Positions 1 through 64,000 of a stretch of 64,000 bases of DNA are shown in pieces. Location of the stretch: positions 1-64,000 of the forward strand of contig CACLZL010000004.1 in the NCBI GenBank assembly GCA_902611405.1, given 5' to 3'. Position 1 is the first letter of the stretch; each line of letters starts with the position of its first letter. The notes beneath the pieces were generated by a model. It ran no database searches, was not told where the DNA came from, and saw nothing but the letters and a program-made list of their open reading frames with translations. This DNA comes from an uncultured Pelagibacteraceae bacterium (GTDB taxonomy: Bacteria > Pseudomonadota > Alphaproteobacteria > Pelagibacterales > Pelagibacteraceae). A program made the translations under genes and the position numbers.

Positions 1-112
1 TAGTTTAGTTCAGCTACTGTCAACAGATTACAAGTTTGCAGTATCATTCTCTATTCTTGTAATTGTTTTAATTTATCGACCTTCGGGAATATTTAAGGGG
101 AAAGTATTGTGA
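1..112 (+). CDS. livH: Branched-chain amino-acid ABC transporter permease LivH, C-terminal fragment
   Basis: Only the last 36 codons are in the window, in the frame starting at base 2 and ending with TGA at 110-112. The translated tail is hydrophobic and ends in YRPSGIFKGKVL, the arginine-proline-rich cytoplasmic end usual for LivH-type permeases. The gene overlaps the next start in the arrangement GTGA, so livH and livM are translationally coupled. LivH and LivM form the inner-membrane channel of the HAAT-type importer for branched-chain amino acids or related amides. The assignment rests on the tail motif and on the livM neighbour; the rest of the gene lies upstream of the window. Confidence 0.8.
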   Translation, partial: SLVQLLSTDYKFAVSFSILVIVLIYRPSGIFKGKVL

Positions 113-1479
113 GAAAAAACCTAAATGTAATTGCAGCTTATAGCATCATGATGGTGCTCATTTTGATGGTTGGTATATTTCAGTCTTGGAATATAGCTTT
201 ATCAATATTTAATCTCTGTTTAATTTCTGCAGTAATGACAATGGGAGCAAATATTCAATGGGGATATGCTGGTTTAATTAATTTTGGAATTATGGGTTAT
301 ACAGCTTTAGGTGGTTTAGCTGCGGTATTGATATCTGTCGATCCTGTGCAAGAAGCTTGGAGGGCAGGAGGTTTCGACATTCTAATGTCCTTATGGCTGA
401 TAGTAGTAATGGTATTAGTTATACGTTTTGTTTTAAAAAGATTTGAAAAATCAAAAATAAGAACATACAGCATTGCTGCAATAATAATTTCAGGTATTTT
501 ACTTATTAGATTTTCTGCAGAGCCAGGCATAGAAGCTATTGAAGCAGTTGACCCTGCTAAAACTGGTTTCTTAGGAGGATTTGGATTACCAATTATATTT
601 TCTTGGATAGTTGGAGCTCTTTTTGCCGGTGGTTTAGCATTTATAGTTGGAAAAGTTGCACTTGGTCTTAGAGCAGACTATTTAGCTATTGCTACTCTTC
701 TTATTTCTGAAATTGTTATTGCGATCATTAAACATGAAGATTGGCTCACAAGAGGTGTAAAAAATGTTATTGGTCTTAAAAGACCCGCACCTTATGAAGT
801 AGATCTTCAAACGACAGATTGGTTTATTAAATTAGTTGAAAAGTTTAATTCAGGAAAATTAAGTGTAATTGAGAATTTAGCTGATAGACAAGCTGCTTTA
901 AATCAACTTGTTATTGAAGGCTCTTCAGTATTTGTAAAACTGTGTTATTCAGGATTATTTTTAGTAGTAGTAATCATTCTTTTAATTTTAACTCAAAAGG
1001 CTCTTTATTCTCCATGGGGAAGAATGATGAGGGCAATTAGAGATAATGAGGAAGCTGCAAATGCAATGGGTAAAAATGTTGTTAAACAACATTTACTAAT
1101 TTTTATTTTAGGCTCAGCAATTGTTGGAATTGCGGGCGCAATGCTTGTTACACAAGATGGTTTATTTACACCGGGAAGTTATAGACCTATGAGATATACG
1201 TTTTTGATTTGGGTGATGGTAATTGTTGGAGGAAGTGGAAATAATTTTGGAGCAATTTTAGGAGGATTTGTTGTTTGGTTTTTATGGATTGAAGCTGCAC
1301 CAATATCATTATTCTTAATAAACTTTTTCACTGCAGGAATTCCTGAAACAAATGCACTTAAAGCTCATTTAATTGAAAGCGTTCCTTATTTCAGATTTTT
1401 ACTGATGGGATTAGGATTGTTGTTTATAATGAGGTATAGACCTAAAGGTATACTTCCTGAAAAAATAGAAATAAAGTAA
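109..1479 (+). CDS. livM: Branched-chain amino-acid ABC transporter permease LivM
   Basis: A 456-residue polytopic inner-membrane protein with the LivM signature region near residues 190-215 (LGLRADYLAIATL) and the permease loop near residue 305 (WGRMMRAIRDNEEAANAMG) that contacts the ATPase. It ends RYRPKGILPE, a typical LivM tail. It starts with GTG inside the livH stop codon. It is longer than many LivM proteins because of a soluble stretch at about residues 225-265 between membrane segments. Partner ATPases LivG and LivF are not in the window and presumably lie upstream. The likely partner binding protein is encoded nearby on the other strand (2757-3938). Family assignment is firm; the substrate is not shown by sequence. 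Confidence 0.9.
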   Translation: MRKNLNVIAAYSIMMVLILMVGIFQSWNIALSIFNLCLISAVMTMGANIQWGYAGLINFGIMGYTALGGLAAVLISVDPVQEAWRAGGFDILMSLWLIVVMVLVIRFVLKRFEKSKIRTYSIAAIIISGILLIRFSAEPGIEAIEAVDPAKTGFLGGFGLPIIFSWIVGALFAGGLAFIVGKVALGLRADYLAIATLLISEIVIAIIKHEDWLTRGVKNVIGLKRPAPYEVDLQTTDWFIKLVEKFNSGKLSVIENLADRQAALNQLVIEGSSVFVKLCYSGLFLVVVIILLILTQKALYSPWGRMMRAIRDNEEAANAMGKNVVKQHLLIFILGSAIVGIAGAMLVTQDGLFTPGSYRPMRYTFLIWVMVIVGGSGNNFGAILGGFVVWFLWIEAAPISLFLINFFTAGIPETNALKAHLIESVPYFRFLLMGLGLLFIMRYRPKGILPEKIEIK

Positions 1480-1484
1480 ACGTA

Positions 1485-1556
1485 ATGAAATATATTATAT
1501 TAGGTGCTGCTGCTGCTTGGGCTTTGTATATGGCTGATAAGTATTTATTCTTTTAA
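1485..1556 (+). CDS. 23-residue hydrophobic micro-ORF between livM and an MFS gene
   Basis: ATG at 1485 and TAA at 1554-1556 encode a 23-residue peptide: Met-Lys, then an Ala-rich hydrophobic segment (ILGAAAAWALYMA), then DKYLFF. It begins five bases after the livM stop, and its stop codon overlaps the ATG of the following transporter (TAATG), the same tight coupling seen between real genes here. It could be a single-pass membrane microprotein or only a leader whose translation feeds ribosomes into the MFS gene, which has no clear ribosome-binding site of its own. No family is recognised. Conservation of the peptide across related genomes is the deciding test. Confidence 0.4.
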   Translation: MKYIILGAAAAWALYMADKYLFF

Positions 1557-2725
1557 TGAATAAAAATCTTTCGTTACTCATTTTAAGCCAGATTTTTGCT
1601 TTTACAGCTGCCCCAGTCACAGTTTTTTTAAGTGGTATAATTGGTTCGAAATTTAGTTCAATAAAATCTTTAGCAACTCTTCCAATGGCTTTGTCAGTTG
1701 TTGGAATTGCGTTATTCGCTTTTTTTGCTGCAAAGTTAATGAGTATAATTGGACGAAAATTAGGTTTTATTTTTGCATCAATAGGTACATGCTTTGCATC
1801 TCTTTTAACTGCATACTCTATAATTATAGAAAGTTTTGTCATATATAATTTAGGGTGCTTTTTAATTGGTGGAGGAATAGCTTTCAGCCATCAATATCGT
1901 TTTGCAGCAGTCGAGGTCGTGGATAAGGATTATGCACCAAAAGCAATTTCTATCATTTTGTTAGCAGGAATTGGTTCGGCCTTTATTGGTCCAAACATTG
2001 CAAACATTTCGAAAGGATTTATTTCAGATCATATATATGCAGGTTCTTATCTTGCACTTGCCATTTTATCTATCTCATCAACAATATTTTTAATTTTTTA
2101 TCAGGAACCAAAAACGATATCTAGTAATCAATATAAAACAGGAAGAAGTTTTTTTGAGCTTATCTCTCAACCTAGATTTCTACAGGCGCTTGTAGCTTCT
2201 GCTTTTGCCTATGCTGTAATGACTTTTTTAATGACAGCAACTCCTATAAGTATGCATCTGATGGAGAAAATAAGTTTATCCAAGACTGGATTTGTTATTC
2301 AACTTCATATAGCAGCCATGTTTTTACCTTCACTAGTTACAGGAAATTTAATTAAAAAGTTTGGTCATAGTAAAATTATGTATGTGGGAGTTTTATTGTT
2401 TTTGGTCACAATTATTACTAGTTTATTTGAACAGAATTATATTAACTATATGGTTGCACTTATTTTTCTGGGGCTAGGGTGGAACTTTCTATTTATTTCA
2501 GGAACAAGCTTACTTGTTTTGTGTTACAGAGAAGAGGAAAAATTTAGAGCTCAAGGGTATAATGATTTAATTGTTTATTCTATACAAGCATTAGCCAGTT
2601 TATCTGCTGGAGTATTTCTTAGCTTAACTAGCTGGAAAACTATGAATCTAATATGTTTAATTTTTCTAATTATAATAGCTCTTTCTACCATTAGAGCTGA
2701 TCTAAAAAAAAACCCCAGTAATTAA
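1556..2725 (+). CDS. Major facilitator superfamily transporter
   Basis: A 389-residue protein with about twelve hydrophobic segments, the usual size of a 12-TM MFS carrier. Between TM2 and TM3 (about residue 65) it has a short basic loop, MSIIGRKLGF, which resembles the MFS GX3(D/N)RXGR-type loop. A second, weaker copy, NLIKKFGHSKI, sits near residue 265 at the start of the second half, in keeping with the two-fold MFS repeat. It lies downstream of livM and the 23-residue ORF, and its stop codon forms the loop of a strong hairpin. Substrate and direction of transport cannot be read from the sequence; YbfB/YjiJ-like or drug-efflux-like members are possible. Confidence 0.8.
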   Translation: MNKNLSLLILSQIFAFTAAPVTVFLSGIIGSKFSSIKSLATLPMALSVVGIALFAFFAAKLMSIIGRKLGFIFASIGTCFASLLTAYSIIIESFVIYNLGCFLIGGGIAFSHQYRFAAVEVVDKDYAPKAISIILLAGIGSAFIGPNIANISKGFISDHIYAGSYLALAILSISSTIFLIFYQEPKTISSNQYKTGRSFFELISQPRFLQALVASAFAYAVMTFLMTATPISMHLMEKISLSKTGFVIQLHIAAMFLPSLVTGNLIKKFGHSKIMYVGVLLFLVTIITSLFEQNYINYMVALIFLGLGWNFLFISGTSLLVLCYREEEKFRAQGYNDLIVYSIQALASLSAGVFLSLTSWKTMNLICLIFLIIIALSTIRADLKKNPSN

Positions 2726-2740
2726 ATTACTGGGGTTTTT
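2708..2740. terminator. Bidirectional intrinsic terminator whose loop is the MFS stop codon
   Basis: A perfect 15-bp stem (2708-2722 pairs with 2726-2740) has GC core CCCCAGTAAT/ATTACTGGGG and is flanked by A5 on one arm and T5 on the other, so it can act on both strands. The three-base loop at 2723-2725 is the TAA stop of the MFS gene. It sits between the convergent MFS gene and the binding-protein gene that ends at 2757, where a shared terminator is expected. Confidence 0.85.
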
Positions 2741-2756
2741 GAATTAAGATAATAAA

Positions 2757-3938
2757 TTATCTTTGTTTTTTAGTTTTGAATTTTCCGCCTTTAACTTCTT
2801 GCTCTAAGAAAGAACCTTCAGCTTCACCAACTTCAGTAAAAGTTACTCCAGTAGCACCTTCGTAATTGATCTTTTTACCTTTCGCTAGTAAATCTAAACC
2901 TTTCTTAAGTTCACCTGGATAAATCTTTTTTCCAGGAGCGTTAGCAACATCCATTACATTTTTTGCAATAGATGCTCTGTCAGCAGAGTTACCTGCTTGC
3001 ATTGCAAGTACGATTAACGCAGCTGCATCGTAAGACTCAGCTGTGTATGGACCAGACGCTTCTACACCACCAGCTTTTGCAACTTCAGCAAATATGCCAG
3101 CACCTTTACCAGTAGAACCTGGCATAGATCCAAATGATTTACTTAAATCTTTACCAAAAGCATCAACTAAAGATTGACCAATCATACCATCTGATAAAAC
3201 AAATTTATCAAATGCACCAGAGTCTAAAGAAGCTTGAATTATTCCTTTTCCTCCTTGGTCAAGATAACCAATTACAGCTACAGCATCCCCACCAGCAGAA
3301 GCAAGAGTTGCTACTTCAGATGAGTAATCTGCTTTTCCATCTTCATGAGCAGTTACAGTTGTAACTTTAATACCATGAGCTTCAACTGCTGCTTTGTAAA
3401 CATCAGCTAAACCTTTACCATAGTCATTGTTAGTATAAGTGATTGCAACACTTTTTACTTTTCTATCTTTAGTTATGTCAGCTAAAATTTGACCACCTCT
3501 AGCATCTGATGGAGCAGTTCTAAAGAAATACCCTTTATCATCTAGAGTTGTTAATCCTGGAGAAGTTGCAGAAGGTGAAATCATAACTACACCATTTGGT
3601 ACAGCAACATTTGTTGCAATTGCACCAGTTACACCTGAACAGTCTGCTCCCATGATTGCAGCTACACCACCTGATATTAAACCTTCAGCTGCTGCTGTTG
3701 CTGCTGCTGAGTCAACACAAGTTGAGTCTGCTCTCATGACTTCAATTTTTTTTCCACCTAATAGCGAACCTGAGTCTGATGCTTCTTTAAAAGCAAGTTC
3801 TGCAGATGCCGCCATAGCAGGAGTTAGAGATTCAATAGGACCAGTAAATCCTAAAATAATCCCCATTTTAATATCTGCCATTACTTTTGTTCCAAAAATA
3901 GAAACAAACATAAATGCAGCAATAAATAGTTTTTTCAT
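2757..3938 (-). CDS. livK: Periplasmic branched-chain amino-acid-type ABC substrate-binding protein
   Basis: A 393-residue Peripla_BP_6 (type I fold) protein. It has a cleavable signal peptide (MKKLFIAAFMFVSIFG...VMA, cleavage about residue 21) and a mature start DIKMGIILGFTGPIESL, as in LivJ/LivK. Ligand-loop motifs include SPSATSPGLT (near residue 120) and YTNNDYGKG (near residue 170). It captures amino acids or similar ligands in the periplasm for the LivHMGF permease. The start is well supported by an AGAGGAAG ribosome-binding site. It is encoded convergently to livM rather than within the permease operon, and has a near-palindromic A/T-rich leader upstream. Specificity for Leu/Ile/Val is not proven; urea, amide and other HAAT ligands remain possible. 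Confidence 0.85.
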   Translation of the reverse strand: MKKLFIAAFMFVSIFGTKVMADIKMGIILGFTGPIESLTPAMAASAELAFKEASDSGSLLGGKKIEVMRADSTCVDSAAATAAAEGLISGGVAAIMGADCSGVTGAIATNVAVPNGVVMISPSATSPGLTTLDDKGYFFRTAPSDARGGQILADITKDRKVKSVAITYTNNDYGKGLADVYKAAVEAHGIKVTTVTAHEDGKADYSSEVATLASAGGDAVAVIGYLDQGGKGIIQASLDSGAFDKFVLSDGMIGQSLVDAFGKDLSKSFGSMPGSTGKGAGIFAEVAKAGGVEASGPYTAESYDAAALIVLAMQAGNSADRASIAKNVMDVANAPGKKIYPGELKKGLDLLAKGKKINYEGATGVTFTEVGEAEGSFLEQEVKGGKFKTKKQR

Positions 3939-4048
3939 TATCTTCCTCTATATTGTTAACAATTTATAAAAAACCAATTTAAGTATGAATATTATTAATA
4001 TTCAATGACAAAATTATCCTATTTTAGACAGTGAATTGACGCTTATGA

Positions 4049-5530
4049 TTATCTGATTGAGAAGGGGTCTAGCGAAGGTTCGTCAGAAGTATAGAACCAT
4101 GTGGTTTTAACTCTAGTGTAATCTTTAATAGACTCAATTCCAGCCTCTTTTCCATATCCACTATCTTTGATACCTCCAAATGGAGCTGAAGGTGAAATTA
4201 ATCTATAAGTATTCACAAAGGTAATTCCTGCCCTAATTGCTTTTGAGACTCTCATCCCTCTGGATAAATTACTTGTATAAATACCAGAAGATAATCCATA
4301 TTGATTATCATTCATTTTTGAAATTACTTCCTCTTCTGTATCAAATTTCATTACTGATAATACAGGTCCAAATAACTCATTTTCCGCTACTGGCAGATTG
4401 TGATTATCACATTCAACAATTGTAGGAGGAAAGTAATATCCTTTATTTGAAAAGGAGTGTCTTTCACCTCCAAACTTAATTTTTCCACCTTGATCAATTG
4501 TGTCTTTAATATTTTTTTCTATTACCTCTAATTGTTTAAAATTACTTAAGGGACCCATCTCCGTTTCAGGATCCATTGGTGCTCCAATTTTTATTTGTGA
4601 TGCACGTTTTGAAAGTTTATCTAAAAATTCATCATAAATTCCTTTTTGCAAATAAAGTCTTGATCCTGCTATACAACTTTGTCCACTTGCACCAAATATT
4701 CCAGCTGTAATTCCATTTATTGCATTTTCTTGTTCTGCATCATCAAACACTGCAACTGGACTTTTTCCACCTAGCTCTAAACTTACTTCAGATAAATTTT
4801 CCGCAGAGTTTCTAATTATATGTCGCGCTGTTTCAGGACCACCAGTAAAAGCAACTTTTTCAACTAAATTGTGAGTAGTTAAACTTTTACCACAAGGATC
4901 TCCAAATCCTGTAATTACATTCACCACACCTTTTGGGATCCCAGTTTTTTCAATTAATTTTGCAAATTCAAACAAAACAGCAGGGGCAAGTTCAGAAGAT
5001 TTAATTACAACTGTATTACCCATTGCAAGTGCTGGTGCTACTTTAGTAGCAGTTAAAAACATTTGTGAATTCCAAGGAATAATTGCAGCTATAACTCCTA
5101 TAGGTATTCTTGTTGTTATTGCTTGAACATTTGGTTTATCTATTGGCAAAACTGTTCCTTCAACTTTATCTGCCAAACCAGCATAATAGTCGTAATATTC
5201 TGCTATATAAACTGCTTGTTTTTTTGTTTCTCTATAGAGTTTTCCAGTATCAATTGTTTCTATTTCTCCAAGCATTTCTGCATTCTCTCTCAATTGATCT
5301 CCAATAGCTCTTAAGTATTTAGCTCTTTCTCTAGGAAGTAGTTTTGGCCATTCCCCTTCAAATGCTTTTTGAGCAGCTTTAACTGCATTATCAACATCTT
5401 TAGCACTTGCTTCTGGAACAACTGCCCATGGCTCATTGTGTTCTGGGTTTAGAGTTTCAAATTTTCTTTTACTTTCAGAATCAACCCATTCACCATTAAT
5501 AAACATTTTATATTGTTTAAGTTTACTCAT
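4049..5530 (-). CDS. NAD(P)-dependent aldehyde dehydrogenase
   Basis: An ALDH-superfamily enzyme of 493 residues when read from the ATG at 5530; an in-frame TTG at 5539 would add three residues but is less likely. The general-base Glu is at about 252 (SLELGGKS) and the nucleophile Cys at about 286 (ASGQSC). The PWNSQ loop near residue 152 contributes to the cofactor site. It oxidises an aldehyde to a carboxylate using NAD(P)+ in the cytoplasm. The ATG overlaps the stop of the alpha/beta hydrolase gene (ATGAGTAA), so this is the last gene of the five-gene LLM monooxygenase operon and probably handles the aldehyde formed there. It is only distantly similar to the two other ALDHs in the window. 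Confidence 0.9.
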   Translation of the reverse strand: MSKLKQYKMFINGEWVDSESKRKFETLNPEHNEPWAVVPEASAKDVDNAVKAAQKAFEGEWPKLLPRERAKYLRAIGDQLRENAEMLGEIETIDTGKLYRETKKQAVYIAEYYDYYAGLADKVEGTVLPIDKPNVQAITTRIPIGVIAAIIPWNSQMFLTATKVAPALAMGNTVVIKSSELAPAVLFEFAKLIEKTGIPKGVVNVITGFGDPCGKSLTTHNLVEKVAFTGGPETARHIIRNSAENLSEVSLELGGKSPVAVFDDAEQENAINGITAGIFGASGQSCIAGSRLYLQKGIYDEFLDKLSKRASQIKIGAPMDPETEMGPLSNFKQLEVIEKNIKDTIDQGGKIKFGGERHSFSNKGYYFPPTIVECDNHNLPVAENELFGPVLSVMKFDTEEEVISKMNDNQYGLSSGIYTSNLSRGMRVSKAIRAGITFVNTYRLISPSAPFGGIKDSGYGKEAGIESIKDYTRVKTTWFYTSDEPSLDPFSIR

Positions 5531-6305
5531 CTGATCCAATAAAATTTTTGATCGTTAAATTTACATCATCAGCACACTCAATTCCACAAAGATGTTTTCC
5601 ATCTTTAATGATCTTTAATTGACTTTTAGAGATTAAAGCATTCAATTCTTGAGACATTTTTACAGTTGAGCCAATATCGTATTCACCTGTCATAACCAGT
5701 GTCCTTGCTTTAATTTTATTAAAATCTTCATCATTTTTATGATTAACGAATAGCTCGTAAACCTTTAAAAAATTATTCATATTATTAGCAGACAAAATTG
5801 AACTTATTTTCTCATATATTTCTGGATTATTTTCTAGATATTTATTACTAAACCATCTTTTCAGGGCTTGTTTTGAGAGTTTTAATTCTTGTTTTGCTTG
5901 TTCAAATCTTTGATTAACAATTTTTTGTTGTTCCTCAGTTCTTTTAGAAATAGAACACAAAAGAGTTAATGTTTGTAAACGTTCATTATGTTTAGTTGCA
6001 AAATTTCGTGCAATTAAAGACCCTATAGAGAAACCTACAAGATGTATTTTTTTTATATTAAGATGGTCCATTAACCTAATTAGTTGGTCAGAAAAATCAT
6101 CAAAACTAATTTCCTTATTTTCTAATGAAGATTTTCCATGACCTAAAATGTCATAAGCGAGAGTCGAATGATAATTAAAAAATTCAAGTTGAGGCTGCCA
6201 TATTTCGTGAGTAAGACCTACACCATGCACAAATACTATTGGCACATCTTGATCCTTTTTATTGAATAAGTAATAAGTTCCTGAGGCAGTAGTTCCTGTC
6301 GTCAT
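5523..6305 (-). CDS. Alpha/beta hydrolase
   Basis: A 260-residue alpha/beta hydrolase read from ATG at 6305 (a TTG one codon upstream is the alternative). It shows the oxyanion-hole motif HGVG near residue 27, a nucleophile elbow GFSIG with Ser at about 93, an acid-loop Asp in MTGEYDIGS and a catalytic His in DGKHLCGIE near the C terminus. The layout resembles 3-oxoadipate enol-lactonase/MhpC-type hydrolases that split esters, lactones or C-C bonds in ring catabolism. It sits between the PF06684 protein and the aldehyde dehydrogenase in a tight operon, which suggests it hydrolyses a pathway intermediate. The exact substrate is unknown. Confidence 0.85.
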   Translation of the reverse strand: MTTGTTASGTYYLFNKKDQDVPIVFVHGVGLTHEIWQPQLEFFNYHSTLAYDILGHGKSSLENKEISFDDFSDQLIRLMDHLNIKKIHLVGFSIGSLIARNFATKHNERLQTLTLLCSISKRTEEQQKIVNQRFEQAKQELKLSKQALKRWFSNKYLENNPEIYEKISSILSANNMNNFLKVYELFVNHKNDEDFNKIKARTLVMTGEYDIGSTVKMSQELNALISKSQLKIIKDGKHLCGIECADDVNLTIKNFIGSDE

Positions 6306-6311
6306 CAAGAA

Positions 6312-6899
6312 TTATTTTGGCTCAATACCCATTTCTTTCATGTCTTGATATCTGTCACCAGTTCTTGCATGCGCTCTACCACTTGATGCCCCACCAATTG
6401 CAATAACCACCTCATCATCGAAGGGTGCATCATGAATAGTAAATTCATGAGTTAGGTAATATGGTCTCAATCCAGAATCTGTTTTATGCATCATAGGAAT
6501 CGCAATCTTTGATCCAGCAGGTCCCCTTGTATTTGTAAAACTTAAATAGGAAGTTCCACCAACCGCATCTCTAAATTTATTACCGAACCTTAAAGTATGA
6601 ATAAAAGCTGAAGCATGCTCTATTTCACCGTTCAATCCAACTACACCTGCTTTACCATATGCCAATATTTTTTCAGGTGATCCTATTTCTTTTATCAATT
6701 CTGGAACAAGTAAATCACCTAGCTTTGGTGCAAGATCTAAAATAGTTGGCCTGAGATCTTCAACAAAACCCTGATCATGCCATGGATTTTTAAACACTGC
6801 TGCTACCGATACCATTAAGACTGGTTCTTTTGCTTCTTTACCACCTTCAATAAAAGTTTTGTCTACAAATTTTGTAAATTTTCTTAATTCTAATTTCAT
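6312..6899 (-). CDS. Amino-acid-synthesis family protein (PF06684, formerly DUF1185)
   Basis: A 195-residue cytoplasmic protein recognised by VAAVFKNPWHDQGFVEDLRP at the N-terminal third, the glycine-rich GKAGVVGLNGEIEHASAFIH block, and the C-terminal IGGASSGRAHARTGDR motif, all typical of PF06684. Crystal structures of the family show a variant of the chorismate-mutase-like fold and the proposed role is in amino-acid metabolism; the reaction is not established. Its ATG overlaps the stop of the ThDP enzyme (ATGA), so the two are coupled. Placement between an LLM monooxygenase/ThDP enzyme and a hydrolase/ALDH pair suggests a ring-opening, tautomerase or amidohydrolase-like step, which is inference. 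Confidence 0.8.
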   Translation of the reverse strand: MKLELRKFTKFVDKTFIEGGKEAKEPVLMVSVAAVFKNPWHDQGFVEDLRPTILDLAPKLGDLLVPELIKEIGSPEKILAYGKAGVVGLNGEIEHASAFIHTLRFGNKFRDAVGGTSYLSFTNTRGPAGSKIAIPMMHKTDSGLRPYYLTHEFTIHDAPFDDEVVIAIGGASSGRAHARTGDRYQDMKEMGIEPK

Positions 6900-8599
6900 T
6901 TTTTTAATTTATGTTTGAAACTATCTCTTCTAAAACTGTATAATGCTTTTGGATCTACATCAACATCTATCACAGATGGTTTGTTTGATTTAATTGCTGC
7001 TCTTACAGCTTCACTAATCTCAGAAATTTTTTTAACTTTAAAACCTCTTGCACCATAAAGTTCTGCAACCTTATCAAAGGATGGACTGGTAATATCTGCA
7101 CCTAAATATCTTTTGCCAAAAAAATCTTTTTGATAAGCTTTTTCTGCACCCCAGCTTTGATTGTTCATCACAATAGTTGTTGTATTAATTCCATATTCAA
7201 CCGCAGTACTTAATTCAGATATTGTCATGCCAAAACCTCCATCACCCATAAGACTAACAACTGTTTTTTTAGGTTTCGCAACCTTGACTCCAAGACCACA
7301 TGCAAAAGAAAAACCAACTAAACCAAAGTCTAATGGAGTAAATAATGAAGGAGGATCATAATATTCTAAAGCATCTGTAGCTTGCAAACATAAAGTTCCA
7401 GCATCTAGAGTAATTGCCGAGTTTCTTGGTAGCACTTTTCTTAATTGTTTAAATAGCCCTTTTGGCTGTATAGGAAAATTTTGACCCAAATTTTCTTTAT
7501 TTCTATTTATCAAATATTCTTTTCTCTCTTGTAAATAAGAGTTAGTCCAATCTTTAAAATCTAATTTAATTTTCTCTTTTTTAATCTCTTCGTAAAGCTG
7601 TTTAGTTGCAGTCGCAGCATCTGCGTGTATCTTTACTTTCACAGGAAAATATTTTCCAAGCATTGTTTTTTCCAGTTCAATTTGAATTATTTTTGCTTCT
7701 TTATTTATGTTTTCATAAGAGTAAAAAGTTGAATTAAATCCTAAACGCGTTCCTATTGCTAAAATGACATCTGCATTTTTAACTAATCTTGATGCAACAG
7801 GATTTCCCCTAGGACCCATTTGTCCCGCATTTAATTTATGACCAAAAGGAATTGCATCTCCATGACCCGCTGCTGTAACAATAGGTAAGTTGCATAGTTC
7901 AGCTAACTTTATTACCTCTTTGTATTTGGAATTATACTTAATTCCTGCCCCAACAATAATTACCGAACATTTTGAGGATCCAATTAATTTTGCAGCTCTT
8001 TTGATATTTTCCTTATTTCCTTTTTGTTTGCTCTCATTTGTGAATGATGGTTTTTTAGTATTAATATTATAATTGTTTGAAGCTGCTAATATATTTCTTG
8101 GTAAATTTACACAAACAGGTCCTTTTCTAGGTTTCATTGCTAAACTAAAAGCATCACTCATAATTTTTGGAATTATTTTTGAATTTTTTATAGTCCAAGT
8201 TTTCTTTGTAATAGGTGCAAACAAAGACTGTTGGTCTAAACCTTGGAATGCATCTTCCATTTTATCTTTAGTTGAATGCGAACCTGCAATAGCAACAACC
8301 GGAGAAAAGGCTGCTTTTGCTTGGGCAACGCCTGTAACTAAATTAGTAGCGCCAGGTCCGTTTTGGCCTGCAATAATTACCCCAGGTTTATTCGAGGCTC
8401 TTGCATAACCATCAGCCATATGTGTGCCAGTTCTTTCATCTCTGACGCCAATAAATTTTATATTTTTTTCGTGATAGAGGGCATCAAACATTTCCATTGT
8501 TGCTGAACCAATAAGTCCAAAAACATGTTTTACTCTTTCTTTTTTTAATGATTGAACAGCAGCTTGTCCGCCGCTAATTCTTTTTCGTTTTTTTTTCAC
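6896..8599 (-). CDS. ThDP-dependent enzyme of the acetolactate synthase large-subunit family
   Basis: A 567-residue protein with the three-domain layout of the POX/ALS family. The N-terminal pyrimidine-binding domain carries the activating Glu at about 55 (VRDERTG). The central NAD/FAD-type domain spans about 200-335. The C-terminal diphosphate domain has the GDG...NN ThDP motif (GDG at 452-454, NN at 479-480). The start is GTG at 8599, overlapping the upstream TGA (GTGA). No small regulatory subunit is adjacent and the operon is catabolic, so an oxo-acid decarboxylase, carboligase or acyl-transferase role (oxalyl-CoA decarboxylase, glyoxylate carboligase or Xsc-like) is more likely than valine/isoleucine synthesis. 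The substrate cannot be called. Confidence 0.85.
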   Translation of the reverse strand: MKKKRKRISGGQAAVQSLKKERVKHVFGLIGSATMEMFDALYHEKNIKFIGVRDERTGTHMADGYARASNKPGVIIAGQNGPGATNLVTGVAQAKAAFSPVVAIAGSHSTKDKMEDAFQGLDQQSLFAPITKKTWTIKNSKIIPKIMSDAFSLAMKPRKGPVCVNLPRNILAASNNYNINTKKPSFTNESKQKGNKENIKRAAKLIGSSKCSVIIVGAGIKYNSKYKEVIKLAELCNLPIVTAAGHGDAIPFGHKLNAGQMGPRGNPVASRLVKNADVILAIGTRLGFNSTFYSYENINKEAKIIQIELEKTMLGKYFPVKVKIHADAATATKQLYEEIKKEKIKLDFKDWTNSYLQERKEYLINRNKENLGQNFPIQPKGLFKQLRKVLPRNSAITLDAGTLCLQATDALEYYDPPSLFTPLDFGLVGFSFACGLGVKVAKPKKTVVSLMGDGGFGMTISELSTAVEYGINTTTIVMNNQSWGAEKAYQKDFFGKRYLGADITSPSFDKVAELYGARGFKVKKISEISEAVRAAIKSNKPSVIDVDVDPKALYSFRRDSFKHKLKK

Positions 8600-9765
8600 G
8601 AAACTTTTTTTACTTCAGTATCAAAATCATCTTGGAAGTGAGGCATAACTTTTTCTGTGAAAAGTTTTATACTTTTCATACAATCTTTATGCTTCACACC
8701 TGGAAAATTAGACCAAACTTGCAAATTTTGTAAATTGAGTTCAGATTTTAATTCATGAATTTTATCAATCACATATTCTGGTGTTCCAAATAACATGTTT
8801 CTTTTATGTAAAAATTCATAATTTAATAAATCTAATTTACCTTTTGTTTCAGGTAGCTCTTCACCAGGATCCATATGATTTCCCAAACCTCTCCAATGGC
8901 AAACCCATCTCATATAATTTACCATATGTTCACCAGCTTTCTCTTTTGCTTCTTCCATGGTATCTGCAACGAACATGTCTCTTACAAGAGACACCCCTTC
9001 GCCAAGGGGTATATTTTTCTTTGTTACTTCTGATCTTTTATTTTTATAAGCTTCGAATTTTGGTTTCAAAGCTTTTACGGTTGGTATCCACATTATAACA
9101 TTAATATTATTTTCAGCAGCCCACTCAATTGATCTTATTCCATCAACAACTTGATGAATTGGAGGGTGTGGCTGTTGGTATGGCTGTGGAACAACACTGA
9201 TTTTTTTCATAGTACTGTCTTCCATATTCATAAATTCTTCACTTGGAGGACTCATATCATGCTGCCAAACATAATTTGGCGACGGATAAGTATAAAATTC
9301 TCCCTGATGACTGAAAAATTTTTCACTCCATGCTTTCTTCAACACTTCTAAAGTCTCAGCAAATAATCTAAAATTTTTAGCCTGATCTTTTAAGTCAGCT
9401 TCTTTATTTAGGTTAATTGCTTCCCTACCATATATTCCTCTTGCTACACCCACCTCAACTCTTCCTTTAGAAAGCTGGTCTAATGTAGCTATATCTTCAG
9501 CTAATCTTATTGGATTATGAAAAGTAATAACGTTTGCAGCTTGACCTATTCTAATATTTTTTGTTCTTGCAGCTGCATCTGCACCCATCATTAATGGATT
9601 TGTACAAGATTCCATTCCCTCGTGATTGAAGTGATGTTCTGTAAACCAAATTGAATTCCATTTTTTTTGATCACAGTATTCTGTAATTTCTTTAGTTTCA
9701 TCTAACAATTGATGATAAGGTTTGTGTGTCCAGTTTGTGGTATTACAAAAATAACCAAATTTCAT
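8596..9765 (-). CDS. LLM-class flavin-dependent monooxygenase (luciferase-like)
   Basis: A 389-residue bacterial-luciferase-family protein starting at ATG 9765, preceded by a strong AAGGAGG ribosome-binding site; an upstream in-frame GTG at 9807 would add 14 residues not resembling the family. Family marks are MKFGYFCNT at the N terminus, WFTEHHF near residue 43, NPIRLAEDIATLDQLSKGR near residues 95-115 and the GVARGIYGREA flavin loop. These TIM-barrel enzymes use reduced FMN and O2 supplied by a separate flavin reductase to insert oxygen into a C-N, C-S or C=O substrate. No reductase gene is in this operon. It is the first gene of the five-gene module and probably starts the pathway. Confidence 0.88.
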   Translation of the reverse strand: MKFGYFCNTTNWTHKPYHQLLDETKEITEYCDQKKWNSIWFTEHHFNHEGMESCTNPLMMGADAAARTKNIRIGQAANVITFHNPIRLAEDIATLDQLSKGRVEVGVARGIYGREAINLNKEADLKDQAKNFRLFAETLEVLKKAWSEKFFSHQGEFYTYPSPNYVWQHDMSPPSEEFMNMEDSTMKKISVVPQPYQQPHPPIHQVVDGIRSIEWAAENNINVIMWIPTVKALKPKFEAYKNKRSEVTKKNIPLGEGVSLVRDMFVADTMEEAKEKAGEHMVNYMRWVCHWRGLGNHMDPGEELPETKGKLDLLNYEFLHKRNMLFGTPEYVIDKIHELKSELNLQNLQVWSNFPGVKHKDCMKSIKLFTEKVMPHFQDDFDTEVKKVS

Positions 9766-9769
9766 AAAG

Positions 9770-9777
9770 CCTCCTTT
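9770..9777 (-). promoter_or_regulatory. Strong Shine-Dalgarno site deciding the LLM monooxygenase start
   Basis: On the minus strand AAAGGAGG ends four bases before the ATG at 9765. It is one of the strongest ribosome-binding sites in the window and argues for that ATG over the GTG 42 bases upstream. The 105-base gap to the next gene upstream (stop at 9871) probably holds this operon's promoter, but no clear -35/-10 pair stands out there. Confidence 0.7.
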
Positions 9778-9870
9778 AAAAGTTAATTTAAAGACGACCG
9801 ATCCCACTTTCGTAAATCTATGAATTTATCGACGAGTTATGTATCGCTTTATATTTAAACTTTATAATTA

Positions 9871-10839
9871 CTAACGTTGATATTCAATAAATTTCTTTAA
9901 AGATTTGTTGAGAAATTTCTCATAAATTTCACCATTATTTTTAAATTTATTTCCATTTAAAAATGATTGGTTCATATTGAAATCATATGAAGGCTCAAAG
10001 AAAAAAGGGACAGAGAGCCTTTGGCTTTTATTCCATAAAACCCTGTGATTAGTTGCTTTAAATTTACCTTTGCTAAGAAATTCTAACGCTCTTCCCGTAT
10101 TTACCACTAAAGCTTTTTTGTTGAATGGTACATCATACCATTTTTTGTTTTTTCTATTTTGTACTTGTAATCCACCTTTTCTATCTTGATAGAGAACTGT
10201 AAATATTCCACTATCAACATGTGTTTCACATCCAAGAGCGACCCCATCTTGTTTTGATATTTCCACTGGTTTTGTTTGGTTAGGGTAATAATTAAATCTT
10301 AATGTACTCAATGTTTTTAATCTTGAAAAAGCTTTACCAGAAATATCAGGATTTTTTTTACTAAGTTTTATTACACTTTTAAACAATGTCTCACTTAATC
10401 TATAAATGTTATCAAAATATTTATTTAAAATATTAATTGAGTTTTTATTTAAGCATTTTCCTAGATTGAGATACTCTATGTATTGATTATTTAGATTTGA
10501 GGAATATTTTTTAGTTACTTTTAAATCACCTATATCCAAACCTTCTTTTCCATTCACATCATTAGGAAAATATCCTCTGTATAGATTTTTATTTTTTTTA
10601 TTCCATTTTTTTGGTGACAACTTTCTTTTTTTTCTGTCTGGTAAATTAAAAAATTTATTGCCAACCCCGCATGTTTTTTTAATTAATTTTAAATTAATTT
10701 CATGACCAGTAATTTGAAAAAAACCTACTTTGGTACAAGCTTTTTCAATTTCTTTAATTGTCTTAAATGCACTTTGAGTTTCAAAGTTATTTTTTATAAG
10801 TGAGGATATATTAATTGTAGGTATATAACTTTTGGTCAT
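9871..10839 (-). CDS. 2-oxoglutarate/Fe(II)-dependent oxygenase, isopenicillin-N-synthase family
   Basis: A 322-residue protein with the DIOX_N-type N-terminal region (IPTINISSL, residues 6-14; VGFFQITGH, 38-46) and a C-terminal 2OG-FeII_Oxy domain. The iron facial triad is His207, Asp209 (THVDSG) and His265 (ATNHRV); Arg274 and Ser276 (QRLS) bind 2-oxoglutarate. Such enzymes hydroxylate, desaturate or cyclise small molecules. It is the last gene of a run with an amidinotransferase and two EamA transporters, and its ATG overlaps the preceding stop (ATGA). The IPNS family includes enzymes acting on guanidino amino acids (ethylene-forming enzyme and plant homoarginine hydroxylases), a tempting link to the amidinotransferase, but the substrate is not shown. 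Confidence 0.85.
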   Translation of the reverse strand: MTKSYIPTINISSLIKNNFETQSAFKTIKEIEKACTKVGFFQITGHEINLKLIKKTCGVGNKFFNLPDRKKRKLSPKKWNKKNKNLYRGYFPNDVNGKEGLDIGDLKVTKKYSSNLNNQYIEYLNLGKCLNKNSINILNKYFDNIYRLSETLFKSVIKLSKKNPDISGKAFSRLKTLSTLRFNYYPNQTKPVEISKQDGVALGCETHVDSGIFTVLYQDRKGGLQVQNRKNKKWYDVPFNKKALVVNTGRALEFLSKGKFKATNHRVLWNKSQRLSVPFFFEPSYDFNMNQSFLNGNKFKNNGEIYEKFLNKSLKKFIEYQR

Positions 10840-11789
10840 CTTCTTACTGGAGTTTCTGTTGCAATATATTGATCCCTAGCTTTTTCTCTTAAGTAAATAT
10901 AAATCCCAGCAGCTATTATACACGCAACTCCAAAAAAAGTTCTACCTGATGGAATTTCATTAAATAAAAAATATCCAGGTATCATAGACATTATAATTAG
11001 AGAATATTCAAACAGAGAAACCACAGAAGGTGAAGCAACAATGTAAGCTGAAAATATGCAGAGGAAAGCAATCGAGGCGACAAAACCAAAAAATAAGATA
11101 AATTTCCATGTATATTCAATATTTGAAAACCACTCTCTAAAAATAAACTGTGTAGTTGGATCAAAGTCGGGATTATTCAATTGTCCATTTCCCATAAACA
11201 AATAAATAAGACCACATAAAATTAGGGCTATTAAATAAAAATAAAATAGTTGAGTATTAACATCATCTTTATCTGATGTGTATTTTGTTATTGTCATGGA
11301 TGCAGCATAAAAGAATGCACATACTACTGGGAGTAAACTTTTGTATTCAAAATCAGAAAAGTTTGGGTCAAGTACAATAAAAACTCCTATGAAACCAAAT
11401 ACAATTGCAGACCATCTTCTTATTCCAATAAACTCTTTTAAAAAAAATTTAGCAAAAATAGATACAAAAAAAGGACAAGAGAAGAATAGGGCATTTGCTG
11501 TTGCTAAGGGCATGTACGTAAGAGAAATAAAGAAAGCTGAAAATGCCAAAAAGTGAAGAACAACTCTAACAATTGTTAAAATAGGATAAAAAGTTTTAAA
11601 TGAAACTTTTTGTTTTTTAATTTTTATGTAACTAAAAAGTAAAACAGCTGCAACAAAATACCTTCCAAAAAAAATTTCATAAAGAGAGGCTTTTTCAAAA
11701 ATATATTTTATTAAAGAATCTTGCATTGCAAATAAAGTCATCGCGACGATTATTAAAATAATACCTTTAGAATTATTATCTTTTGTCAT
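10836..11789 (-). CDS. EamA/DMT-family transporter (tandem copy 2)
   Basis: A 317-residue membrane protein with ten hydrophobic segments and two EamA repeats, e.g. AMTLFAMQDSLIKYIF at the first helix and PSVVSLFEYSLIIMS in the second half. Drug/metabolite-transporter carriers of this kind usually export amino acids or metabolites. It starts one base after the stop of its neighbour at 11790, with which it shares obvious sequence similarity along the whole length, including the tail (REKARDQYIATETPVRR against REKAQNQSIATEKPLR). They are tandem duplicates and might work as a pair. Its stop overlaps the 2OG-oxygenase start. The substrate is unknown; the amidinotransferase upstream hints at a guanidino compound. 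Confidence 0.85.
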   Translation of the reverse strand: MTKDNNSKGIILIIVAMTLFAMQDSLIKYIFEKASLYEIFFGRYFVAAVLLFSYIKIKKQKVSFKTFYPILTIVRVVLHFLAFSAFFISLTYMPLATANALFFSCPFFVSIFAKFFLKEFIGIRRWSAIVFGFIGVFIVLDPNFSDFEYKSLLPVVCAFFYAASMTITKYTSDKDDVNTQLFYFYLIALILCGLIYLFMGNGQLNNPDFDPTTQFIFREWFSNIEYTWKFILFFGFVASIAFLCIFSAYIVASPSVVSLFEYSLIIMSMIPGYFLFNEIPSGRTFFGVACIIAAGIYIYLREKARDQYIATETPVRR

Positions 11790-12740
11790 TTATCTAAGTG
11801 GTTTTTCTGTAGCAATAGATTGATTTTGTGCCTTTTCACGAATAAAAATATAAACACCACTTGATACTATAATTAAAATTCCAATCACTGTATTTAATGA
11901 AGGTATTTCTTCAAAATATAACCATCCTACAAGTGGCGACCAAAATAATATTGAATATTCGAATGGCGAAACAACAGCTGGAGAAGCTATGCTGTAAGCT
12001 TTAAATAAAAAAAGAAAAGCAAGCGTGGCAGTCACCCCTGTTGCAGTCATTAATAGAATATTAGAATTAAAATCAATAAACCATTCCCTAAATATAAATT
12101 GTGAAGCTGGATGATCCGAGACGTTATATTGACCATCACCGATAATAAAATAAAAAATTATGCTAATAATTATTGCACCAATATAAAATGTAAATGTTTG
12201 TGTATAAACACTATCCTTATCAGATGTTTTTTTTATTATTATCATAGATAATGAGTAACAAAGCGCACATAAAATAGGCATCAAACTTAAATAGTTAAAA
12301 TTACTAAAATCAGGATTTAATGTTATATAAACACCAATAAATCCAACGACTATAGCAGACCACCTTCTTACTCCTATTTCTTCTTTTAAAAAAAAATGAG
12401 CGAATATTGTAATTAAAAAGGGAGTAACAAAAAATAAAGCAGTAGCAGTACCAAGCGGTAACACGGTCAAAGAAACATAAAAAGAACTAAAGCCAAAGAA
12501 AAAAAGTATTACACGCGTAATAGTTAAAAGAGGATATTGGGTTTTAAATACTATTGGTTGTCTTGTAATTATTAAAAACATTAAAATAAGCACAAAACTT
12601 ATTACTGTTCTAATTAAGTAAATTTCATAAAGTGAAACAAAATTATAAATATACTTCATGATTCCATCCTGGACAGAAAAAACCATCATGGCTATTAGTA
12701 TGAATACTATCCCTTTAGGATTATTATTAGGGGTGGACAT
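11790..12740 (-). CDS. EamA/DMT-family transporter (tandem copy 1)
   Basis: A 316-residue, ten-helix DMT-superfamily carrier with two EamA domains (about residues 8-140 and 155-300). It aligns end to end with the next gene (10836-11789): both begin NNPKGIVFI- or NSKGIILI-type, share GVRRWSAIVVGFIGV or its equivalent near residue 125, and have a loop containing ASQFIFREWF or TQFIFREWF near residue 210. It follows the amidinotransferase with a gap of about 20 bases, so the two are probably cotranscribed. Export of the amidinotransferase product or import of its substrate are both possible; direction cannot be deduced. Confidence 0.85.
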   Translation of the reverse strand: MSTPNNNPKGIVFILIAMMVFSVQDGIMKYIYNFVSLYEIYLIRTVISFVLILMFLIITRQPIVFKTQYPLLTITRVILFFFGFSSFYVSLTVLPLGTATALFFVTPFLITIFAHFFLKEEIGVRRWSAIVVGFIGVYITLNPDFSNFNYLSLMPILCALCYSLSMIIIKKTSDKDSVYTQTFTFYIGAIIISIIFYFIIGDGQYNVSDHPASQFIFREWFIDFNSNILLMTATGVTATLAFLFLFKAYSIASPAVVSPFEYSILFWSPLVGWLYFEEIPSLNTVIGILIIVSSGVYIFIREKAQNQSIATEKPLR

Positions 12741-12759
12741 TAATTAGTTTACAACGAAT

Positions 12760-13869
12760 TTATTGTTTTGGAAAATAGTTCTGAAGATCACCTTCTCTGA
12801 AAACATCAGTTGTGCTGCAATGTAAACTACCACCAAAAGCATAGACTTCTCTAAAATCTATTGGAATTACTTCCATTCCAAGCTTATCTAATTGTTCAGC
12901 TTGATAAACTTCTGTCTTTTCTACACATACTGTTTTTGGATCTAGTACCAAAACATTCATTGATAGCCATACAGAGTAATAACTCAGGTCTGGAGGTGAA
13001 TTATGGGCAGGCTGAGCCGCATAAACAATTTCCCAACCATTGTCTTCAAAAAGTTTCCTTTGTTCTTTTGGAAGCTTTCTAACTGGATTATTTAAAATTA
13101 ACCCAGGTTTTATAGGTGTAAAAGTTGCATCTATATGAATTGGGTAGGGATCTCCTGGAAAATTTACTGTATGAATTCTATGATCTGGAAAATGTCTTTT
13201 TAACCAGTCAATTCCTTTTAGATTAGTTGTAAATCCATGTTGAACAATTAAATCTTTTCCAAATCTTAAAATATCTGCAGCATCAAAAAGTGGTTCCTCT
13301 TCAGTTGTAACAAAATATTTTTTTTCTGCCCACTGTAATCTTTGCTCTATACTCACATCTTCTGATAAATAATTCATATGATAATCAGCATCAGTCAATC
13401 TAGGTTTAGGCGCAGTTTCGTGTCTCATGCCGGGATCTTCAACAAAGTACTTTTGTAACAATGGTCTGTAGGCTAAATACTCAAACCATCTACATCTAAA
13501 ACTCATTGTAGCTTCAAGCATTTCTTTTCCAACTGTAATTATAACATCTCTAGATGGCATACACCCAAACATATGTTCTGCTTCCCAATCAGGAGTGGCA
13601 ATTTTTTCATCAAATTTAAGTGGAGTAGGTCTATCAACTCTTATACCTCTTCCCTCAAGTGTTTTAACAAATTTATCTAAAAGTTCATTAGCTCTATCTA
13701 TAGAATCTTGTGTTCGTCTTCCGTGTTTACCTTTCATCACAGAGTCAGGTGGAATTTTACAATCAACAGCTGGTTCAGGTGCAGGAATACAGCAATTATC
13801 TGCCCTTCCAACAATTACATGTTTTAATGGATCCCATTCATTCCAACTTTGAACAATAGTCTTTTTCAT
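12760..13869 (-). CDS. Amidinotransferase of the arginine:glycine amidinotransferase family
   Basis: A 369-residue cytoplasmic enzyme of the AGAT/StrB family (human GATM, streptomycin StrB). The catalytic triad equivalents are visible: Asp in LFDAAD (about 196), His245 in PIHIDATF and the nucleophile Cys351 in GGSLHCSTTD. The N-terminal block SWNEWDPLKHVIVGRA and EHMFGCMPSRDVI also match. It moves the amidino group from arginine to an amine acceptor: glycine gives guanidinoacetate, lysine gives homoarginine, amino-inositols occur in antibiotic producers. Ornithine is the by-product. It heads an operon with two EamA carriers and a 2OG-oxygenase. There is no antibiotic cluster around it, so a small amine acceptor is more plausible. 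Confidence 0.88.
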   Translation of the reverse strand: MKKTIVQSWNEWDPLKHVIVGRADNCCIPAPEPAVDCKIPPDSVMKGKHGRRTQDSIDRANELLDKFVKTLEGRGIRVDRPTPLKFDEKIATPDWEAEHMFGCMPSRDVIITVGKEMLEATMSFRCRWFEYLAYRPLLQKYFVEDPGMRHETAPKPRLTDADYHMNYLSEDVSIEQRLQWAEKKYFVTTEEEPLFDAADILRFGKDLIVQHGFTTNLKGIDWLKRHFPDHRIHTVNFPGDPYPIHIDATFTPIKPGLILNNPVRKLPKEQRKLFEDNGWEIVYAAQPAHNSPPDLSYYSVWLSMNVLVLDPKTVCVEKTEVYQAEQLDKLGMEVIPIDFREVYAFGGSLHCSTTDVFREGDLQNYFPKQ

Positions 13870-13920
13870 TTTATGTAAATGATTAATTTAAATAAAAGTT
13901 AATTTCAATAAATTTTAACA

Positions 13921-15504
13921 CTAAGAATTTAAAATAAATTCTGATGCTCTTTCTGCAATCATTAAAGTTGGAGCATTTAGATTTCCACTAGTAATTTCTG
14001 GCATTACAGAAGCATCAACTACTCTTAAGTTTTCTATACCATGAACTTTTAGTTTTTGGTCAACTACAGCCATATTGTCTACTCCCATTTTTAAAGTACA
14101 AGATGGGTGATATGCTGTCTCTGCTTTTGAACGAATATATTCCTCAAATACTTCATTGGTTTGAGCATGTTCTCCTGGTCCAATTTCTTTTCCTGCGTAT
14201 GGTTTTAATGAATCTTGTCCTAAAATTTTTCTAGCCACATGAATACATTCTATTGTTTGCTTTAAATCATCTTCATGTTCTAAATAATTAAATTGAATTT
14301 TTGGATAATCATAAGGATTTGAACTATTTAGTGTTATATGACCTCTACTTTTTGGGTGATTTGGACTTGCATGTAGTTGATAACCATGTCTATCTGGATC
14401 AACTAATCCATGATCAATTACAAACGCAGGAAAAAAATGAAATTGAATATTAGGATATTCTCTTTCTGGAGATGATTTACAAAAACCTCCTGCTTCTAAG
14501 AAAGAGGCAGAACAAGGGCCACTTCTATTTAGAAACCATTGAATACCAACTCTAATCATGTTGATTTTGTTAACATAAGAATACAAAGTATCTTTAGTTT
14601 TACATTCTTGTTGCACATAAGTTTCTAAGTGGTCTTGTAAGTTTTTTCCGACTCCCTCCAAGTTGTTAACAACACTAATTCCTTTATCTTTTAGGTGCTG
14701 GCTTGGTCCAATTCCTGAAAGCATTAGTAATTGTGGTGAATTGATTGCACCACCACTCAAAATTACCTCTTTATTTGCATATATTTTTTCAACTTTATTT
14801 TTAATTTTTACTTCTATTCCAATTGCTTTTCTTCCATCAAAAATAATTTTCTCAACAAAGGCTTCTGTAAATACTTTTAGATTTTTTCTTTTTTTTGCTG
14901 GATTTAAATAATATTTAGAAACACTAGCCCTTTCACCTTTATGAATCGTAACATCGTACATTCCAAAACCTTCTTGTTCTTTACCATTCATGTCATTATT
15001 TATTTTGTAACCTGCTTCACCAGCTGAATCGACAAATGCTTTGAATAAAGGGTTTTTATTTTTAGATTGGTTTACTGGTAGTATTCCACTGCCACCCCGA
15101 TATTCATTTTCTCCTTCAGACCATGTTTCAATTTTTTTAAAATAGGGAAGAACTTTTTCATAAGACCAATCTTCCAATCCAAATGATACCCATCTTTGAT
15201 AATCATTCGGATTACCTCTTACGAATACCATTCCATTATGCGCAGAACATCCACCAATCATTTTTCCTCTAGGACAGAATAATCTTCTGTTATGCAAGTG
15301 AGGTTCTGGTTCTGAATAATATTTGTAGTTATACTTTGGATCATGCATTGTGTATAAAATCGCAAGTGGCATGTTGACTTTCCAGATATCACTGGGTTTC
15401 CCAGCTTCAAATATTGCTACATTGTTTTGATTATTTTCTGTTAATCGATTTGCAAGTACACAGCCTGCACTTCCAGCGCCAATGATTAAATAATCAAAAT
15501 TCAT
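13921..15504 (-). CDS. betA: GMC-family oxidoreductase, choline dehydrogenase type
   Basis: A 527-residue FAD enzyme. The N-terminal dinucleotide motif is GAGSAGCVLANRL (about 8-20) and the GMC signature 1 includes GGCSAHNGMVFVRG near residue 85. Signature 2 is GAINSPQLLMLSGIG near 255, and the C-terminal active-site region is AYHPSCTLKMG with the proton-abstracting His, then SGNLNAPT. Length and motifs fit BetA, which oxidises choline to betaine aldehyde and often on to glycine betaine at the membrane. Other alcohols are possible because the GMC family is broad. Its ATG overlaps the stop of the PhnZ-like gene (ATGA). Betaine transport, carnitine and GDPD genes nearby support a choline/betaine role. 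Confidence 0.8.
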   Translation of the reverse strand: MNFDYLIIGAGSAGCVLANRLTENNQNNVAIFEAGKPSDIWKVNMPLAILYTMHDPKYNYKYYSEPEPHLHNRRLFCPRGKMIGGCSAHNGMVFVRGNPNDYQRWVSFGLEDWSYEKVLPYFKKIETWSEGENEYRGGSGILPVNQSKNKNPLFKAFVDSAGEAGYKINNDMNGKEQEGFGMYDVTIHKGERASVSKYYLNPAKKRKNLKVFTEAFVEKIIFDGRKAIGIEVKIKNKVEKIYANKEVILSGGAINSPQLLMLSGIGPSQHLKDKGISVVNNLEGVGKNLQDHLETYVQQECKTKDTLYSYVNKINMIRVGIQWFLNRSGPCSASFLEAGGFCKSSPEREYPNIQFHFFPAFVIDHGLVDPDRHGYQLHASPNHPKSRGHITLNSSNPYDYPKIQFNYLEHEDDLKQTIECIHVARKILGQDSLKPYAGKEIGPGEHAQTNEVFEEYIRSKAETAYHPSCTLKMGVDNMAVVDQKLKVHGIENLRVVDASVMPEITSGNLNAPTLMIAERASEFILNS

Positions 15505-16037
15505 ATAAGTTTTGAACTTAACAACTTTTCATAGTCATGAATAGATTTCATTTTTATGTCAGTTCTTTTAGCTGCTTCGTCAAACTTTCGGACTAGAATT
15601 GATGGCTTAAAGTAAGATTTATTCTCAAACTTTTTACTTTCTTTGTCATTTAAAACTCCTCCTTGTAATTTGAGGCTTATTTTTGACGCATCTGATAAAA
15701 AGTCAAAATATTTTTTGTCTCGAGCCAAATAACGTTTAGCTAAAACATGGTATTTAATTGGCTCAACAATTTTTTGTCCAAAAAATTTTTTTAAATACTG
15801 ATATCCAATATTTTCATGCTCTCCATCTAATTTATTTTTAACTAATTCTTGAGGATCTTCTAAAAGAAAATGACCATAGTCATGAAGTAAACATGCACAA
15901 ATTAAATCATCATTACATTTAGCTTTTTCAGCAAGCATTGCTGACTGAATCATATGTTCTGACATAGTTACTTTCTCACCAATGTATAAAGATTTATTAT
16001 TTATAAAATTTGAAATGATTTTATAAATTATCTTCAT
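15501..16037 (-). CDS. PhnZ/TmpB-like HD-domain mixed-valence diiron oxygenase
   Basis: A 178-residue HD-superfamily protein. It carries YIGE (Tyr18, Glu21), His28 (SEHMIQSA), His52-Asp53 and His56 (HDYGH), His74, His97 with Lys101 (YHVLAK) and Asp153 (RKFDEAAK). With a constant offset of six (seven after residue 90) these match the PhnZ residues I recall: Y24, E27, H34, H58, D59, H62, H80, H104, K108 and D161. PhnZ cleaves the C-P bond of a 1-hydroxy-phosphonate with O2; TmpB does the same on the trimethylamino analogue, giving glycine betaine. It lies three bases after a TauD-type dioxygenase and overlaps the choline-dehydrogenase-like gene. An oxidative C-P or C-C cleavage is inferred; the substrate is open. 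Confidence 0.75.
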   Translation of the reverse strand: MKIIYKIISNFINNKSLYIGEKVTMSEHMIQSAMLAEKAKCNDDLICACLLHDYGHFLLEDPQELVKNKLDGEHENIGYQYLKKFFGQKIVEPIKYHVLAKRYLARDKKYFDFLSDASKISLKLQGGVLNDKESKKFENKSYFKPSILVRKFDEAAKRTDIKMKSIHDYEKLLSSKLI

Positions 16038-16040
16038 TTA

Positions 16041-16871
16041 TTATTGCGGATGATCCCCTTCAACAGCTATACGATCCATTACTCTTTCAAAACCAAGCCC
16101 TTTATTTGGATAAAAATCAGCAATAGCATAATGCTGAACACTTCTATTATCCCAAATAGCCACTGCATTTTCTGTCCATTTAAATCTACAAGTAAGATCT
16201 AATCTTGCCTGATGTTCAAATAAATAATTTAATATCTCTTTACTTTCTTCTTTGTCCATACCAACAATTTCTTTTGTGTAAGTCCAATTTACAAAAAGAA
16301 TTTTTTTGCCTGTTTCTGGATGAGTTCTTAAAATTGGATGAGTGTTTGAGTATTCATCCATATTTCCATTACTTTGCATTGCTTTATATTTATCAAGGAA
16401 AAACCCACCTCCAAGTGAAGAATGAACTGCTTTTTTATTTTTAATTTTATTTTTTATCTCTTCTTCTAGGGTCTCCCACGCAAGTTCCATGTTTGAGAAA
16501 ACAGTATCTCCTCCAACTGGTGGAATTTTAATTGATTTTAAAATTACAGCTTTAGTTGGTTTTTCGTTATAGCTAACATCTGAATGCCAACCTTCACCCC
16601 ATTGTGTTTTTTCTTCAGGCTTTTTAATTATTCTTATTATTTCAGGGAATTCACTTAAACCTCTTACATAAGCATGTGTTTCTAATGGTCCAAATTTTGA
16701 AGCTAGAGCAACATGTTGTTCTGACGTCAAAGGTTGATTTCGAAAAAAAATAACTTTGTGTTCTAATAATAAGTTATTTATTTTTTTAAAATTTTCATCT
16801 GAAACGTCAGTCAAGTCAATTCCACTTATTTCAGCACCTAATGCTCCTGATAATAATTTTACATCAATCAT
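16041..16871 (-). CDS. TauD/TfdA-family 2-oxoglutarate-dependent dioxygenase
   Basis: A 276-residue dioxygenase with the iron ligands His96 and Asp98 (GWHSDVSY) and His247 (SVQHYAIAD), and 2OG-binding arginines near 263-267 (FERVMDR). The N-terminal block GALGAEISGIDL and the core PPVGGDTVFSNM are typical of TauD. Family members hydroxylate taurine, alkyl sulfates, 2,4-D, quaternary amines or phosphonates next to the leaving group. The gene overlaps the thioesterase upstream (ATGA) and is followed by the PhnZ-like gene. Hydroxylase-then-HD-oxygenase is the order of chemistry in the PhnY/PhnZ and TmpA/TmpB phosphonate pathways, so this may be the hydroxylase half of such a pair. Taurine use is the plain alternative. 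Confidence 0.85.
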   Translation of the reverse strand: MIDVKLLSGALGAEISGIDLTDVSDENFKKINNLLLEHKVIFFRNQPLTSEQHVALASKFGPLETHAYVRGLSEFPEIIRIIKKPEEKTQWGEGWHSDVSYNEKPTKAVILKSIKIPPVGGDTVFSNMELAWETLEEEIKNKIKNKKAVHSSLGGGFFLDKYKAMQSNGNMDEYSNTHPILRTHPETGKKILFVNWTYTKEIVGMDKEESKEILNYLFEHQARLDLTCRFKWTENAVAIWDNRSVQHYAIADFYPNKGLGFERVMDRIAVEGDHPQ

Positions 16872-17335
16872 TTTTTAAGTTTTCCAATAATGGATAAATT
16901 GTCAGAATTAAATTCATTTTTATTTTCATTTATAAAGTCATCCATAATTTTAATTTTTTCATCTTCAAATTCTGTAACTTTTCTTTTACTAAGATCAATA
17001 TAAAGCGCTAACATTTCAATAGTTGCTGATAATTTTTTTGATGATTTTTCAATCATTTCCATCTTGAAATGTAATCTCTTTTTATCATGATCAAAGAAGG
17101 TTAAAACAATTTCAACTTCATCTCCCTCTTTAACTTCACCATCATATGTAGTACGAGTTTCAACAACCATGGTACTTCTTTGGGTATCTTTTGCAGATTT
17201 TTCACCCATCTTAAATTTTTCTAGAATGATCTCCCAAGTCTGATCAAAAACTAAGACATAGTAAGCCATGTTCATATGATTATTATAATCAGTCCATTCT
17301 TTTTTGATTGTTTGGTTTGTTATGTGAAAAGACAT
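16868..17335 (-). CDS. Hotdog-fold acyl-CoA thioesterase (betainyl-CoA thioesterase candidate)
   Basis: A 155-residue single hotdog-domain protein of the 4-hydroxybenzoyl-CoA thioesterase type, with the active-site Asp16 in WTDYNNHMNMAYY and the later TRTTYDGEVKEGDEVEI strand. It would hydrolyse an acyl-CoA in the cytoplasm. It is divergent from, and only 47 bases away from, a BKACE/carnitine-dehydrogenase gene pair. In carnitine degradation a thioesterase of this kind (CdhB, sometimes fused to carnitine dehydrogenase) releases glycine betaine from betainyl-CoA, so that role fits the location. It is also the first gene of the TauD/PhnZ-like/GMC operon, which leaves another acyl-CoA possible. 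Confidence 0.7.
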   Translation of the reverse strand: MSFHITNQTIKKEWTDYNNHMNMAYYVLVFDQTWEIILEKFKMGEKSAKDTQRSTMVVETRTTYDGEVKEGDEVEIVLTFFDHDKKRLHFKMEMIEKSSKKLSATIEMLALYIDLSKRKVTEFEDEKIKIMDDFINENKNEFNSDNLSIIGKLKK

Positions 17336-17357
17336 TTTTTTATTTCCTCGTCCTTTT

Positions 17358-17363
17358 TATAAT
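17358..17363 (+). promoter_or_regulatory. Probable -10 element (TATAAT) for the BKACE/carnitine dehydrogenase operon
   Basis: A consensus TATAAT lies 19 bases before the ATG at 17383, inside the 47-base divergent gap. The region 17 bases further upstream is T-rich and has no good -35 box, so the call rests on the -10 alone. Transcription would begin near 17370 and give a leader of about a dozen bases. Confidence 0.3.
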
Positions 17364-17382
17364 AGTATAAATCTTACTTAAA

Positions 17383-18270
17383 ATGAACAACAAGGTATTC
17401 ATATCATGTGCTGTGACGGGGTCTGGAGATACCGCTGGTAAACATCCAGATTTACCAAAAACACCAGAACAAATTGCTAAAGCATCAATTGAAGCTGCAA
17501 AAGCTGGAGCTGCTATTGCTCATATTCATGTGAGAGAGGAAGACGGAACTCCAAGTAGAAGATTAGAGTTATATAAAGAGGTTGTAGATAGAGTTCGTTC
17601 AAGTGATACAGATGTGATTTTGAATTTAACAACTGGTATGGGTGGAGATTTAGATATTGGTCAAGGCAAAGACCCATTAGAGTTTGGACCAATGACTGAT
17701 ATGGCAAATGTTATGGAAAGAATTGCAAATGCTGAGCAATTTTTACCAGAGATTTGCACTTTAGATTGTGGAACTTTAAACTTTGGTGATAGTTCAGTTA
17801 TAACCGTCAATACTCCAAACGATTTAAGAAAAGCTGCAAAAAGATTGAAAGAAATTAAAGTAAAACCAGAAATCGAGGCCTTTGATTTAGGCAATATGTG
17901 GTTTGGTGCACAGCTATATAAAGAAGGATTGTTGGATGATCCGCCTATGTTTCAAATGTGTTTAGGAATTCCTTGGGGAGCGCCAGCTACTCCATTAGCA
18001 ATGCAAGCTATGAAAGATATTATGCCAAAAGAAGGCGTGTGGTCAGGCTTTGCAATTTCAAAAAATGAGATGCCATTTGTAGCACAAACTGTAATTATGG
18101 GTGGTAATCCTAGAGTAGGTTTAGAGGATAATTTGTATTTATCTAAAGGAAAACTGGCAACAAATGCACAGTTAGTTGAAAAGGCATTAAGAATTCTTGA
18201 AGATCTAGGTGTATCAACAATGACACCTGCAGAAACAAGAGAGAAGTTAAAACTTGTTAAACACAAGTAA
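17383..18270 (+). CDS. cdhC: BKACE-family beta-keto acid cleavage enzyme (3-dehydrocarnitine cleavage type)
   Basis: A 295-residue PF05853 (formerly DUF849) TIM-barrel enzyme. The Zn-binding His47/His49 lie in AAIAHIHVREEDG, and other family blocks are SCAVTGSGDT (about 9-18), ILNLTTGMGG and LDCGTLNFGD near residue 125. BKACE enzymes condense a beta-keto acid with acetyl-CoA to give acetoacetate and a new acyl-CoA. For 3-dehydrocarnitine the products are betainyl-CoA and acetoacetate. The next gene is a carnitine-dehydrogenase-like protein overlapping by one base (TAATG), and a thioesterase lies divergently next door; together they make the full CdhA-C-B set. Family is firm, and carnitine as substrate is strongly suggested by context. 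Confidence 0.85.
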   Translation: MNNKVFISCAVTGSGDTAGKHPDLPKTPEQIAKASIEAAKAGAAIAHIHVREEDGTPSRRLELYKEVVDRVRSSDTDVILNLTTGMGGDLDIGQGKDPLEFGPMTDMANVMERIANAEQFLPEICTLDCGTLNFGDSSVITVNTPNDLRKAAKRLKEIKVKPEIEAFDLGNMWFGAQLYKEGLLDDPPMFQMCLGIPWGAPATPLAMQAMKDIMPKEGVWSGFAISKNEMPFVAQTVIMGGNPRVGLEDNLYLSKGKLATNAQLVEKALRILEDLGVSTMTPAETREKLKLVKHK

Positions 18271-19211
18271 TGCAAAATATTAAAAAAGTTGCTGTGATTG
18301 GAACAGGTGTAATCGGAGCAGGGTGGATTATACGTTGTTTGGCTCATAATAAAATTGTTTATGCATTTGATAAAGATATTAACTTAAAAAAAAAATTATT
18401 ATCTGAAATAAAAAGAACTTGGCCTTTTGTAAAAAAATTATTTAATAAAAAAAAATTAAATCTTAAAAATTTTCATTTTTTTACCTCAATAGAACAAACA
18501 TTAAAAGATGCAGATTTTATTCAGGAGTGCGCAACTGAAAATTATTCTTTAAAAACTAAATTGATTAGCACTATTGGAAAATATGCAAAATCTAATTCAA
18601 TTATTGCTTCAAGCTCATCGGGTTTGTTGCCAACGAGAATTTATTCAAAATGTAAAAATCCTGAGAGGGGAATAATTGGACATCCATTCAATCCTGTATA
18701 TTTATTGCCTGCTGTAGAAATTGTTCCAGGCGAGAGAACTTCAAAAAAAAATTTAAATTTAGCTAAAAAATTTTACAAATCAATTCTTATGAATCCAATT
18801 ATGGTTAAAAATGAATTACCTGGATATTTGTCTGATAGATTACAAGAAGCTTTATGGAGAGAAGGGCTACATATTATTAATGAGGGATATGCAACTACTG
18901 AAGAATTAGATAGAGCAATTGAAGATGGCCCAGGATTAAGATGGTCTTTGATGGGTACATTTTTAACCTTTCATCTTGCTGGAGGAAAAACGGGAATGAA
19001 ACATATGTTGAAACAATTTGGACCTGCTTTAAAATTACCATGGACTAAATTAAAAGCCCCCAAGCTATCAAAAAAATTATCTTCTAGATTGATTTTAGGA
19101 ACAGCAAGACAGGCTAAAGGTAAATCAGTTGCAATGATATCTAATATAAGAGACCAGTATTTGGTTGATATTCAAAAGTTAAGAAAGAAATACGAAAAAA
19201 AACTTAGGTAA
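18270..19211 (+). CDS. cdhA: L-carnitine dehydrogenase-like protein (3-hydroxyacyl-CoA dehydrogenase family)
   Basis: A 313-residue NAD-dependent dehydrogenase with an N-terminal Rossmann motif (VAVIGTGVIGAGW; Gly11, Gly13, Gly16). It has the block QECATENYSLK near residue 90, SSSSGLLPTR near 113 and the HPFNP catalytic-His region near 133, as in 3-hydroxyacyl-CoA dehydrogenases and carnitine dehydrogenases. The C-terminal part shows GPGLRWSLMGTFLTFHLAGG, typical of the carnitine/lambda-crystallin branch. It would oxidise L-carnitine to 3-dehydrocarnitine for the BKACE enzyme. It lacks the thioesterase domain that some carnitine dehydrogenases carry at the C terminus; here the thioesterase is a separate divergent gene. 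The tail is strongly lysine-rich. Confidence 0.8.
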   Translation: MQNIKKVAVIGTGVIGAGWIIRCLAHNKIVYAFDKDINLKKKLLSEIKRTWPFVKKLFNKKKLNLKNFHFFTSIEQTLKDADFIQECATENYSLKTKLISTIGKYAKSNSIIASSSSGLLPTRIYSKCKNPERGIIGHPFNPVYLLPAVEIVPGERTSKKNLNLAKKFYKSILMNPIMVKNELPGYLSDRLQEALWREGLHIINEGYATTEELDRAIEDGPGLRWSLMGTFLTFHLAGGKTGMKHMLKQFGPALKLPWTKLKAPKLSKKLSSRLILGTARQAKGKSVAMISNIRDQYLVDIQKLRKKYEKKLR

Positions 19212-19212
19212 A

Positions 19213-20001
19213 TTAATCATTTCTTTCTGTGTGACCATCTACAGAAATTACTTGTCCTGAAACCTTACTTGAATCGTCTGAAATCAAAAATGCACACATC
19301 TTTCCTATATCTTCTTCAAGAATCCACTTTTTCATAGAACTCATTGAAATAAAATCTTTCTCAATTTTTTTCGATGAAACTTTTGTAAATTTTGCTTTAT
19401 CTCTGATCACTCTTTTCATTCTTTCACCTTTAATTGAACCAGGGCATACTGCATTAACTCTTATATTGTATTTTCCAAGTTCCATTGCGAGAGTTTTGGT
19501 AATTCCAATAATTGCCCATTTACTTGCTGCGTAAGGTGATCTTAAAGGAAAACCAAGTATTCCGGCAGTTGATGAAATATTTATTATTGATCCATTTCTA
19601 GACTTTTTAATTAAAGGTATAGCCTTCTTAGTAAAATAAAAATGACTATTGACATCTATCTGAATAGTTCTTTCCCAATCTTTAGACTTTAGTTTTTCTA
19701 GTGATCCAGTTGGTCCAGCAACTCCAACATTGTTTATCAAAGCATCAATTTTTTTCGTTTTTCTATTTATTTTTTTAAATAAATCCTGCACTTGACTTTC
19801 GTCAGAAGCATCACAATTATATTTAAACAGCCTCTTATTTATAAGAGGATGTTTGTTTAATTTATTTAGGGATTTATTATCAATATCGCAAAGATAAACG
19901 TATGCTCCCCGTGAAAGACAAACCCTAGCTGTTGCTAAACCTATTCCAGATGCACCTGCAGAAATTATAATTTTTTTATTTTTTAATGATTTGTTAACCA
20001 T
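19213..20001 (-). CDS. Short-chain dehydrogenase/reductase
   Basis: A 262-residue classical SDR. The cofactor motif is AGASGIG (15-21), the NNVG motif is near 90, and catalytic Ser143/144, Tyr157 and Lys161 (YAASK) are present. The C-terminal SGQVISVDGHTERND is usual for the family. It reduces or oxidises a hydroxyl/keto group with NAD(P)H. The gene starts three bases after the proV stop, so it is the last gene of the betaine-type transporter operon and may act on an imported compound such as carnitine or another hydroxylated amine. It ends convergently one base from the carnitine dehydrogenase stop. The substrate is not determined. Confidence 0.85.
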   Translation of the reverse strand: MVNKSLKNKKIIISAGASGIGLATARVCLSRGAYVYLCDIDNKSLNKLNKHPLINKRLFKYNCDASDESQVQDLFKKINRKTKKIDALINNVGVAGPTGSLEKLKSKDWERTIQIDVNSHFYFTKKAIPLIKKSRNGSIINISSTAGILGFPLRSPYAASKWAIIGITKTLAMELGKYNIRVNAVCPGSIKGERMKRVIRDKAKFTKVSSKKIEKDFISMSSMKKWILEEDIGKMCAFLISDDSSKVSGQVISVDGHTERND

Positions 20002-20004
20002 TAA

Positions 20005-21030
20005 TTACGATTTTGTTAATGATGTCTGTAATTCTTTATTAGATATATACCCTTTAACATTTCCACTTTTGTCAACCACTTCACAATTAGAATTCGAACA
20101 TACAATTTGAGGTAAAAACTCCTCAATAAATTGATCTTCATTAACTTTTATTAAGTTAGATTTATCTATATCGTTAGACTCATTAACACTCTTCATAATA
20201 ATTTTAGCTTTAATTACTTTTGCTCTATTAACATCTTTAACAAATGCCTTAACATAATCATCAGCTGGATTCATTATAATATCAACTGGCGTTCCAACTT
20301 GAACTAATTTTCCAGCATTTAATATTCCAATGTGATCACCAAGTCTTAGAGACTCATCTAAATCATGAGTAATAAATACAATAGTTTTTTTTAATTCCGA
20401 TTGAAGATCTAGTAATTGTTTTTGCATATCACTTCTTATTAAAGGGTCTAATGCACTAAAAGCTTCATCCATTAACATGATATCACTATCAGTGGCAAGT
20501 GCTCTTGCAAGACCAACACGTTGCTGCATTCCTCCAGATAATTGATTTGGAAATTGATTTTCAAACCCTGTTAAACCAACAGCATCAATTTTTTCCATCG
20601 CTACACTATGTCTTTCCTCTTCTGCTTTGCCTTGCATTTCCAATCCATAGCCTACGTTCTGTAAAACAGTTTTATGTGGGAACAAACCAAATCTCTGAAA
20701 TACCATACTCATTTTATGTCTTCTAAAGTCAATTAGTTGCTCTTTATTTAATGACATTACATTTGTTCCTTCTACTAAAATTTCTCCATCAGTGGGATCG
20801 ATTAATCTATTTAAATGCCTAATTAGAGTTGATTTTCCAGATCCTGACAAACCCATACAAACAAAAGTTTCTCCTTCTTCTATTTTTAATGAAACATTAT
20901 CAAGACCAACCGTATGACCAGTTTGTTCTAAAACTTCTTCTTTGTTCGCTCCATCTTTTACCATTGGCATTACAGATTGAGGATTGTTGCCGAAGATTTT
21001 ATAAACATTATTAATCTCAATTTTAGACAT
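20005..21030 (-). CDS. proV: Glycine betaine/proline-type ABC transporter ATP-binding protein
   Basis: A 341-residue ABC ATPase with Walker A GLSGSGKST (about 59-67), signature LSGGMQQRVGLARAL (about 160), Walker B DIMLMDEAFSALDP and the H-loop FITHDLDESLRLGD. The first about 50 residues and the domain order follow ProV/OpuAA/ChoV. The C-terminal stretch after residue 260 is shorter than a full double-CBS module and ends in VVDKSGNVKGYISNKEL, a partial CBS-like element. It energises import of quaternary amines through the ProW-type permease whose stop overlaps its start by one base. Betaine, choline, carnitine or proline betaine are the likely ligands. Confidence 0.92.
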   Translation of the reverse strand: MSKIEINNVYKIFGNNPQSVMPMVKDGANKEEVLEQTGHTVGLDNVSLKIEEGETFVCMGLSGSGKSTLIRHLNRLIDPTDGEILVEGTNVMSLNKEQLIDFRRHKMSMVFQRFGLFPHKTVLQNVGYGLEMQGKAEEERHSVAMEKIDAVGLTGFENQFPNQLSGGMQQRVGLARALATDSDIMLMDEAFSALDPLIRSDMQKQLLDLQSELKKTIVFITHDLDESLRLGDHIGILNAGKLVQVGTPVDIIMNPADDYVKAFVKDVNRAKVIKAKIIMKSVNESNDIDKSNLIKVNEDQFIEEFLPQIVCSNSNCEVVDKSGNVKGYISNKELQTSLTKS

Positions 21031-22061
21031 TATTTACCTTTCTTTGTATTTGGTGCTGTTCTTTCTTGTAGAGTTTCTCCGTAAGATTGAGTTATCCTAT
21101 CAAGAACTATTGCCAAAAGCACAATTGCGATCCCTGCTTCAGCAGCTCTCCCTACATTCAATTGTTGAAGACCAAGTAAAACTTCATCTCCTAAGCCTCT
21201 AGTACCTATCATCGATGCAATAACAACCATCGCTAATGCCATCATTGTACACTGATTAATTCCTTGCATAATATTTGGCAAAGCTAATGGCATTTGTACA
21301 CCCCAAAGCTTTTGTTTTTTACTCGCACCAAATGCATCTGCAGCTTCAATAACTTCAGTGTCAACAAGCCTAATTCCTAAATCTGTTAGTCTAACTAGAG
21401 GAGGAACCGCATAAATAAATGTGGCTATAATTGCTGGAACTGCACCTAAGCCAAACAACATAATACCTGGAATTAGGTAACAGAAACTTGGAATAGTTTG
21501 CATTAAATCTAAAACTGGCAAAATAACATTTCTTGTTCTTGCACTTCGTGCCATAGCTATTCCCAATGGAATACCAGCAACAACACAAAGAAATATTCCA
21601 ATTAACATTATTGCAGTTGTTTCAATTGCTTTTTGCCAAAATATTGGGTGAAGAAAACCTATAAAAAAAGTGCAAAATCCTACAAATACTGTTGTTCCAA
21701 CTTTTCTTCCACTTGCAAAGTAAGTTAGAACCACTACACCAAGTATAACCAGTGGCCATGGAGCTTGAATTAAAAAGTTTTTTACAAGCATTAACATATA
21801 TAAAAGAACATTGTTAATAGCTTCAAATATGTACCCATATTTTTCGTTAAGTGTTTTGAAACCAGAATTAATCCAATTCATTAATGGTAAATCCAACCAT
21901 TTTGGCCATTTACCTCCTAGCCAAGAAAAATCATTTAATAATTCTCCAATATTGTCAGGTTTTCTTTTTGATTGAGAATAGCTAGTTATTAATAACCATA
22001 CAAAAACAACCAACAAACCAATATTAAAAAATATTTTTTTATTTTTCTTTAATGCTTCCAT
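21030..22061 (-). CDS. proW: Glycine betaine/proline-type ABC transporter permease
   Basis: A 343-residue inner-membrane permease. It has an N-terminal cytoplasmic/TM region of about 110 residues, then the binding-protein-dependent transport domain with the EAA loop near residue 245 (VIEAADAFGASKKQKLWGVQMPLALP). The membrane segments QTIPSFCYLIPGIMLFGLG and MMALAMVVIASMIGTRGLG are typical of ProW/OpuAB. It forms the channel for the ProX-like binding protein and the ProV ATPase. The operon order proX, proW, proV, SDR is on the minus strand. A stem-loop in the 62-base gap after proX probably lowers permease expression relative to the binding protein. Confidence 0.92.
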   Translation of the reverse strand: MEALKKNKKIFFNIGLLVVFVWLLITSYSQSKRKPDNIGELLNDFSWLGGKWPKWLDLPLMNWINSGFKTLNEKYGYIFEAINNVLLYMLMLVKNFLIQAPWPLVILGVVVLTYFASGRKVGTTVFVGFCTFFIGFLHPIFWQKAIETTAIMLIGIFLCVVAGIPLGIAMARSARTRNVILPVLDLMQTIPSFCYLIPGIMLFGLGAVPAIIATFIYAVPPLVRLTDLGIRLVDTEVIEAADAFGASKKQKLWGVQMPLALPNIMQGINQCTMMALAMVVIASMIGTRGLGDEVLLGLQQLNVGRAAEAGIAIVLLAIVLDRITQSYGETLQERTAPNTKKGK

Positions 22062-22075
22062 ATTTGTTTTTTACT

Positions 22076-22100
22076 TAAAGAAAGAGCCCCGAAGGGCTCT
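22076..22100 (-). terminator. Intra-operon hairpin with UUCG tetraloop between proX and proW
   Basis: Read on the minus strand, a 7-bp stem AGAGCCC/GGGCTCT closes a C(UUCG)G tetraloop (22083-22100) and is followed by TTCTTT. It lies after the proX stop and before the proW start, so it is a partial terminator or an mRNA-stabilising 3' hairpin that lets the binding protein be made in excess over the permease. Confidence 0.7.
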
Positions 22101-22123
22101 ATCTTATAAATTTAATTTAAAGA

Positions 22124-23140
22124 TTATAATGCTGCTGAAACTTTTTTAGCAACATCAGCTGGTACCCAGTCTTTCCACATAGATTCTGTTTTCAAGAACT
22201 CTATTGCAGTAGCTTCCATATCACCACCTGACTCATCCTCATAGAATGCTAACATTTTGTTAACAGTAGCTGTTGGAACTGTATATTTTCCAATAAACTC
22301 ATTTTCTTTTGGATGAGCTTTTGCCCATGTTGCAAGTACAGACTTAGTTAAAGCCATATCTCTATATTCACATGCGCATGAAGGTTTATAAGCATCTGGT
22401 CCGTTAGCTTTGATATCTTCAACAACTGCTGACATATTATCCCAGCATGTTTGATCAAATTTTGGTTCAGTTAATCTTACTAGATCAACTTTACCCATTA
22501 AACCAGTCGGTGCCCAGTAGTAAGTGAAGATTGGTTTTTTCTTAGCAAATGCACCTGCTATTGCAGCATCTAATGCACCTCCTGAACCCGGATCAAAGTT
22601 TGTATAATATTTATCTAAACCATACTCTTTTTGTTTAACCAAGTTAACAGTGTAGCAAGTCCAACCAGATATACAGCTAGTCATTCTACCTTTTGAAGGA
22701 TCTTCTGGATCTTTAAATAGCGCAGCTATTTTTGGATCTTTCATATCCTCAACAGATTTTAAATTGTATTTATCAGCAGTAGCTTTATCTACATAGAATG
22801 CTTGCTGAGAGTCTGGTGTGTTTGTTCCCATATGGATAATTGTACCCGCTTCTTCGTGAGGCTTATAATTACCAATGATATTATCGTACCAAACTTCAGT
22901 AATAACGTCTAATTGACCATCGTAATGAGCGGCCATAATAGGTGTAGTACTTCCCTTAGTTACAGACACTTCACAACCATATCCCTTTTCAAGGATGAAG
23001 GTAGTGATAGCTGTATGGATATTAGCACTACTCCAGTCAAAATCTCCCAATCTAGCCTTACAGTCACCTGCATTAGCATTACTAACAACTAAAGATGATA
23101 GAAGGAAAATCGAGATAGTTAATCTTTTTAAAAACTTCAT
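22124..23140 (-). CDS. proX: Periplasmic glycine betaine/choline-type substrate-binding protein
   Basis: A 338-residue OpuAC-family (type II) binding protein with a signal peptide (MKFLKRLTISIFLLSSLVVSNANA, cleavage about residue 24). The mature part begins GDCKARLGDFDWSSANIHTA and includes WYDNIIGNY and YYWAPTGLMG. Aromatic residues in such segments build the cation-pi box that holds trimethylammonium groups. Internal cysteines (SCISGWTCYTV and PSCACEYRD) suggest disulfides in the periplasm. It starts the transporter operon with a GGAGA ribosome-binding site. It is longer than canonical E. coli-type choline binders, and the ligand could be betaine, choline, carnitine or a similar quaternary amine. 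Confidence 0.88.
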   Translation of the reverse strand: MKFLKRLTISIFLLSSLVVSNANAGDCKARLGDFDWSSANIHTAITTFILEKGYGCEVSVTKGSTTPIMAAHYDGQLDVITEVWYDNIIGNYKPHEEAGTIIHMGTNTPDSQQAFYVDKATADKYNLKSVEDMKDPKIAALFKDPEDPSKGRMTSCISGWTCYTVNLVKQKEYGLDKYYTNFDPGSGGALDAAIAGAFAKKKPIFTYYWAPTGLMGKVDLVRLTEPKFDQTCWDNMSAVVEDIKANGPDAYKPSCACEYRDMALTKSVLATWAKAHPKENEFIGKYTVPTATVNKMLAFYEDESGGDMEATAIEFLKTESMWKDWVPADVAKKVSAAL

Positions 23141-23232
23141 TAAATTATCTCCTTAAGGTTAAGTTTTAATTCGAAGAGTTAATAATGAATAAAGACAAAA
23201 AACAAGTCTTGAATCTATAATACAACCCATAA

Positions 23233-23261
23233 TTGAGTTGATTTGGATATCCATTTATATA
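23233..23261 (+). promoter_or_regulatory. Sigma70-type promoter giving a nearly leaderless dioxygenase mRNA
   Basis: TTGAGT (23233-23238), a 17-base spacer and TATATA (23256-23261) form a good -35/-10 pair. Start of transcription is expected near 23268, only about four bases before the GTG at 23272, and no ribosome-binding site lies between. The 131-base gap also serves proX on the other strand, for which I see only a weak TATTAT -10. Confidence 0.45.
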
Positions 23262-23271
23262 AAGATTAAGA

Positions 23272-24402
23272 GTGAGTGTAATTTCTAAACTTGAAAAAAA
23301 TTCTACTTATTTAAAAGTTATTTGGAGTGATGGCGAAGAAAGCAAATTCAATTATCTTTGGTTGAGAGATAATTGTCCAACTGCTCATGACAAAGACTCA
23401 AGACATCGAATGTTTAATATCTTGAATGTATCACAAAATATTAATCCAAAAAAATATTCTCTAAGTGCAGACGGTAAATTAGAAATTGAATGGAGTGAAG
23501 GAGATCATACAAGTTATTATGACCCTAAGTGGTTAAGAGAAAATTGTTATACTTTAAAACATAAGCAAAAGTATATTTCCCCATATAAACTTTGGGATAG
23601 TTCACTTGAAAAAAATTTAGAAAGTATTCAAATTGATCATGATGAAATTATAAGTTCCGATGATGGATTAATTAAATGGTTGGAGCTTTTGCATCACACT
23701 GGGATAGCAATAGTAAAGAATTCACCAGTTGAAAAAAATTCAGGATTAAATGTATTAAATCGAATAAGTCATACTCGTGAAACTTTTTTTAAAACACCTT
23801 TTGAAGTAATTAACATTCCAAAACCAAACAACTCTGCATACACAGCTCACGCATTAAGAAATCATATGGATTTACCTTGGTTTGAAAATCCTCCAGGGTA
23901 TCAATTTTTACATTGTTTGGTAAATTCTGCAAAAGGAGGAGACTCTTCTGCAGTTGATGCTTTTGCAGTGGCAGACTTTTTAAGAAAAAATGAAAAAGAA
24001 ACTTTTGATATCTTGGTTAACACTCCATTGAAATTTAGAGATAAGGATTATACTCAAGAAGCAATTAGAAGTGTTCATGGCACAGCAATCTCACTTACAA
24101 AAGATGGAGATTATAATGATATTCGTTACAGTATTGCAACTTTAGATGCACTTGATTGTCACCCTGATGTAATGGATTCAGTTTATAAAGCACATCATCG
24201 ATTTGGTAACCTATTACATGATAGTAAATTTCAAATTAATTTTAGATTAGAACCAGGTGATATTTTTTCATTCAATAACAGAAGACTTCTTCATGGAAGA
24301 ACAGAATTTGATCCTAATTCAGGGCACAGGCATCTTCAAGGTTATTATATGGATAGGGACGAAATAATTGGAAGATTAAATTATCTTAAGCAACAATTAT
24401 AA
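23272..24402 (+). CDS. Gamma-butyrobetaine hydroxylase / TmpA-type 2OG-Fe(II) dioxygenase
   Basis: A 376-residue protein with the two-part layout of GBBH enzymes. The N-terminal domain is of the DUF971 type (WLRDNCPTAHDKDSRHR, about 30-46) and the C-terminal part is TauD-like. Iron ligands are His198, Asp200 (RNHMDLPW) and His341 (NRRLLHGR); Arg353 (GHRHLQG) fits the 2OG site. The N-terminal zinc site appears altered: where BBOX has several cysteines, this protein shows one Cys and His residues. Substrate is gamma-butyrobetaine (to carnitine) or 2-trimethylaminoethylphosphonate (TmpA). Both fit: carnitine genes and a PhnZ/TmpB-like gene are within 10 kb. The start is GTG, divergent from proX. 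Confidence 0.82.
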   Translation: MSVISKLEKNSTYLKVIWSDGEESKFNYLWLRDNCPTAHDKDSRHRMFNILNVSQNINPKKYSLSADGKLEIEWSEGDHTSYYDPKWLRENCYTLKHKQKYISPYKLWDSSLEKNLESIQIDHDEIISSDDGLIKWLELLHHTGIAIVKNSPVEKNSGLNVLNRISHTRETFFKTPFEVINIPKPNNSAYTAHALRNHMDLPWFENPPGYQFLHCLVNSAKGGDSSAVDAFAVADFLRKNEKETFDILVNTPLKFRDKDYTQEAIRSVHGTAISLTKDGDYNDIRYSIATLDALDCHPDVMDSVYKAHHRFGNLLHDSKFQINFRLEPGDIFSFNNRRLLHGRTEFDPNSGHRHLQGYYMDRDEIIGRLNYLKQQL

Positions 24403-25035
24403 GTTTTCGAATATTAGGTTATTTTTTTTATATTTTTTGAATTCAGAATTATTTTTAATTGTATAAAAATATTTTTTAATCTTTAGTTTCTGAATTTTTG
24501 TGTTTTTGATGTATGATTTATCAAGAATTAAGCAATCTATATTTTTAATTATTGATTTTTTTACTATTGATTTCACAGTTGTTGTTGGAGAAAAAGATAA
24601 ACCCACTTTTGTTTTCTTATTTAGTTTTAAAAGATTAAAAATATTTTGATGTTTAAACGAAATAAATACACATTTTGAATATTTAGATGTTTCATTATTT
24701 AGTTTTTTAAGTAATTTTGTTGATAATTTGGGCTTAATTTCAATAAATAAATAGAATTTATTTTTTGATATCTTTAATAAATCTTGGAGTAGGGGAATTG
24801 GTTTATTTTGTTTGAGACTTATTTCTTTTAACTTTTGATAATTTAAGTTTTTAACACTTTGTTTTTTTTTGAAAATCCTTGTTAAAGTAAAGTCGTGATA
24901 ACAGACAAATTTATTATCTTTAGTTGCGTGTATATCGGTTTCTATTCCAAATCCTTTTTTAAATGATTGTTTAAATGAATTTAAAAGGTTTTCTTTATAT
25001 TTTTTGTTAACAATCCCACGATGGATTAAATGCAT
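24397..25035 (-). CDS. Glycerophosphodiester phosphodiesterase
   Basis: A 212-residue small GDPD-family enzyme with the metal and catalytic residues in order: His5-Arg6 (MHLIHRG), Glu32 and Asp34 (IETDIHAT), and His47-Asp48 (YHDFTL). The later IEIKPK strand is also typical. It hydrolyses glycerophosphodiesters such as glycerophosphocholine to glycerol-3-phosphate and an alcohol, e.g. choline. No signal peptide is present, so it acts in the cytoplasm. It is the last gene after an ALDH and its stop overlaps the convergent dioxygenase stop by six bases. It is short for the family and lysine-rich in the C-terminal third. A choline-supplying role fits the island. Confidence 0.82.
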   Translation of the reverse strand: MHLIHRGIVNKKYKENLLNSFKQSFKKGFGIETDIHATKDNKFVCYHDFTLTRIFKKKQSVKNLNYQKLKEISLKQNKPIPLLQDLLKISKNKFYLFIEIKPKLSTKLLKKLNNETSKYSKCVFISFKHQNIFNLLKLNKKTKVGLSFSPTTTVKSIVKKSIIKNIDCLILDKSYIKNTKIQKLKIKKYFYTIKNNSEFKKYKKNNLIFENL

Positions 25036-25041
25036 AAATTT

Positions 25042-26472
25042 TTATTTCCATCCAGTAACAGTTTTAACTTCTAGATACTCATCAAGACCCCAAACACCAC
25101 CCTCTCTACCATTTCCTGATTGTCTGTACCCTCCAAAAGGGGTTCCAGCATCAGCTGCATTGCCATTAATATAAACACAACCAGATCTTAATTTTTTAGC
25201 AACTCTATGTGCTTTTTCTCTATCTTCTGTCTGTAAATAATTCCCCAAACCATAAGAAGTATCATTAACAATGTTTACTGCTTCATCTTCAGTTTCAAAC
25301 GGAATAATAGAAAGGACAGGACCAAAGATTTCTTCTTTAGCTATTCTCATGTCGTTTGTAACATTTGTAAAAATCGTTGGTTTTATAAAGTAACCTTTAT
25401 TTAATCCGTTAGGTAACTCTGGACCACCAGCTGCTAACGTTGCGCCTTCAGAAATTCCGCTTTCAATTAAATTGATGATCTTGTCATATTGAGTTTTAGA
25501 TATTACAGGTCCTATGTGGTCCCCTTTCTTTGAGGCTTGATCTACATTAATTTTATTTGCTTCATCAACTGCCTCATCAACTGCTCTTTTGTAAATTGAT
25601 TTTTCAACTAACATTCTTGTCGGTGCATCACAAGATTGACCAGAATTACTCATAACATTTCTTATGCCATCTCGAACAGCATTTTTGTAACTATCTGCGA
25701 AAACTATGTTTCCGCCTTTTCCTCCAAGTTCTAAACAAACTCTTTTAATTGTTTCTGCTGCATTTTTTGAAATAAGTCTTCCAGCGCGAGTTGATCCTGT
25801 AAAAGAAACCATATCTATATCAGGATGACTTGATATTTGTGTTCCAACACCTGCGCCATGACCATTTACCAGATTAAATACACCATCAGGAAATCCAACT
25901 TCATCAATCATTTCAGCAAACAACATTCCAGAGATAGGAGCTATTTCAGATGGTTTAAGTATCATCGTACACCCAGTTGCAAATGCTGGGACGACTTTAA
26001 GAGCTATTTGGTTTATTGGCCAATTCCATGGAGTAATTAATCCACATACTCCAATCGGCTCATAACAAATATGGTTGTTTGATTTTTTATCAAAGTGTTC
26101 ATCAAAATTAAATTCTTTCAATCTTAAAATAAAATCTTCTAAATGTGCTTGTCCTGATCCAGTTTGAACATCAGTAGCCCAATCCATTGGAGCTCCCATT
26201 TCTAGCGAAATAGCTTCTGCCATTTCTCCAAATCTTTTTTTATAAACTACTAATAATTTTTCCAGCAATTCCAATCTTTCTTCTTTGCTAGTTTCTTTCC
26301 AGGTTTTAAATGCAGTTTTTGCAGCTTTAACTGCGTTATCTGTGTCTTTTTTTGTTCCTAAAGAAATAATTGCACAAGGATCTTCGTTACAAGGATTAAT
26401 TACCTCAAAGTCATTTTTTTCTACTGGATCAACCCATTTTCCATTTATGTAAAATTTTCTTTTATCTAACAT
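25042..26472 (-). CDS. NAD-dependent aldehyde dehydrogenase (paralogue A)
   Basis: A 476-residue ALDH with PWNWPINQ near 148-155, general base Glu248 (LELGGKGG) and nucleophile Cys281 (SGQSCDAP). It starts MLDKRKFYINGKWV and is clearly paralogous along its whole length to the enzyme at 39506-40939. It lies in an operon with an EamA carrier, a beta-hydroxyacid dehydrogenase and a GDPD. Candidate substrates are betaine aldehyde (from the choline-dehydrogenase-like enzyme) or an amino-aldehyde. It lacks the arrangement of CoA-acylating methylmalonate-semialdehyde dehydrogenase, so pairing with the neighbouring HIBADH-type gene for valine breakdown is unlikely. Confidence 0.9.
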   Translation of the reverse strand: MLDKRKFYINGKWVDPVEKNDFEVINPCNEDPCAIISLGTKKDTDNAVKAAKTAFKTWKETSKEERLELLEKLLVVYKKRFGEMAEAISLEMGAPMDWATDVQTGSGQAHLEDFILRLKEFNFDEHFDKKSNNHICYEPIGVCGLITPWNWPINQIALKVVPAFATGCTMILKPSEIAPISGMLFAEMIDEVGFPDGVFNLVNGHGAGVGTQISSHPDIDMVSFTGSTRAGRLISKNAAETIKRVCLELGGKGGNIVFADSYKNAVRDGIRNVMSNSGQSCDAPTRMLVEKSIYKRAVDEAVDEANKINVDQASKKGDHIGPVISKTQYDKIINLIESGISEGATLAAGGPELPNGLNKGYFIKPTIFTNVTNDMRIAKEEIFGPVLSIIPFETEDEAVNIVNDTSYGLGNYLQTEDREKAHRVAKKLRSGCVYINGNAADAGTPFGGYRQSGNGREGGVWGLDEYLEVKTVTGWK

Positions 26473-26493
26473 TTTTTAATCTTAACATATTAA

Positions 26494-27435
26494 TTAAATT
26501 TCATAGCCTTTTTCTTCTGGTTCATTATCCACAAGCTCATCAGGAAAACCTTTAGCTCTAAAATCAATTTTATTTAAATCTTCCATTCTTTTTACAATCA
26601 TTGATGACCATGCTCTTGAACCATATTTTTTTTGTCCATCTTTAAATATCTCAACTATTTTTGGAGAAATTTCTAAAGGAGCATTTAATTTGTTAGCTAA
26701 TTTGTCGAATAAACCGGTATCTTTCAAAACAAGATCCATTGTGAAATTAATATTGTAAGATCCATTTAAAATAACTTGACTTTCTGTTTCATGAACGAAT
26801 GAATTTCCAGATGAAACTGCTATACCTTTAAATGTTTTAGCTAGATCTAAATTTGATTTTTTCGCAATAGTCCATGCCTCACCTAAAGCTACCAAATGAA
26901 CTGATGCTAAATAATTTGTTATGACTTTAAGAACTGAAGCACTACCTAGTTCTCCAGTATGTAAAACTTTTCTACCCATTACAGTTAAGGCAGGTAATAT
27001 TTTTTCAAAAGCTTTTCTATCTCCTCCTACAAATATTGCAATATTGCCTGTGGCTGCTCTATGACATCCTCCACTAACAGGTCCATCTAGTGGGATAGCT
27101 TTTTTTGATATCACCTTATTTCCAAGTCTTTTAATTTCATCCTCATCTGTTGTGCTCATTTCTAACCAAATTTTATTTTCAGATAAACCGTTTAGAATTC
27201 CATCTTCACTTTCCATAACCTCCGCAGAAACTTCAGGTGAAGGAAGTGAAGTAATAATTAGATCAGTTTGTTCTGCCAATTCTTTAGGAGACTTTGCAAC
27301 TTTAGCACCTAGCTTTTTAAATTCATTTGTTAAACTTTCATCTATTTCTCTAACAGTAACATCAAAATTATTTCTTATTAAGCTTCCAGCTAGTTTACCG
27401 CCTACATTTCCTAAACCAATAAAACCTATTTTCAT
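26494..27435 (-). CDS. NAD-binding beta-hydroxyacid dehydrogenase (3-hydroxyisobutyrate dehydrogenase family)
   Basis: A 313-residue protein with the Rossmann motif GLGNVGG (7-13), the substrate-binding signature DGPVSGGCHRAATGN near residue 118 and the catalytic Lys in KVITNYLAS near residue 170. The family covers 3-hydroxyisobutyrate, tartronate semialdehyde, glyoxylate/succinic semialdehyde and L-serine dehydrogenases. The EamA gene upstream overlaps by four bases and an ALDH follows, so the trio may process an imported or exported hydroxy acid. The C-terminal tail (DELVDNEPEEKGYEI) is acidic and longer than usual. The precise substrate is not readable. Confidence 0.85.
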   Translation of the reverse strand: MKIGFIGLGNVGGKLAGSLIRNNFDVTVREIDESLTNEFKKLGAKVAKSPKELAEQTDLIITSLPSPEVSAEVMESEDGILNGLSENKIWLEMSTTDEDEIKRLGNKVISKKAIPLDGPVSGGCHRAATGNIAIFVGGDRKAFEKILPALTVMGRKVLHTGELGSASVLKVITNYLASVHLVALGEAWTIAKKSNLDLAKTFKGIAVSSGNSFVHETESQVILNGSYNINFTMDLVLKDTGLFDKLANKLNAPLEISPKIVEIFKDGQKKYGSRAWSSMIVKRMEDLNKIDFRAKGFPDELVDNEPEEKGYEI

Positions 27436-28304
27436 TTTATTTCCTCTTCTTTTTTATTTTTTGTGAATACAATTAAAATCACACCTACTATTATTATTGC
27501 ACCACCTACAAATAATTCTGGAGTTGGTTTTTCTCCTAAAAGAAAAATTGCAGCTAATAAACCTGTTGGTGGTATCCCCATAGTAACAATAGGAAGTACT
27601 TTATAAAGTGGGTTGTTTTTTAAAACATAATAGAAACAACCATAAGTAATTGGCTGCATGATGAAACCAATATAAATTGCAATAATCCAATGATCAAATT
27701 TTGCATTTGTTAAATAATTAATTGTATTCCCATCAATTATCGCAGATAGCATAACTAAAATTGGTCCAGAGAATAATGCCAACCATGCAACTAAAGCTAA
27801 TGGATTTATTTCTTTACTTAAAGGTTTAACCATAACTTGCCCAAGAGCCCATACGGCAGATCCTAAAATTGTAAGGCCAATTCCAATAAACTTTCCATCT
27901 AAATTAGGAGATCCAGTTAAAATATAAACACCAACAAAAGCGATAGCTATACCAATCAAAGCTCTAATAGTTGGTTTTTCTTTAAGCATGAAGTAAGCGA
28001 AAATTACTCCAAACGGAACTTCCATCTGAACCAAAAGAACTGCTGAAGATGCATCAATTAAATCTAAACCAGTATATGTAATACTATATTGCAACGTATT
28101 AGCTACTAATGATGCAGCAAAAATTCTTTTTAAATATCCTTTTGGTATTGGAAACCACCAAATTAATATTGATGCAGCAAATGTAAATCTTATACCCATT
28201 AAAAGTATAGGGGGGAAAGATTCAAAAGCAGGTTTTGCAATTACAAAACCGAAGCCTAAAAAAATAGGCACCAAGGAGGCTACAAAAGTATCTTTTATAT
28301 TCAT
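27432..28304 (-). CDS. EamA/DMT-family transporter
   Basis: A 290-residue ten-helix carrier with two EamA domains (about 5-135 and 147-285). Features are KPAFESFPPILLMGIRF near residue 24, the amphipathic SSAVLLVQMEVPFGVIFAYFMLKEKPT of repeat 1 and the matching LPIVTMGIPPTGLLAAIFLLGEKPTP of repeat 2. It is not a close relative of the tandem pair at 10836-12740. It heads the operon with the hydroxyacid dehydrogenase (ATGA overlap) and the ALDH, and is divergent from the EutA-like gene with a 57-base gap. The substrate is unknown. Confidence 0.85.
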   Translation of the reverse strand: MNIKDTFVASLVPIFLGFGFVIAKPAFESFPPILLMGIRFTFAASILIWWFPIPKGYLKRIFAASLVANTLQYSITYTGLDLIDASSAVLLVQMEVPFGVIFAYFMLKEKPTIRALIGIAIAFVGVYILTGSPNLDGKFIGIGLTILGSAVWALGQVMVKPLSKEINPLALVAWLALFSGPILVMLSAIIDGNTINYLTNAKFDHWIIAIYIGFIMQPITYGCFYYVLKNNPLYKVLPIVTMGIPPTGLLAAIFLLGEKPTPELFVGGAIIIVGVILIVFTKNKKEEEIK

Positions 28305-28336
28305 GCCTATTTTAATATTAATGATTATTAAAGAAC

Positions 28337-28353
28337 TTGTGATATATTCACTT
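28337..28353. promoter_or_regulatory. Short inverted repeat in the divergent EamA / EutA-like gap
   Basis: GTGA-TATAT-TCAC (28339-28351) is a perfect 4-bp inverted repeat with a five-base centre, placed nine bases upstream of the ATG at 28362. It might be an operator or simply an A/T-rich -10 region. No regulator gene is nearby and so short a repeat can occur by chance. Confidence 0.2.
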
Positions 28354-28361
28354 TTTAAAAT

Positions 28362-29108
28362 ATGAATTCAACAAAAATAGATCCAAAGTTTATTGGCCAA
28401 GCCAATCCAAGAGTTGGCTTAATTGCTCTTGCAAGTGACTTTATGATTGAAAAAGATTTTATTAATGTGATTAAAAACAGGAAAATTGATTTCTTTGTTA
28501 ATCGTATTGAATGCTACAACCCTCTCACGAAAGAAAACCTGATCAAAATGGCTAATAAAGTGACGGAAGTCACTAAAGATATTTTACCTGATCAAGATTT
28601 GGATTGTGTAGTTTATGGATGTACCTCGGGGACTATTGCAGCCGGTCATGACTCAATAGAAAAAAAAGTCAAAGTCGCAAAGCCTATGGCAGAAGTTTCA
28701 ACTCCTAGCACCGCAGCTATTAAAGCGTTAAAGAAATTAAATATTAAGAAAGTTTCAATTTTTACACCATATAGCAAAAAATTAAATGATGATGTTTTAG
28801 ATTATTTTAAAAGTGAAGGTTTCAAAGTTACTTCAAATTCATACTTTGATATTCAAGATGATTATGACATTGGAAAAGTCGATCAAGATTATTTATATGA
28901 TGTTCTCTCAAAAATAGATTTGAATGGAGCAGATGCTTTGTTTGTTTCATGCACTGCTTTACCGGTTCTAGAAATTATTGATAAATTAGAAAAAAAATTA
29001 AATACTATTGTTTTATCAAGTAATCAGGCATTAATTTGGGATACCCTTGTAAAAATAAAAAAAAATAATTCAGTAGAGGGGTTTGGAAAATTATTCCAAG
29101 TTAATTAA
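28362..29108 (+). CDS. Asp/Glu racemase-superfamily protein, EutA / maleate isomerase-like
   Basis: A 248-residue protein of the AMDase/maleate isomerase group. The two catalytic cysteines are in place: Cys87 in YGCTSGT and Cys197 in VSCTALP, each in one of the two pseudo-symmetric halves. The start RVGLIALASDFMIEKDF is also typical. The family catalyses cofactor-independent isomerisation, racemisation or decarboxylation. In ectoine catabolism EutA belongs to this group and sits next to the ectoine hydrolase DoeA/EutD; here the very next gene (overlap TAATG) is a DoeA-like protein, which makes a EutA role the best reading. Maleate isomerase is the alternative. Confidence 0.75.
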   Translation: MNSTKIDPKFIGQANPRVGLIALASDFMIEKDFINVIKNRKIDFFVNRIECYNPLTKENLIKMANKVTEVTKDILPDQDLDCVVYGCTSGTIAAGHDSIEKKVKVAKPMAEVSTPSTAAIKALKKLNIKKVSIFTPYSKKLNDDVLDYFKSEGFKVTSNSYFDIQDDYDIGKVDQDYLYDVLSKIDLNGADALFVSCTALPVLEIIDKLEKKLNTIVLSSNQALIWDTLVKIKKNNSVEGFGKLFQVN

Positions 29109-30277
29109 TGTTATTCACTAAAGAAGAATACAAGCAAAGATTAAAAAAAGTAAAAAAAATGATGCAAAAAAAAGGCATCGAACTTTTAATCTCACATGAC
29201 ACTAACAATATGAATTACCTAACAGGTTATGATGCTTGGTCTTTTTACTATGCTCAATGTGCAATTGTTCATATAGATGCAGACGAGCCTTTATGTTTTG
29301 TTAGGGCTCAAGATGCAGGTGGTGCATATATTAAAACTTATTTAAAGGATGAGAATATTTTAGTTTATGACGAAAATTATATTCATACATGGCCAAAACA
29401 TCCCTACGATTATTTAGTTGAGATAATTAAAGAGAGAAAATGGGACAAGCTAAATATAGGTGTTGAAATGGATGCTCATTATTTTACCGCATTCTGTTAT
29501 GAAAAAATTAAACAGGGATTACCAAACGCAAAAATTTTAGATAGTGACCGTTTAGTTAATTGGGCAAGGCTGGTCAAATCTGATGCTGAAATTGGTTTTA
29601 TGAAATCTGCAGCAAAGATTTCAGAAAAAGGAATGAAAACTGCAATGGAAGTAATTAAACCAGGTATTAGGCAGTGTGATGCTGTTGGTGAAATTCAAAA
29701 AACTTTATTTTATGGCACAGAGGAATTTGGAGGCGAATACTCTAGTATTGCAACTTTACTTCCAACAGGAAAAGGAACTTCAGCATCCCATTTAACAGCA
29801 ACTGAAGACAAATTTGTGGAAGGAGAGGCAACAATTATTGAATTATCAGGAGTTTATAAGCGATATCATGCTCCAATGGCTAGGACAGTTCTGCTTGGAA
29901 AACCTAATCAATTAAAGATTGATACAATGAATAAAACCATCGAGGCATTAAATGCTGGAATTAATTCGATTAAACCAGGAAATACAGCAGATGATGTTGC
30001 TCAATCCTTTTGGAAAATTTTAGATAAATATGGAATAGAAAAAAAATCCAGAACAGGTTATTCGATTGGAATTGGATATCCTCCTGATTGGGGTGAGCAC
30101 ACTCTAAATATTTATAAAGGAGATATGACTGTTCTTGAGCCTAATGTCTGTTTTCACATGATTGCAGTTATGCAGTTTGGAGATTGGGGTGTAGAAGCTT
30201 CAGAGGCTATTAGAGTTACGGAGAATGGATCAGAATTGTTCTGTAATTTTCCAAAAGAGCTTCATATTAAGAGTTAA
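29108..30277 (+). CDS. doeA: M24-family hydrolase, ectoine hydrolase (DoeA)-like
   Basis: A 389-residue creatinase/prolidase-fold protein. The N-terminal creatinase domain covers about 10-145 and the C-terminal pita-bread domain about 155-385. Normal M24 metal sites (Asp, Asp, His, Glu, Glu) are changed: where peptidases have a metal Asp this protein reads IELSGVYKRYHAPMARTV. That, with the motif GYSIGIGYPPDWGEHT near residue 315, is characteristic of ectoine hydrolases and their relatives. DoeA opens the ectoine ring to N-acetyl-diaminobutyrate. It is coupled to a EutA-like gene and lies 45 bases before a Pot-type transporter. No doeB, eutB or eutC with clear identity is adjacent, so the pathway would be incomplete in this window. 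Confidence 0.78.
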   Translation: MLFTKEEYKQRLKKVKKMMQKKGIELLISHDTNNMNYLTGYDAWSFYYAQCAIVHIDADEPLCFVRAQDAGGAYIKTYLKDENILVYDENYIHTWPKHPYDYLVEIIKERKWDKLNIGVEMDAHYFTAFCYEKIKQGLPNAKILDSDRLVNWARLVKSDAEIGFMKSAAKISEKGMKTAMEVIKPGIRQCDAVGEIQKTLFYGTEEFGGEYSSIATLLPTGKGTSASHLTATEDKFVEGEATIIELSGVYKRYHAPMARTVLLGKPNQLKIDTMNKTIEALNAGINSIKPGNTADDVAQSFWKILDKYGIEKKSRTGYSIGIGYPPDWGEHTLNIYKGDMTVLEPNVCFHMIAVMQFGDWGVEASEAIRVTENGSELFCNFPKELHIKS

Positions 30278-30322
30278 TTAGCTATTGAAATCTATTTATA
30301 CAAATGTTTTATATTCATCTTT

Positions 30323-31408
30323 ATGTCTAAAAATCCAGAATTTGTAAAGTTCGACAAAGTTGATAAAAGTTATGATGGTAAGGTTCTTGTTGTTAAAGAT
30401 CTACAGTTAGATATTGCAGAAGGTGAATTTATAACCATGCTTGGTCCATCTGGTTCAGGTAAAACAACATGTCTAATGATGTTGGCTGGGTTTGAAACTC
30501 CAACTCATGGAGAAATATTATTAGACGGAAATATAATTTCTAATATTCCTCCTCATAAAAGAGGAATTGGAATGGTGTTTCAAAACTATGCATTATTTCC
30601 TCATATGACAGTTTATGAAAACTTAGCTTTCCCATTAAGAGTAAGAAAAGTTGGAAAAGATGAAATAGATAAAAAAGTTGATAAAGCATTATCTATGGTT
30701 TCTTTAAATGGTTTTGAAACTAGAATGCCAGCTCAACTTTCAGGCGGTCAACAACAAAGGGTTGCCGTTGCAAGAGCGTTAGTATTTGATCCGGCAGTTG
30801 TTTTAATGGACGAACCTCTAGGAGCATTAGACAAAAATTTGAGAGAAAGTATGCAATATGAGATTAAACATATTCACGAGAGCATTGGTGTAACAGTAGT
30901 ATATGTAACTCATGATCAAAGTGAGGCATTAACTATGTCAAATAGGATTGCAGTATTTAACGATGGAAAAGTTCAACAGCTTTCAAATCCTGCTGAACTT
31001 TATGAGAAACCAGTGAACTCTTTTGTTGCTGAGTTCATAGGTGAGAACAATACTTTCAATGGTGAAGTTGTGGATATCGACAAAGAAAAATGCAAAGTTA
31101 AATTAGCAAACTCAGAGATACTAGCAAACCCAATATCTGTTAAGTCAAAAGGAGAAAAAACAACTGTATCATTGAGACCTGAGAGAGCGTTAATAAATCC
31201 AACCGATAAAATGGATAACATGTTCAGTGGAAAAATTGAGGAAGTTATTTATCATGGTGATCATACAAGAGTTAGATTAAATCTCTTAGGAAGTTCTGAG
31301 TTTATTCTTAAAGTTCCTAACAGTACATCCAACTTGGAACTAAAAGTTAGTCAAGATATAAATATTGGTTGGAATAGTGTTGATGCTAGAGCATTAGACC
31401 CAAAATAA
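30323..31408 (+). CDS. potA: Spermidine/putrescine-type ABC transporter ATP-binding protein
   Basis: A 361-residue ABC ATPase with Walker A GPSGSGKTT (about 42-50), signature LSGGQQQRVAVARAL, Walker B VVLMDEPLGALD, the H-loop VTHDQSEA and a C-terminal TOBE domain (about 285-355). It follows PotA in length and layout. It energises the PotBC-type permease encoded downstream with the periplasmic binding protein at 31538. A promoter appears to separate it from the binding-protein gene, so the ATPase may be transcribed with the EutA/DoeA-like genes. The ligand may be a polyamine, agmatine, ectoine-derived amine or another cation; PotA sequence alone does not tell. Confidence 0.92.
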   Translation: MSKNPEFVKFDKVDKSYDGKVLVVKDLQLDIAEGEFITMLGPSGSGKTTCLMMLAGFETPTHGEILLDGNIISNIPPHKRGIGMVFQNYALFPHMTVYENLAFPLRVRKVGKDEIDKKVDKALSMVSLNGFETRMPAQLSGGQQQRVAVARALVFDPAVVLMDEPLGALDKNLRESMQYEIKHIHESIGVTVVYVTHDQSEALTMSNRIAVFNDGKVQQLSNPAELYEKPVNSFVAEFIGENNTFNGEVVDIDKEKCKVKLANSEILANPISVKSKGEKTTVSLRPERALINPTDKMDNMFSGKIEEVIYHGDHTRVRLNLLGSSEFILKVPNSTSNLELKVSQDINIGWNSVDARALDPK

Positions 31409-31462
31409 TCCTATTTAAAATATATACATCTAATACACATATACTAATGACAAAATCAGCTG

Positions 31463-31534
31463 TTGACTTAATCATCCCTATTTGTTGTACTTTTACTTAT
31501 ATAAATTAATTTATATCAACGTTTAAACGGAGGA
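31463..31534 (+). promoter_or_regulatory. Promoter and strong ribosome-binding site of the PotD-type binding-protein gene
   Basis: TTGACT (31463-31468), 17 bases, then TGTACT (31486-31491) make a plausible -35/-10 pair in the 129-base gap after potA. GGAGGA at 31529-31534 lies just before the ATG at 31538, a strong site for this genome. Separate transcription would explain high output of the binding protein. Confidence 0.45.
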
Positions 31535-31537
31535 ATA

Positions 31538-32656
31538 ATGAGAAAAATAAGTAAATTATTACTAGCTCTTTCTTTTGTTGTATCTCTAACTTCTTCAGCC
31601 TTTGCTGTTACAGTAGCATCATGGGGTGGAGCTTACACAGAGTCTCAAAAGCTTGGGTATGGTGATCCTACTGCTAAAGCACTTGGAATAGAAATCAACT
31701 GGGTTGACTATTCTGGTGGTTTATCAGAAATCAAAGCACAAAAAGAAGCGGGTGCTATAACTTGGGATATCATAGACTTATTTGCATTCGATACTATTAA
31801 CGGATGTGACGAAGGTCTATTTGTTAAATTTGATTTTGACAAAGACTTCCCAGCTGCACCAGATGGAACTCCTGCAAGTGAAGATTTCTTTACAGGAATG
31901 CCAAGTGAATGTGCTGTAGGTAACATTTTATATTCTTGGAATTATGCTTTTGATACAAGAGCATTCGGTGGTAAAGAGCCTAAAACAATTAAGGATTTCT
32001 TTAATACTAAAAAATTCCCTGGAAAAAGAGCAATCTATAAAAGTGCTTTAACAAACTTAGAAATCGCTTTAGCAGCTGACGGTGTTAAGTTGGGTGATGG
32101 CGGAACTAGAGTTTACAGAAAACTTTTAGAAGACGGTGGAATCGACAGAGCTATGAATAAAATCAAAAAGCTTTGTACAGATCCTAATGGTGGATGTGTA
32201 TTCTGGTCTGCAGGTGCTCAACCACCGGAATTATTAGTTGCTGGTGAAGTTGTAATGGCAACTGGTTGGAACGGAAGATTCTTTAACGCTGAAGTAGGTG
32301 AAAATGCTCCAATCAAACAAGTATGGGATGGTCAAGGTCTTGACTACGAATATTTCGCACTTGTTAAAGGTGGACCAGATGAAGCAAATGCTAAAAAAGC
32401 TTTAGCTATGATGACTAACACTGAAATGTTAGCTGGTAGTGCGAAGTACATTGCATATGCTCCATGGAGAAAATCATCTCTTGATGTAATTACTGCTGGT
32501 GAGCCTTGGTACAAAGATGGTAAAACTAATATGATGCCACAAATGCCAACTGCTCCTGCAAACACTAAGAACTATTTCTTAGTAGACCCATTCTTCTGGG
32601 CTGATAACAATACTGAGATCAGTGAGAAGTGGGAAGCAATGAAAGCAGGTCTATAA
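31538..32656 (+). CDS. potD: Periplasmic Pot-type ABC substrate-binding protein
   Basis: A 372-residue SBP_bac family protein with a signal peptide (MRKISKLLLALSFVVSLTSSAFA, cleavage about residue 23). The mature start VTVASWGGAYTESQK matches the putrescine/spermidine/opine group. Typical pocket strands are TWDIIDLFAFD (about 75), LYSWNYAFDTRAFG (about 130) and ATGWNGRF (about 240). Aspartates and aromatics in such positions bind amino groups of diamines. Two short Cys-containing loops (NGCDEG/SECAVG and LCTDPNGGCVF) may form disulfides. It is followed by a strong hairpin that should limit read-through into the permease genes. The ligand could be a polyamine, agmatine or another amine. Confidence 0.85.
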   Translation: MRKISKLLLALSFVVSLTSSAFAVTVASWGGAYTESQKLGYGDPTAKALGIEINWVDYSGGLSEIKAQKEAGAITWDIIDLFAFDTINGCDEGLFVKFDFDKDFPAAPDGTPASEDFFTGMPSECAVGNILYSWNYAFDTRAFGGKEPKTIKDFFNTKKFPGKRAIYKSALTNLEIALAADGVKLGDGGTRVYRKLLEDGGIDRAMNKIKKLCTDPNGGCVFWSAGAQPPELLVAGEVVMATGWNGRFFNAEVGENAPIKQVWDGQGLDYEYFALVKGGPDEANAKKALAMMTNTEMLAGSAKYIAYAPWRKSSLDVITAGEPWYKDGKTNMMPQMPTAPANTKNYFLVDPFFWADNNTEISEKWEAMKAGL

Positions 32657-32692
32657 TTTCAGTTTTAAACACTGAATTTATATAATATATTT

Positions 32693-32724
32693 AGGGCGGT
32701 TATTTTTAACCGCCCTATTTTTTT
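32693..32724 (+). terminator. Intrinsic terminator abutting the PotB start codon
   Basis: A perfect 10-bp stem AGGGCGGTTA/TAACCGCCCT (32693-32702 with 32707-32716), loop TTTT, is followed by ATTTTTTT (32717-32724). The ATG of the permease gene begins at the next base, 32725. The structure should stop most transcripts after the binding-protein gene and leaves no room for a ribosome-binding site on read-through mRNA. Confidence 0.88.
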
Positions 32725-33990
32725 ATGAGCTCTGAAACAAAACAAATTTTAACAACTGACGGAATACCTTTAGAGGTCAGTTTAAAAAAAGCTGAAAAGA
32801 AGAATAAAATAAAGGCATTTCTTCTTGTAGCTCCATTATTATTATTTCTTGTAATTACTTATATCTTTCCAATTGGAGATATGTTTATGAGGAGTGTTGA
32901 TGACAGAATGGTCACCAATATGCTTCCAAAAACATTTAAAGCAATGGAGAAATGGGAAAATTTAGATGAGTTACCTCCAGAAGAAGTATATCGGGGGTTT
33001 TATGAGGATTACAAACTACTTGCTGAAAATCAACAGCATGGAAAATTAGGACAAAGATTAAATAAAGAAAAAAATGGTTTTAATACGATTACCAAAAAAC
33101 TTTTTAGACAAATTAAAAGAAAAAAAATTGATGAAAGCGCTAGTTTAAAAGAGCAAATCAATAAACTTCATAAAAGATGGAGAGATGTGGAATATTGGCA
33201 AGCAATTAAAAGAACCGCTCCTCCTTATACAGCCTCAAAATATTTAAAAGGAATGGACATGTATTTTGCTGCAGATGGGAGCATAGCGCAAGTAGATGAA
33301 GATAGAAGAATTCATAGAATTCTTTGGCTTAGAACCTTAGAAATTGCCTTTTTTGTTACACTTTTTTGCTTCTTTATGGGATACCCAATAGCTCATTTAT
33401 TAGCAACGCTGCCAATGAAATACAGCAACCTATTAATGATTTGTGTGTTACTTCCTTTCTGGACATCTTTACTTGTAAGGACAGCTAGTTGGATGATTTT
33501 GTTGCAACAACAAGGAATAGTTAATGACTTCTTTGTAATGATCGGTTTAGTTTCTGACGATAATAGGCCAGAGATGATGTACAACAAAGTAGGAACTTAT
33601 GTTGCAATGACCCAGATATTATTACCATTTATGGTTCTTCCACTTTATAGTGTTATGAAAACAATTTCGCCAAGCTTAATGAGAGCAGGAAAATCATTAG
33701 GTGGAACACCTTTTGTTGCATTTTGGAAAGTTTATTTCCCTTTAACAATACCAGGTATTGGTGCTGGATGTTTGTTAGTTTTCATATTAGCAATTGGATA
33801 TTATATAACTCCAGCTTTAGTTGGAGGTGCCTCAGGAACATTAATAAGTAATCAGATTGCATTTCATATGAAGACAACACTTGATTGGAGTTTTGCATCA
33901 GCAATGGGATTAATGTTGTTGACTGGAGTTTTAGTTATTTATTGGATTTATAATAAATTAGTTGGAGTTGATAATATTAAATTAGGATAA
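32725..33990 (+). CDS. potB: Pot-type ABC transporter permease (PotB-like) with large insertion
   Basis: A 421-residue permease. TM1 (about 31-52, FLLVAPLLLFLVITYIFPIGD) is followed by a soluble, charged stretch of about 140 residues (55-195) not found in typical 285-310-residue PotB. Then five membrane segments contain the EAA loop near 325-345 (RAGKSLGGTPFVAFWKVYFPLTIPG). With PotC it forms the channel. The insertion lies where the first periplasmic loop is expected and is rich in Lys/Glu (KKLFRQIKRKKIDESAS), so it could touch the binding protein. The start codon lies directly after a terminator's U-tract with no Shine-Dalgarno; Met14-region alternatives do not exist in the first 15 residues, so the start at 32725 is kept. 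Confidence 0.87.
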   Translation: MSSETKQILTTDGIPLEVSLKKAEKKNKIKAFLLVAPLLLFLVITYIFPIGDMFMRSVDDRMVTNMLPKTFKAMEKWENLDELPPEEVYRGFYEDYKLLAENQQHGKLGQRLNKEKNGFNTITKKLFRQIKRKKIDESASLKEQINKLHKRWRDVEYWQAIKRTAPPYTASKYLKGMDMYFAADGSIAQVDEDRRIHRILWLRTLEIAFFVTLFCFFMGYPIAHLLATLPMKYSNLLMICVLLPFWTSLLVRTASWMILLQQQGIVNDFFVMIGLVSDDNRPEMMYNKVGTYVAMTQILLPFMVLPLYSVMKTISPSLMRAGKSLGGTPFVAFWKVYFPLTIPGIGAGCLLVFILAIGYYITPALVGGASGTLISNQIAFHMKTTLDWSFASAMGLMLLTGVLVIYWIYNKLVGVDNIKLG

Positions 33991-33991
33991 T

Positions 33992-34846
33992 ATGGCGCTA
34001 CCAAGTTATACAGAGACAAGATATAGAATTTGGCATTATATTTATATTGCTATTTGTACTTTTGTATTTTTCTTCCTAATTGCACCTTTGTTTGTAATTT
34101 TTCCGTTATCATTCAATGCTGAAGAATTTTTGGTATTTTCTGAAGGGATGAAAAATCTTGATCCTGATGCATTCTCATTAAGATGGTATAAAGATATGAT
34201 TTATGGGACTAAAAATCCTTGGGGATTAGCTGCGAAAAATAGTTTTATAATTGCAATATTCGCAACCATTGGTTCAATAATTTTAGGTACTTTGGCTGCT
34301 TTAGGTTTGAGTAGCAGACATATGCCATACAAAGGAATTATAATGGCTACTTTAATTTCACCAATGATTGTTCCTTTAATTATTTCTGGGGTTGCAATTT
34401 TCTTTTTTATGGCAAAAGCTGGTTTAGCTGCAACACATACAGGAATAGTATTAGCACATATAATTTTAGGTACTCCATTTGTTGTGATTACTGTAACAGC
34501 AACACTTTCTGGTTTTGATCACAGTGTGACAAGGGCTGCAGCGAGTTTAGGAAGTAATCCAGTAAACACATTTATGAAGATCACTCTTCCATTAATATTA
34601 CCCGGTGTTATTTCAGGTGGATTGTTTGCTTTTGTAACTTCATTTGACGAAGTTGTAGTAGTGTTGTTTTTAGCAGGTTTAGAAAATACAACTATTCCTG
34701 TACAAATGTGGACCGGATTAAGAGAGCAATTAAGTCCAACAATTCTTGCTGTAGCAACATGTTTAATTCTCTTATCAACCTTAATACTAGTATCAGCTGA
34801 ATTATTAAGAAGAAGATCTGAGAGATTAAGAGGAATAAATAGATAA
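33992..34846 (+). CDS. potC: Pot-type ABC transporter permease (PotC-like)
   Basis: A 284-residue inner-membrane permease with six hydrophobic segments and the EAA motif near residue 190 (TRAAASLGSNPVNTFMKITLPLILPG). Its length and the N-terminal SLRWYKDMIYG segment are typical of PotC. It follows the PotB-like gene with one base between and pairs with it. The C-terminal helix is ATCLILLSTLILVSAELLRRR with a basic cytoplasmic tail. A 36-base gap separates it from a FadN-type enzyme gene that is probably part of the same operon. Confidence 0.92.
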   Translation: MALPSYTETRYRIWHYIYIAICTFVFFFLIAPLFVIFPLSFNAEEFLVFSEGMKNLDPDAFSLRWYKDMIYGTKNPWGLAAKNSFIIAIFATIGSIILGTLAALGLSSRHMPYKGIIMATLISPMIVPLIISGVAIFFFMAKAGLAATHTGIVLAHIILGTPFVVITVTATLSGFDHSVTRAAASLGSNPVNTFMKITLPLILPGVISGGLFAFVTSFDEVVVVLFLAGLENTTIPVQMWTGLREQLSPTILAVATCLILLSTLILVSAELLRRRSERLRGINR

Positions 34847-34882
34847 TTTACCCAAATAACTTAGTCATATATAGAGATTAGT

Positions 34883-37105
34883 ATGGAAATTAAAAAAGTT
34901 GTAGTTATTGGTTCTGGAACAATGGGTAGTGGAATAGCAGCCCATTTATGTAATGCAGGTGTACCAGTTACTCTTTTAGATTTAACTACTGAAATCAGCG
35001 AAAAAGCTAGAGAAAGAATTCATAAATCTAGACCTCCTTTGCTAATAGATAAAAGCAAAATTAACAATATTAATGTTGGAAATATTGAAGAAAATTTTGA
35101 CGTAGTAAAAGATGCAGATTGGGTGGTAGAGGCAGTAGTAGAAAGAATTGATATTAAACATAATATTTATGAGAAGATATTTAAGAACAGAAAAAAAGGC
35201 GCAATAGTTTCATCAAATACATCATCAATTCCAATTAAAGTTCTATCAGAAAAACTAAATGATGAAGAAAAAAAAGATTTTTGTATCACTCACTTTTTTA
35301 ATCCAGTTAGATACATGGGATTGTTAGAAATTGTTAAAAACGAAAATAACGATTTAAATAAAATCAATTCTTTAAAAAAATTTTGTGAAGTAGAGCTTGG
35401 CAAAGGAGCAATAATTTGCAACGATACCCCAGGTTTTCTAGGTAATAGAATTGGTGTTTATGCAATGCAAGTTGCTATGACGGAAGCATTTAAAATGAAA
35501 CTTTCAATAGAAGAAGCTGACGCAGTTTTTGGCAGACCGATGGGTATACCCAAAACAGGAGTATTTGGATTGTATGATCTAATTGGAATTGATTTGATGG
35601 CCGATGTATTAAAAAGTTTTATTAAGGAACTTTCAGATAAAGACGAATTTCAAATTGTTGCAAAAGAAATTCCGTTAGTAAAAAAATTAATTGAGACTGG
35701 TTATACAGGTCGTAAAGGAAAAGGTGGCTTTTATAGAATGAATAAAAGTGGAGATCAAAAAATTTTAGAAGCAATTAATTTAGAAACAGGAGAGTATTCA
35801 GCAACAAAAAAAATAGATTTAGGAATTGAGACTGTTGACATCAATAATTTAATTAATCGAAAAGATAAGTTTGGTGAGTATGCTTGGATTGTAATTTCAA
35901 AAATAATTAAATATGCATCTTCACTTGTTCCAGGAATTACTGATAAGTTCAATGATATTGATGAAGCTATGAGACTAGGTTTTAATTGGGCAATGGGTCC
36001 TTTTGAAATGTTGAAATCCATAGGGGTAAAGAATTTCTTTGAAAGAATTAATAACTTTGAAAATAATAAATTTTTAGAAAATTTATCAAAAACAAAAGAT
36101 GAAAACTTTTATGGAGAAAGACAAATTTATACAGATATTCAAACTTTAGGAAAAATAAGGCCATCAGCAATTAAAGTAGATAAAAATAATTCTGCTGAAA
36201 TTCATCGATTTAAAGATTTTAATATTGTTGAATTTACGACAAAAGCCTGTGCATTAGATTATGATTCAATGGATGCACTGAAAAATGCAACTGACAAACC
36301 TTTAATAGTAATTAATGAAAGCATGCAATTTTCAGCAGGTGTTAATTTAAGCTATACTATGAATTTCGCCGATGAAGGTGATTTTAAATCAATTGAAAAA
36401 TTTATTAAATATTTTCAAGATACTTGCAAAACTTTAAAATATTCTAAGTACCCAGTTGTATCAGCACCTTCTGGACTTACACTTGGAGGAGGCTTTGAGG
36501 TTTTAGTTCAAAGTAATTTTGTTGCCTCACACACAAATTTAGTCATTGGATTAGTTGAAACTATTGTTGGATTAGTTCCAGCAGGCGGAGGTTGTAAAGA
36601 AATGTTGTGGAGATGGTCACAAACAGAAGAAGCAAAATCAGATCCAGATTATGCACCACTAAAAGTTTTTGATATTATCGGTTATGCTAAAACAGCTACA
36701 TCTCCAATCGAGGCTGAGCCATTAAAGTATTTAAGACCAGAAGATAGAAAAATAATGAACCGAAACAGTCTTTTTGAGGAAGCAAAAAATTTAATTAATC
36801 AAAACACTGATTTTGTTCCACCAGAAGAGTGTAAATTCAAGCTTTCTGGAAAGCCATTGAAAGATAAAATGATTAAGGTTTTAGAGAAATTATACAACGA
36901 AAAGGTAATTTTAGATCATGGTATGCATGTTGGAACTGAGCTTGCAAACGTTTTAAGTGGTGGAGACACTACTATTGAAAAAGTATTGTCAGAGGATGAT
37001 CTGTATAAATTAGAACTAGACTCTTTTATGAGATTGATAGAAACAAAACAAACTCAAGAAAGAATTAAACATACATTATCGACAGGTAAACCTTTAGTTA
37101 ATTAG
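34883..37105 (+). CDS. Bifunctional 3-hydroxyacyl-CoA dehydrogenase / enoyl-CoA hydratase (FadN-type order)
   Basis: A 740-residue protein with the dehydrogenase first: Rossmann motif GSGTMGSGIAAHL (about 10-22), catalytic His in CITHFFNPVRYM and C-terminal dehydrogenase domains to about 390. The crotonase domain follows, with both catalytic Glu positions present: LGGGFEV near 535 and GLVETIVGLVPAGGG near 557. This order (HAD then ECH) is that of Bacillus FadN/YusL, the reverse of E. coli FadB. It performs two beta-oxidation steps on an acyl-CoA in the cytoplasm. No thiolase or acyl-CoA dehydrogenase adjoins it; instead it follows a Pot-type transporter, which suggests the acyl-CoA derives from an imported amine or acid. 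Its stop overlaps the convergent cyclophilin gene by eight bases. Confidence 0.85.
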   Translation: MEIKKVVVIGSGTMGSGIAAHLCNAGVPVTLLDLTTEISEKARERIHKSRPPLLIDKSKINNINVGNIEENFDVVKDADWVVEAVVERIDIKHNIYEKIFKNRKKGAIVSSNTSSIPIKVLSEKLNDEEKKDFCITHFFNPVRYMGLLEIVKNENNDLNKINSLKKFCEVELGKGAIICNDTPGFLGNRIGVYAMQVAMTEAFKMKLSIEEADAVFGRPMGIPKTGVFGLYDLIGIDLMADVLKSFIKELSDKDEFQIVAKEIPLVKKLIETGYTGRKGKGGFYRMNKSGDQKILEAINLETGEYSATKKIDLGIETVDINNLINRKDKFGEYAWIVISKIIKYASSLVPGITDKFNDIDEAMRLGFNWAMGPFEMLKSIGVKNFFERINNFENNKFLENLSKTKDENFYGERQIYTDIQTLGKIRPSAIKVDKNNSAEIHRFKDFNIVEFTTKACALDYDSMDALKNATDKPLIVINESMQFSAGVNLSYTMNFADEGDFKSIEKFIKYFQDTCKTLKYSKYPVVSAPSGLTLGGGFEVLVQSNFVASHTNLVIGLVETIVGLVPAGGGCKEMLWRWSQTEEAKSDPDYAPLKVFDIIGYAKTATSPIEAEPLKYLRPEDRKIMNRNSLFEEAKNLINQNTDFVPPEECKFKLSGKPLKDKMIKVLEKLYNEKVILDHGMHVGTELANVLSGGDTTIEKVLSEDDLYKLELDSFMRLIETKQTQERIKHTLSTGKPLVN

Positions 37106-37748
37106 AATTAAACATTCTAAAGGTTTTAATATAATCAGGTCTTAAAACATAAATTGCCTTATTACCTGTTTTAATTTTAGTTAATATATCTAAACCATAA
37201 ACTACTTTACCAATTGGAGTATATTCACCTTGATAAATTGGAATTTCTTTCAATGTAATAAAGAATTCACTATCCTCTGTATCAAATTCTGTTGTTCTAG
37301 CAAAACCTACACTTCCCTCTGTAAATTTAAAATCGTTACTCAGTTCTGATTTTAACAATCCCAGTCCAGACTTTCCGCTACCAATTTTGGAATAATCTAA
37401 ATTATTTATATTTCCGTACTCAATGTCTCCAGCTTGTACAAAAGTATTTTCTGAAACTTTATAAAAAGCAGAACCATCATACATTCTTTGTTCAATTAAA
37501 ATTTTAAATCTTTCCACTGCTTTAGGAGAAATATCTGGATAAAGTTCAATGATTACATTTCCACACTCAACATTCATCACTGCAATATCATCTGAATTAT
37601 TAAAATTAAGTTTACTTAAATTATTTTTTTCAACAAATAGACATTTATTTTTTAATAAAAAAAAAGATGTAAAAGCAAATATTGAAAGACTAACTAAAAA
37701 TATAAATAAAATTTTTTCAGATTTTGATGCTTTAATAGTTTTGATCAT
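37098..37748 (-). CDS. Membrane-anchored cyclophilin-type peptidyl-prolyl isomerase
   Basis: A 216-residue protein with an N-terminal membrane anchor (about 13-31, ILFIFLVSLSIFAFTSFFL) and a cyclophilin domain (about 55-210). The domain has IIELYPDISPKAVERFK near residue 67, YDGSAFYKV near 90, FVQAGDIEYG near 103 and GEYTPIGKVVYGLDIL near 182. The classical FxGQFTxxNGTGGxSIY stretch is degenerate (SGKSGLGLLKSELSNDFKFT), as in many small bacterial cyclophilins. It would catalyse proline isomerisation in the periplasm. The gene overlaps the start region of its upstream neighbour, the metallopeptidase-like gene at 37732, by 17 bases and ends convergently with the FadN-type gene. Confidence 0.82.
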   Translation of the reverse strand: MIKTIKASKSEKILFIFLVSLSIFAFTSFFLLKNKCLFVEKNNLSKLNFNNSDDIAVMNVECGNVIIELYPDISPKAVERFKILIEQRMYDGSAFYKVSENTFVQAGDIEYGNINNLDYSKIGSGKSGLGLLKSELSNDFKFTEGSVGFARTTEFDTEDSEFFITLKEIPIYQGEYTPIGKVVYGLDILTKIKTGNKAIYVLRPDYIKTFRMFNSN

Positions 37749-38472
37749 AAAATATTTTATCTATTTTAGCTAAGTTTGATTTTATAAAATTCACTTTGTT
37801 ATTTAGGATTTTGTCACTATTAATTTTATCTTCAATTTTTTCTTTATCTGTCATTAAAAATGAAAAAATTTCTGCCATATCTTCAGATGGTACAGATTTA
37901 GAATATTCTGTTAAAAAACCATCAGTTTTTTCATATAGATCTAAATTTAATCTATCAGAACAAGTTGAACATTCAGCATAATTAAATGACGCTGCATTAA
38001 AAGATGAAAATTTTTCCTCATCAAAATATTCAATGTATGTATTTTGAATCATATGAAAAATTTCATGATGTATCATTCTTTCAAAATACTTTTCATTAAA
38101 ATTAATATCTAATATTAAGGTTCTGTTTTTATTATCAGGTATTCCTCCAGTATTAATTTCAGAGATGAATAAATTTTCACAAAATACAATATATTTTAAT
38201 TTTATCTTATTAAGAAAATTAGAATTATATCGATTAAGATTTTTTTCAATTAAAGGAAATTTTGAATTTAAATAATTTATATTAACTTTATCGCAAGAAA
38301 TGTTCTTATTTATACCAATTTTAAAATTACCTTTAGCGCTCAAATAACGAATATTATTATCGTTTTTTAACTTATAAATTTCTAAATTTGGAATTTTTAT
38401 CAGATTATAAATTTCATCAGCATTTACATGCGAAATATGAAAAATAAGAATAAATAAAAATAAAATTTTCAT
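37732..38472 (-). CDS. Secreted HExxH protein, gluzincin-like putative metallopeptidase
   Basis: A 246-residue protein with a signal peptide (MKILFLFILIFHISHVNA, cleavage about residue 18) and a HEIFH zinc motif (His136, Glu137, His140). A downstream SVPSEDMAEIF (Glu201) could give the third ligand, an arrangement found in several small gluzincin families. A CSTC pair (168, 171) may form a disulfide. The rest is Asn/Lys/Ile-rich and I recognise no family beyond the motif. It probably works in the periplasm or outside the cell. It overlaps the cyclophilin gene by 17 bases and may be cotranscribed, hinting at an envelope quality-control pair. The substrate is unknown. Confidence 0.55.
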   Translation of the reverse strand: MKILFLFILIFHISHVNADEIYNLIKIPNLEIYKLKNDNNIRYLSAKGNFKIGINKNISCDKVNINYLNSKFPLIEKNLNRYNSNFLNKIKLKYIVFCENLFISEINTGGIPDNKNRTLILDINFNEKYFERMIHHEIFHMIQNTYIEYFDEEKFSSFNAASFNYAECSTCSDRLNLDLYEKTDGFLTEYSKSVPSEDMAEIFSFLMTDKEKIEDKINSDKILNNKVNFIKSNLAKIDKIFYDQNY

Positions 38473-38525
38473 TAAATTATTATAGACGAATTAGATGAGA
38501 TAATATTATCTTAGATTATTAAAAA

Positions 38526-39485
38526 ATGAAAAAAGAAAGAAACAAAAATCCAATTCAACCAGTTAGTGGAACTAAAGTTCCAAGATTTGCTGGCCCAAGC
38601 ACATTTGCAAGATTACCTGAACTAAGAGATGTAGAAAGTTGTGACGTTGCAATTGTTGGAATTCCGTTTGATGCTGGCACAAGTTATCGACCCGGAGCAA
38701 GATTTGGTCCACAAAGCATTAGGCAAGCTTCTAGACATTTAAGAACTAATTATCATCCTAATTATGATGTTGAGCCTTTTAAAATCCAACAAGTAGCTGA
38801 TGCTGGTGATATCGCTTGCAACCCATTTAGTATTGATGAAGCAATTAAACAAATAGAAGTAGGTGCAACAGATTTACTAAATAAAGTTGGAGGAATTATA
38901 AGTTTAGGTGGAGACCATACTATTGCTGTACCATTGTTAAGAGCAATCAATAAAAAAAATAAGGGCCCTGTATCTTTAGTTCATTTTGATGCCCACTTAG
39001 ATACTTGGGACACATATTTTGGTGCACCTTATACTCACGGAACTCCATTCAGAAGAGCTAGAGAAGAAGGATTATTTTTAGATGATGCTTCTATGCATGT
39101 TGGAATTCGAGGACCACTTTATAGTAGAGATGATATTAAAAATGATGAAAGTTTTGGATTTAAAATAATTCATTGTGATGAGTTTCAAACAGAAGGAACC
39201 GATAAAATAGCTGAAAGAATTAGAAAAAGAGTGGGAGACAATCCTCTATACTTATCAATTGATATAGATGTTTTAGACCCTGCATTTGCTCCAGGTACTG
39301 GTACACCAGAAATTGCAGGTATGACTACAAGAGAAATGGTAAATGTTTTAAGAGGTTTGTCTGGATTAAATTTAGTTTCAGCTGATGTTGTTGAGGTTTC
39401 TCCAGCATATGATCATGCAGAAGTAACTTCTTTAGCAGCAGCAACTATTGTTTATGAATTAACTAATTTATTTGCAAAAACATAA
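38526..39485 (+). CDS. speB: Agmatinase-family ureohydrolase
   Basis: A 319-residue binuclear-metal ureohydrolase with all ligand motifs: His131 (GGDHT), Asp155, His157 and Asp159 (HFDAHLDT), and Asp246/Asp248 (SIDIDVLDP). The lid motif THGTPFRRA near 170 is that of agmatinase, guanidinobutyrase and guanidinopropionase rather than arginase. It removes urea from a guanidino compound, giving putrescine, GABA or beta-alanine depending on substrate. The next gene is an aldehyde dehydrogenase 20 bases on, and a Pot-type importer lies upstream, consistent with agmatine or guanidinobutyrate use. Guanidine hydrolases also belong to this superfamily, so free guanidine is a further option. Confidence 0.85.
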   Translation: MKKERNKNPIQPVSGTKVPRFAGPSTFARLPELRDVESCDVAIVGIPFDAGTSYRPGARFGPQSIRQASRHLRTNYHPNYDVEPFKIQQVADAGDIACNPFSIDEAIKQIEVGATDLLNKVGGIISLGGDHTIAVPLLRAINKKNKGPVSLVHFDAHLDTWDTYFGAPYTHGTPFRRAREEGLFLDDASMHVGIRGPLYSRDDIKNDESFGFKIIHCDEFQTEGTDKIAERIRKRVGDNPLYLSIDIDVLDPAFAPGTGTPEIAGMTTREMVNVLRGLSGLNLVSADVVEVSPAYDHAEVTSLAAATIVYELTNLFAKT

Positions 39486-39505
39486 AGAAAGGATAACGTC
39501 ATAAC

Positions 39506-40939
39506 ATGTTAGACAAAAAAAATTTTTATATTAATGGAGAGTGGGTTAAGCCAAATAGCTCTGAGGAAATTAAAGTAATTGATCCTGCTACAGAAGAAAA
39601 TTGTGCAGTAATTACTTTGGGGAACAAAGCGGATGTGGATATTGCTGTCAATGCAGCTAAAGATGCCTATGTGTCATGGGCCTTTTCTTCTAAAGAAGAA
39701 AGAATTGAATTATTAGAAAAACTTTATGAAAATTATAAGAAAAGATGGGCAGATATTGCAGAAGCTATAACTCTTGAAATGGGTGCTCCAAAAGATTTTG
39801 CAACAAAATTACAAGCAGGCACAGGGGCAAGTCATATTAAATCATTTATTAGATACTTAAAAAATTTTGCATTTGAAAAACCATTAGGAGAGCATGCTCC
39901 TAATCAAAGATTAATTTATGAACCAAAAGGTGTTTGTGCATTAATAACACCATGGAATTGGCCGATGAACCAAGTTTGTTTAAAAGTAATGCCAGCAATA
40001 GCTGCAGGTTGTACAATGGTTTTAAAGCCATCAGAATTAGCACCACTCTCTTCAATGATACTTGCTGAAATTATTGATGATGTAAAATTTCCAAAAGGTG
40101 TGTTCAATTTAGTTAATGGCGATGGAGCAACAACAGGTGATGCTCTTACAAGTCATCCAGATATTAATATGATTTCTTTTACGGGATCAACAAGAGCAGG
40201 AGCCTTGATTTCACAAAATGCTGCTAAAGATTTTAAAAGAGTAAGCTTAGAATTAGGTGGTAAAGGAGCAAATATAATTTTTAAAGATGCTGATTCAGAG
40301 GCTATTGAAAGAGGTGCTTTAAGATGTTTTAGAAATTCTGGACAATCGTGTAATGCACCAACAAGAATGTTAATTGAAAAATCAATGTATGAAGAGGCTA
40401 TTGAGAGATTAAAAAAATATACTGAAAGTTTTGAGGTTGGTGACCCTAAAAAAGAAGGAGAACATATAGGTCCAGTTATTTCAGAAACTCAATACAATAA
40501 AATACAAACTTTAATTCAAAAAGGAATAGATGAAGGTGCAAAATTAGTTGCTGGAGGAACAGGTAAACCTGATGGATTAGACAAAGGTTACTTTGTTAAA
40601 CCAACTGTTTTTGCGGACGTAAATAATAATATGGATGTTGCAAGAACAGAAATTTTTGGACCAGTTTTGTCTGTTATTCCATTTGAAACAGAGGAAGAAG
40701 CAATAAAAATCGCAAATGATACTGCTTATGGATTAACAAACTATATCCAAACCCAAGACTCTGAAAAGGTACAAAGAGTTGCAAGAAAATTAAGATCTGG
40801 AATGGTAGATGTTAATGGAGCTGGAATTGCTGTTGATGCACCTTTCGGTGGTTTTAAACATTCCGGAATAGGTCGTGAAGCAGGCGAACACGGTTTAGAA
40901 GAGTTTTTAGAAGTAAAAGCCGTAGGTGGTTGGAGTTAA
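39506..40939 (+). CDS. NAD-dependent aldehyde dehydrogenase (paralogue B)
   Basis: A 477-residue ALDH with PWNWPMNQ (about 149-156), Glu249 (LELGGKGA) and nucleophile Cys282 (SGQSCNAP). It is similar to the enzyme at 25042-26472 over its whole length, with the same MLDK..FYINGEWV start, RNSGQSC/SNSGQSC site and a C terminus ending EYLEVK- or EFLEVK-type plus GW. It follows the ureohydrolase gene by 20 bases, so 4-aminobutanal or 4-guanidinobutanal oxidation is a likely job. It ends convergently with the ArgE-type gene, overlapping by four bases. Confidence 0.9.
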   Translation: MLDKKNFYINGEWVKPNSSEEIKVIDPATEENCAVITLGNKADVDIAVNAAKDAYVSWAFSSKEERIELLEKLYENYKKRWADIAEAITLEMGAPKDFATKLQAGTGASHIKSFIRYLKNFAFEKPLGEHAPNQRLIYEPKGVCALITPWNWPMNQVCLKVMPAIAAGCTMVLKPSELAPLSSMILAEIIDDVKFPKGVFNLVNGDGATTGDALTSHPDINMISFTGSTRAGALISQNAAKDFKRVSLELGGKGANIIFKDADSEAIERGALRCFRNSGQSCNAPTRMLIEKSMYEEAIERLKKYTESFEVGDPKKEGEHIGPVISETQYNKIQTLIQKGIDEGAKLVAGGTGKPDGLDKGYFVKPTVFADVNNNMDVARTEIFGPVLSVIPFETEEEAIKIANDTAYGLTNYIQTQDSEKVQRVARKLRSGMVDVNGAGIAVDAPFGGFKHSGIGREAGEHGLEEFLEVKAVGGWS

Positions 40940-42126
40940 TTTGTAGAAGATTTTTCTTTAATACCTTCTAGGAGTTTTAAGCATTTTTTTAATTCATCTA
41001 AAATTATAAATTCATCAATTTTATGAGCTTGTTCAATCGAACCAGGACCGCACACAACTGTACTAATACCTATTTCCTGAAATAGACCTGCTTCAGTTCC
41101 AAAAGAAACAACTTGCCTTGAGTTATCCCCTGTTAAGCTTGAAATTAATTCACATGCATCTGATTTACTCTTTCTATCAAATCCAATTATTTCCCCTATA
41201 ATATTTTTTTCAATTGAAGCATTAGGAAATTTTTTTTTCATATCTGGAAGCAAAACTTCATTTGCATATTTATCTATTTCCTGATTTAAAAATACACCAT
41301 CTTCTTTTACAACAGGCCTTGTTTCCCAGTTAACATGACATTTATCTGCGATTACATTATGAGCTATTCCCCCAAATATTCCTCCTATAGATAATGTTGA
41401 ATGTGGAGGATCAAATATAGAGTCTTTAGGTTCTCTCTCTTTAAGTCTTTCTCTTAATTCCATTAATTTATTCACATATTTTGATGCGTACTCAACTGCG
41501 CTTACACCTTTATGAGGTGCTGAACTATGTCCTGCTAAACCTTTAAAATGTGTTGTGTATTCATAACATCCTTTATGCGCATCAATAATCTTCATGTTAG
41601 TAGGTTCGCCAACAATACAAATACCATCTTTAATATTTCTTCTTTTTAACTCTTCAATTAAAATTGGTGCACCTATACATGCTGTTTCTTCATCAAATGT
41701 AAAAGAAAAATGAATATCTCTATCTAAATTAGATTTTGAATAAATTGGTGCATATGCCAAAGTACATGCAATAAAACCCTTCATATCACATGAACCTCTT
41801 CCATATAATTTATCATCCTTAATTGTTGCAGTAAAAGGATCTGAGCTCCAACCCTTTGAGACTGGGACAACATCTGTATGACCTGATAAAATTATAGGTT
41901 TTTTATTGTTTGAACTTTTAGCTTTTAGAGTTGCGAATAGATTTACTCTTTTTTTTTCATCATCATAAGTTCTAAAAGAGGTAGCACCTAATTTTTTTAA
42001 GATATCATCACAATAATCAATTAAAGCGGTATTATCTTCCCCTGATATAGTTTTAAAACTAATTAGATCTGTCAAAATTTTAACAGAATTTTTAAATAAA
42101 AGATCTGAATTATTTTCTGTACTCAT
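40936..42126 (-). CDS. argE: M20-family deacetylase, acetylornithine deacetylase (ArgE) type
   Basis: A 396-residue di-zinc hydrolase with metal ligands His83 and Asp85 (SGHTDVVPV), Asp114 (GRGSCDMKGF), the Glu pair 146/147 (FDEETACIG) and His near residue 372. The dimerisation domain spans about 185-300 (GLAGHSSAPHKGVSAVEYA). It fits ArgE, which removes the acetyl group from N-acetylornithine. A strong GGAAGG site precedes its ATG. With a DoeA-like ectoine hydrolase in the window, deacetylation of N-acetyl-diaminobutyrate is a conceivable alternative, though DoeB belongs to a different family. It is divergent from csaA with only 28 bases between. Confidence 0.82.
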   Translation of the reverse strand: MSTENNSDLLFKNSVKILTDLISFKTISGEDNTALIDYCDDILKKLGATSFRTYDDEKKRVNLFATLKAKSSNNKKPIILSGHTDVVPVSKGWSSDPFTATIKDDKLYGRGSCDMKGFIACTLAYAPIYSKSNLDRDIHFSFTFDEETACIGAPILIEELKRRNIKDGICIVGEPTNMKIIDAHKGCYEYTTHFKGLAGHSSAPHKGVSAVEYASKYVNKLMELRERLKEREPKDSIFDPPHSTLSIGGIFGGIAHNVIADKCHVNWETRPVVKEDGVFLNQEIDKYANEVLLPDMKKKFPNASIEKNIIGEIIGFDRKSKSDACELISSLTGDNSRQVVSFGTEAGLFQEIGISTVVCGPGSIEQAHKIDEFIILDELKKCLKLLEGIKEKSSTN

Positions 42127-42153
42127 ATTTTCCTTCCATTATATATTAAATAT

Positions 42154-42495
42154 ATGAAAGAACAAATTACCTACGATGTATTCGATAAAGTTGATATTAG
42201 AGTCGGAACAGTTATTTCAGTAAAAAAAAATGAAAAAGCTAGAAAACCTTCTTTAGTTGTTGAAGTAGATTTTGGAAAAGAAATTGGAATTAGACAATCT
42301 TCTGCCCAAATTACCCATTATTATAATGAGGAAAATCTTAAAGGAAAACAAGTAATAGGTGTTTGTAATTTTCCAGAAAAAAATATAGCTGGCGTAGTTT
42401 CTCAAGTACTTATTCTTGGCTCAATAGACAAGGAGGGTAAAGTAATTTTGGTCCATCCATCTCAAAAATCTGAGAATGGCTTACCTATTGCATAG
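42154..42495 (+). CDS. csaA: CsaA-type tRNA-binding domain protein
   Basis: A 113-residue single OB-fold protein of the EMAP-II/tRNA-binding domain family. It has FDKVDIRVGTVISVKKNEKARKP at residues 10-32, KEIGIRQSSAQIT near 47 and the C-terminal SQVLILGSIDKEGKVILVHP, matching CsaA in size and motifs. CsaA binds tRNA and has been described as a dimeric export-related chaperone. No ribosome-binding site is visible in the 28-base divergent gap, so it may be translated from a leaderless or very short leader mRNA. A LysE-family gene follows two bases later. Confidence 0.85.
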   Translation: MKEQITYDVFDKVDIRVGTVISVKKNEKARKPSLVVEVDFGKEIGIRQSSAQITHYYNEENLKGKQVIGVCNFPEKNIAGVVSQVLILGSIDKEGKVILVHPSQKSENGLPIA

Positions 42496-42497
42496 AA

Positions 42498-43091
42498 ATG
42501 CATCCGGAAATTCTATCGATAACTTTATTTGGAATTGTAGCCGCTTATTCTCCAGGGCCAAATAATTTTGTAGCATTTTATTCTGGATTTAATTTTGGTA
42601 TTACAAGAACTCTACCACATATAATCGGAGTTACTTTAGGTTTCCCATTTTTATTATTATGTGTCGCTTTAGGGTTAATAAATGTTTTTAAACTTTATCC
42701 ATTAATTCAAGAAATATTAAAGTATCTTGGAACATTATTTTTAATTTACTTAGCCTATAAAATCTCTTTCTCCAATTCACAAAACCAAGAAAATAAAAAT
42801 AAGAATCCAGTAAAATTTATAGAAACATTTATTTTTCAATTTTTAAATCCAAAAGCTGTAATTGCATCGATTATAATTGTATCAACATATATTAAAGTAG
42901 GAGAAAATTTTGTAAGCTATACGACTCAAATTGTTATATTAGCTTTGTTAGTTTCGGTAACCAGTATTACATTATGGACATTTTTAGGTAAATTCTTTAG
43001 GAAATTCGCGACAAATCAGAAATTTATTAATTATTTTAATTATGTTATGTCACTGCTTCTTTTATTAAGCATATTAACTTTTTATTTATAA
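42498..43091 (+). CDS. LysE/RhtB-family amino-acid exporter
   Basis: A 197-residue membrane protein with about six hydrophobic segments and the LysE signature near the N terminus (GIVAAYSPGPNNFVAFYSGFNFG, written here in part: AAYSPGPNNF at about 14-23). It also has FQFLNPKAVIASI near residue 113, another conserved family block. The members export amino acids such as lysine, threonine or homoserine lactone, or act as cysteine/O-acetylserine exporters. It lies between csaA (two-base gap) and aconitase (one-base gap), so it may be part of one transcription unit with them. The substrate is not evident. Confidence 0.82.
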   Translation: MHPEILSITLFGIVAAYSPGPNNFVAFYSGFNFGITRTLPHIIGVTLGFPFLLLCVALGLINVFKLYPLIQEILKYLGTLFLIYLAYKISFSNSQNQENKNKNPVKFIETFIFQFLNPKAVIASIIIVSTYIKVGENFVSYTTQIVILALLVSVTSITLWTFLGKFFRKFATNQKFINYFNYVMSLLLLLSILTFYL

Positions 43092-43092
43092 C

Positions 43093-45762
43093 ATGAAACC
43101 AGGAAATAAAAATTCTTATAATTCATTAAAAAAAATTTCAATAGATAGTAAAGATTTTAAATATTACTCTTTACATGAAGCAGAAAAGAATGGTCTGGAT
43201 GGCATAAGTAAACTTCCTAAATCTATAAAGGTTTTGCTGGAAAATTTACTAAGATATGAAGATGACTTGAGTGTTACTAAATTTCAAATAGAAGCTATCA
43301 AAAATTGGCTCAAAACAAAAAAATCTAAAACTGAAATTGCTTATAGACCCGCAAGAGTTTTGCTTCAAGATTATACAGGAATACCTGCAGTTGCAGATTT
43401 AGCTGCAATGCGAGAAGCGGTTAAAGATAAAAATAAAGATCCTAATACTATTAACCCATTATCTGCTGTTGATCTTGTTATTGATCATTCGGTACAAGTA
43501 GATCAGTCTGCTAAAGCAGATTCTTTTGAAAAAAATGTTGATATAGAATTTGAAAGAAATGGTGAGAGATATTCTTTTTTAAAATGGGGGCAGCAGGCAT
43601 TTGATAATTTTAGAATAGTTCCACCAGGAACAGGAATTTGCCACCAAGTAAATCTAGAATATTTGTCAAAAGTTGTTTGGTCAGAGGAGTTTGAAGGAGA
43701 TAAATATTTATTCCCAGATACTTTGGTTGGAACAGATAGTCATACAACAATGGTTAATGGTTTATCAGTTTTAGGTTGGGGTGTTGGTGGAATCGAGGCC
43801 GAAGCAGGTATGTTAGGTCAGCCAATATCAATGTTAATACCTGAAGTTGTCGGTTTTGAGATGAAAAATAAAATGCCAGAAGGAACCACTGCAACTGATT
43901 TAGTATTAACTGTTGTTAAAATGTTAAGAGATAAAGGAGTTGTAGGTAAATTTGTTGAATTTTATGGAGAAGGTTTAAAAAATTTAACACTTGCGGATAG
44001 AGCAACAATTGCAAACATGGCGCCAGAATATGGTGCAACTTGTGGCTTTTTTCCTATCGATGAAGAGACATTGAATTATTTAAAATTTTCAGGAAGAGAT
44101 CAACATACAGTCAACATTGTTGAAAAATATGCTAAAGAACAAGGATTATGGGCAAGTAATGAAATAGAATTTACTGACATTATATCTTTAGATATGTCCA
44201 CAGTTGTACCAACTATTTCAGGACCTAAAAGACCTCAAGACAAAGTTCTTTTAACAGATGCTCCCAGTTCGTTTCAAAAAGTATTACAGGAAGCTACAAA
44301 TAAGAATGAAAAGTCAATTTCGAAAGTATCAAATACAGATTATGAAATTAAAGATGGCTCAATATTAATTGCTGCAATAACCTCTTGTACGAATACTTCT
44401 AATCCTAATGTTTTAATTGGAGCTGGGCTATTAGCTAAAAAAGCTATTGAAAAAGGTTTGGAGGTTAAACCTTGGGTAAAAACTTCTTTAGCGCCCGGAT
44501 CTCAAGTAGTTACAGACTATTTGGCAAAAGCTGGATTAAACACTTATTTAGATCAGCTTGGCTTTAATTTAGTTGGTTATGGCTGCACGACTTGCATTGG
44601 AAATTCAGGACCACTTCCAGAAAATATTGTAGAAGCAATCCAAAAAGAAAATATTTATGCTGTTTCAGTTTTATCCGGAAATAGGAATTTTGAAGGAAGA
44701 ATTTCTCCGCATATAAAAGCTAACTACCTAGCTTCACCCCCACTAGTTGTTGCATATGCATTAGCAGGACATATGGAAGTTGATTTATATAAAGATCCAT
44801 TAGGAAAAGATAAAGAAGGAAAGGATATATTTTTAAAAGATATTTGGCCTTCAAATAAAGAGATAGAAGATACTTTAAAAGATTCACTTAATGCCGAGAT
44901 GTTTATAAAAAGATACTCAAATGTTTCTGAGGGTCCAACTCAATGGCAAAAAATTAAAACTGATAAAAGCAGCATCTATAATTGGGATGAGGGATCGACA
45001 TATGTAAAAAAACCTCCGTTTTTTGACTCGTTGCCAGATAAACCAGAAGGATTTAAAGAAATTAAGGACGCAAGACCATTATTAATTTTAGGTGATATGG
45101 TTACTACTGACCATATATCGCCAGCTGGCAGTATTCAAAAAGATAGTCCAACTGGTGAATATTTCATGGAACATCAAATTTTACCTAAAGATTATAATTC
45201 ATATGGTTCAAGAAGAGGTAACCATGAAGTTATGATGCGAGGAACTTTTGCAAATATAAGAATTAGAAATGAAATGGCTCCGGGTACAGAAGGTGGTTTT
45301 ACAAAGTTATATCCAGAAGAAAAAGTTCTTCCTATCTTTGATGCAGTTGTTGAATATAAAAAAAGAGGAACAGATTTAGTTGTAATTGGTGGAAAAGAGT
45401 ATGGAACTGGATCGTCTAGAGACTGGGCAGCTAAAGGAACAAAATTACTTGGAATAAAAGCGGTAATCGCAGAGAGTTTTGAAAGAATTCATCGATCTAA
45501 TTTGATTGGAATGGGAATATTACCGTTACAATTTATCGAAGATATAAATAGAAAAAATCTAAAATTAATTGGGTCTGAATTAATTAGCATTCTAAATATA
45601 GAAAAGGGCGTTAATCCCTCAGATGAAGTGACAGTCGAAATTAAATATGCTTCTGGCGAAATAAAGAAAATTAAAACTTTATGCAGAATTGATACAAAAA
45701 ATGAATTAGAATATTATAAAAATGGAGGTATTCTGCAGTACGTTTTAAGGAATATGATTTAG
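43093..45762 (+). CDS. acnA: Aconitate hydratase A
   Basis: An 889-residue TCA-cycle enzyme that interconverts citrate and isocitrate through cis-aconitate with a [4Fe-4S] cluster. Cluster cysteines appear in TSCTNTSNP (near 435) and GYGCTTCIGNSG (near 500). The active-site blocks VGTDSHTTMVNGL (near 212) and GTGSSRDWAAKGT (near 775) are present, and the C-terminal swivelling domain is complete. Length matches AcnA/IRP-type aconitases. It is followed by the YfgM-like gene with a two-base gap. AcnA in some bacteria also binds RNA when the cluster is lost; nothing here tests that. Confidence 0.97.
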   Translation: MKPGNKNSYNSLKKISIDSKDFKYYSLHEAEKNGLDGISKLPKSIKVLLENLLRYEDDLSVTKFQIEAIKNWLKTKKSKTEIAYRPARVLLQDYTGIPAVADLAAMREAVKDKNKDPNTINPLSAVDLVIDHSVQVDQSAKADSFEKNVDIEFERNGERYSFLKWGQQAFDNFRIVPPGTGICHQVNLEYLSKVVWSEEFEGDKYLFPDTLVGTDSHTTMVNGLSVLGWGVGGIEAEAGMLGQPISMLIPEVVGFEMKNKMPEGTTATDLVLTVVKMLRDKGVVGKFVEFYGEGLKNLTLADRATIANMAPEYGATCGFFPIDEETLNYLKFSGRDQHTVNIVEKYAKEQGLWASNEIEFTDIISLDMSTVVPTISGPKRPQDKVLLTDAPSSFQKVLQEATNKNEKSISKVSNTDYEIKDGSILIAAITSCTNTSNPNVLIGAGLLAKKAIEKGLEVKPWVKTSLAPGSQVVTDYLAKAGLNTYLDQLGFNLVGYGCTTCIGNSGPLPENIVEAIQKENIYAVSVLSGNRNFEGRISPHIKANYLASPPLVVAYALAGHMEVDLYKDPLGKDKEGKDIFLKDIWPSNKEIEDTLKDSLNAEMFIKRYSNVSEGPTQWQKIKTDKSSIYNWDEGSTYVKKPPFFDSLPDKPEGFKEIKDARPLLILGDMVTTDHISPAGSIQKDSPTGEYFMEHQILPKDYNSYGSRRGNHEVMMRGTFANIRIRNEMAPGTEGGFTKLYPEEKVLPIFDAVVEYKKRGTDLVVIGGKEYGTGSSRDWAAKGTKLLGIKAVIAESFERIHRSNLIGMGILPLQFIEDINRKNLKLIGSELISILNIEKGVNPSDEVTVEIKYASGEIKKIKTLCRIDTKNELEYYKNGGILQYVLRNMI

Positions 45763-45764
45763 TT

Positions 45765-46409
45765 ATGGACGAAGATTTATCAATTATAAATACCAATACT
45801 AGAAACGAAAAAATTAAGAATTTTTTTGTAAACAATAAAAATAAAATTATTTCAGGTATAATTATTTTAATAATTATTATAGTAGGTGTTTTTAGTTACG
45901 ATAAATATTTAATTAATAAAAAAAAAGATATCTCAGATAGATATAACTCAATAATCATCGATTATTCTGAAAAAACAAAAGAAAAAACAGCTAACAGTCT
46001 CATTGAAATAATAAACAAGAAAAATCCAACTTATTCACCTTTATCTCTTTATTTCATCATTGATAATAATCTTGTAAGTGATCAGTCCAAAATCAATTCA
46101 TTATTTGATATATTGATAAACGATACTTCGTTAGACAGTGAGATTAGTAACCTAATTATATACAAGAAGGCACTCTACAATGCAGATAATGCTCAAGAAA
46201 GCGATCTTCTAAATATGTTAAATCCACTTATAAATTCAGAAAGTGTTTGGAAGTCACATTCTTTATATTTGATGGCAGAATATTTTTATGCAAATAATCA
46301 AAAACAAAAAGCTAAAGAATTTTTCAATCAAATAATAGCTTTAGAAAATTCAAATACAGATATAAGGCTTCAAGCAGAAAAAAGATTGAACAGAGATTTG
46401 AGTGAATAA
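45765..46409 (+). CDS. YfgM-like membrane-anchored TPR-type protein
   Basis: A 214-residue protein with one membrane segment (about 29-46, IISGIIILIIIIVGVFSYD) near the N terminus and a helical C-terminal part, YFYANNQKQKAKEFFNQIIAL near 180-200, that reads as a TPR hairpin. The N-in, periplasmic-C layout and its position directly before a BamB-like gene match E. coli yfgM-bamB, where YfgM works with the SecYEG translocon and periplasmic chaperones. Sequence similarity to YfgM is weak, so the call rests on topology and synteny. Its stop overlaps the next start (GTG) by eight bases. Confidence 0.6.
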   Translation: MDEDLSIINTNTRNEKIKNFFVNNKNKIISGIIILIIIIVGVFSYDKYLINKKKDISDRYNSIIIDYSEKTKEKTANSLIEIINKKNPTYSPLSLYFIIDNNLVSDQSKINSLFDILINDTSLDSEISNLIIYKKALYNADNAQESDLLNMLNPLINSESVWKSHSLYLMAEYFYANNQKQKAKEFFNQIIALENSNTDIRLQAEKRLNRDLSE

Positions 46410-47700
46410 ATTAATTTTTATTTTCATTGGATTATTTTTCCTTAACAACTGTTCATTTAACGAAAACTCTAGAATTTGGAAAGACAAAGAAAATAAATTA
46501 GAAACAGATAGAAAAATAACAAAAGTTTTTAAAGAAGAAAATATAAGTGTTTCCGAATTTAATCGAGATTTAAAATTAGATCTATCATCAATAAAAATAA
46601 ATAATAAAAAAAATTACAGTCAAAATAACCTTGGTTTGCAAAATTACAAAGGTGAATTAAAAGAGATTGGTAGCTTTAAATTTTCAAAATTAGAGAAACT
46701 TAATCATTTAGACTTCGAACCGATTTTTTTAAAAAATGGAATTATATTTTTTGATAAAAAAGGTTCGATTTTAAGGTACGATAATAATTATAAAGTTATA
46801 TGGAAAAAAAATCATTATTCAAAAGCGGAAAAAAAATTAAAACCAAAGCTTAATTTTTTAATAGATGGTCAAAATCTTTTAGTAGCTGATAGTATAACAA
46901 AATATTATTCTATAAATATTAGTACCGGCGAACTGAATTGGTCAAAAAATAATAAGTATCCGTTTAATTCTAATATTAAAAAGCATAAAGATAAATTTTT
47001 TGTTGTTGATTATAAAAATATTCTGAGATGCTTCAACATCAAAGATGGTTCTGAATGTTGGAATTTACAGACAGAGGATTCATTTACAATTTCAAATATT
47101 AAATATTCTTTAATCATTTTAAATGATGATGTTATTTTTAGTAATTCTATAGGGGATATTACAGCTGTAGATATTGAAACCGGTTTAATTATATGGCAAC
47201 TGCCCACACAGAGTAGCTCTATAATAAATGAAACTTATAATTTTAAGACTTCTAAACTAGTATCAGATGGAAATTCAATATTCTTTTCAAACAATAAAAA
47301 CCAGTTTTATTCAATTGATTTAAAAACAGGTACTACTAATTGGATAAATAACATTAATTCAAATATAAGACCTATTTTAGTTGGAAATCTAATTTTCACG
47401 ATTTCTAATGAAGGTTATTTGTATTTAATTGAAAAAAATAAAGGAAATATAGTTCGAATTACAGATCTATTTCTGAATTATAAAGCTAAAAAAAGAAAAA
47501 TTATTTACCCCATTGGCTTTGTAATAGGTGATAAAAATTTATTTTTAACTAACTCAGATGGTAAAATGATTGTAGCCGGTATTGAGGATGGAAAAATAAT
47601 TAAAATTGAAAAAGTTTCTGGTGGATTAGTCTCTGAACCTTTTATATTTAATAATAATTTATATGTAGTAAGAAATGGTTCAATTGTACAATATAATTAA
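46402..47700 (+). CDS. bamB: BamB-like PQQ beta-propeller outer-membrane assembly lipoprotein
   Basis: A 432-residue protein starting GTG with a lipoprotein-type signal (MNKLIFIFIGLFFLNNC; Cys17 is the likely lipidation site, though Asn at -1 is unusual). The body consists of repeated propeller blades such as STGELNWSKNN, KDGSECWNLQT, ETGLIIWQL and KTGTTNWINN, spaced about 45 residues, the PQQ-like repeat of BamB/YfgL. BamB supports BamA in inserting outer-membrane proteins. It overlaps the YfgM-like gene. In E. coli der follows bamB, but here a cupin gene does. It is highly Asn/Lys/Ile-rich like its neighbours. Confidence 0.8.
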   Translation: MNKLIFIFIGLFFLNNCSFNENSRIWKDKENKLETDRKITKVFKEENISVSEFNRDLKLDLSSIKINNKKNYSQNNLGLQNYKGELKEIGSFKFSKLEKLNHLDFEPIFLKNGIIFFDKKGSILRYDNNYKVIWKKNHYSKAEKKLKPKLNFLIDGQNLLVADSITKYYSINISTGELNWSKNNKYPFNSNIKKHKDKFFVVDYKNILRCFNIKDGSECWNLQTEDSFTISNIKYSLIILNDDVIFSNSIGDITAVDIETGLIIWQLPTQSSSIINETYNFKTSKLVSDGNSIFFSNNKNQFYSIDLKTGTTNWINNINSNIRPILVGNLIFTISNEGYLYLIEKNKGNIVRITDLFLNYKAKKRKIIYPIGFVIGDKNLFLTNSDGKMIVAGIEDGKIIKIEKVSGGLVSEPFIFNNNLYVVRNGSIVQYN

Positions 47701-47702
47701 AA

Positions 47703-48134
47703 ATGTTCCTAAAATTCTTAGAAAAAATCGGCAGAAAAAAAGTTGTATTAGATAGAGGTCCCTCTCACCCAAAGTTTAATGAGGCAAAGCCTTGGATGAA
47801 CCGTTACTATGTTTTGATTAGGCATCGACCTAAATGGTTTCCATTCAATATATTAATACATGAGATGCTAGCAGATGATCATGGAGAAGGAGTTCATAAT
47901 CACACATTTCCCTATATTACTATAATTTTAAGAGGGGGCTATTGGGAAACATTAAGCTCAGGCAAGTTTTGGCGACCACCAGGGTACATTGGTTTTAGAT
48001 CAGCGAATAATTTACATAGAGTAGATTTGGAACCAGGAACTAAACCATTAACCTTGTTCATTTCAGGTCCATTTGGGTTAAGGAAGGGGCCAAGGTCAGA
48101 GTATGGTATTGATTTTAAAACAAAAAAAAATTGA
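47703..48134 (+). CDS. Cupin-fold protein of unknown function
   Basis: A 143-residue protein with a conserved cupin-like core: VHNHTFPYITIILRGGYWE (about 66-84), where two histidines resemble the first cupin metal motif, and LHRVDLEPGTKPLTLF, where a further His could complete the site. The ending SGPFGLRKGPRSEYGID is distinctive. I do not recognise a characterised family. It is two bases after bamB and its stop overlaps the zapE start (TGATG), so it is cotranscribed with housekeeping genes. A metal-dependent small-molecule enzyme or sugar/lipid-binding role is possible. Confidence 0.6.
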   Translation: MFLKFLEKIGRKKVVLDRGPSHPKFNEAKPWMNRYYVLIRHRPKWFPFNILIHEMLADDHGEGVHNHTFPYITIILRGGYWETLSSGKFWRPPGYIGFRSANNLHRVDLEPGTKPLTLFISGPFGLRKGPRSEYGIDFKTKKN

Positions 48135-49192
48135 TGCCAAAAAAATTTGAAAATGAATTTATATCTTATTGTGAAAATCAAAATTTAGAAGTTAATCCTA
48201 ATCAAATCACTGTAATTAAAAAATTAGAAAATTACCATTATAGTAATTATAAATCGTTTTTTTCAAAATTATTTTCCAAAAAAAATTCTAAAAAAGGATT
48301 TTATTTATATGGTGGTGTAGGGGTTGGTAAAACAATGATTTTAAACTTCTTTTATGATCATCTTGAAGAAAAAAAATTAAAACAGCATTTTAATGAATTT
48401 ATGTTAGGTTTTCATGATTTTGTCCATGAGCAAAAAGAAAAAAATGCAGAAAATGTAATTAATCAATTTGTTAAAAATTTAAAATCAAAAGCTTCATTAG
48501 TTTATTTTGATGAGTTCCAAGTAACAAACATTGTTGATGCAATGATTTTAGGAAAACTATTTGAACAAATATTTAAAGAAGATATTAAAATTATTCTTAC
48601 TTCAAACATTAAAATTTCAGAACTTTATAAAGAAGGTCTTCAACGTGAACAATTTATACCTTTTATAAAAATAATGGAAGATCAATCAATCGAGTACGAA
48701 TTAAAAATTGAGGATGATTATAGAAAATCTAATGATAATCAAAAACAAAGATATTTTTTTCCACTTAATCAAGAAACCAATTTTAAGATTAACAAATTTT
48801 TTAGAACCATAACAAAGAATAAAAAACAATCTTCAATAAAAATTAATGTAAAGGGAAGAGAATTTAAATTAGAAAACTTTTATGAGGGAATAGTTAGATG
48901 CAACTTTAATCAACTTTGTGATCAAAATTTAGGAGCGGAAGATTATTTAGAAATAATTAAAAACTGTAAATTTATGGCAATAGATCAAATACCTCAATTT
49001 AATGATTTGAATTCAAATCAACAACAACGTTTTATCACTTTGTTAGATATAATTTATGATAAAAATATTTCATTAGCAGTTACAGCTGATCAGAATTTAG
49101 ATAAATTTACCTCTTCAAGATTGTTAGAAAAACCATTTAAACGTACCATTAGTCGTTTGTATGAACTTACATCGAAGGAGTATAATTTATGA
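48134..49192 (+). CDS. zapE: AFG1-family ATPase ZapE
   Basis: A 352-residue AAA-type ATPase read from the ATG at 48134 (a TTG one codon upstream is less likely). Walker A is GGVGVGKT (60-67), Walker B is LVYFDEFQV near 136, and arginine-finger-type SRLLEKPFKRTISRLYEL near the C terminus matches AFG1/ZapE. In E. coli ZapE acts at the division ring; the eukaryotic homologue AFG1/LACE1 is mitochondrial. It overlaps the cupin gene upstream and the yjbQ-like gene downstream (ATGA). The first about 20 residues and insert regions are Asn/Lys-rich. Confidence 0.88.
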   Translation: MPKKFENEFISYCENQNLEVNPNQITVIKKLENYHYSNYKSFFSKLFSKKNSKKGFYLYGGVGVGKTMILNFFYDHLEEKKLKQHFNEFMLGFHDFVHEQKEKNAENVINQFVKNLKSKASLVYFDEFQVTNIVDAMILGKLFEQIFKEDIKIILTSNIKISELYKEGLQREQFIPFIKIMEDQSIEYELKIEDDYRKSNDNQKQRYFFPLNQETNFKINKFFRTITKNKKQSSIKINVKGREFKLENFYEGIVRCNFNQLCDQNLGAEDYLEIIKNCKFMAIDQIPQFNDLNSNQQQRFITLLDIIYDKNISLAVTADQNLDKFTSSRLLEKPFKRTISRLYELTSKEYNL

Positions 49193-49608
49193 AACAAGAA
49201 TTCTATAATCTTCAAATTAATACTAATGGTCAAAAGTTATATGAGTTTACTAATGATACAATTCAATGGATTAGTAAAAATACCTTTAAAAATGGTATTC
49301 TTAATTTAAGCATTCAGCACACAAGCGCCTCATTAATTGTTCAAGAAAATGCAGATCCAGATGTACAAACAGATTTAATAAATTATTTTGATAAATTAGC
49401 TCCTATGGATAATAAACTATATGTTCATACTACGGAGGGAAAAGATGATATGCCTGCACATATTAAATCCGCATTAACTAATAATCAAATTTCTCTAAGT
49501 GTGAAAGATAGTGAATTGTTGCTTGGAACATGGCAGGGCATATATTTATTTGAACACAGATTAGAGGCTCAAAAAAGAACTATAATTCATCATTTTATTG
49601 GTGAATAA
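49189..49608 (+). CDS. yjbQ: YjbQ/UPF0047-family protein
   Basis: A 139-residue protein with the family motifs LSIQHTSASLIVQENADPDV (about 44-63; the first His and Ser are conserved), MPAHIKSAL near 93 and GTWQGIYLFEHR near 115. The family (PF01894) is annotated as a secondary thiamine-phosphate synthase from complementation data; its physiological role is unsettled. It is coupled to zapE by a four-base overlap and ends eight bases before the convergent photolyase stop. Length is normal for the family. Confidence 0.88.
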   Translation: MKQEFYNLQINTNGQKLYEFTNDTIQWISKNTFKNGILNLSIQHTSASLIVQENADPDVQTDLINYFDKLAPMDNKLYVHTTEGKDDMPAHIKSALTNNQISLSVKDSELLLGTWQGIYLFEHRLEAQKRTIIHHFIGE

Positions 49609-49616
49609 AATTAAAT

Positions 49617-51038
49617 TTATTTTTTCTTCAATGATTGAAACGCTTCAAGAGCTGCACTTCTAGCTTTTTCATGAACAACAATAGGGCCCGGGTAATCTTT
49701 GCCAATTATTGTTTTTATAACTTCTTGATACTTAAATTCCATTTCCCATGGTTTATGAATAAATTTGTTTGGTACATTTTTGAGTTCTGGAATCCATTTT
49801 TTTACATAAATACCTTCTTTATCAAATTTTTCACCCTGAAGTATAGGATTGAATATTCTAAAGTAAGGGGCTGCATCTGCACCACAACCAGCAACCCATT
49901 GCCATTGAGCAACATTATTTGCTTTATTAAAATCTAGTAGACAATTTCTAAAATGCTTCTCACCTTCGGTCCAATTAATTCTCAAATGTTTGACTAAAAA
50001 AGAACCAACAACCATTCTTATTCTGTTATGCATCCATCCAGTCTCATATAATTCTCTCATACCTGCATCGACAATAGGATAACCGGTCATTCCTTTTTTC
50101 CATGCTTTTAAGAATTTCTCATTTTTTACCCAAGGGAATTTATCAAATTCTTTTCTAAAATTTCCTTTTAAGAATTCTGGGAAATAATTAATTAAACTAT
50201 GTGAAAACTCTCTCCAACCAAGTTCATTAATATATTTTCTATAACCAATTCCTTTTGATTTAATTTCGGAACATTTTTTCCAAATACTTCCTACATGAAT
50301 TTGGCCATGTTTGATGTAAGGGGATAATTTAGAGGTTCCCTCGATAGATGGTATATCTCGAGCAGTTCCATAATCCTTAATTTTATTTTCAATTAAATTT
50401 TTAAGTATTTTTTTTGAGTCATTTTCTGAAACTTTCCAATATTTTTCAAATTTTTTATACCAATTTTTTTTTGGTAAAATATCCTTTGGTTCAATACACT
50501 TTTTAAAATATGAAATCTTTTTTATTTTCTTTTTAACAATATAATTTTTGTGTGGAAGTTGATTTAAATAAACTTGCTCTGCATTTCTCCAAAAAGGAGT
50601 AAACACTTTAAAGGGAGTTCCATCATTTTTTGTTATCTCTTGAAATTCATTTAAAATATTTCCTTTGAAATATTTATAATTGATTTCATTTTTAATAAAT
50701 AATTCACGTATTTTTTTTCCTTTAGCTATAACATCTGGCTCATAAATTTTATTCCAATAAACAGAAAGCTTATCCTTTTTATTAAATTTAGAAAAAATTT
50801 CTAATTCGTCACCTTTTAATATTTCAAGATTAATTTTATAATCTGATAATTCTTTTTTTAAAGTTTCTAGAGATTTAAAAACCCACCATTTTTGAGCTTC
50901 TCTTTTGTTATCAAAATCATTGTTATTATAAATATATAATGCAATTACATTGTCATGATTTTGTGTTGCAAAAGATAAAGCAGGATTATTTTCAATTCTA
51001 AAATCCTCTCTTATCCAAAAAATACCTGTGCTACTCAT
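49617..51038 (-). CDS. phrB: Deoxyribodipyrimidine photo-lyase (class I cryptochrome/photolyase family)
   Basis: A 473-residue photolyase: N-terminal antenna domain (FWIREDFRIENNPAL; about 1-130) and C-terminal FAD domain. FAD-binding and active-site blocks are GWREFSHSLINYFPEF near 280, GYPIVDAGMRELYETGWMHNR near 320 (written here in part: DAGMRELYETGWMHNR) and NNVAQWQWVAGCGADAAPYF near 385, including Trp residues of the electron-transfer chain. It repairs cyclobutane pyrimidine dimers in light, useful for a surface-ocean cell. The gene is four bases downstream of the diaminopropionate ammonia-lyase stop and ends the minus-strand nitrogen block. Confidence 0.93.
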   Translation of the reverse strand: MSSTGIFWIREDFRIENNPALSFATQNHDNVIALYIYNNNDFDNKREAQKWWVFKSLETLKKELSDYKINLEILKGDELEIFSKFNKKDKLSVYWNKIYEPDVIAKGKKIRELFIKNEINYKYFKGNILNEFQEITKNDGTPFKVFTPFWRNAEQVYLNQLPHKNYIVKKKIKKISYFKKCIEPKDILPKKNWYKKFEKYWKVSENDSKKILKNLIENKIKDYGTARDIPSIEGTSKLSPYIKHGQIHVGSIWKKCSEIKSKGIGYRKYINELGWREFSHSLINYFPEFLKGNFRKEFDKFPWVKNEKFLKAWKKGMTGYPIVDAGMRELYETGWMHNRIRMVVGSFLVKHLRINWTEGEKHFRNCLLDFNKANNVAQWQWVAGCGADAAPYFRIFNPILQGEKFDKEGIYVKKWIPELKNVPNKFIHKPWEMEFKYQEVIKTIIGKDYPGPIVVHEKARSAALEAFQSLKKK

Positions 51039-51042
51039 TGGT

Positions 51043-52173
51043 TTAATTTTGGTTAATTAACTTTTGATACATTTCTTGATCAGTATCTCCCTCACAACCA
51101 AAAACCAAAACATTAGATTTTTCATTTAGATCTAATTTTTCTTTAATTGTTTGATCTTCACAACTCGTAATCAGGCTGATTACTCCAGGCGCTGAATTTT
51201 CTCCTGCAATTATTTTATCATCACTAAAGCTTGAATTTCCAAGTAGTTTCATAGTTTTTGCAATATCATCATCTGGTAAACTAATACAATGTTTAACTGA
51301 ATTTTTGAGTATTTCCCATGGGACCAATGATACTTCACCACAGGACATACCACCCATTAAACTTTCTCTTTTGATATCTATTTTTTCTATTTTCCCAGTT
51401 TTAATGCTCTCCATTACACACGCGGCACTATCCGGTTCAACAACTATAATTGTTGGAACATAGTTTAAATGTTTTGCAACACCTGCAATCATGGCAGCAG
51501 CCATGCCACCAACGCCAGCCTGTAAAATAATGTGAGTTATTTTCTCTTCCTGGATTTGACTAGTTATTTCCTTCATCATTACAGTATAACCTGCCATGGT
51601 ATACTTGGGGACGACCATATAATCTTTCCAAGCAACATCCTGAACTATTTGCCAATTATTTTCAGTAGACAGTTTTATGCATTCCATCAATGATTTTTCA
51701 TAATTACCTTTTACTTTAACTACGTCTGCTCCAAGTGCAGACATAGCTTTGCCTCTTGCATCACTTACAAATTCACTAATAAATATTTTACATTTTAATC
51801 CCAATCTTCTTGCTCCCCAGGCAACAGATCTTCCATGATTACCAGCAGTAGCTGTTGCTACCACTATATCTTTATTTCCTTTGGTTACTTTTTCTACCGC
51901 ATAAGCTCCGCCTAAAGCTTTAAAAGATTTTAAATCAAATCTTTTATTTTCATCTTTATAAAAAATTTTGTTTAAACTTAATTCTTTTGAAAGTTTATTT
52001 AAAGAAAGCAGGGGAGTAGGAGAATAACCTTTCCACTCAGAAATAATCTTATAAGCATCATCAATTTCTTCTGAGGTTAGAGAACTTAGAATTTCTTTTT
52101 TATTAAATGAGTAATTTTTATTGTCTGTAAATTCTGTGTATTTCCACTGATGACCGTTAGATAATATAGTCAT
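51043..52173 (-). CDS. dpaL: Diaminopropionate ammonia-lyase-like PLP enzyme
   Basis: A 376-residue fold-type II PLP enzyme. The PLP lysine is Lys85 in RFDLKSFKALGG. The substrate/phosphate loops are ATATAGNHGRSVAWGARRLG near 108 and LQAGVGGMAAAM near 217. Length, the GNHGRSVAWGA block and the final FGCEGDTDQEMY are those of DpaL/YgeX, which converts 2,3-diaminopropionate to pyruvate and two ammonia. Threonine-dehydratase-like EutB of ectoine catabolism is a related fold and a second option. Ammonia release fits the position three bases after a GS-family gene in the nitrogen cluster. Confidence 0.83.
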   Translation of the reverse strand: MTILSNGHQWKYTEFTDNKNYSFNKKEILSSLTSEEIDDAYKIISEWKGYSPTPLLSLNKLSKELSLNKIFYKDENKRFDLKSFKALGGAYAVEKVTKGNKDIVVATATAGNHGRSVAWGARRLGLKCKIFISEFVSDARGKAMSALGADVVKVKGNYEKSLMECIKLSTENNWQIVQDVAWKDYMVVPKYTMAGYTVMMKEITSQIQEEKITHIILQAGVGGMAAAMIAGVAKHLNYVPTIIVVEPDSAACVMESIKTGKIEKIDIKRESLMGGMSCGEVSLVPWEILKNSVKHCISLPDDDIAKTMKLLGNSSFSDDKIIAGENSAPGVISLITSCEDQTIKEKLDLNEKSNVLVFGCEGDTDQEMYQKLINQN

Positions 52174-52176
52174 GTA

Positions 52177-53502
52177 CTAACAATCTAAAGTATTATCTTT
52201 TTCCCACTTTGTAACATCTTTTGTTTTATCAAAACTATCTTTTGATTTGAATTCATTCATTTCTGAACTTCTTAACTTTATATAACTTTCAATAACATCT
52301 TTGCCAAAAGCATTATTCATATCTTTATTATTTTTTAATAAATTTAATGATTGTGCAAGTTCATCAGGTAGCTTAGGTAAATCAGGATATTTTGCAAAAT
52401 CTTCATACATATTACAGTCTAAAGGTTTACCTGGATCAACTTTATTTTTTAAACCATATAGACCAGCTGCTAAAACACTTGCTTGCAATAAATAAGGATT
52501 AGCAGAACCATCCATTAATCTTAATTCAAATCTTCCAGGGTCAGGGATTCTTATCATGTGTGTTCGATTATTACCTGTGTAAGAAATGCTACTCGGTGAC
52601 CAAGATGCTCCAGATTTTGTAGGTGGTGCATTTATTCTTCTGTAACTATTGATTGTTGGGTTAAAAAATGCAGATAAAGATGAAGCATTTTTAATTACTC
52701 CACCTAAAAAATTATAGGCCATTTTACTTAAACCAAGTTTATCTTTATTATCTAAGAATTTATTCTTACTACCTTGCCAAACTGATACGTGAGCATGACA
52801 ACCATTGCCAGTTAAATTTCCAAATGGTTTAGGCATAAATGTTGCCCTTAATCCATGCTTTTCTGCTATTGTTTTGACCATAAACTTAAAAAAAGTATGT
52901 CTATCTGCAGTTTTTAGGCAATCTGAATAATCCCAATTCATTTCAAATTGACCGTTAGCATCCTCGTGATCATTTTGATAAGGGCCCCATCCCATTTCAA
53001 TCATACAGTCACAAATTTCCTTAATTAAATCATACCTTCTCATTAATGCAGATTGATCATAACAAGGTTTAGATTGAGTATCTCTTGGATCCGCAATTGA
53101 GTTTCCATCAGATGAAATCAAAAAATATTCACATTCAACACCTGATTTCATTGTTAAATTTTGTTTTTTTAGTTTTTGGATTTGATTTTTTAACATCACT
53201 CTGGGTGAAGCATCCACTGGTTTACCGTTCATCCATAGATCAGAAGCTAACCAGCCAACTTCTTTATTCCAAGGAAGCTGAATTAAACTATCTGGATCAG
53301 GAATCCCAAACATATCAGAATCTGCAGGTGTCATATCAAGCCATGCAGCAAATCCTGCAAAACCAGCTCCTGCACTTTGCATATCTTTAATTGCGTGAGC
53401 AGGCACTAGCTTTGATCTAAGTACACCAAATAAATCTACAAAACTTATTAAAAAATATTTAATTTTTTTTTGTTTAGCTATTTTAAATAAATCTTTAGAC
53501 AC
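52177..53502 (-). CDS. Glutamine synthetase family enzyme (GlnT / gamma-glutamylmethylamide synthetase type)
   Basis: A 441-residue GS-fold ligase starting GTG. It has the beta-grasp N-terminal domain with VDLFGVLRSKLVP and the catalytic domain with metal/glutamate motifs ECEYFL (about 123), NDHEDANGQFEMNWDYS near 195, GNGCHAHVSVW near 246 and NSYRRINAP near 292. The late DPGRFELRLMDGSANPYL block is also present. Size and motifs match GlnT and GmaS enzymes, which couple glutamate to ammonium or methylamine with ATP. With mgs/glx-type genes 3-7 kb upstream, gamma-glutamylmethylamide synthesis is plausible, but plain glutamine synthesis cannot be excluded. A paralogue lies at 59151-60626. Confidence 0.85.
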   Translation of the reverse strand: MSKDLFKIAKQKKIKYFLISFVDLFGVLRSKLVPAHAIKDMQSAGAGFAGFAAWLDMTPADSDMFGIPDPDSLIQLPWNKEVGWLASDLWMNGKPVDASPRVMLKNQIQKLKKQNLTMKSGVECEYFLISSDGNSIADPRDTQSKPCYDQSALMRRYDLIKEICDCMIEMGWGPYQNDHEDANGQFEMNWDYSDCLKTADRHTFFKFMVKTIAEKHGLRATFMPKPFGNLTGNGCHAHVSVWQGSKNKFLDNKDKLGLSKMAYNFLGGVIKNASSLSAFFNPTINSYRRINAPPTKSGASWSPSSISYTGNNRTHMIRIPDPGRFELRLMDGSANPYLLQASVLAAGLYGLKNKVDPGKPLDCNMYEDFAKYPDLPKLPDELAQSLNLLKNNKDMNNAFGKDVIESYIKLRSSEMNEFKSKDSFDKTKDVTKWEKDNTLDC

Positions 53503-53519
53503 AATTTAAGTTATCACAA

Positions 53520-53669
53520 TTATTTAAAAAAAGATAAAATTGTTTCTTTGTAATAAATTAAATTTACAACAATAATTACAATTATAGCTAGTATTACACC
53601 ATACTTAGCCTTAGGAAATGCTACACCTCTCATTTTAGAGGGTCTTAGTTCTTCTTTATTATCTTCCAT
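53520..53669 (-). CDS. 49-residue single-pass membrane microprotein
   Basis: ATG at 53669 and TAA ending at 53520 encode 49 residues: a charged N terminus MEDNKEELRPSK, then MRGVAFPKAKYG, then a membrane segment VILAIIVIIVVNLIY (about 25-39) and a short tail KETILSFFK. Only 17 bases separate it from the GS-family gene downstream, and a terminator hairpin lies just upstream. The hydropathy profile and placement between Amt-linked and GS genes argue for a real gene. No family is recognised. It could regulate Amt or the GS at the membrane, but that is speculation. Confidence 0.5.
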   Translation of the reverse strand: MEDNKEELRPSKMRGVAFPKAKYGVILAIIVIIVVNLIYYKETILSFFK

Positions 53670-53682
53670 AAATTTAGAACAT

Positions 53683-53711
53683 AAAAAGGGCGCTACATTT
53701 AAGCAGCGCCC
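53683..53711 (-). terminator. Hairpin after the Amt-linked 76-residue gene
   Basis: On the minus strand GGGCGCT (53711-53705) pairs with AGCGCCC (53694-53688) across a ten-base loop, and TTTTT follows (53687-53683). It is placed 16 bases after the stop of the 76-residue gene and 14 bases before the start of the 49-residue ORF, so it should end or attenuate the amt transcript. Confidence 0.8.
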
Positions 53712-53726
53712 AAATTTTAATTTAAA

Positions 53727-53957
53727 TTACCAATCGGTAATATTGCTTTTATGGTCGTTAGCACCATGTCTTTTTCTAGCTAGTCTATTAAGTTCTTCAC
53801 TCTCAGATTTAGCTGTTAAAACATGCCAACCAACCCACAAAATAATAGCAATGATTACCAGTAATCCTTCACTAGATCCAGCACCAGGATAAACAGCACC
53901 AGCAACCTCCTCAGCTGGTTTGTTAAGGTGATCTATCCAGTTTGTAACAGTAGCCAT
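53727..53957 (-). CDS. 76-residue single-pass membrane protein downstream of amt
   Basis: A 76-residue protein with a polar N terminus (MATVTNWIDHLNKPAEEVAG), one membrane segment at about 31-47 (GLLVIIAIILWVGWHVL) and a basic tail (NRLARKRHGANDHKSN). It has a good AAGGAGAG ribosome-binding site and lies 13 bases after amt, followed by a terminator, so it is the second gene of an amt operon. No characterised family is recognised. Its fixed position suggests an accessory subunit or small regulator of the ammonium transporter, in the manner of other small membrane partners; no sequence motif confirms that. Confidence 0.7.
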   Translation of the reverse strand: MATVTNWIDHLNKPAEEVAGAVYPGAGSSEGLLVIIAIILWVGWHVLTAKSESEELNRLARKRHGANDHKSNITDW

Positions 53958-53970
53958 ATATTACTCTCCT

Positions 53971-55371
53971 TTACCTGGTTGCGGACGCAACTGCTTTTTC
54001 GTCCTCTTTAGCAGTCTCCATTATTTCATAGTCTAGTCCAGCTATCTCAACTTCACGAGGGATTCTTAATTTACCCATACCATGAAGAACTCTAGCTATG
54101 ACATAGCCCGGTATTAGTCCAAGAACAACGAACATTATTAATGCACCGATGAATTGACCTAATGGGTTAATTGTAGCATAAGTTGTTCCATCCCACATAG
54201 CGCCAACACTGTAACCAGATGATGGGTAACCATTTAAGACAAAACCGCAAATTACTAGACCAATAAATCCAGCATATCCATGTACCGCTACTGCACCAAC
54301 TGCATCATCAATTTTGAACTTACGTTCAACCCAGTAATGTAGTTTGTATGAAATAACAACACCGATCATACCGATGATCATTGCTTGAATTGGATGATAT
54401 AAATCATTTCCAGCTGAAGCACATATGATACCTGCTAGTCCACTAGAGTATGTCCAGAAAGGATCACCTTTAGCAATCCAATAACCGGCTAATAATCCTC
54501 CTGATAATGACATCAAGAAGTTAAAAGTTATACCACTAAGTGTAGTAGGGGTTACGTATATGTTTGTAGCTGTCCAATAACTTATGCCCTCCATCCCATA
54601 TTCGGGTCCAAGATCAAAGATTGGTATATTACATGCTGCATAAAATCCCCAGAAGCCAGTATAAATTAAAAATAATCCAATTGTTACTAGCCAAGGATTT
54701 CTCGGTCCAATGTTTCTTGGTTCACCACTAGATGAAAACTTACCTATTCTTGGTCCTAAAACAAATAGAACACCCAAAGCAAATCCACCTGCAATAGCGT
54801 GAATAACTCCTGACGCATAAGCATCATGATATCCTAAAAGTTTTAACATCCATCCATCAAAGTGCCATCCCCAAGCAGCATCGATCGTCCAAAAAACAGA
54901 TCCAATTGCAATTGCCAAAATTCCAAATGCAAAAGTTGTTATTCTTTCAATAATTGCTCCTGACACGATAGAAGCGGCAGTCCATGAGAATAATAAGAAT
55001 GCAGCCCAGAAGACACCAGAAATATGGTCTCCTAGATTTACAGCCATTAAATCACTTGTTGCCGTATACCATGTTGCACTAAATGCGGACTCGTCTGTAA
55101 TGAGAGCGGTGCTTTCATTCATTATTGATGGTGCCAATCCCGGTCCTGTAGGAAAAGCCCAGTATATCCACCAACCAAACAAAAACCACGTTACTGTTAC
55201 CAATGGTATCAGCATAGTATTTTTCATAAGAGTATGTTGATGGTGTTTGTATCGAGAAGCTCCAACCTCATACATACAGAAACCGACGTGAATTAAAAAC
55301 ATCAGTACTACAGTTACCCAGTAGTAAAATTCTGTAAATATGGTTGTAAGAGCAGCCAACTGATCAGTCAT
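53971..55371 (-). CDS. amt: Ammonium transporter, Amt/MEP/Rh family
   Basis: A 466-residue polytopic membrane protein. The start is placed at the ATG at 55371 (MTDQLAALTTIF, preceded by GGAGAGA); the open frame continues 24 codons upstream without family resemblance. The twelve or so hydrophobic segments include WGWHFDGWMLKLLGYHDAYASGVIHAIAGGFALG near 170, containing the first pore His, and VGAVAVHGYAGFIGLVICGF near 370 with the second. It imports ammonium or methylammonium. It follows the glx/mgs-type operon behind a hairpin and is followed by two small membrane proteins; GlnK is not adjacent. Confidence 0.92.
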   Translation of the reverse strand: MTDQLAALTTIFTEFYYWVTVVLMFLIHVGFCMYEVGASRYKHHQHTLMKNTMLIPLVTVTWFLFGWWIYWAFPTGPGLAPSIMNESTALITDESAFSATWYTATSDLMAVNLGDHISGVFWAAFLLFSWTAASIVSGAIIERITTFAFGILAIAIGSVFWTIDAAWGWHFDGWMLKLLGYHDAYASGVIHAIAGGFALGVLFVLGPRIGKFSSSGEPRNIGPRNPWLVTIGLFLIYTGFWGFYAACNIPIFDLGPEYGMEGISYWTATNIYVTPTTLSGITFNFLMSLSGGLLAGYWIAKGDPFWTYSSGLAGIICASAGNDLYHPIQAMIIGMIGVVISYKLHYWVERKFKIDDAVGAVAVHGYAGFIGLVICGFVLNGYPSSGYSVGAMWDGTTYATINPLGQFIGALIMFVVLGLIPGYVIARVLHGMGKLRIPREVEIAGLDYEIMETAKEDEKAVASATR

Positions 55372-55442
55372 ATTCTCTCTCCATATTAGTTTATAGAAAA
55401 CCCTATTAAATTTTACGATTCGATACAAACATAAAATACTCA

Positions 55443-55468
55443 AAAACCTAGCATGAACGCTAAGTTTT
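55443..55468. terminator. Hairpin between the glutamate-synthase-like operon and amt
   Basis: An 11-bp stem (55443-55453 with 55458-55468, two G-T or mismatched steps) has loop TGAA on the plus strand and is bounded by A4/T4-5 runs. On the minus strand it lies about 30 bases after the 136-residue gene stop and about 70 bases before the amt start, so it likely ends or attenuates the upstream transcript. amt would then need its own promoter in 55372-55442, where I see no strong one. Confidence 0.6.
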
Positions 55469-55496
55469 TAAAATTTATCAACTAATGATTGTAAAC

Positions 55497-55907
55497 TTAA
55501 AATTTTAAATAAGCTTTTTTCAAATCAACAAGAGGATGTTTTGGAGACATTTGGAACTTCACTAAAAGCTCTCTTGCAATCATATCTCTATCTTGCTGAT
55601 TGTTAGGTAGTTTAATTGATTTTGGAATAGTAACCCAGCCATTTGCATTTCTACAAAATACTGCCGGTCTATCTTCTTCATAACCCATATGGACATCTTC
55701 CAACCAATTTAAATCATCCCATCCCATCGCCTCTATGTATTTCTTGAGAAATGGAGTTATTTTAGAATAGTCAGGTAAAAGATTAACATCGTATCTGTAA
55801 CCAATAGACTGGCCAATCATTTTTTCTCTGGCAGTCTCTTTCTTTTTGTCTAACTGACCTTTTACCTCCTTTCTTTTTGCTACTTTTTTATTTTTTTTCT
55901 TTGGCAT
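55497..55907 (-). CDS. 136-residue basic protein of unknown function linked to the glutamate-synthase-like genes
   Basis: A 136-residue soluble protein with a lysine-rich N terminus (MPKKKNKKVAKRKEVKGQ). A more conserved-looking body follows: REKMIGQSIGYRYDVNLLPDY near 28-48, MGWDDLNWLEDVHMGYEEDRPAVFCR near 70-95 (written in part: DDLNWLEDVHMGYEED) and QMSPKHPLVDLKKAYLKF at the end. It is eight bases after the FMN subunit gene, hence in the same operon. I know no characterised homologue. A dedicated assembly or regulatory factor for the glutamate-synthase-like complex is one guess. Trp/Asp-rich centre and fixed position argue it is real. Confidence 0.7.
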   Translation of the reverse strand: MPKKKNKKVAKRKEVKGQLDKKKETAREKMIGQSIGYRYDVNLLPDYSKITPFLKKYIEAMGWDDLNWLEDVHMGYEEDRPAVFCRNANGWVTIPKSIKLPNNQQDRDMIARELLVKFQMSPKHPLVDLKKAYLKF

Positions 55908-55915
55908 AGTTACCT

Positions 55916-57328
55916 CTATATTTTGTGGTAGTTATCAACACCAACTGTGTAATTAGTTCCAGCTAATGGAACTTTCGCTAAAGCCGATGCTTCTGATGTT
56001 AAAGCAGCTAAATCTTCAGGCTCTAGAGAGTGAATATTTGTTTTACCACATGCTCTAGCTAATAGCTGAGCCTCTAAAGTCATTGAGTGAAGATAATTAT
56101 AAACTCTTAATGCAGCATCATCAGGGTTCAATCTTGCTCTTAATTTAGGATCTTGAGTAGCTACACCAACTGGGCAACGTCCAGTATGGCAGTGATAACA
56201 TTCACCTGCTTTTACACCCATCTCTTTTTCAAAATCAGCTTCTGGAATATCTTTGTTACAGTTTAATGCAATCATAGATCCAGTACCAATAGCGATTGCA
56301 TCAGCTCCAAGAGCTAAAGCCTTAGCCATGTCAGCACCGTCTCTTACTCCACCAGCATAAATTAATGTTACTTTTCCAGTTTTACCAACATCATCAATCG
56401 CTCTTCTAGCTTCTCGAATTGCTGCTATACCTGGAATTCCAGTATTAGCAGCAGCTATATGTGGGCCAGCTCCAGTAGAACCTTCCATTCCATCTAAGTA
56501 AATAGAGTCAGGATCACATTTTGCAGCCATACGCACATCATCATAAACTTTAGATGCGCCTAATTTTAACTGAATTGGCACTTTATTTTTTGTTAACTGT
56601 CTTAGCTCTTCTACTTTTAAAGCTAAATCATCTGGTCCTAGCCAGTCAGGGTGTCTTGCTGGAGATCTTTGGTCGATACCAGATGGTAACGATCTCATCT
56701 CAGCAACTTGGTCAGTAACTTTTTGACCCATTAAGTGTCCACCCATTCCAACTTTTTGACCTTGTCCAATAAATACTTCAATACCATCTGCTAATTGTGC
56801 GTGATGTGGGTTGAAACCATATCTTGATTGAATACATTGGTAGTACCATTTTTCAGAATATCTTCTTTCATCAGGTATCATTCCACCTTCACCAGAGCAT
56901 GTAGCACTACCTGCCATAGTTGCTCCTCTTGCTAAAGCAGTTTTTGCTTCATAAGAAAGTGCACCGAAACTCATTCCTGTAATATAAACCGGAATGTCTA
57001 ACTCAATTGGATTTTCACATCTTGGTCCAATAACAGTTTTTGTTTCACATTTTTCTCTGTAACCTTCGATTACAAATCTAGTTAGGGTTCCAGGTAAGAA
57101 AACTAAATCATCAAAAGTAGGAATTTTTTTCATCAATGCCATTCCTCGCATTCTGTATCTTCCTAGTTGAGATTTAATATGAATATCGTCTATTACTTCA
57201 GGTGTGAATATTGCGTTATGACCTAATAAACTTTTGTTTCTTTTGCCTTCTTCATGTATGTGGACATCAGCTTTTCCACCAACACCTTTTCCATTTTTTT
57301 TAATTTTTTTTGATTTTTTCTTAGGCAT
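55916..57328 (-). CDS. FMN/Fe-S glutamate-synthase-type subunit (GlxD/MgsC)
   Basis: A 470-residue protein equal to the central FMN-binding TIM barrel of glutamate synthase. It has MSFGALSYEAKTALARGA near 110, IQLKLGASKVYDDVRMAA near 225, LIYAGGVRDGADMAKALALGADAI near 315 and the Fe-S cluster motif CYHCHTGRCPVGVAT near 375. It is longer at the N terminus because of a Lys-rich leader (MPKKKSKKIKKNGKG) also seen in the next gene. With the GATase and GXGXG subunits it would form glutamate or, in methylotrophs, N-methylglutamate from a gamma-glutamyl donor and 2-oxoglutarate. It overlaps the GXGXG gene stop by one base. Confidence 0.88.
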   Translation of the reverse strand: MPKKKSKKIKKNGKGVGGKADVHIHEEGKRNKSLLGHNAIFTPEVIDDIHIKSQLGRYRMRGMALMKKIPTFDDLVFLPGTLTRFVIEGYREKCETKTVIGPRCENPIELDIPVYITGMSFGALSYEAKTALARGATMAGSATCSGEGGMIPDERRYSEKWYYQCIQSRYGFNPHHAQLADGIEVFIGQGQKVGMGGHLMGQKVTDQVAEMRSLPSGIDQRSPARHPDWLGPDDLALKVEELRQLTKNKVPIQLKLGASKVYDDVRMAAKCDPDSIYLDGMEGSTGAGPHIAAANTGIPGIAAIREARRAIDDVGKTGKVTLIYAGGVRDGADMAKALALGADAIAIGTGSMIALNCNKDIPEADFEKEMGVKAGECYHCHTGRCPVGVATQDPKLRARLNPDDAALRVYNYLHSMTLEAQLLARACGKTNIHSLEPEDLAALTSEASALAKVPLAGTNYTVGVDNYHKI

Positions 57329-58182
57329 TATATTGCTCCCTTCTTCTCTGTAGGTTCCAAATTATCATAATTCCAAAGTTTTTTACCTGCTACAATTTTT
57401 TTCATTTTACTTACATCAAAATTTTCACCAATTTCAGCAACCTTTAATTTTCTTTTAAGCCAGTCTTGGTCACTAGATGTTAATTCTGAGTCTACAGCAT
57501 CACTACCATATGAACCAATTTCTCCACCTACGAAAATTGTCCCATCGTACATGGAGTCACCCAGGTTAATTCCAACGTCTCCAAGGATAATTATTCTTCC
57601 TCTTTGCATCATAAAACCTGTGAATGCACCCGCATCTCCACCAATAATGATAGTTCCACCTTTCATGTCAATTCCAGTTCTGGCACCAACACTCCCTTTA
57701 CAAATTAAATCTCCACCTCTAATTGCCGCACCAAAACAAGATCCAGCATTTTTTTCAATTACCACTTTACCGGCCATCAAGTTTTCTGCACATGACCATC
57801 CAACTCTTCCATTAATTCTGACTATTGGACCATCGCATGAACCCATACCAAAGTATCCTAAACTTCCTTCAAAAATTAAATTCAGTTTATTTAAAATACC
57901 AACTCCAAGACTGTGTTTACCTTGAGGGTTTTTAATAACTATTGTTCCATACCCTTGGCTCATTAAGTTATCAATTTCTTTATTAGCCTCAGGAGCTGTC
58001 ATATCTTTAACATCAAGCTCGGTTCTTTTATTAAAATCTACATCGTACGTACCAAAGTAATAAAAGTTTTCTGCCTCATCAGGATTAAAGAATTTTTGTT
58101 GAGTTCTTCCCGTTAATACCTCTGTATGCATACCCATTGATTGGGCTTTTGATTTTTTTGAAACAGTTTTTAAATTTGCCAT
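57328..58182 (-). CDS. GXGXG-domain glutamate-synthase-type subunit (GlxC/MgsB)
   Basis: A 284-residue right-handed beta-helix protein with the repeated GXGXG pattern of the glutamate synthase C-terminal domain. Examples are GSLGYFGMGSCDGPIVRING near 85-105 (shortened here: GYFGMGSCDG), KNAGSCFGAAIRGGDLICKG, GSVGARTGIDMKGGTIIIGG, GDAGAFTGFMMQRGRIIILG and GDVGINLGDSMYDGTIFVGG near 210. It is the structural linker domain of the enzyme, here a separate subunit. A strong GGAGG site within the GATase gene precedes its ATG, and the two genes overlap by 13 bases, giving tight coupling. Confidence 0.88.
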   Translation of the reverse strand: MANLKTVSKKSKAQSMGMHTEVLTGRTQQKFFNPDEAENFYYFGTYDVDFNKRTELDVKDMTAPEANKEIDNLMSQGYGTIVIKNPQGKHSLGVGILNKLNLIFEGSLGYFGMGSCDGPIVRINGRVGWSCAENLMAGKVVIEKNAGSCFGAAIRGGDLICKGSVGARTGIDMKGGTIIIGGDAGAFTGFMMQRGRIIILGDVGINLGDSMYDGTIFVGGEIGSYGSDAVDSELTSSDQDWLKRKLKVAEIGENFDVSKMKKIVAGKKLWNYDNLEPTEKKGAI

Positions 58183-59114
58183 ACTTTAACCTCCCCATCA
58201 AATGGATCATATGTATCAATTTCTTGTGGTAATACAGATCTAATCGCAATTTCTTCAGATCCCATAGCTACTAAATCATCTGACTCATATAAAACTAAAG
58301 GTTTTGCAGCCATTGTATCTTTTGCCATTCCTAAAGAGTCTTTTGTTGCTACAAAGTAAGTAAAAACACCATCTAAACCTGTTAAAGATGCTTTCATTCC
58401 TTCTTCTAAAGTTGCTCCATCTCTCATTTTCTCAGCAAGGTAAACTGCAATTAATTCTGAGTCACACTCAGACATAAATCTCATACCTTTGTTTTCTAAA
58501 ACTCTTCTGTTATTCCAATAATTGGTTAACTGTCCGTTATGAACAACTGATACATCACTAAAAGGATATCCCCAGAATGGGTGAGCAGATTTTATATCTA
58601 CACCAGATTCCGTTGCCATTCTAGCATGACCAATAGCATGCGTACCCACTATTTTGTCTAAACTATATCTATCACAAACCATTTTGGCGTTTCCAAGGTC
58701 TTTAATAACTTCTAAAGATTTACCCATAGAAAGAATTTCTACACCAGGAATACTTTCTATACGTTGTGAAAATTCTAAAAGGTCTTTAACATTATAATCA
58801 ATTTCATATCTTAAAGAATAGGGAAGAGTTCTCTCTTCTTTAACTATTTTAGCTCCCATCTCAGCCAGAGTTTCATCTACAATTTTTTTTCTTTGATCGT
58901 AAACAGAAACATCTTCCATAACTGATGAACTACCTTCTCCTACGTTTTCTCCAACTTTAAAACGCATAATGAAATTTTTTCCATCTGTATCTCCATATAA
59001 AGCGTAACCTGTAGAGTCTTCTCCTCTATGTTTTAATGCTTGGAGCATCCCTTGTAGTTCACTTCCAACATTCGAAGATTTTCCTCTATGAATTAAACCT
59101 GCTATTCCACACAT
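58170..59114 (-). CDS. Class II glutamine amidotransferase subunit (GlxB/MgsA)
   Basis: A 314-residue Ntn-type amidotransferase. It starts MCGIAGLIHRG, so the catalytic nucleophile Cys becomes residue 1 after Met removal. Further GATase II blocks are GHARMATESGVDIKSAHPFWG near 167, VVHNGQLTNYWNNR near 193 and CDSELIAVYLAEKM near 222. It would hydrolyse glutamine, or gamma-glutamylmethylamide in methylotrophs, and pass ammonia or methylamine to the FMN subunit. It is 36 bases after the GS-type gene and overlaps the GXGXG gene. Its standalone size and order match the glx and mgs operons. Confidence 0.9.
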   Translation of the reverse strand: MCGIAGLIHRGKSSNVGSELQGMLQALKHRGEDSTGYALYGDTDGKNFIMRFKVGENVGEGSSSVMEDVSVYDQRKKIVDETLAEMGAKIVKEERTLPYSLRYEIDYNVKDLLEFSQRIESIPGVEILSMGKSLEVIKDLGNAKMVCDRYSLDKIVGTHAIGHARMATESGVDIKSAHPFWGYPFSDVSVVHNGQLTNYWNNRRVLENKGMRFMSECDSELIAVYLAEKMRDGATLEEGMKASLTGLDGVFTYFVATKDSLGMAKDTMAAKPLVLYESDDLVAMGSEEIAIRSVLPQEIDTYDPFDGEVKVWQI

Positions 59115-59150
59115 ATATCTTTACCCTTTCTATCTATCTTTTTCTGTGAC

Positions 59151-60626
59151 CTACGGTAGGCAATCAAGATAAGTATCCAGATCCCATTGTGTTGTTGCAC
59201 CAAGAAATCTTTCCCACTCATCGTTTTTGTACCAATGGAAAACTTTATACATTTCATCTGGCATTGCAGATTTGATGACTTCATCCTCTGCCAGTCTATC
59301 CAAAGCTTCACCTAAACTTAATGGAAGTTTTTTAACATCTTTACCAGCTTTTTGAGCTTCATAAATATTTCTAGACTCTGGAGCTGCTGGTTTCATCTTT
59401 TTACTTATACCTTCGTCGCAAGCTTTTAATAAAGCAGCACCTAGTAGATAAGGATTGTGCATCGAATCTACTGATCTATATTCAAATCTTCCAGGAGCAG
59501 AAACTCTTAAACCACAAGTTCTATTTTGATATCCCCAGTCAGCGTAAACAGGAGCCCAAAAACCTTGATCCCATAATCTTCTGTAAGAATTTACAGTTGA
59601 AGATCCAAGAGCTGTTAATGCTGGTAAATGCTTCATGATACCTGCAATTGATTGCAGGCCAATTTTTCCTGGCAATTGCATATCTTTTGTATCAGGCATG
59701 AAAGTATTAGTTCCACCTTCAACATAACTAAATACTTCTTCTACACCTGGTAGAGTTTTGTTTCCAAGTTTGTTAACTTTTATTTTTCCACCTTTCCATA
59801 AAGACATGTTTGTATGACAACCACTAGCAGAAACACCCATAAATGGTTTTGTCATAAAGCAAGCAATTAAATTATGTTCTCTAGCAACTTGAGCACAAAT
59901 TTGTCTGTATGTTGATAATCTATCTGCATTCCTTAAAACGTTATCGTAAGTCCAGTTTAATTCTAATTGTCCTGGAGCATCTTCATGATCACCTTGAATC
60001 ATATCAAGACCCATCGCTTTTGCATATTCGATTACTTTCATAAATACTGGTCTTAATGACTCGAATTGATCAATATGATAACAGAATGGTTTAGAAAAAC
60101 CTTTTCCAGTTGGTGTACCATCGTCATTTTTTGTTAACCACATCATTTCGGGCTCTGTTCCAACTCTTAATTCTAGACCATGTTTTTTCTTAAATTCATC
60201 CATGAAAATTCTCAGATTTCCTCTGCAATCAGAGGTCAAATGACCACCTGGATTTTTTCTTTCTTCTCTGTTTCTAAAACAAGTTACAAATACTCTTCCA
60301 ACTCTTTTATCCCATGGTAATTGAACAAAAGTTTCAGGATCTGGTATTCCAACTAGTTCCATAGCCTCAGGACCGTATCCAATATAATTATTATGACGAT
60401 CTAAGAATAAGTTTGCTGTTGCACCGTAAACTAATTGAAATCCTTTTTCTGCAGTTCTTTCCCAATGATCTGCAGGTATACCTTTACCAACAACTCTGCC
60501 TGTTACAGAAATGAATTGATAATAAATATAAGTAATGCCAAGCTCGTTAATTTTTTCTCTGACCTTCTTAACTAATTTCGCTCTACCTGGCTGGTTAACA
60601 TGTTTCTCTAGATCTGTCATTTTCAC
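59151..60626 (-). CDS. Glutamine synthetase family enzyme (type III-like, paralogue 1)
   Basis: A 491-residue GS-fold ligase. Key motifs are GTEPEMMWL near 155 (first Glu metal site), GDHEDAPGQLELNWTYDN near 215, SASGCHTNMSLWKGG near 270, NSYRRLWDQGFWAP near 348 and APGRFEYRSVDSMHNPYL near 375. It is longer than the paralogue at 52177-53502 and closer in layout to GlnT-type enzymes of glx operons. It should join glutamate to ammonium or an amine with ATP. An SD of AAGGGGTG precedes the ATG. Together with the three downstream subunits it makes a full GS/GOGAT-like set in one operon. Confidence 0.86.
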   Translation of the reverse strand: MKMTDLEKHVNQPGRAKLVKKVREKINELGITYIYYQFISVTGRVVGKGIPADHWERTAEKGFQLVYGATANLFLDRHNNYIGYGPEAMELVGIPDPETFVQLPWDKRVGRVFVTCFRNREERKNPGGHLTSDCRGNLRIFMDEFKKKHGLELRVGTEPEMMWLTKNDDGTPTGKGFSKPFCYHIDQFESLRPVFMKVIEYAKAMGLDMIQGDHEDAPGQLELNWTYDNVLRNADRLSTYRQICAQVAREHNLIACFMTKPFMGVSASGCHTNMSLWKGGKIKVNKLGNKTLPGVEEVFSYVEGGTNTFMPDTKDMQLPGKIGLQSIAGIMKHLPALTALGSSTVNSYRRLWDQGFWAPVYADWGYQNRTCGLRVSAPGRFEYRSVDSMHNPYLLGAALLKACDEGISKKMKPAAPESRNIYEAQKAGKDVKKLPLSLGEALDRLAEDEVIKSAMPDEMYKVFHWYKNDEWERFLGATTQWDLDTYLDCLP

Positions 60627-60689
60627 CCCTTAATGAATTTAATTTATCCAAACGTAGCTGAAAATTTTATTTGTGTCTAGGCTTTGAGT

Positions 60690-62018
60690 CTAGCTCCAAG
60701 GAAACGGACTGTTCGAAGTAGGGTGAAGTTCTCCCTTCTCGTAACGGTTGAATCTAAATGGTTTTAACAAATCACTTTCAGTACCAAGAATTTCTTTTGC
60801 AACAAGCTCGCCAACACCGATCATTTTGTAACCATGATTTGCATCTGCAATCATGTAAACATTTTCAAAAAATCTGTCAAAGATTGGAAACGAGTCTGGT
60901 GTCATACATCCAAGACCACCGGAAGGTCCTTTTCTATATAAATCAGATTTACCTTCAAATCTTTTTTGACAATGAGCTAATGCTGAGCACCACATTTCAC
61001 TAAATGCATCTGTCGTTTGATACTCAGGTGAATCCAAACCATAAGGATCAACGTTAACTTGATCAAAATGTTTTTTAACTATGTAAGGAGATGTTCCACC
61101 TTGTACTCCTAAACCTTCAATATCAGGTTTGTAATAAATTCCCCAAATTTTATCTGTAATTAATTTTTTTGTTTTGTCTGAATATAATGGAGCTGTAGAG
61201 TCTACGTGAACTACAGGTGGTTGTTTACCATCATTTGTTTTTAAAAAATCTGGCTCAACTCCAATAACTCCTTCTTGTAAAAACCAATATGTCCACATGT
61301 CAGTCTCATGCATCTTACCGTCTTTACCTAAAATATTTGCAGTCTTTGGTAGTTCTAGCATGTTCCAAAAATCTCTTGCCCATGGACCTGCACCAATCAC
61401 TACTTGTTCACACTCAATGTTTCCTTTATTAGTTTCGACACCAGTAACCGCTTGACTATTACTTCCTCTTTTAAAACCTGTTACTTTTACACCTTTCATT
61501 ACTTGAACACCATTCGAAGTAGATTTGTTTTCTAGTGCTTTAATAGAATCCTTGTTAAATGCATATCCGCCTTTCTTTTCATGAAGAACAGATGTTATAC
61601 CTTGAGCTTGCCAATCATCAAAAATACCTTTCATGTAATTCGCACAATCTTTTTCACCTTCTATAAAATCCGATTCATAGCCAATTGCTTTTTGTTGCTC
61701 GTAAATACTTGCAACATCTTTATGCATTACCTCGGGTGATATTTGTAAATAACCAACAGGATTATATTTAAATGCTTTAGGATCACTCTCCCAAACAGAA
61801 ACGGAGTGAGCCATCAATTCTCTCATTGCTGGTTGAAAATAATTATTTCTTACTACACCGCACGCAATTCCACTTGCACCAGCAGCTGTATCTTTTTTTT
61901 CTAATACAATTATGTCACCTGGATTTTTATATGTTTCTGAAAGTTTCCAAGCTGTACTTAGACCATGTATTCCACCACCGATTATCACTACTTTAGCTTT
62001 CGAAGGCAATGTCGTCAT
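60690..62018 (-). CDS. FAD-dependent amine oxidoreductase (DadA/sarcosine oxidase beta-like)
   Basis: A 442-residue DAO-family flavoprotein with the ADP-binding motif VVIIGGGIHGLSTAWKL (about 11-27), the Glu of VLEKKDTAAGASGIACGVVRN near 40-60 and the C-terminal FAD block YMIADANHGYKMIGVGELVAKEIL near 395 (shortened). The CGVVRNN segment near 52 resembles the place where sarcosine oxidases attach or contact flavin, though covalent attachment is unproven. It probably oxidatively demethylates or deaminates an N-methylated amino acid such as sarcosine, dimethylglycine or N-methylglutamate. A GcvT-domain protein that could take the one-carbon unit lies upstream in the same direction. Confidence 0.82.
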   Translation of the reverse strand: MTTLPSKAKVVIIGGGIHGLSTAWKLSETYKNPGDIIVLEKKDTAAGASGIACGVVRNNYFQPAMRELMAHSVSVWESDPKAFKYNPVGYLQISPEVMHKDVASIYEQQKAIGYESDFIEGEKDCANYMKGIFDDWQAQGITSVLHEKKGGYAFNKDSIKALENKSTSNGVQVMKGVKVTGFKRGSNSQAVTGVETNKGNIECEQVVIGAGPWARDFWNMLELPKTANILGKDGKMHETDMWTYWFLQEGVIGVEPDFLKTNDGKQPPVVHVDSTAPLYSDKTKKLITDKIWGIYYKPDIEGLGVQGGTSPYIVKKHFDQVNVDPYGLDSPEYQTTDAFSEMWCSALAHCQKRFEGKSDLYRKGPSGGLGCMTPDSFPIFDRFFENVYMIADANHGYKMIGVGELVAKEILGTESDLLKPFRFNRYEKGELHPTSNSPFPWS

Positions 62019-62118
62019 AACAAAACATTATTTTTTGGCAGGGACAATTAATATAATTTTTTATAGAACTAAAAATTATATATAAAAAATAGATACTTAA
62101 ATTTTCATTTAAAAATGG

Positions 62119-62469
62119 CTAATAACTTATGTTTTTTAAAGTTACTAAATAATCATTAAACTCTTTTATAAATGATTCACTTGGCATTATATTTTTTATT
62201 CTCTGGTCTGCTGAAGTTTTTTCAAGTCTAAAGAATCCTTTCTCACAAGCCTCTGTAATTATCAAAGCTGATTTAGGTCGAGAGGTTTTGAAAAGTTTTG
62301 TTTTTAATTCTTCTACTGATAATTTTTTACCTTCTTTATAAGCTGACATTACTAGCAACATCATATGATAATGGGATGGTGATTTTCTAAAAAAATAATT
62401 ACTCGATGTATGAGATTGCCTCATTTGATCTTCCCAAAAATCTAATAGCGTTTTCTTTTCTTTTGGCAT
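62119..62469 (-). CDS. Small winged-helix protein, MarR-like
   Basis: A 116-residue protein with helix-turn-helix-like segment LSVEELKTKLFKTSRPKSALIITEACEKGFFRLEK at about 49-85 (cited in part: KTSRPKSALIITEACEKG) followed by a wing-like TSADQRIKNIMPSESF. The pattern of recognition helix plus two-stranded wing resembles the MarR group. It starts MPKEKK. It lies five bases after the DUF1989-GcvT gene and 100 bases before the FAD oxidoreductase, within the nitrogen cluster. It is the only likely transcription factor in the window and might control this operon. The first 45 residues contain an aromatic/His-rich stretch, SSNYFFRKSPSHYHMM. Confidence 0.55.
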   Translation of the reverse strand: MPKEKKTLLDFWEDQMRQSHTSSNYFFRKSPSHYHMMLLVMSAYKEGKKLSVEELKTKLFKTSRPKSALIITEACEKGFFRLEKTSADQRIKNIMPSESFIKEFNDYLVTLKNISY

Positions 62470-62474
62470 AGCTA

Positions 62475-64000
62475 TTAAGCTTTGACTCTCGATTTAGATG
62501 GATCATAAAAAGGATAACCAACTACTTTTGCACCAATTCTTTTCTGATGACCGTCAATTTTACCAATCTCTACACCAGTACCGATCTCAGAGTATTGAAC
62601 GTCTATTCTACAAAGTGCAATATTTTTATTTAAAGTAGAGGATAAGCAACCACTTGTAATTATACCAATTTGAGATCTTCCAATATGAACACAGTCTCCA
62701 TGACCAGCTATCTCTTTACCAGCAAGTTCTAATCCTACTAATTTTTTTTGAGGGTTTGCCTTTCTTTTAATTAATTCCTCTTTACCAATGAAATCTTCCT
62801 CTTTTGTTTTCAATGGAACAGCAAAACCTATGCCAGCTTCAAAGGGATCTTGTTCACCGTCAAACTCAGCACCAAATAAAATTAAACCTGCTTCAATTCT
62901 AAGTTTATCTAGAGCTGCAAACCCAGCTGGAATAAGTCCATCATCTTTACCCGCTTCCATTAATTTATCCCAAACTTCTGGTGCATGTTTTGGATGACAC
63001 CATATCTCGTAGCCTAACTCACCAGTATAACCAGTTCTTGAAACAATTAATGGTATTCCTTGAAGTTCTTCTATTCTACAAATTGTAAATCTAAACCAGC
63101 CCAACTCATCTATCGAAGGCTGTGTTGGTGGTGTAAAAATTATTTTTTTTAAAATTTCTCTACTTTTAGGACCTTGCAAAGATACATTACTAATTTGGTC
63201 AGTAGAGTTTTTAACAATAGCATTAAAATTCTTTTTTTTTGCAATTTCTTTAAGCCACTCACCACCATACTCATCTCCACATATCCACCTAAAACCTGTT
63301 TCGCTTAATTTTAAAAGAGTTCCATCATCAAACATCATTCCATTTTCGTAACACATTGCGGAATATACAACCTGTCCAACAGAAAGTTTTTTTATATTCC
63401 TTGTAAGAGTGTAGTTCATTAACTCTTCAGCATCAGGACCAATTATTTCAAATTTTCTTAGTGATGATAGATCAATTAATACAGCATCATTTCTGCAAGC
63501 ATTGTACTCATTAACTAATCCATGTTTAGTGTAATCATTTGGAAGCCAAAAGCCTCTAGCATCAACAAAGTTTCTAGTTAATTTTGAAGTTCTTTCATAA
63601 AAGCCAGAATTTCTAGTAAGTTTATTTTCAGAGTCTGTTTTCATTCTAAAACCAAATGACTTTCTAAATTCTTTATTTTTGTCATAAGTTCTAACAAATA
63701 TATTAGTAGGATTCCATGAATTACACGGATCTATATCACTTGGACATGCAGTTGTTCCTATTGTTAAATCTTTTAAAGCCTTAAACATTACATAGTCACC
63801 AGGTCTTGAATAAGATTCATCAGAAATAACAGAATTTAATCCTCCAGCAGAAGTGTTAAAAAATAAATTAATTGCATGCCAACCTTTTTGTTTCTGAACA
63901 CCGTATTTTGACATACTTTCAGTTAAATTATCTGAACAATTTGGATGACCAAAATATCCTGCGTCTTCATAATATTTAGATGTACATGCTAGATTAAAAG
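62475..64000 (-). CDS. DUF1989-GcvT fusion protein, 5'-truncated by the window edge
   Basis: The frame is open from the stop at 62475 to base 64000 without a stop; the ATG at 63914 is internal, because residues upstream of it (GYFGHPNCSDNL) already match the DUF1989 family. The N-terminal part has NLFFNTSAGG, GDYVMFKALKDLTIG and ACPSDIDPCNSWNPTNI, the signature of DUF1989 (urea-carboxylase-associated, carboxyguanidine deiminase group). From about residue 115 after that ATG a GcvT domain follows: RNDAVLIDLSSLRKF, ENGMMFDDGTLLKL, SRTGYTGELGYEIW and AALDKLRIEAGL. GcvT domains move one-carbon units to tetrahydrofolate. The fusion joins a possible hydrolase/deiminase to a folate-dependent transferase; the reaction is unknown. 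Confidence 0.82.
   Translation of the reverse strand, partial: FNLACTSKYYEDAGYFGHPNCSDNLTESMSKYGVQKQKGWHAINLFFNTSAGGLNSVISDESYSRPGDYVMFKALKDLTIGTTACPSDIDPCNSWNPTNIFVRTYDKNKEFRKSFGFRMKTDSENKLTRNSGFYERTSKLTRNFVDARGFWLPNDYTKHGLVNEYNACRNDAVLIDLSSLRKFEIIGPDAEELMNYTLTRNIKKLSVGQVVYSAMCYENGMMFDDGTLLKLSETGFRWICGDEYGGEWLKEIAKKKNFNAIVKNSTDQISNVSLQGPKSREILKKIIFTPPTQPSIDELGWFRFTICRIEELQGIPLIVSRTGYTGELGYEIWCHPKHAPEVWDKLMEAGKDDGLIPAGFAALDKLRIEAGLILFGAEFDGEQDPFEAGIGFAVPLKTKEEDFIGKEELIKRKANPQKKLVGLELAGKEIAGHGDCVHIGRSQIGIITSGCLSSTLNKNIALCRIDVQYSEIGTGVEIGKIDGHQKRIGAKVVGYPFYDPSKSRVKA

Follow-up and report, generated by a model that had tools for sequence, protein, structure and literature searches.

The window described here, the whole stretch of 64,000 nucleotides, comes from SAR11, an abundant ocean bacterium. 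It carries a gene for an HD-domain protein whose membership of the PhnZ/TmpB family of mixed-valent di-iron oxygenases is confirmed by sequence comparison and by the modelled fold. In SAR11 this gene is an accessory, movable single-gene module. Its constant partner is the adjoining gene for a GMC oxidoreductase, and the TauD-type dioxygenase gene on its other side is not its fixed partner. By analogy with TmpB, our leading but tentative reading is that the module adds C-P bond cleavage to a betaine-forming SAR11 island, with TauD as a non-obligate hydroxylase. No description of the SAR11 TauD-HD-GMC unit was found in the open-access literature. The unit consists of the following genes:

13921..15504, minus strand: GMC oxidoreductase, choline-dehydrogenase-like, 527 residues (ORF, Pfam, profiles, structure match)
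15501..16037, minus strand: HD-domain oxygenase of the PhnZ/TmpB family, SAR11-specific clade, 178 residues (ORF, profiles, motifs, tree, AlphaFold model)
16041..16871, minus strand: TauD-family 2-oxoglutarate/Fe(II) dioxygenase, 276 residues (ORF, Pfam, profiles, residue alignment)
16868..17335, minus strand: 4HBT_2 thioesterase, 155 residues, resembling the C-terminal region of carnitine 3-dehydrogenase fusions

The HD and TauD proteins

The HD protein matches the Pfam HD model (34.3 bits) and TIGR03276, the model of the phosphonate-degradation HD oxygenase (E 1.5e-48; 164.7 bits, below the cut-off of 214.6). Many alphaproteobacterial HD proteins miss this cut-off, which is passed in 37 of 386 genomes, while a match at E<=1e-15 is found in 92 of them. 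The score is higher on the TmpB model NCBIfam NF049941 (E 9.7e-46, 155.9 bits) than on the PhnZ1 model for hydroxymethylphosphonate (E 3.4e-40, 137.6 bits), both values being below cut-offs of 300. A sequence search of the PDB at E<=1 returned TmpB and PhnZ only (four of four distinct sequences). HD is a real coding gene, with dN/dS of about 0.03-0.15 by the Nei-Gojobori method in the five of six pairs with unsaturated dS.

The preliminary description had noted residues of the PhnZ type in this protein, including the YIGE loop, and these are indeed kept. The metal residues H28, H52-D53, H74, H97 and D153 are invariant in all 30 aligned HD proteins and follow the motif H...HD...H...H...D, given for PhnZ/TmpB-type HD oxygenases in the available part of PMC8177086. 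The YxxE gating loop, absent from MIOX, is present as Y18-I-G-E21. Both Y18 and E21 occur in at least 90% of the 30 aligned proteins and in six of six SAR11 rows. The equivalents of PhnZ K108, S126 and R158, which we take to be functional residues, are likewise unchanged.

The structural comparison with PhnZ and TmpB proposed at the outset was run with an AlphaFold model of HD (pLDDT 94). In the Foldseek search PhnZ and TmpB fill ranks 1-10. By VIA, the predicted fold matches both with Z of 24.2-26.7 and rmsd of 1.3-2.2 over 167-175 residues, while Z is 10.6 for MIOX and at most 9.6 for all other listed structures; no closer family appears among the structures listed, though absence from this list is not evidence. 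Superposition of the model on the substrate-bound structures of PhnZ and TmpB gives 1.5-1.7 A.

TmpB of Leisingera caerulea, which with TmpA converts trimethylammonioethylphosphonate to glycine betaine and phosphate, is 37-40% identical to the window HD and shares with it the HD fold, the metal residues, the YxGE loop, a T-M-x-E-H-M-[LI]-Q stretch and a betaine-yielding setting. However, TmpA is of the GBBH type and the window neighbour belongs to the TauD subfamily, the window HD is followed by GMC, and it lies in its own clade and is gained or lost alone. PhnZ of the PhnY*/PhnZ system from uncultured bacterium HF130_AEPn_1 also shares the fold, the YIGE loop and the metal residues, but at 30-34% identity, and no AEP genes were seen beside the window HD. 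The GmPhnY/GmPhnZ1 methylphosphonate pathway has an HD oxygenase of the same family; the window HD scores lower on this profile than on that of TmpB, and it is a second HD protein of the genome, on contig C6, that leans towards GmPhnZ1.

The phylogeny that had also been proposed gave a divided answer. The SAR11 HD proteins form one clade (support 100/99) on a long branch, but in the free tree this clade stands apart from TmpB. Holding a joint group of the SAR11 HD proteins, 11 of 12 environmental TmpA-linked rows, L150, TmpB and PhnZ (27 of 72 rows, L117 being left out) gave a log-likelihood 6.4 above that of the free tree (p-AU 0.67), for a group that was defined after inspection of the free tree and includes PhnZ together with TmpB. 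A position of the SAR11 clade within the TmpB/PhnZ group is compatible with these sequences, though not proven. Outside SAR11, 55 distinct HD genes were examined (70 loci, 15 genes having been fetched twice). By a hand count, 31 of them have nearby a match of the GBBH/TmpA, C-P lyase, PhnC/D/E-like or phosphonatase-like type, in some cases by ABC-ATPase similarity alone. Among mobile relatives, 64 stretches from IMG/VR fit a pattern and none was confirmed; phage records gave one HD match (35.8% identity) and plasmid records 28, every one below 60% identity.

The gene found directly upstream of HD, across a gap of 3 nucleotides, is a 2-oxoglutarate dioxygenase as first described (PF02668, E 3.4e-60). 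Its protein scores 231.7 bits on the taurine dioxygenase model NCBIfam NF007104, below the cut-off of 313, and is 35% identical to E. coli TauD. The residues H99, D101, H255, T126, R266, H70 and R270, presumably those of the Fe/2OG and sulfonate sites, with H70 and R270 as the anion site, are found in all 87 rows, which represent 84 loci, three being entered twice. At the positions which we take to be contacts of the taurine amine, Y73 is replaced by V and N95 by G in every row, and S158 by G, E or A. Thus, as judged from the alignment, TauD has retained the anion-site residues and lost the taurine-amine contacts, which fits an anionic substrate lacking those contacts.

The betaine island and the phosphonate genes of the genome

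The start of the GMC gene overlaps the stop of HD by 4 nucleotides. This overlap is found in 79 of 80 named SAR11 loci, and the contig of the 80th ends there. The closest solved structure to GMC is a choline dehydrogenase (E 1.1e-150). The GMC gene was absent from the preliminary description, yet it is the gene most closely linked to HD. At the other end, the thioesterase gene is the first of the unit and overlaps TauD by 4 nucleotides. Further genes of the surrounding island are:

17383..18270, plus strand: gene assigned to carnitine degradation by context (ORF, Pfam)
18270..19211, plus strand: L-carnitine 3-dehydrogenase-like (profile 350.3 bits, cut-off 414)
20005..23140, minus strand: ABC transporter with ATPase, permease and OpuAC-type binding protein (ProV-ProW-ProX by order and Pfam)
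23272..24402, plus strand: member of the GBBH/TmpA family resembling gamma-butyrobetaine dioxygenase (316.6 bits on the BBOX model and 272.8 on that of TmpA, each under cut-off)
24397..25035, minus strand: glycerophosphodiester phosphodiesterase (ORF, family match)

The GBBH-like gene is located 7 kb from HD, and the phosphodiesterase could possibly release choline. The choline and carnitine setting, earlier thought to fit a betaine product, is real and recurs in SAR11 loci. A glycine-betaine island of Arctic SAR11 (mBio 2025, PMC12421898) has in common with the window, all in one set, a carnitine dehydrogenase, BKACE, BBOX, class II aldolase, thioesterase, a second 'BBOX(2)', choline dehydrogenase and a DMT transporter; in the available part of that paper the list of 17 genes names no HD gene, and its 'BBOX(2)' is probably the TauD-like gene.

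It had been stated that no C-P lyase or phosphonate transporter is seen. This holds for the parts of the window examined. Elsewhere in the genome, however, contig C6 has genes of both kinds, with phnC, phnD, two phnE, phnF, phnG, phnH, phnI, phoB and phoU together with the second HD oxygenase, which scores higher on the PhnZ1 model than on the TmpB model, opposite to the window HD. Beside the island HD, no phosphonate genes were seen in the SAR11 loci read.

Other hydroxylases of the genome were also considered. A TmpA-like gene is located on contig C3 and occurs in 17 of 23 genomes with HD versus 20 of 26 without it (p = 1). The phosphonate-binding residues of TmpA are N187, N287 and R288 (PMC9296572, available part). 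The SAR11 protein has D and P at the first two positions and keeps R288. As the hydroxylase of HD this gene is weakened as a candidate, since it does not track with HD and two of the three contacts are changed. In a quick tree, which was not relied on, a very long branch leads to the protein, which groups with the TmpA rows (SH-aLRT 84). PhnY* is a PhyH-type enzyme. The genome has four PhyH matches, on contigs C1, C6, C3 and C15, and none on contig C4 of the window; of the four proteins three were scanned, and none of these is PhnY*-like (best PhnY model score 28.7, cut-off 500).

Modularity and possible function of HD

In 68 of the 80 named loci the gene immediately upstream of HD is TauD. 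Of the 79 loci with a visible upstream side, 11 have HD and GMC but no TauD. A further 20 loci were picked because a partner was missing, and 13 of these have TauD and GMC but no HD. Two loci with 95-97% identical flanking DNA differ in the presence of HD. An obligate TauD-HD pair was rejected on these grounds, together with the genome counts and TauD positions given below. The GMC tree (40 rows) shows at least seven changes of HD state.

We infer the substrate of HD, the role of TauD, the substrate of GMC and the betaine product as follows. The routes of the island would converge on glycine betaine, gamma-butyrobetaine being converted via carnitine, 3-dehydrocarnitine and betainyl-CoA by GBBH, the dehydrogenase, BKACE and the thioesterase, and choline or betaine aldehyde by GMC. 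The HD module sits between GMC on one side and TauD or the thioesterase on the other. Its protein would most likely bind an alpha-hydroxyphosphonate with an ammonium group, the cation being recognised by the Tyr/Glu loop, and with O2 break the C-P bond in the manner of TmpB, (R)-1-hydroxy-2-(trimethylammonio)ethylphosphonate giving glycine betaine and phosphate. TauD is a candidate, non-obligate supplier of this hydroxy compound. It probably also has an HD-independent job, as loci with TauD and GMC but no HD exist. It may hydroxylate a quaternary amine beside its sulfonate, with spontaneous collapse to an aldehyde which GMC could oxidise. Counted against this model were the lack of a phosphonate gene at the locus in the loci read, the absence of HD from near-identical loci, the free-tree placement, the scores under cut-off, the missing link of HD to the TmpA-like gene, the two changed contacts of the latter and the Fisher test given below.

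A departure of HD from phosphonates is unlikely, but consistent with several observations. In this reading the enzyme would break a C-C bond, as MIOX does, or else a C-S bond. Its substrate would be a hydroxylated quaternary amine, for instance a hydroxy acid related to carnitine or betaine, and the reaction would feed GMC or betaine metabolism. The presence of GMC as partner in all 79 visible loci, the long-branched clade, the scores under every phosphonate cut-off, the absence of adjoining phosphonate genes in the loci read and the separate phosphonate locus with its own HD oxygenase all point this way. However, the K108, S126 and R158 equivalents and the Tyr/Glu loop are unchanged, and the model fits both substrate-bound structures closely.

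The pairing first proposed, in which TauD as a newly recruited hydroxylase and HD form a dedicated two-step oxidative phosphonate pathway like PhnY*/PhnZ and TmpA/TmpB, now appears rather unlikely. The frequent upstream position of TauD and its retained anion residues agree with it, as does a strong co-occurrence over 121 SAR11 genus genomes (TauD in 19 of 23 with HD, p 3e-9). Within the 46 genomes carrying a GMC ortholog, however, the association is weak (Fisher p 0.11), and each gene occurs with GMC alone. Among the TauD positions examined none separates loci with and without HD, although G156 is confined to loci with HD (37 of 69).

Action of HD by itself on (R)-2-amino-1-hydroxyethylphosphonate or hydroxymethylphosphonate taken ready-made from the environment would suit the existence of HD-containing genomes without a TauD match (G010, G498) and the PhyH result above, but is very unlikely, as it leaves the placement in the betaine island unexplained and the PhnZ1 score is below that of TmpB. 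That HD is an ordinary nucleotide phosphohydrolase, a grouping which the preliminary description had considered, agrees with the HD fold in general but can practically be dismissed, since PDB, Foldseek and VIA all point to PhnZ/TmpB.

Marine phnZ counts

According to the available part of PMC9381506, phnZ is the most widespread strategy of 2-AEP catabolism in the oceans and Pelagibacterales supply 45% of marine phnZ sequences. In a survey that splits the subtypes, very few sites have the 2AEP-specific form (PMC8316502, as far as the accessible text goes). In the 121 SAR11 genus genomes the island-type HD occurs in 23, the C6-type in at least four, a lower bound because the window HD served as query, and both in one. 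The island type may dominate SAR11 'phnZ' counts, and if the database sequences are mostly of this type, the substrate of HD decides the fate of marine phnZ estimates and bears on those of ocean phosphorus cycling. It is rather doubtful that the commonest SAR11 'phnZ' is no phosphonate enzyme but an O2-dependent HD oxygenase that cuts C-C (or C-S) bonds in quaternary-amine metabolism; if it were, surveys ranking phnZ as the dominant phosphonate route would largely have counted a betaine gene. The question of the substrate is directly testable, since nearly identical loci exist with and without HD.

The gene unit and its HD protein

The preliminary description placed an HD oxygenase gene beside a TauD-family gene in the window, and both genes are real. 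They belong to the following group.

15501-16037, minus strand: HD protein, 178 amino acid residues
16041-16871, minus strand: TauD-family protein (2OG dioxygenase), 276 residues, 3 nt upstream of HD
16868-17335, minus strand: thioesterase, 155 residues, preceding TauD with a 4-nt overlap
13921-15504, minus strand: choline-dehydrogenase-like GMC oxidoreductase, 527 residues, following HD with a 4-nt overlap
17383-18270, plus strand: BKACE, divergent, upstream of the unit
18270-19211, plus strand: carnitine dehydrogenase, likewise divergent

These positions and overlaps give the order of the unit as thioesterase-TauD-HD-GMC. Beyond BKACE and carnitine dehydrogenase come genes for an ABC transporter of OpuAC type, a protein resembling gamma-butyrobetaine dioxygenase, and a glycerophosphodiesterase. 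On the other side, GMC adjoins an arginine-deiminase-superfamily (amidinotransferase-like) gene at 12760-13869; such a gene is one of the three that follow HD in 12 of 80 SAR11 loci, and in many others an opposite-strand gene occurs there. A block at 5523-10839 recurs in related loci and codes for an alpha/beta hydrolase, an AA_synth protein, a TPP-dependent enzyme, a luciferase-like monooxygenase and an IPNS-type 2OG oxygenase. The genome assembly of the SAR11 host comprises 1.22 Mb in 39 contigs and is 88% complete.

Sequence profiles assign the HD protein to the phosphonate HD-oxygenase family, though below each curated cut-off: 164.7 bits on TIGR03276 (cut-off 214.6), 155.9 on the TmpB model and 137.6 on the PhnZ1 model (cut-off 300 for both). 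A PDB sequence search at E≤1 matched nothing but TmpB (E 1.4e-31) and PhnZ (E 2.6e-27). The metal residues are invariant in all 30 aligned HD proteins, as are the equivalents of PhnZ K108, S126 and R158, which we take to be phosphonate contacts. The YIGE loop, noted in the preliminary description among the retained PhnZ residues, is indeed present in the alignment. PMC8177086 reports this Tyr/Glu pair in both PhnZ and TmpB. Structures were compared by means of an AlphaFold model of the HD protein (pLDDT 94, pTM 0.90). The first ten Foldseek matches are PhnZ/TmpB structures (TMq 0.87-0.91), and the VIA Z is 24.2-26.7 to PhnZ/TmpB, 10.6 to MIOX and at most 9.6 to the other listed structures.

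The SAR11 HD proteins form a single clade on a long branch (support 100/99; tree of 72 rows, 13 of them SAR11), and the program flags composition bias and long branches. This clade and TmpB are not joined in the free tree. A tree constrained to unite 27 rows (the 13 SAR11 proteins, the main TmpB-type rows, L150 and PhnZ, with the TmpA-linked L117 excluded), a group chosen only after inspection of the free tree, has an lnL 6.4 above it and is not rejected (p-AU 0.67).

Distribution of the unit and separability of HD

A search of 386 genomes of the class found the family, at E≤1e-15, in 92; two of the sites hit belong to the window's own genome. The best 80 of 153 confirmed relatives from a scan of genome contigs all carry SAR11 titles (Pelagibacteraceae, Pelagibacterales or Candidatus Pelagibacter), and these 80 loci were compared. 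GMC lies directly 3' of HD with the 4-nt overlap in 79; the remaining contig (L051) stops 6 nt past HD. Directly upstream of HD is TauD in 68 and the thioesterase in 11, and L104 starts too near to show this gene. Of the 66 loci with at least 6.5 kb of upstream sequence, 56 have BKACE within that distance and 46 have carnitine dehydrogenase; thus the unit occurs away from the carnitine genes too. At L064:4697-8682, genes for a ParA-like ATPase, proteorhodopsin and flotillin flank it in place of the carnitine genes, and about ten further loci look similar, as judged from gene sizes. In five of six HD gene pairs dN is 0.02-0.17 against a dS of 0.6-1.3 (the sixth is saturated, dS 3.2), which shows purifying selection on HD.

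The SAR11 arrangement did not reappear in a sample of 70 non-SAR11 loci from the class genomes (55 distinct HD genes, 15 entered twice; 30 stretches of at most 3.5 kb and 40 mostly of 10.5 kb, searched for reference-protein matches), since no GMC match accompanies any of the 55 and TauD is matched only in L167 and L172, kilobases away from HD. By hand count, a GBBH/TmpA-type, C-P lyase, PhnC/D/E-like or phosphonatase-like match shares the stretch with 31 of the 55, part of these matches resting on ABC-ATPase similarity alone. A 185-residue HD protein at L005:9189-9746, which matches Phn-HD only weakly (34 bits), adjoins glutamate-cysteine-ligase-like and glutathione-synthetase-like genes.

In 121 genomes of the genus, the SAR11-type HD occurs in 23, the type found on contig C6 of the window's genome in at least four (one genome has both), TauD in 35, and the GMC ortholog (at least 74% identity) in 46, with one partial. 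HD and TauD co-occur (both 19, HD only 4, TauD only 16, neither 82; p 3e-9); among the 46 GMC-bearing genomes the corresponding counts are 18, 4, 14 and 10 (p 0.11). HD lies at a contig edge in two of the four HD-bearing genomes scored as lacking TauD (G475, G023), so that only G010 and G498 are clear cases. In G480, scored as present, TauD is stop-interrupted, and in G020 HD and TauD-GMC are on different contigs.

Twenty extra loci, picked because a partner was absent or apart, include 13 with TauD-GMC and no HD between and four with GMC without either. On a GMC tree of 40 rows, HD changes state at least seven times and TauD at least three; the rows were thinned and partly hand-picked, and these are counts for this sample, not rates. 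L094 (with HD) and L196 (without) share flanks of 95.5% and 97.3% DNA identity over about 7 kb each side, with 550 nt containing HD opposite 15 nt. L107 and L202 likewise differ by HD, the nearest blocks being 91.9% and 95.2% identical. These are natural presence/absence pairs and, with the TauD-GMC loci, they indicate that HD is a clean single-gene module. The pairing of TauD with HD suggested earlier thus holds as adjacency, but HD is separable, and TauD and GMC are retained without it.

Phosphonate genes and other hydroxylases of the genome

The preliminary description saw no C-P lyase or phosphonate transporter. This does not extend to the genome, in which contig C6 (L004:1-19001) carries phnCDEE and phnFGHI. 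PhoU, phoB, two phnE, phnC, phnG and phnH score above curated cut-offs, phnD and phnF slightly below, and phnI is assigned from Pfam; the stretch read stops after phnI. The contig also encodes a HAD protein as well as another HD oxygenase, which scores 201.5 bits on TIGR03276. The organism therefore has a conventional phosphonate locus separate from the HD gene of the window. Polyphosphate genes, assigned by reading, also occur there, and the sister family has a similar arrangement with another HD (e.g. L034, L035).

A TmpA-like protein of the GBBH family is encoded on contig C3 (16469-17569, equal to L208:7467-8570). It scores 349.9 on the TmpA model and 275.2 on BBOX, under the cut-off for both; TmpA N187 and N287 are replaced by D and P, while R288 is retained. 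Such oxygenases, with a profile score between BBOX and TmpA, are common in SAR11: relatives of at least 67% identity occur in 37 of 49 genomes searched (the G480 copy is stop-broken). With 17 of 23 HD-bearing and 20 of 26 HD-lacking genomes, the gene does not follow HD. PhyH is matched four times in the genome, on contigs C1, C3, C6 and C15, and the last three proteins, when scanned, were not assigned to the phosphonate hydroxylases. Contig C15 encodes a glutarate dioxygenase, GlaH (L216:910-1824; 454 bits, NCBIfam cut-off 333).

TauD residues and the proposed reaction

The TauD of the window is 35% identical to E. coli TauD. Every row of an 87-row alignment (from 84 loci, of which three appear twice) retains the residues for Fe and 2OG as well as H70 and R270, presumably the two sulfonate residues of the E. 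coli enzyme. H70 is the more telling, because R270 looks common to RdpA-type enzymes in alignments. However, the residues we assume to contact the taurine amine are changed: Y73 to V and N95 to G in all 87 rows, and S158 to G, E or A. Comparison of 69 rows from loci with HD and 13 from TauD-GMC loci (two additional rows stand alone) revealed no position that splits the two groups. Positions 70, 73, 95, 104, 206 and 270 (E. coli numbering) are the same in both. Frequencies differ at positions 156 and 157, and some outer positions shift as well; at 156, G occurs only with HD (37 of 69), E in 29 and 6 rows, and A in 3 and 7, respectively. This argues, without proof, for one TauD substrate class whether HD is present or not.

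In the proposed scheme, TauD would hydroxylate a quaternary amine at the carbon beside its anionic group. A sulfonate product would be unstable and give an aldehyde for GMC, and such unaided collapse would explain the TauD-GMC loci without HD; a phosphonate product would be stable and need HD. TmpB converts the hydroxylated trimethyl phosphonate to glycine betaine and phosphate, according to PMC10574752. The other recognisable routes of the island appear to finish at glycine betaine also, and a TmpB-like reaction may thus be put forward, tentatively, as the most economical guess for HD. HD might instead act on a non-phosphonate, a reading considered less likely.

PMC12421898 describes an Arctic SAR11 island for carnitine and betaine that includes a choline dehydrogenase, a thioesterase, a class II aldolase and another, second 'BBOX'; its gene list names no HD gene, and 'HD domain' and 'phosphohydrolase' are absent from the main text. 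The open-access literature searched yielded no report of the HD component or its modularity. In the loci compared here, a CitE/HpcH-type lyase and a class II aldolase are often found upstream of the thioesterase (L107:8668-9528; L066:7968-8696). A 2OG-dependent halogenase relative (L094:1742-2593; Pfam HalD 46 bits, cut-off 26) is located in a SAR11 betaine island, with ProV on one side and an SDR on the other.
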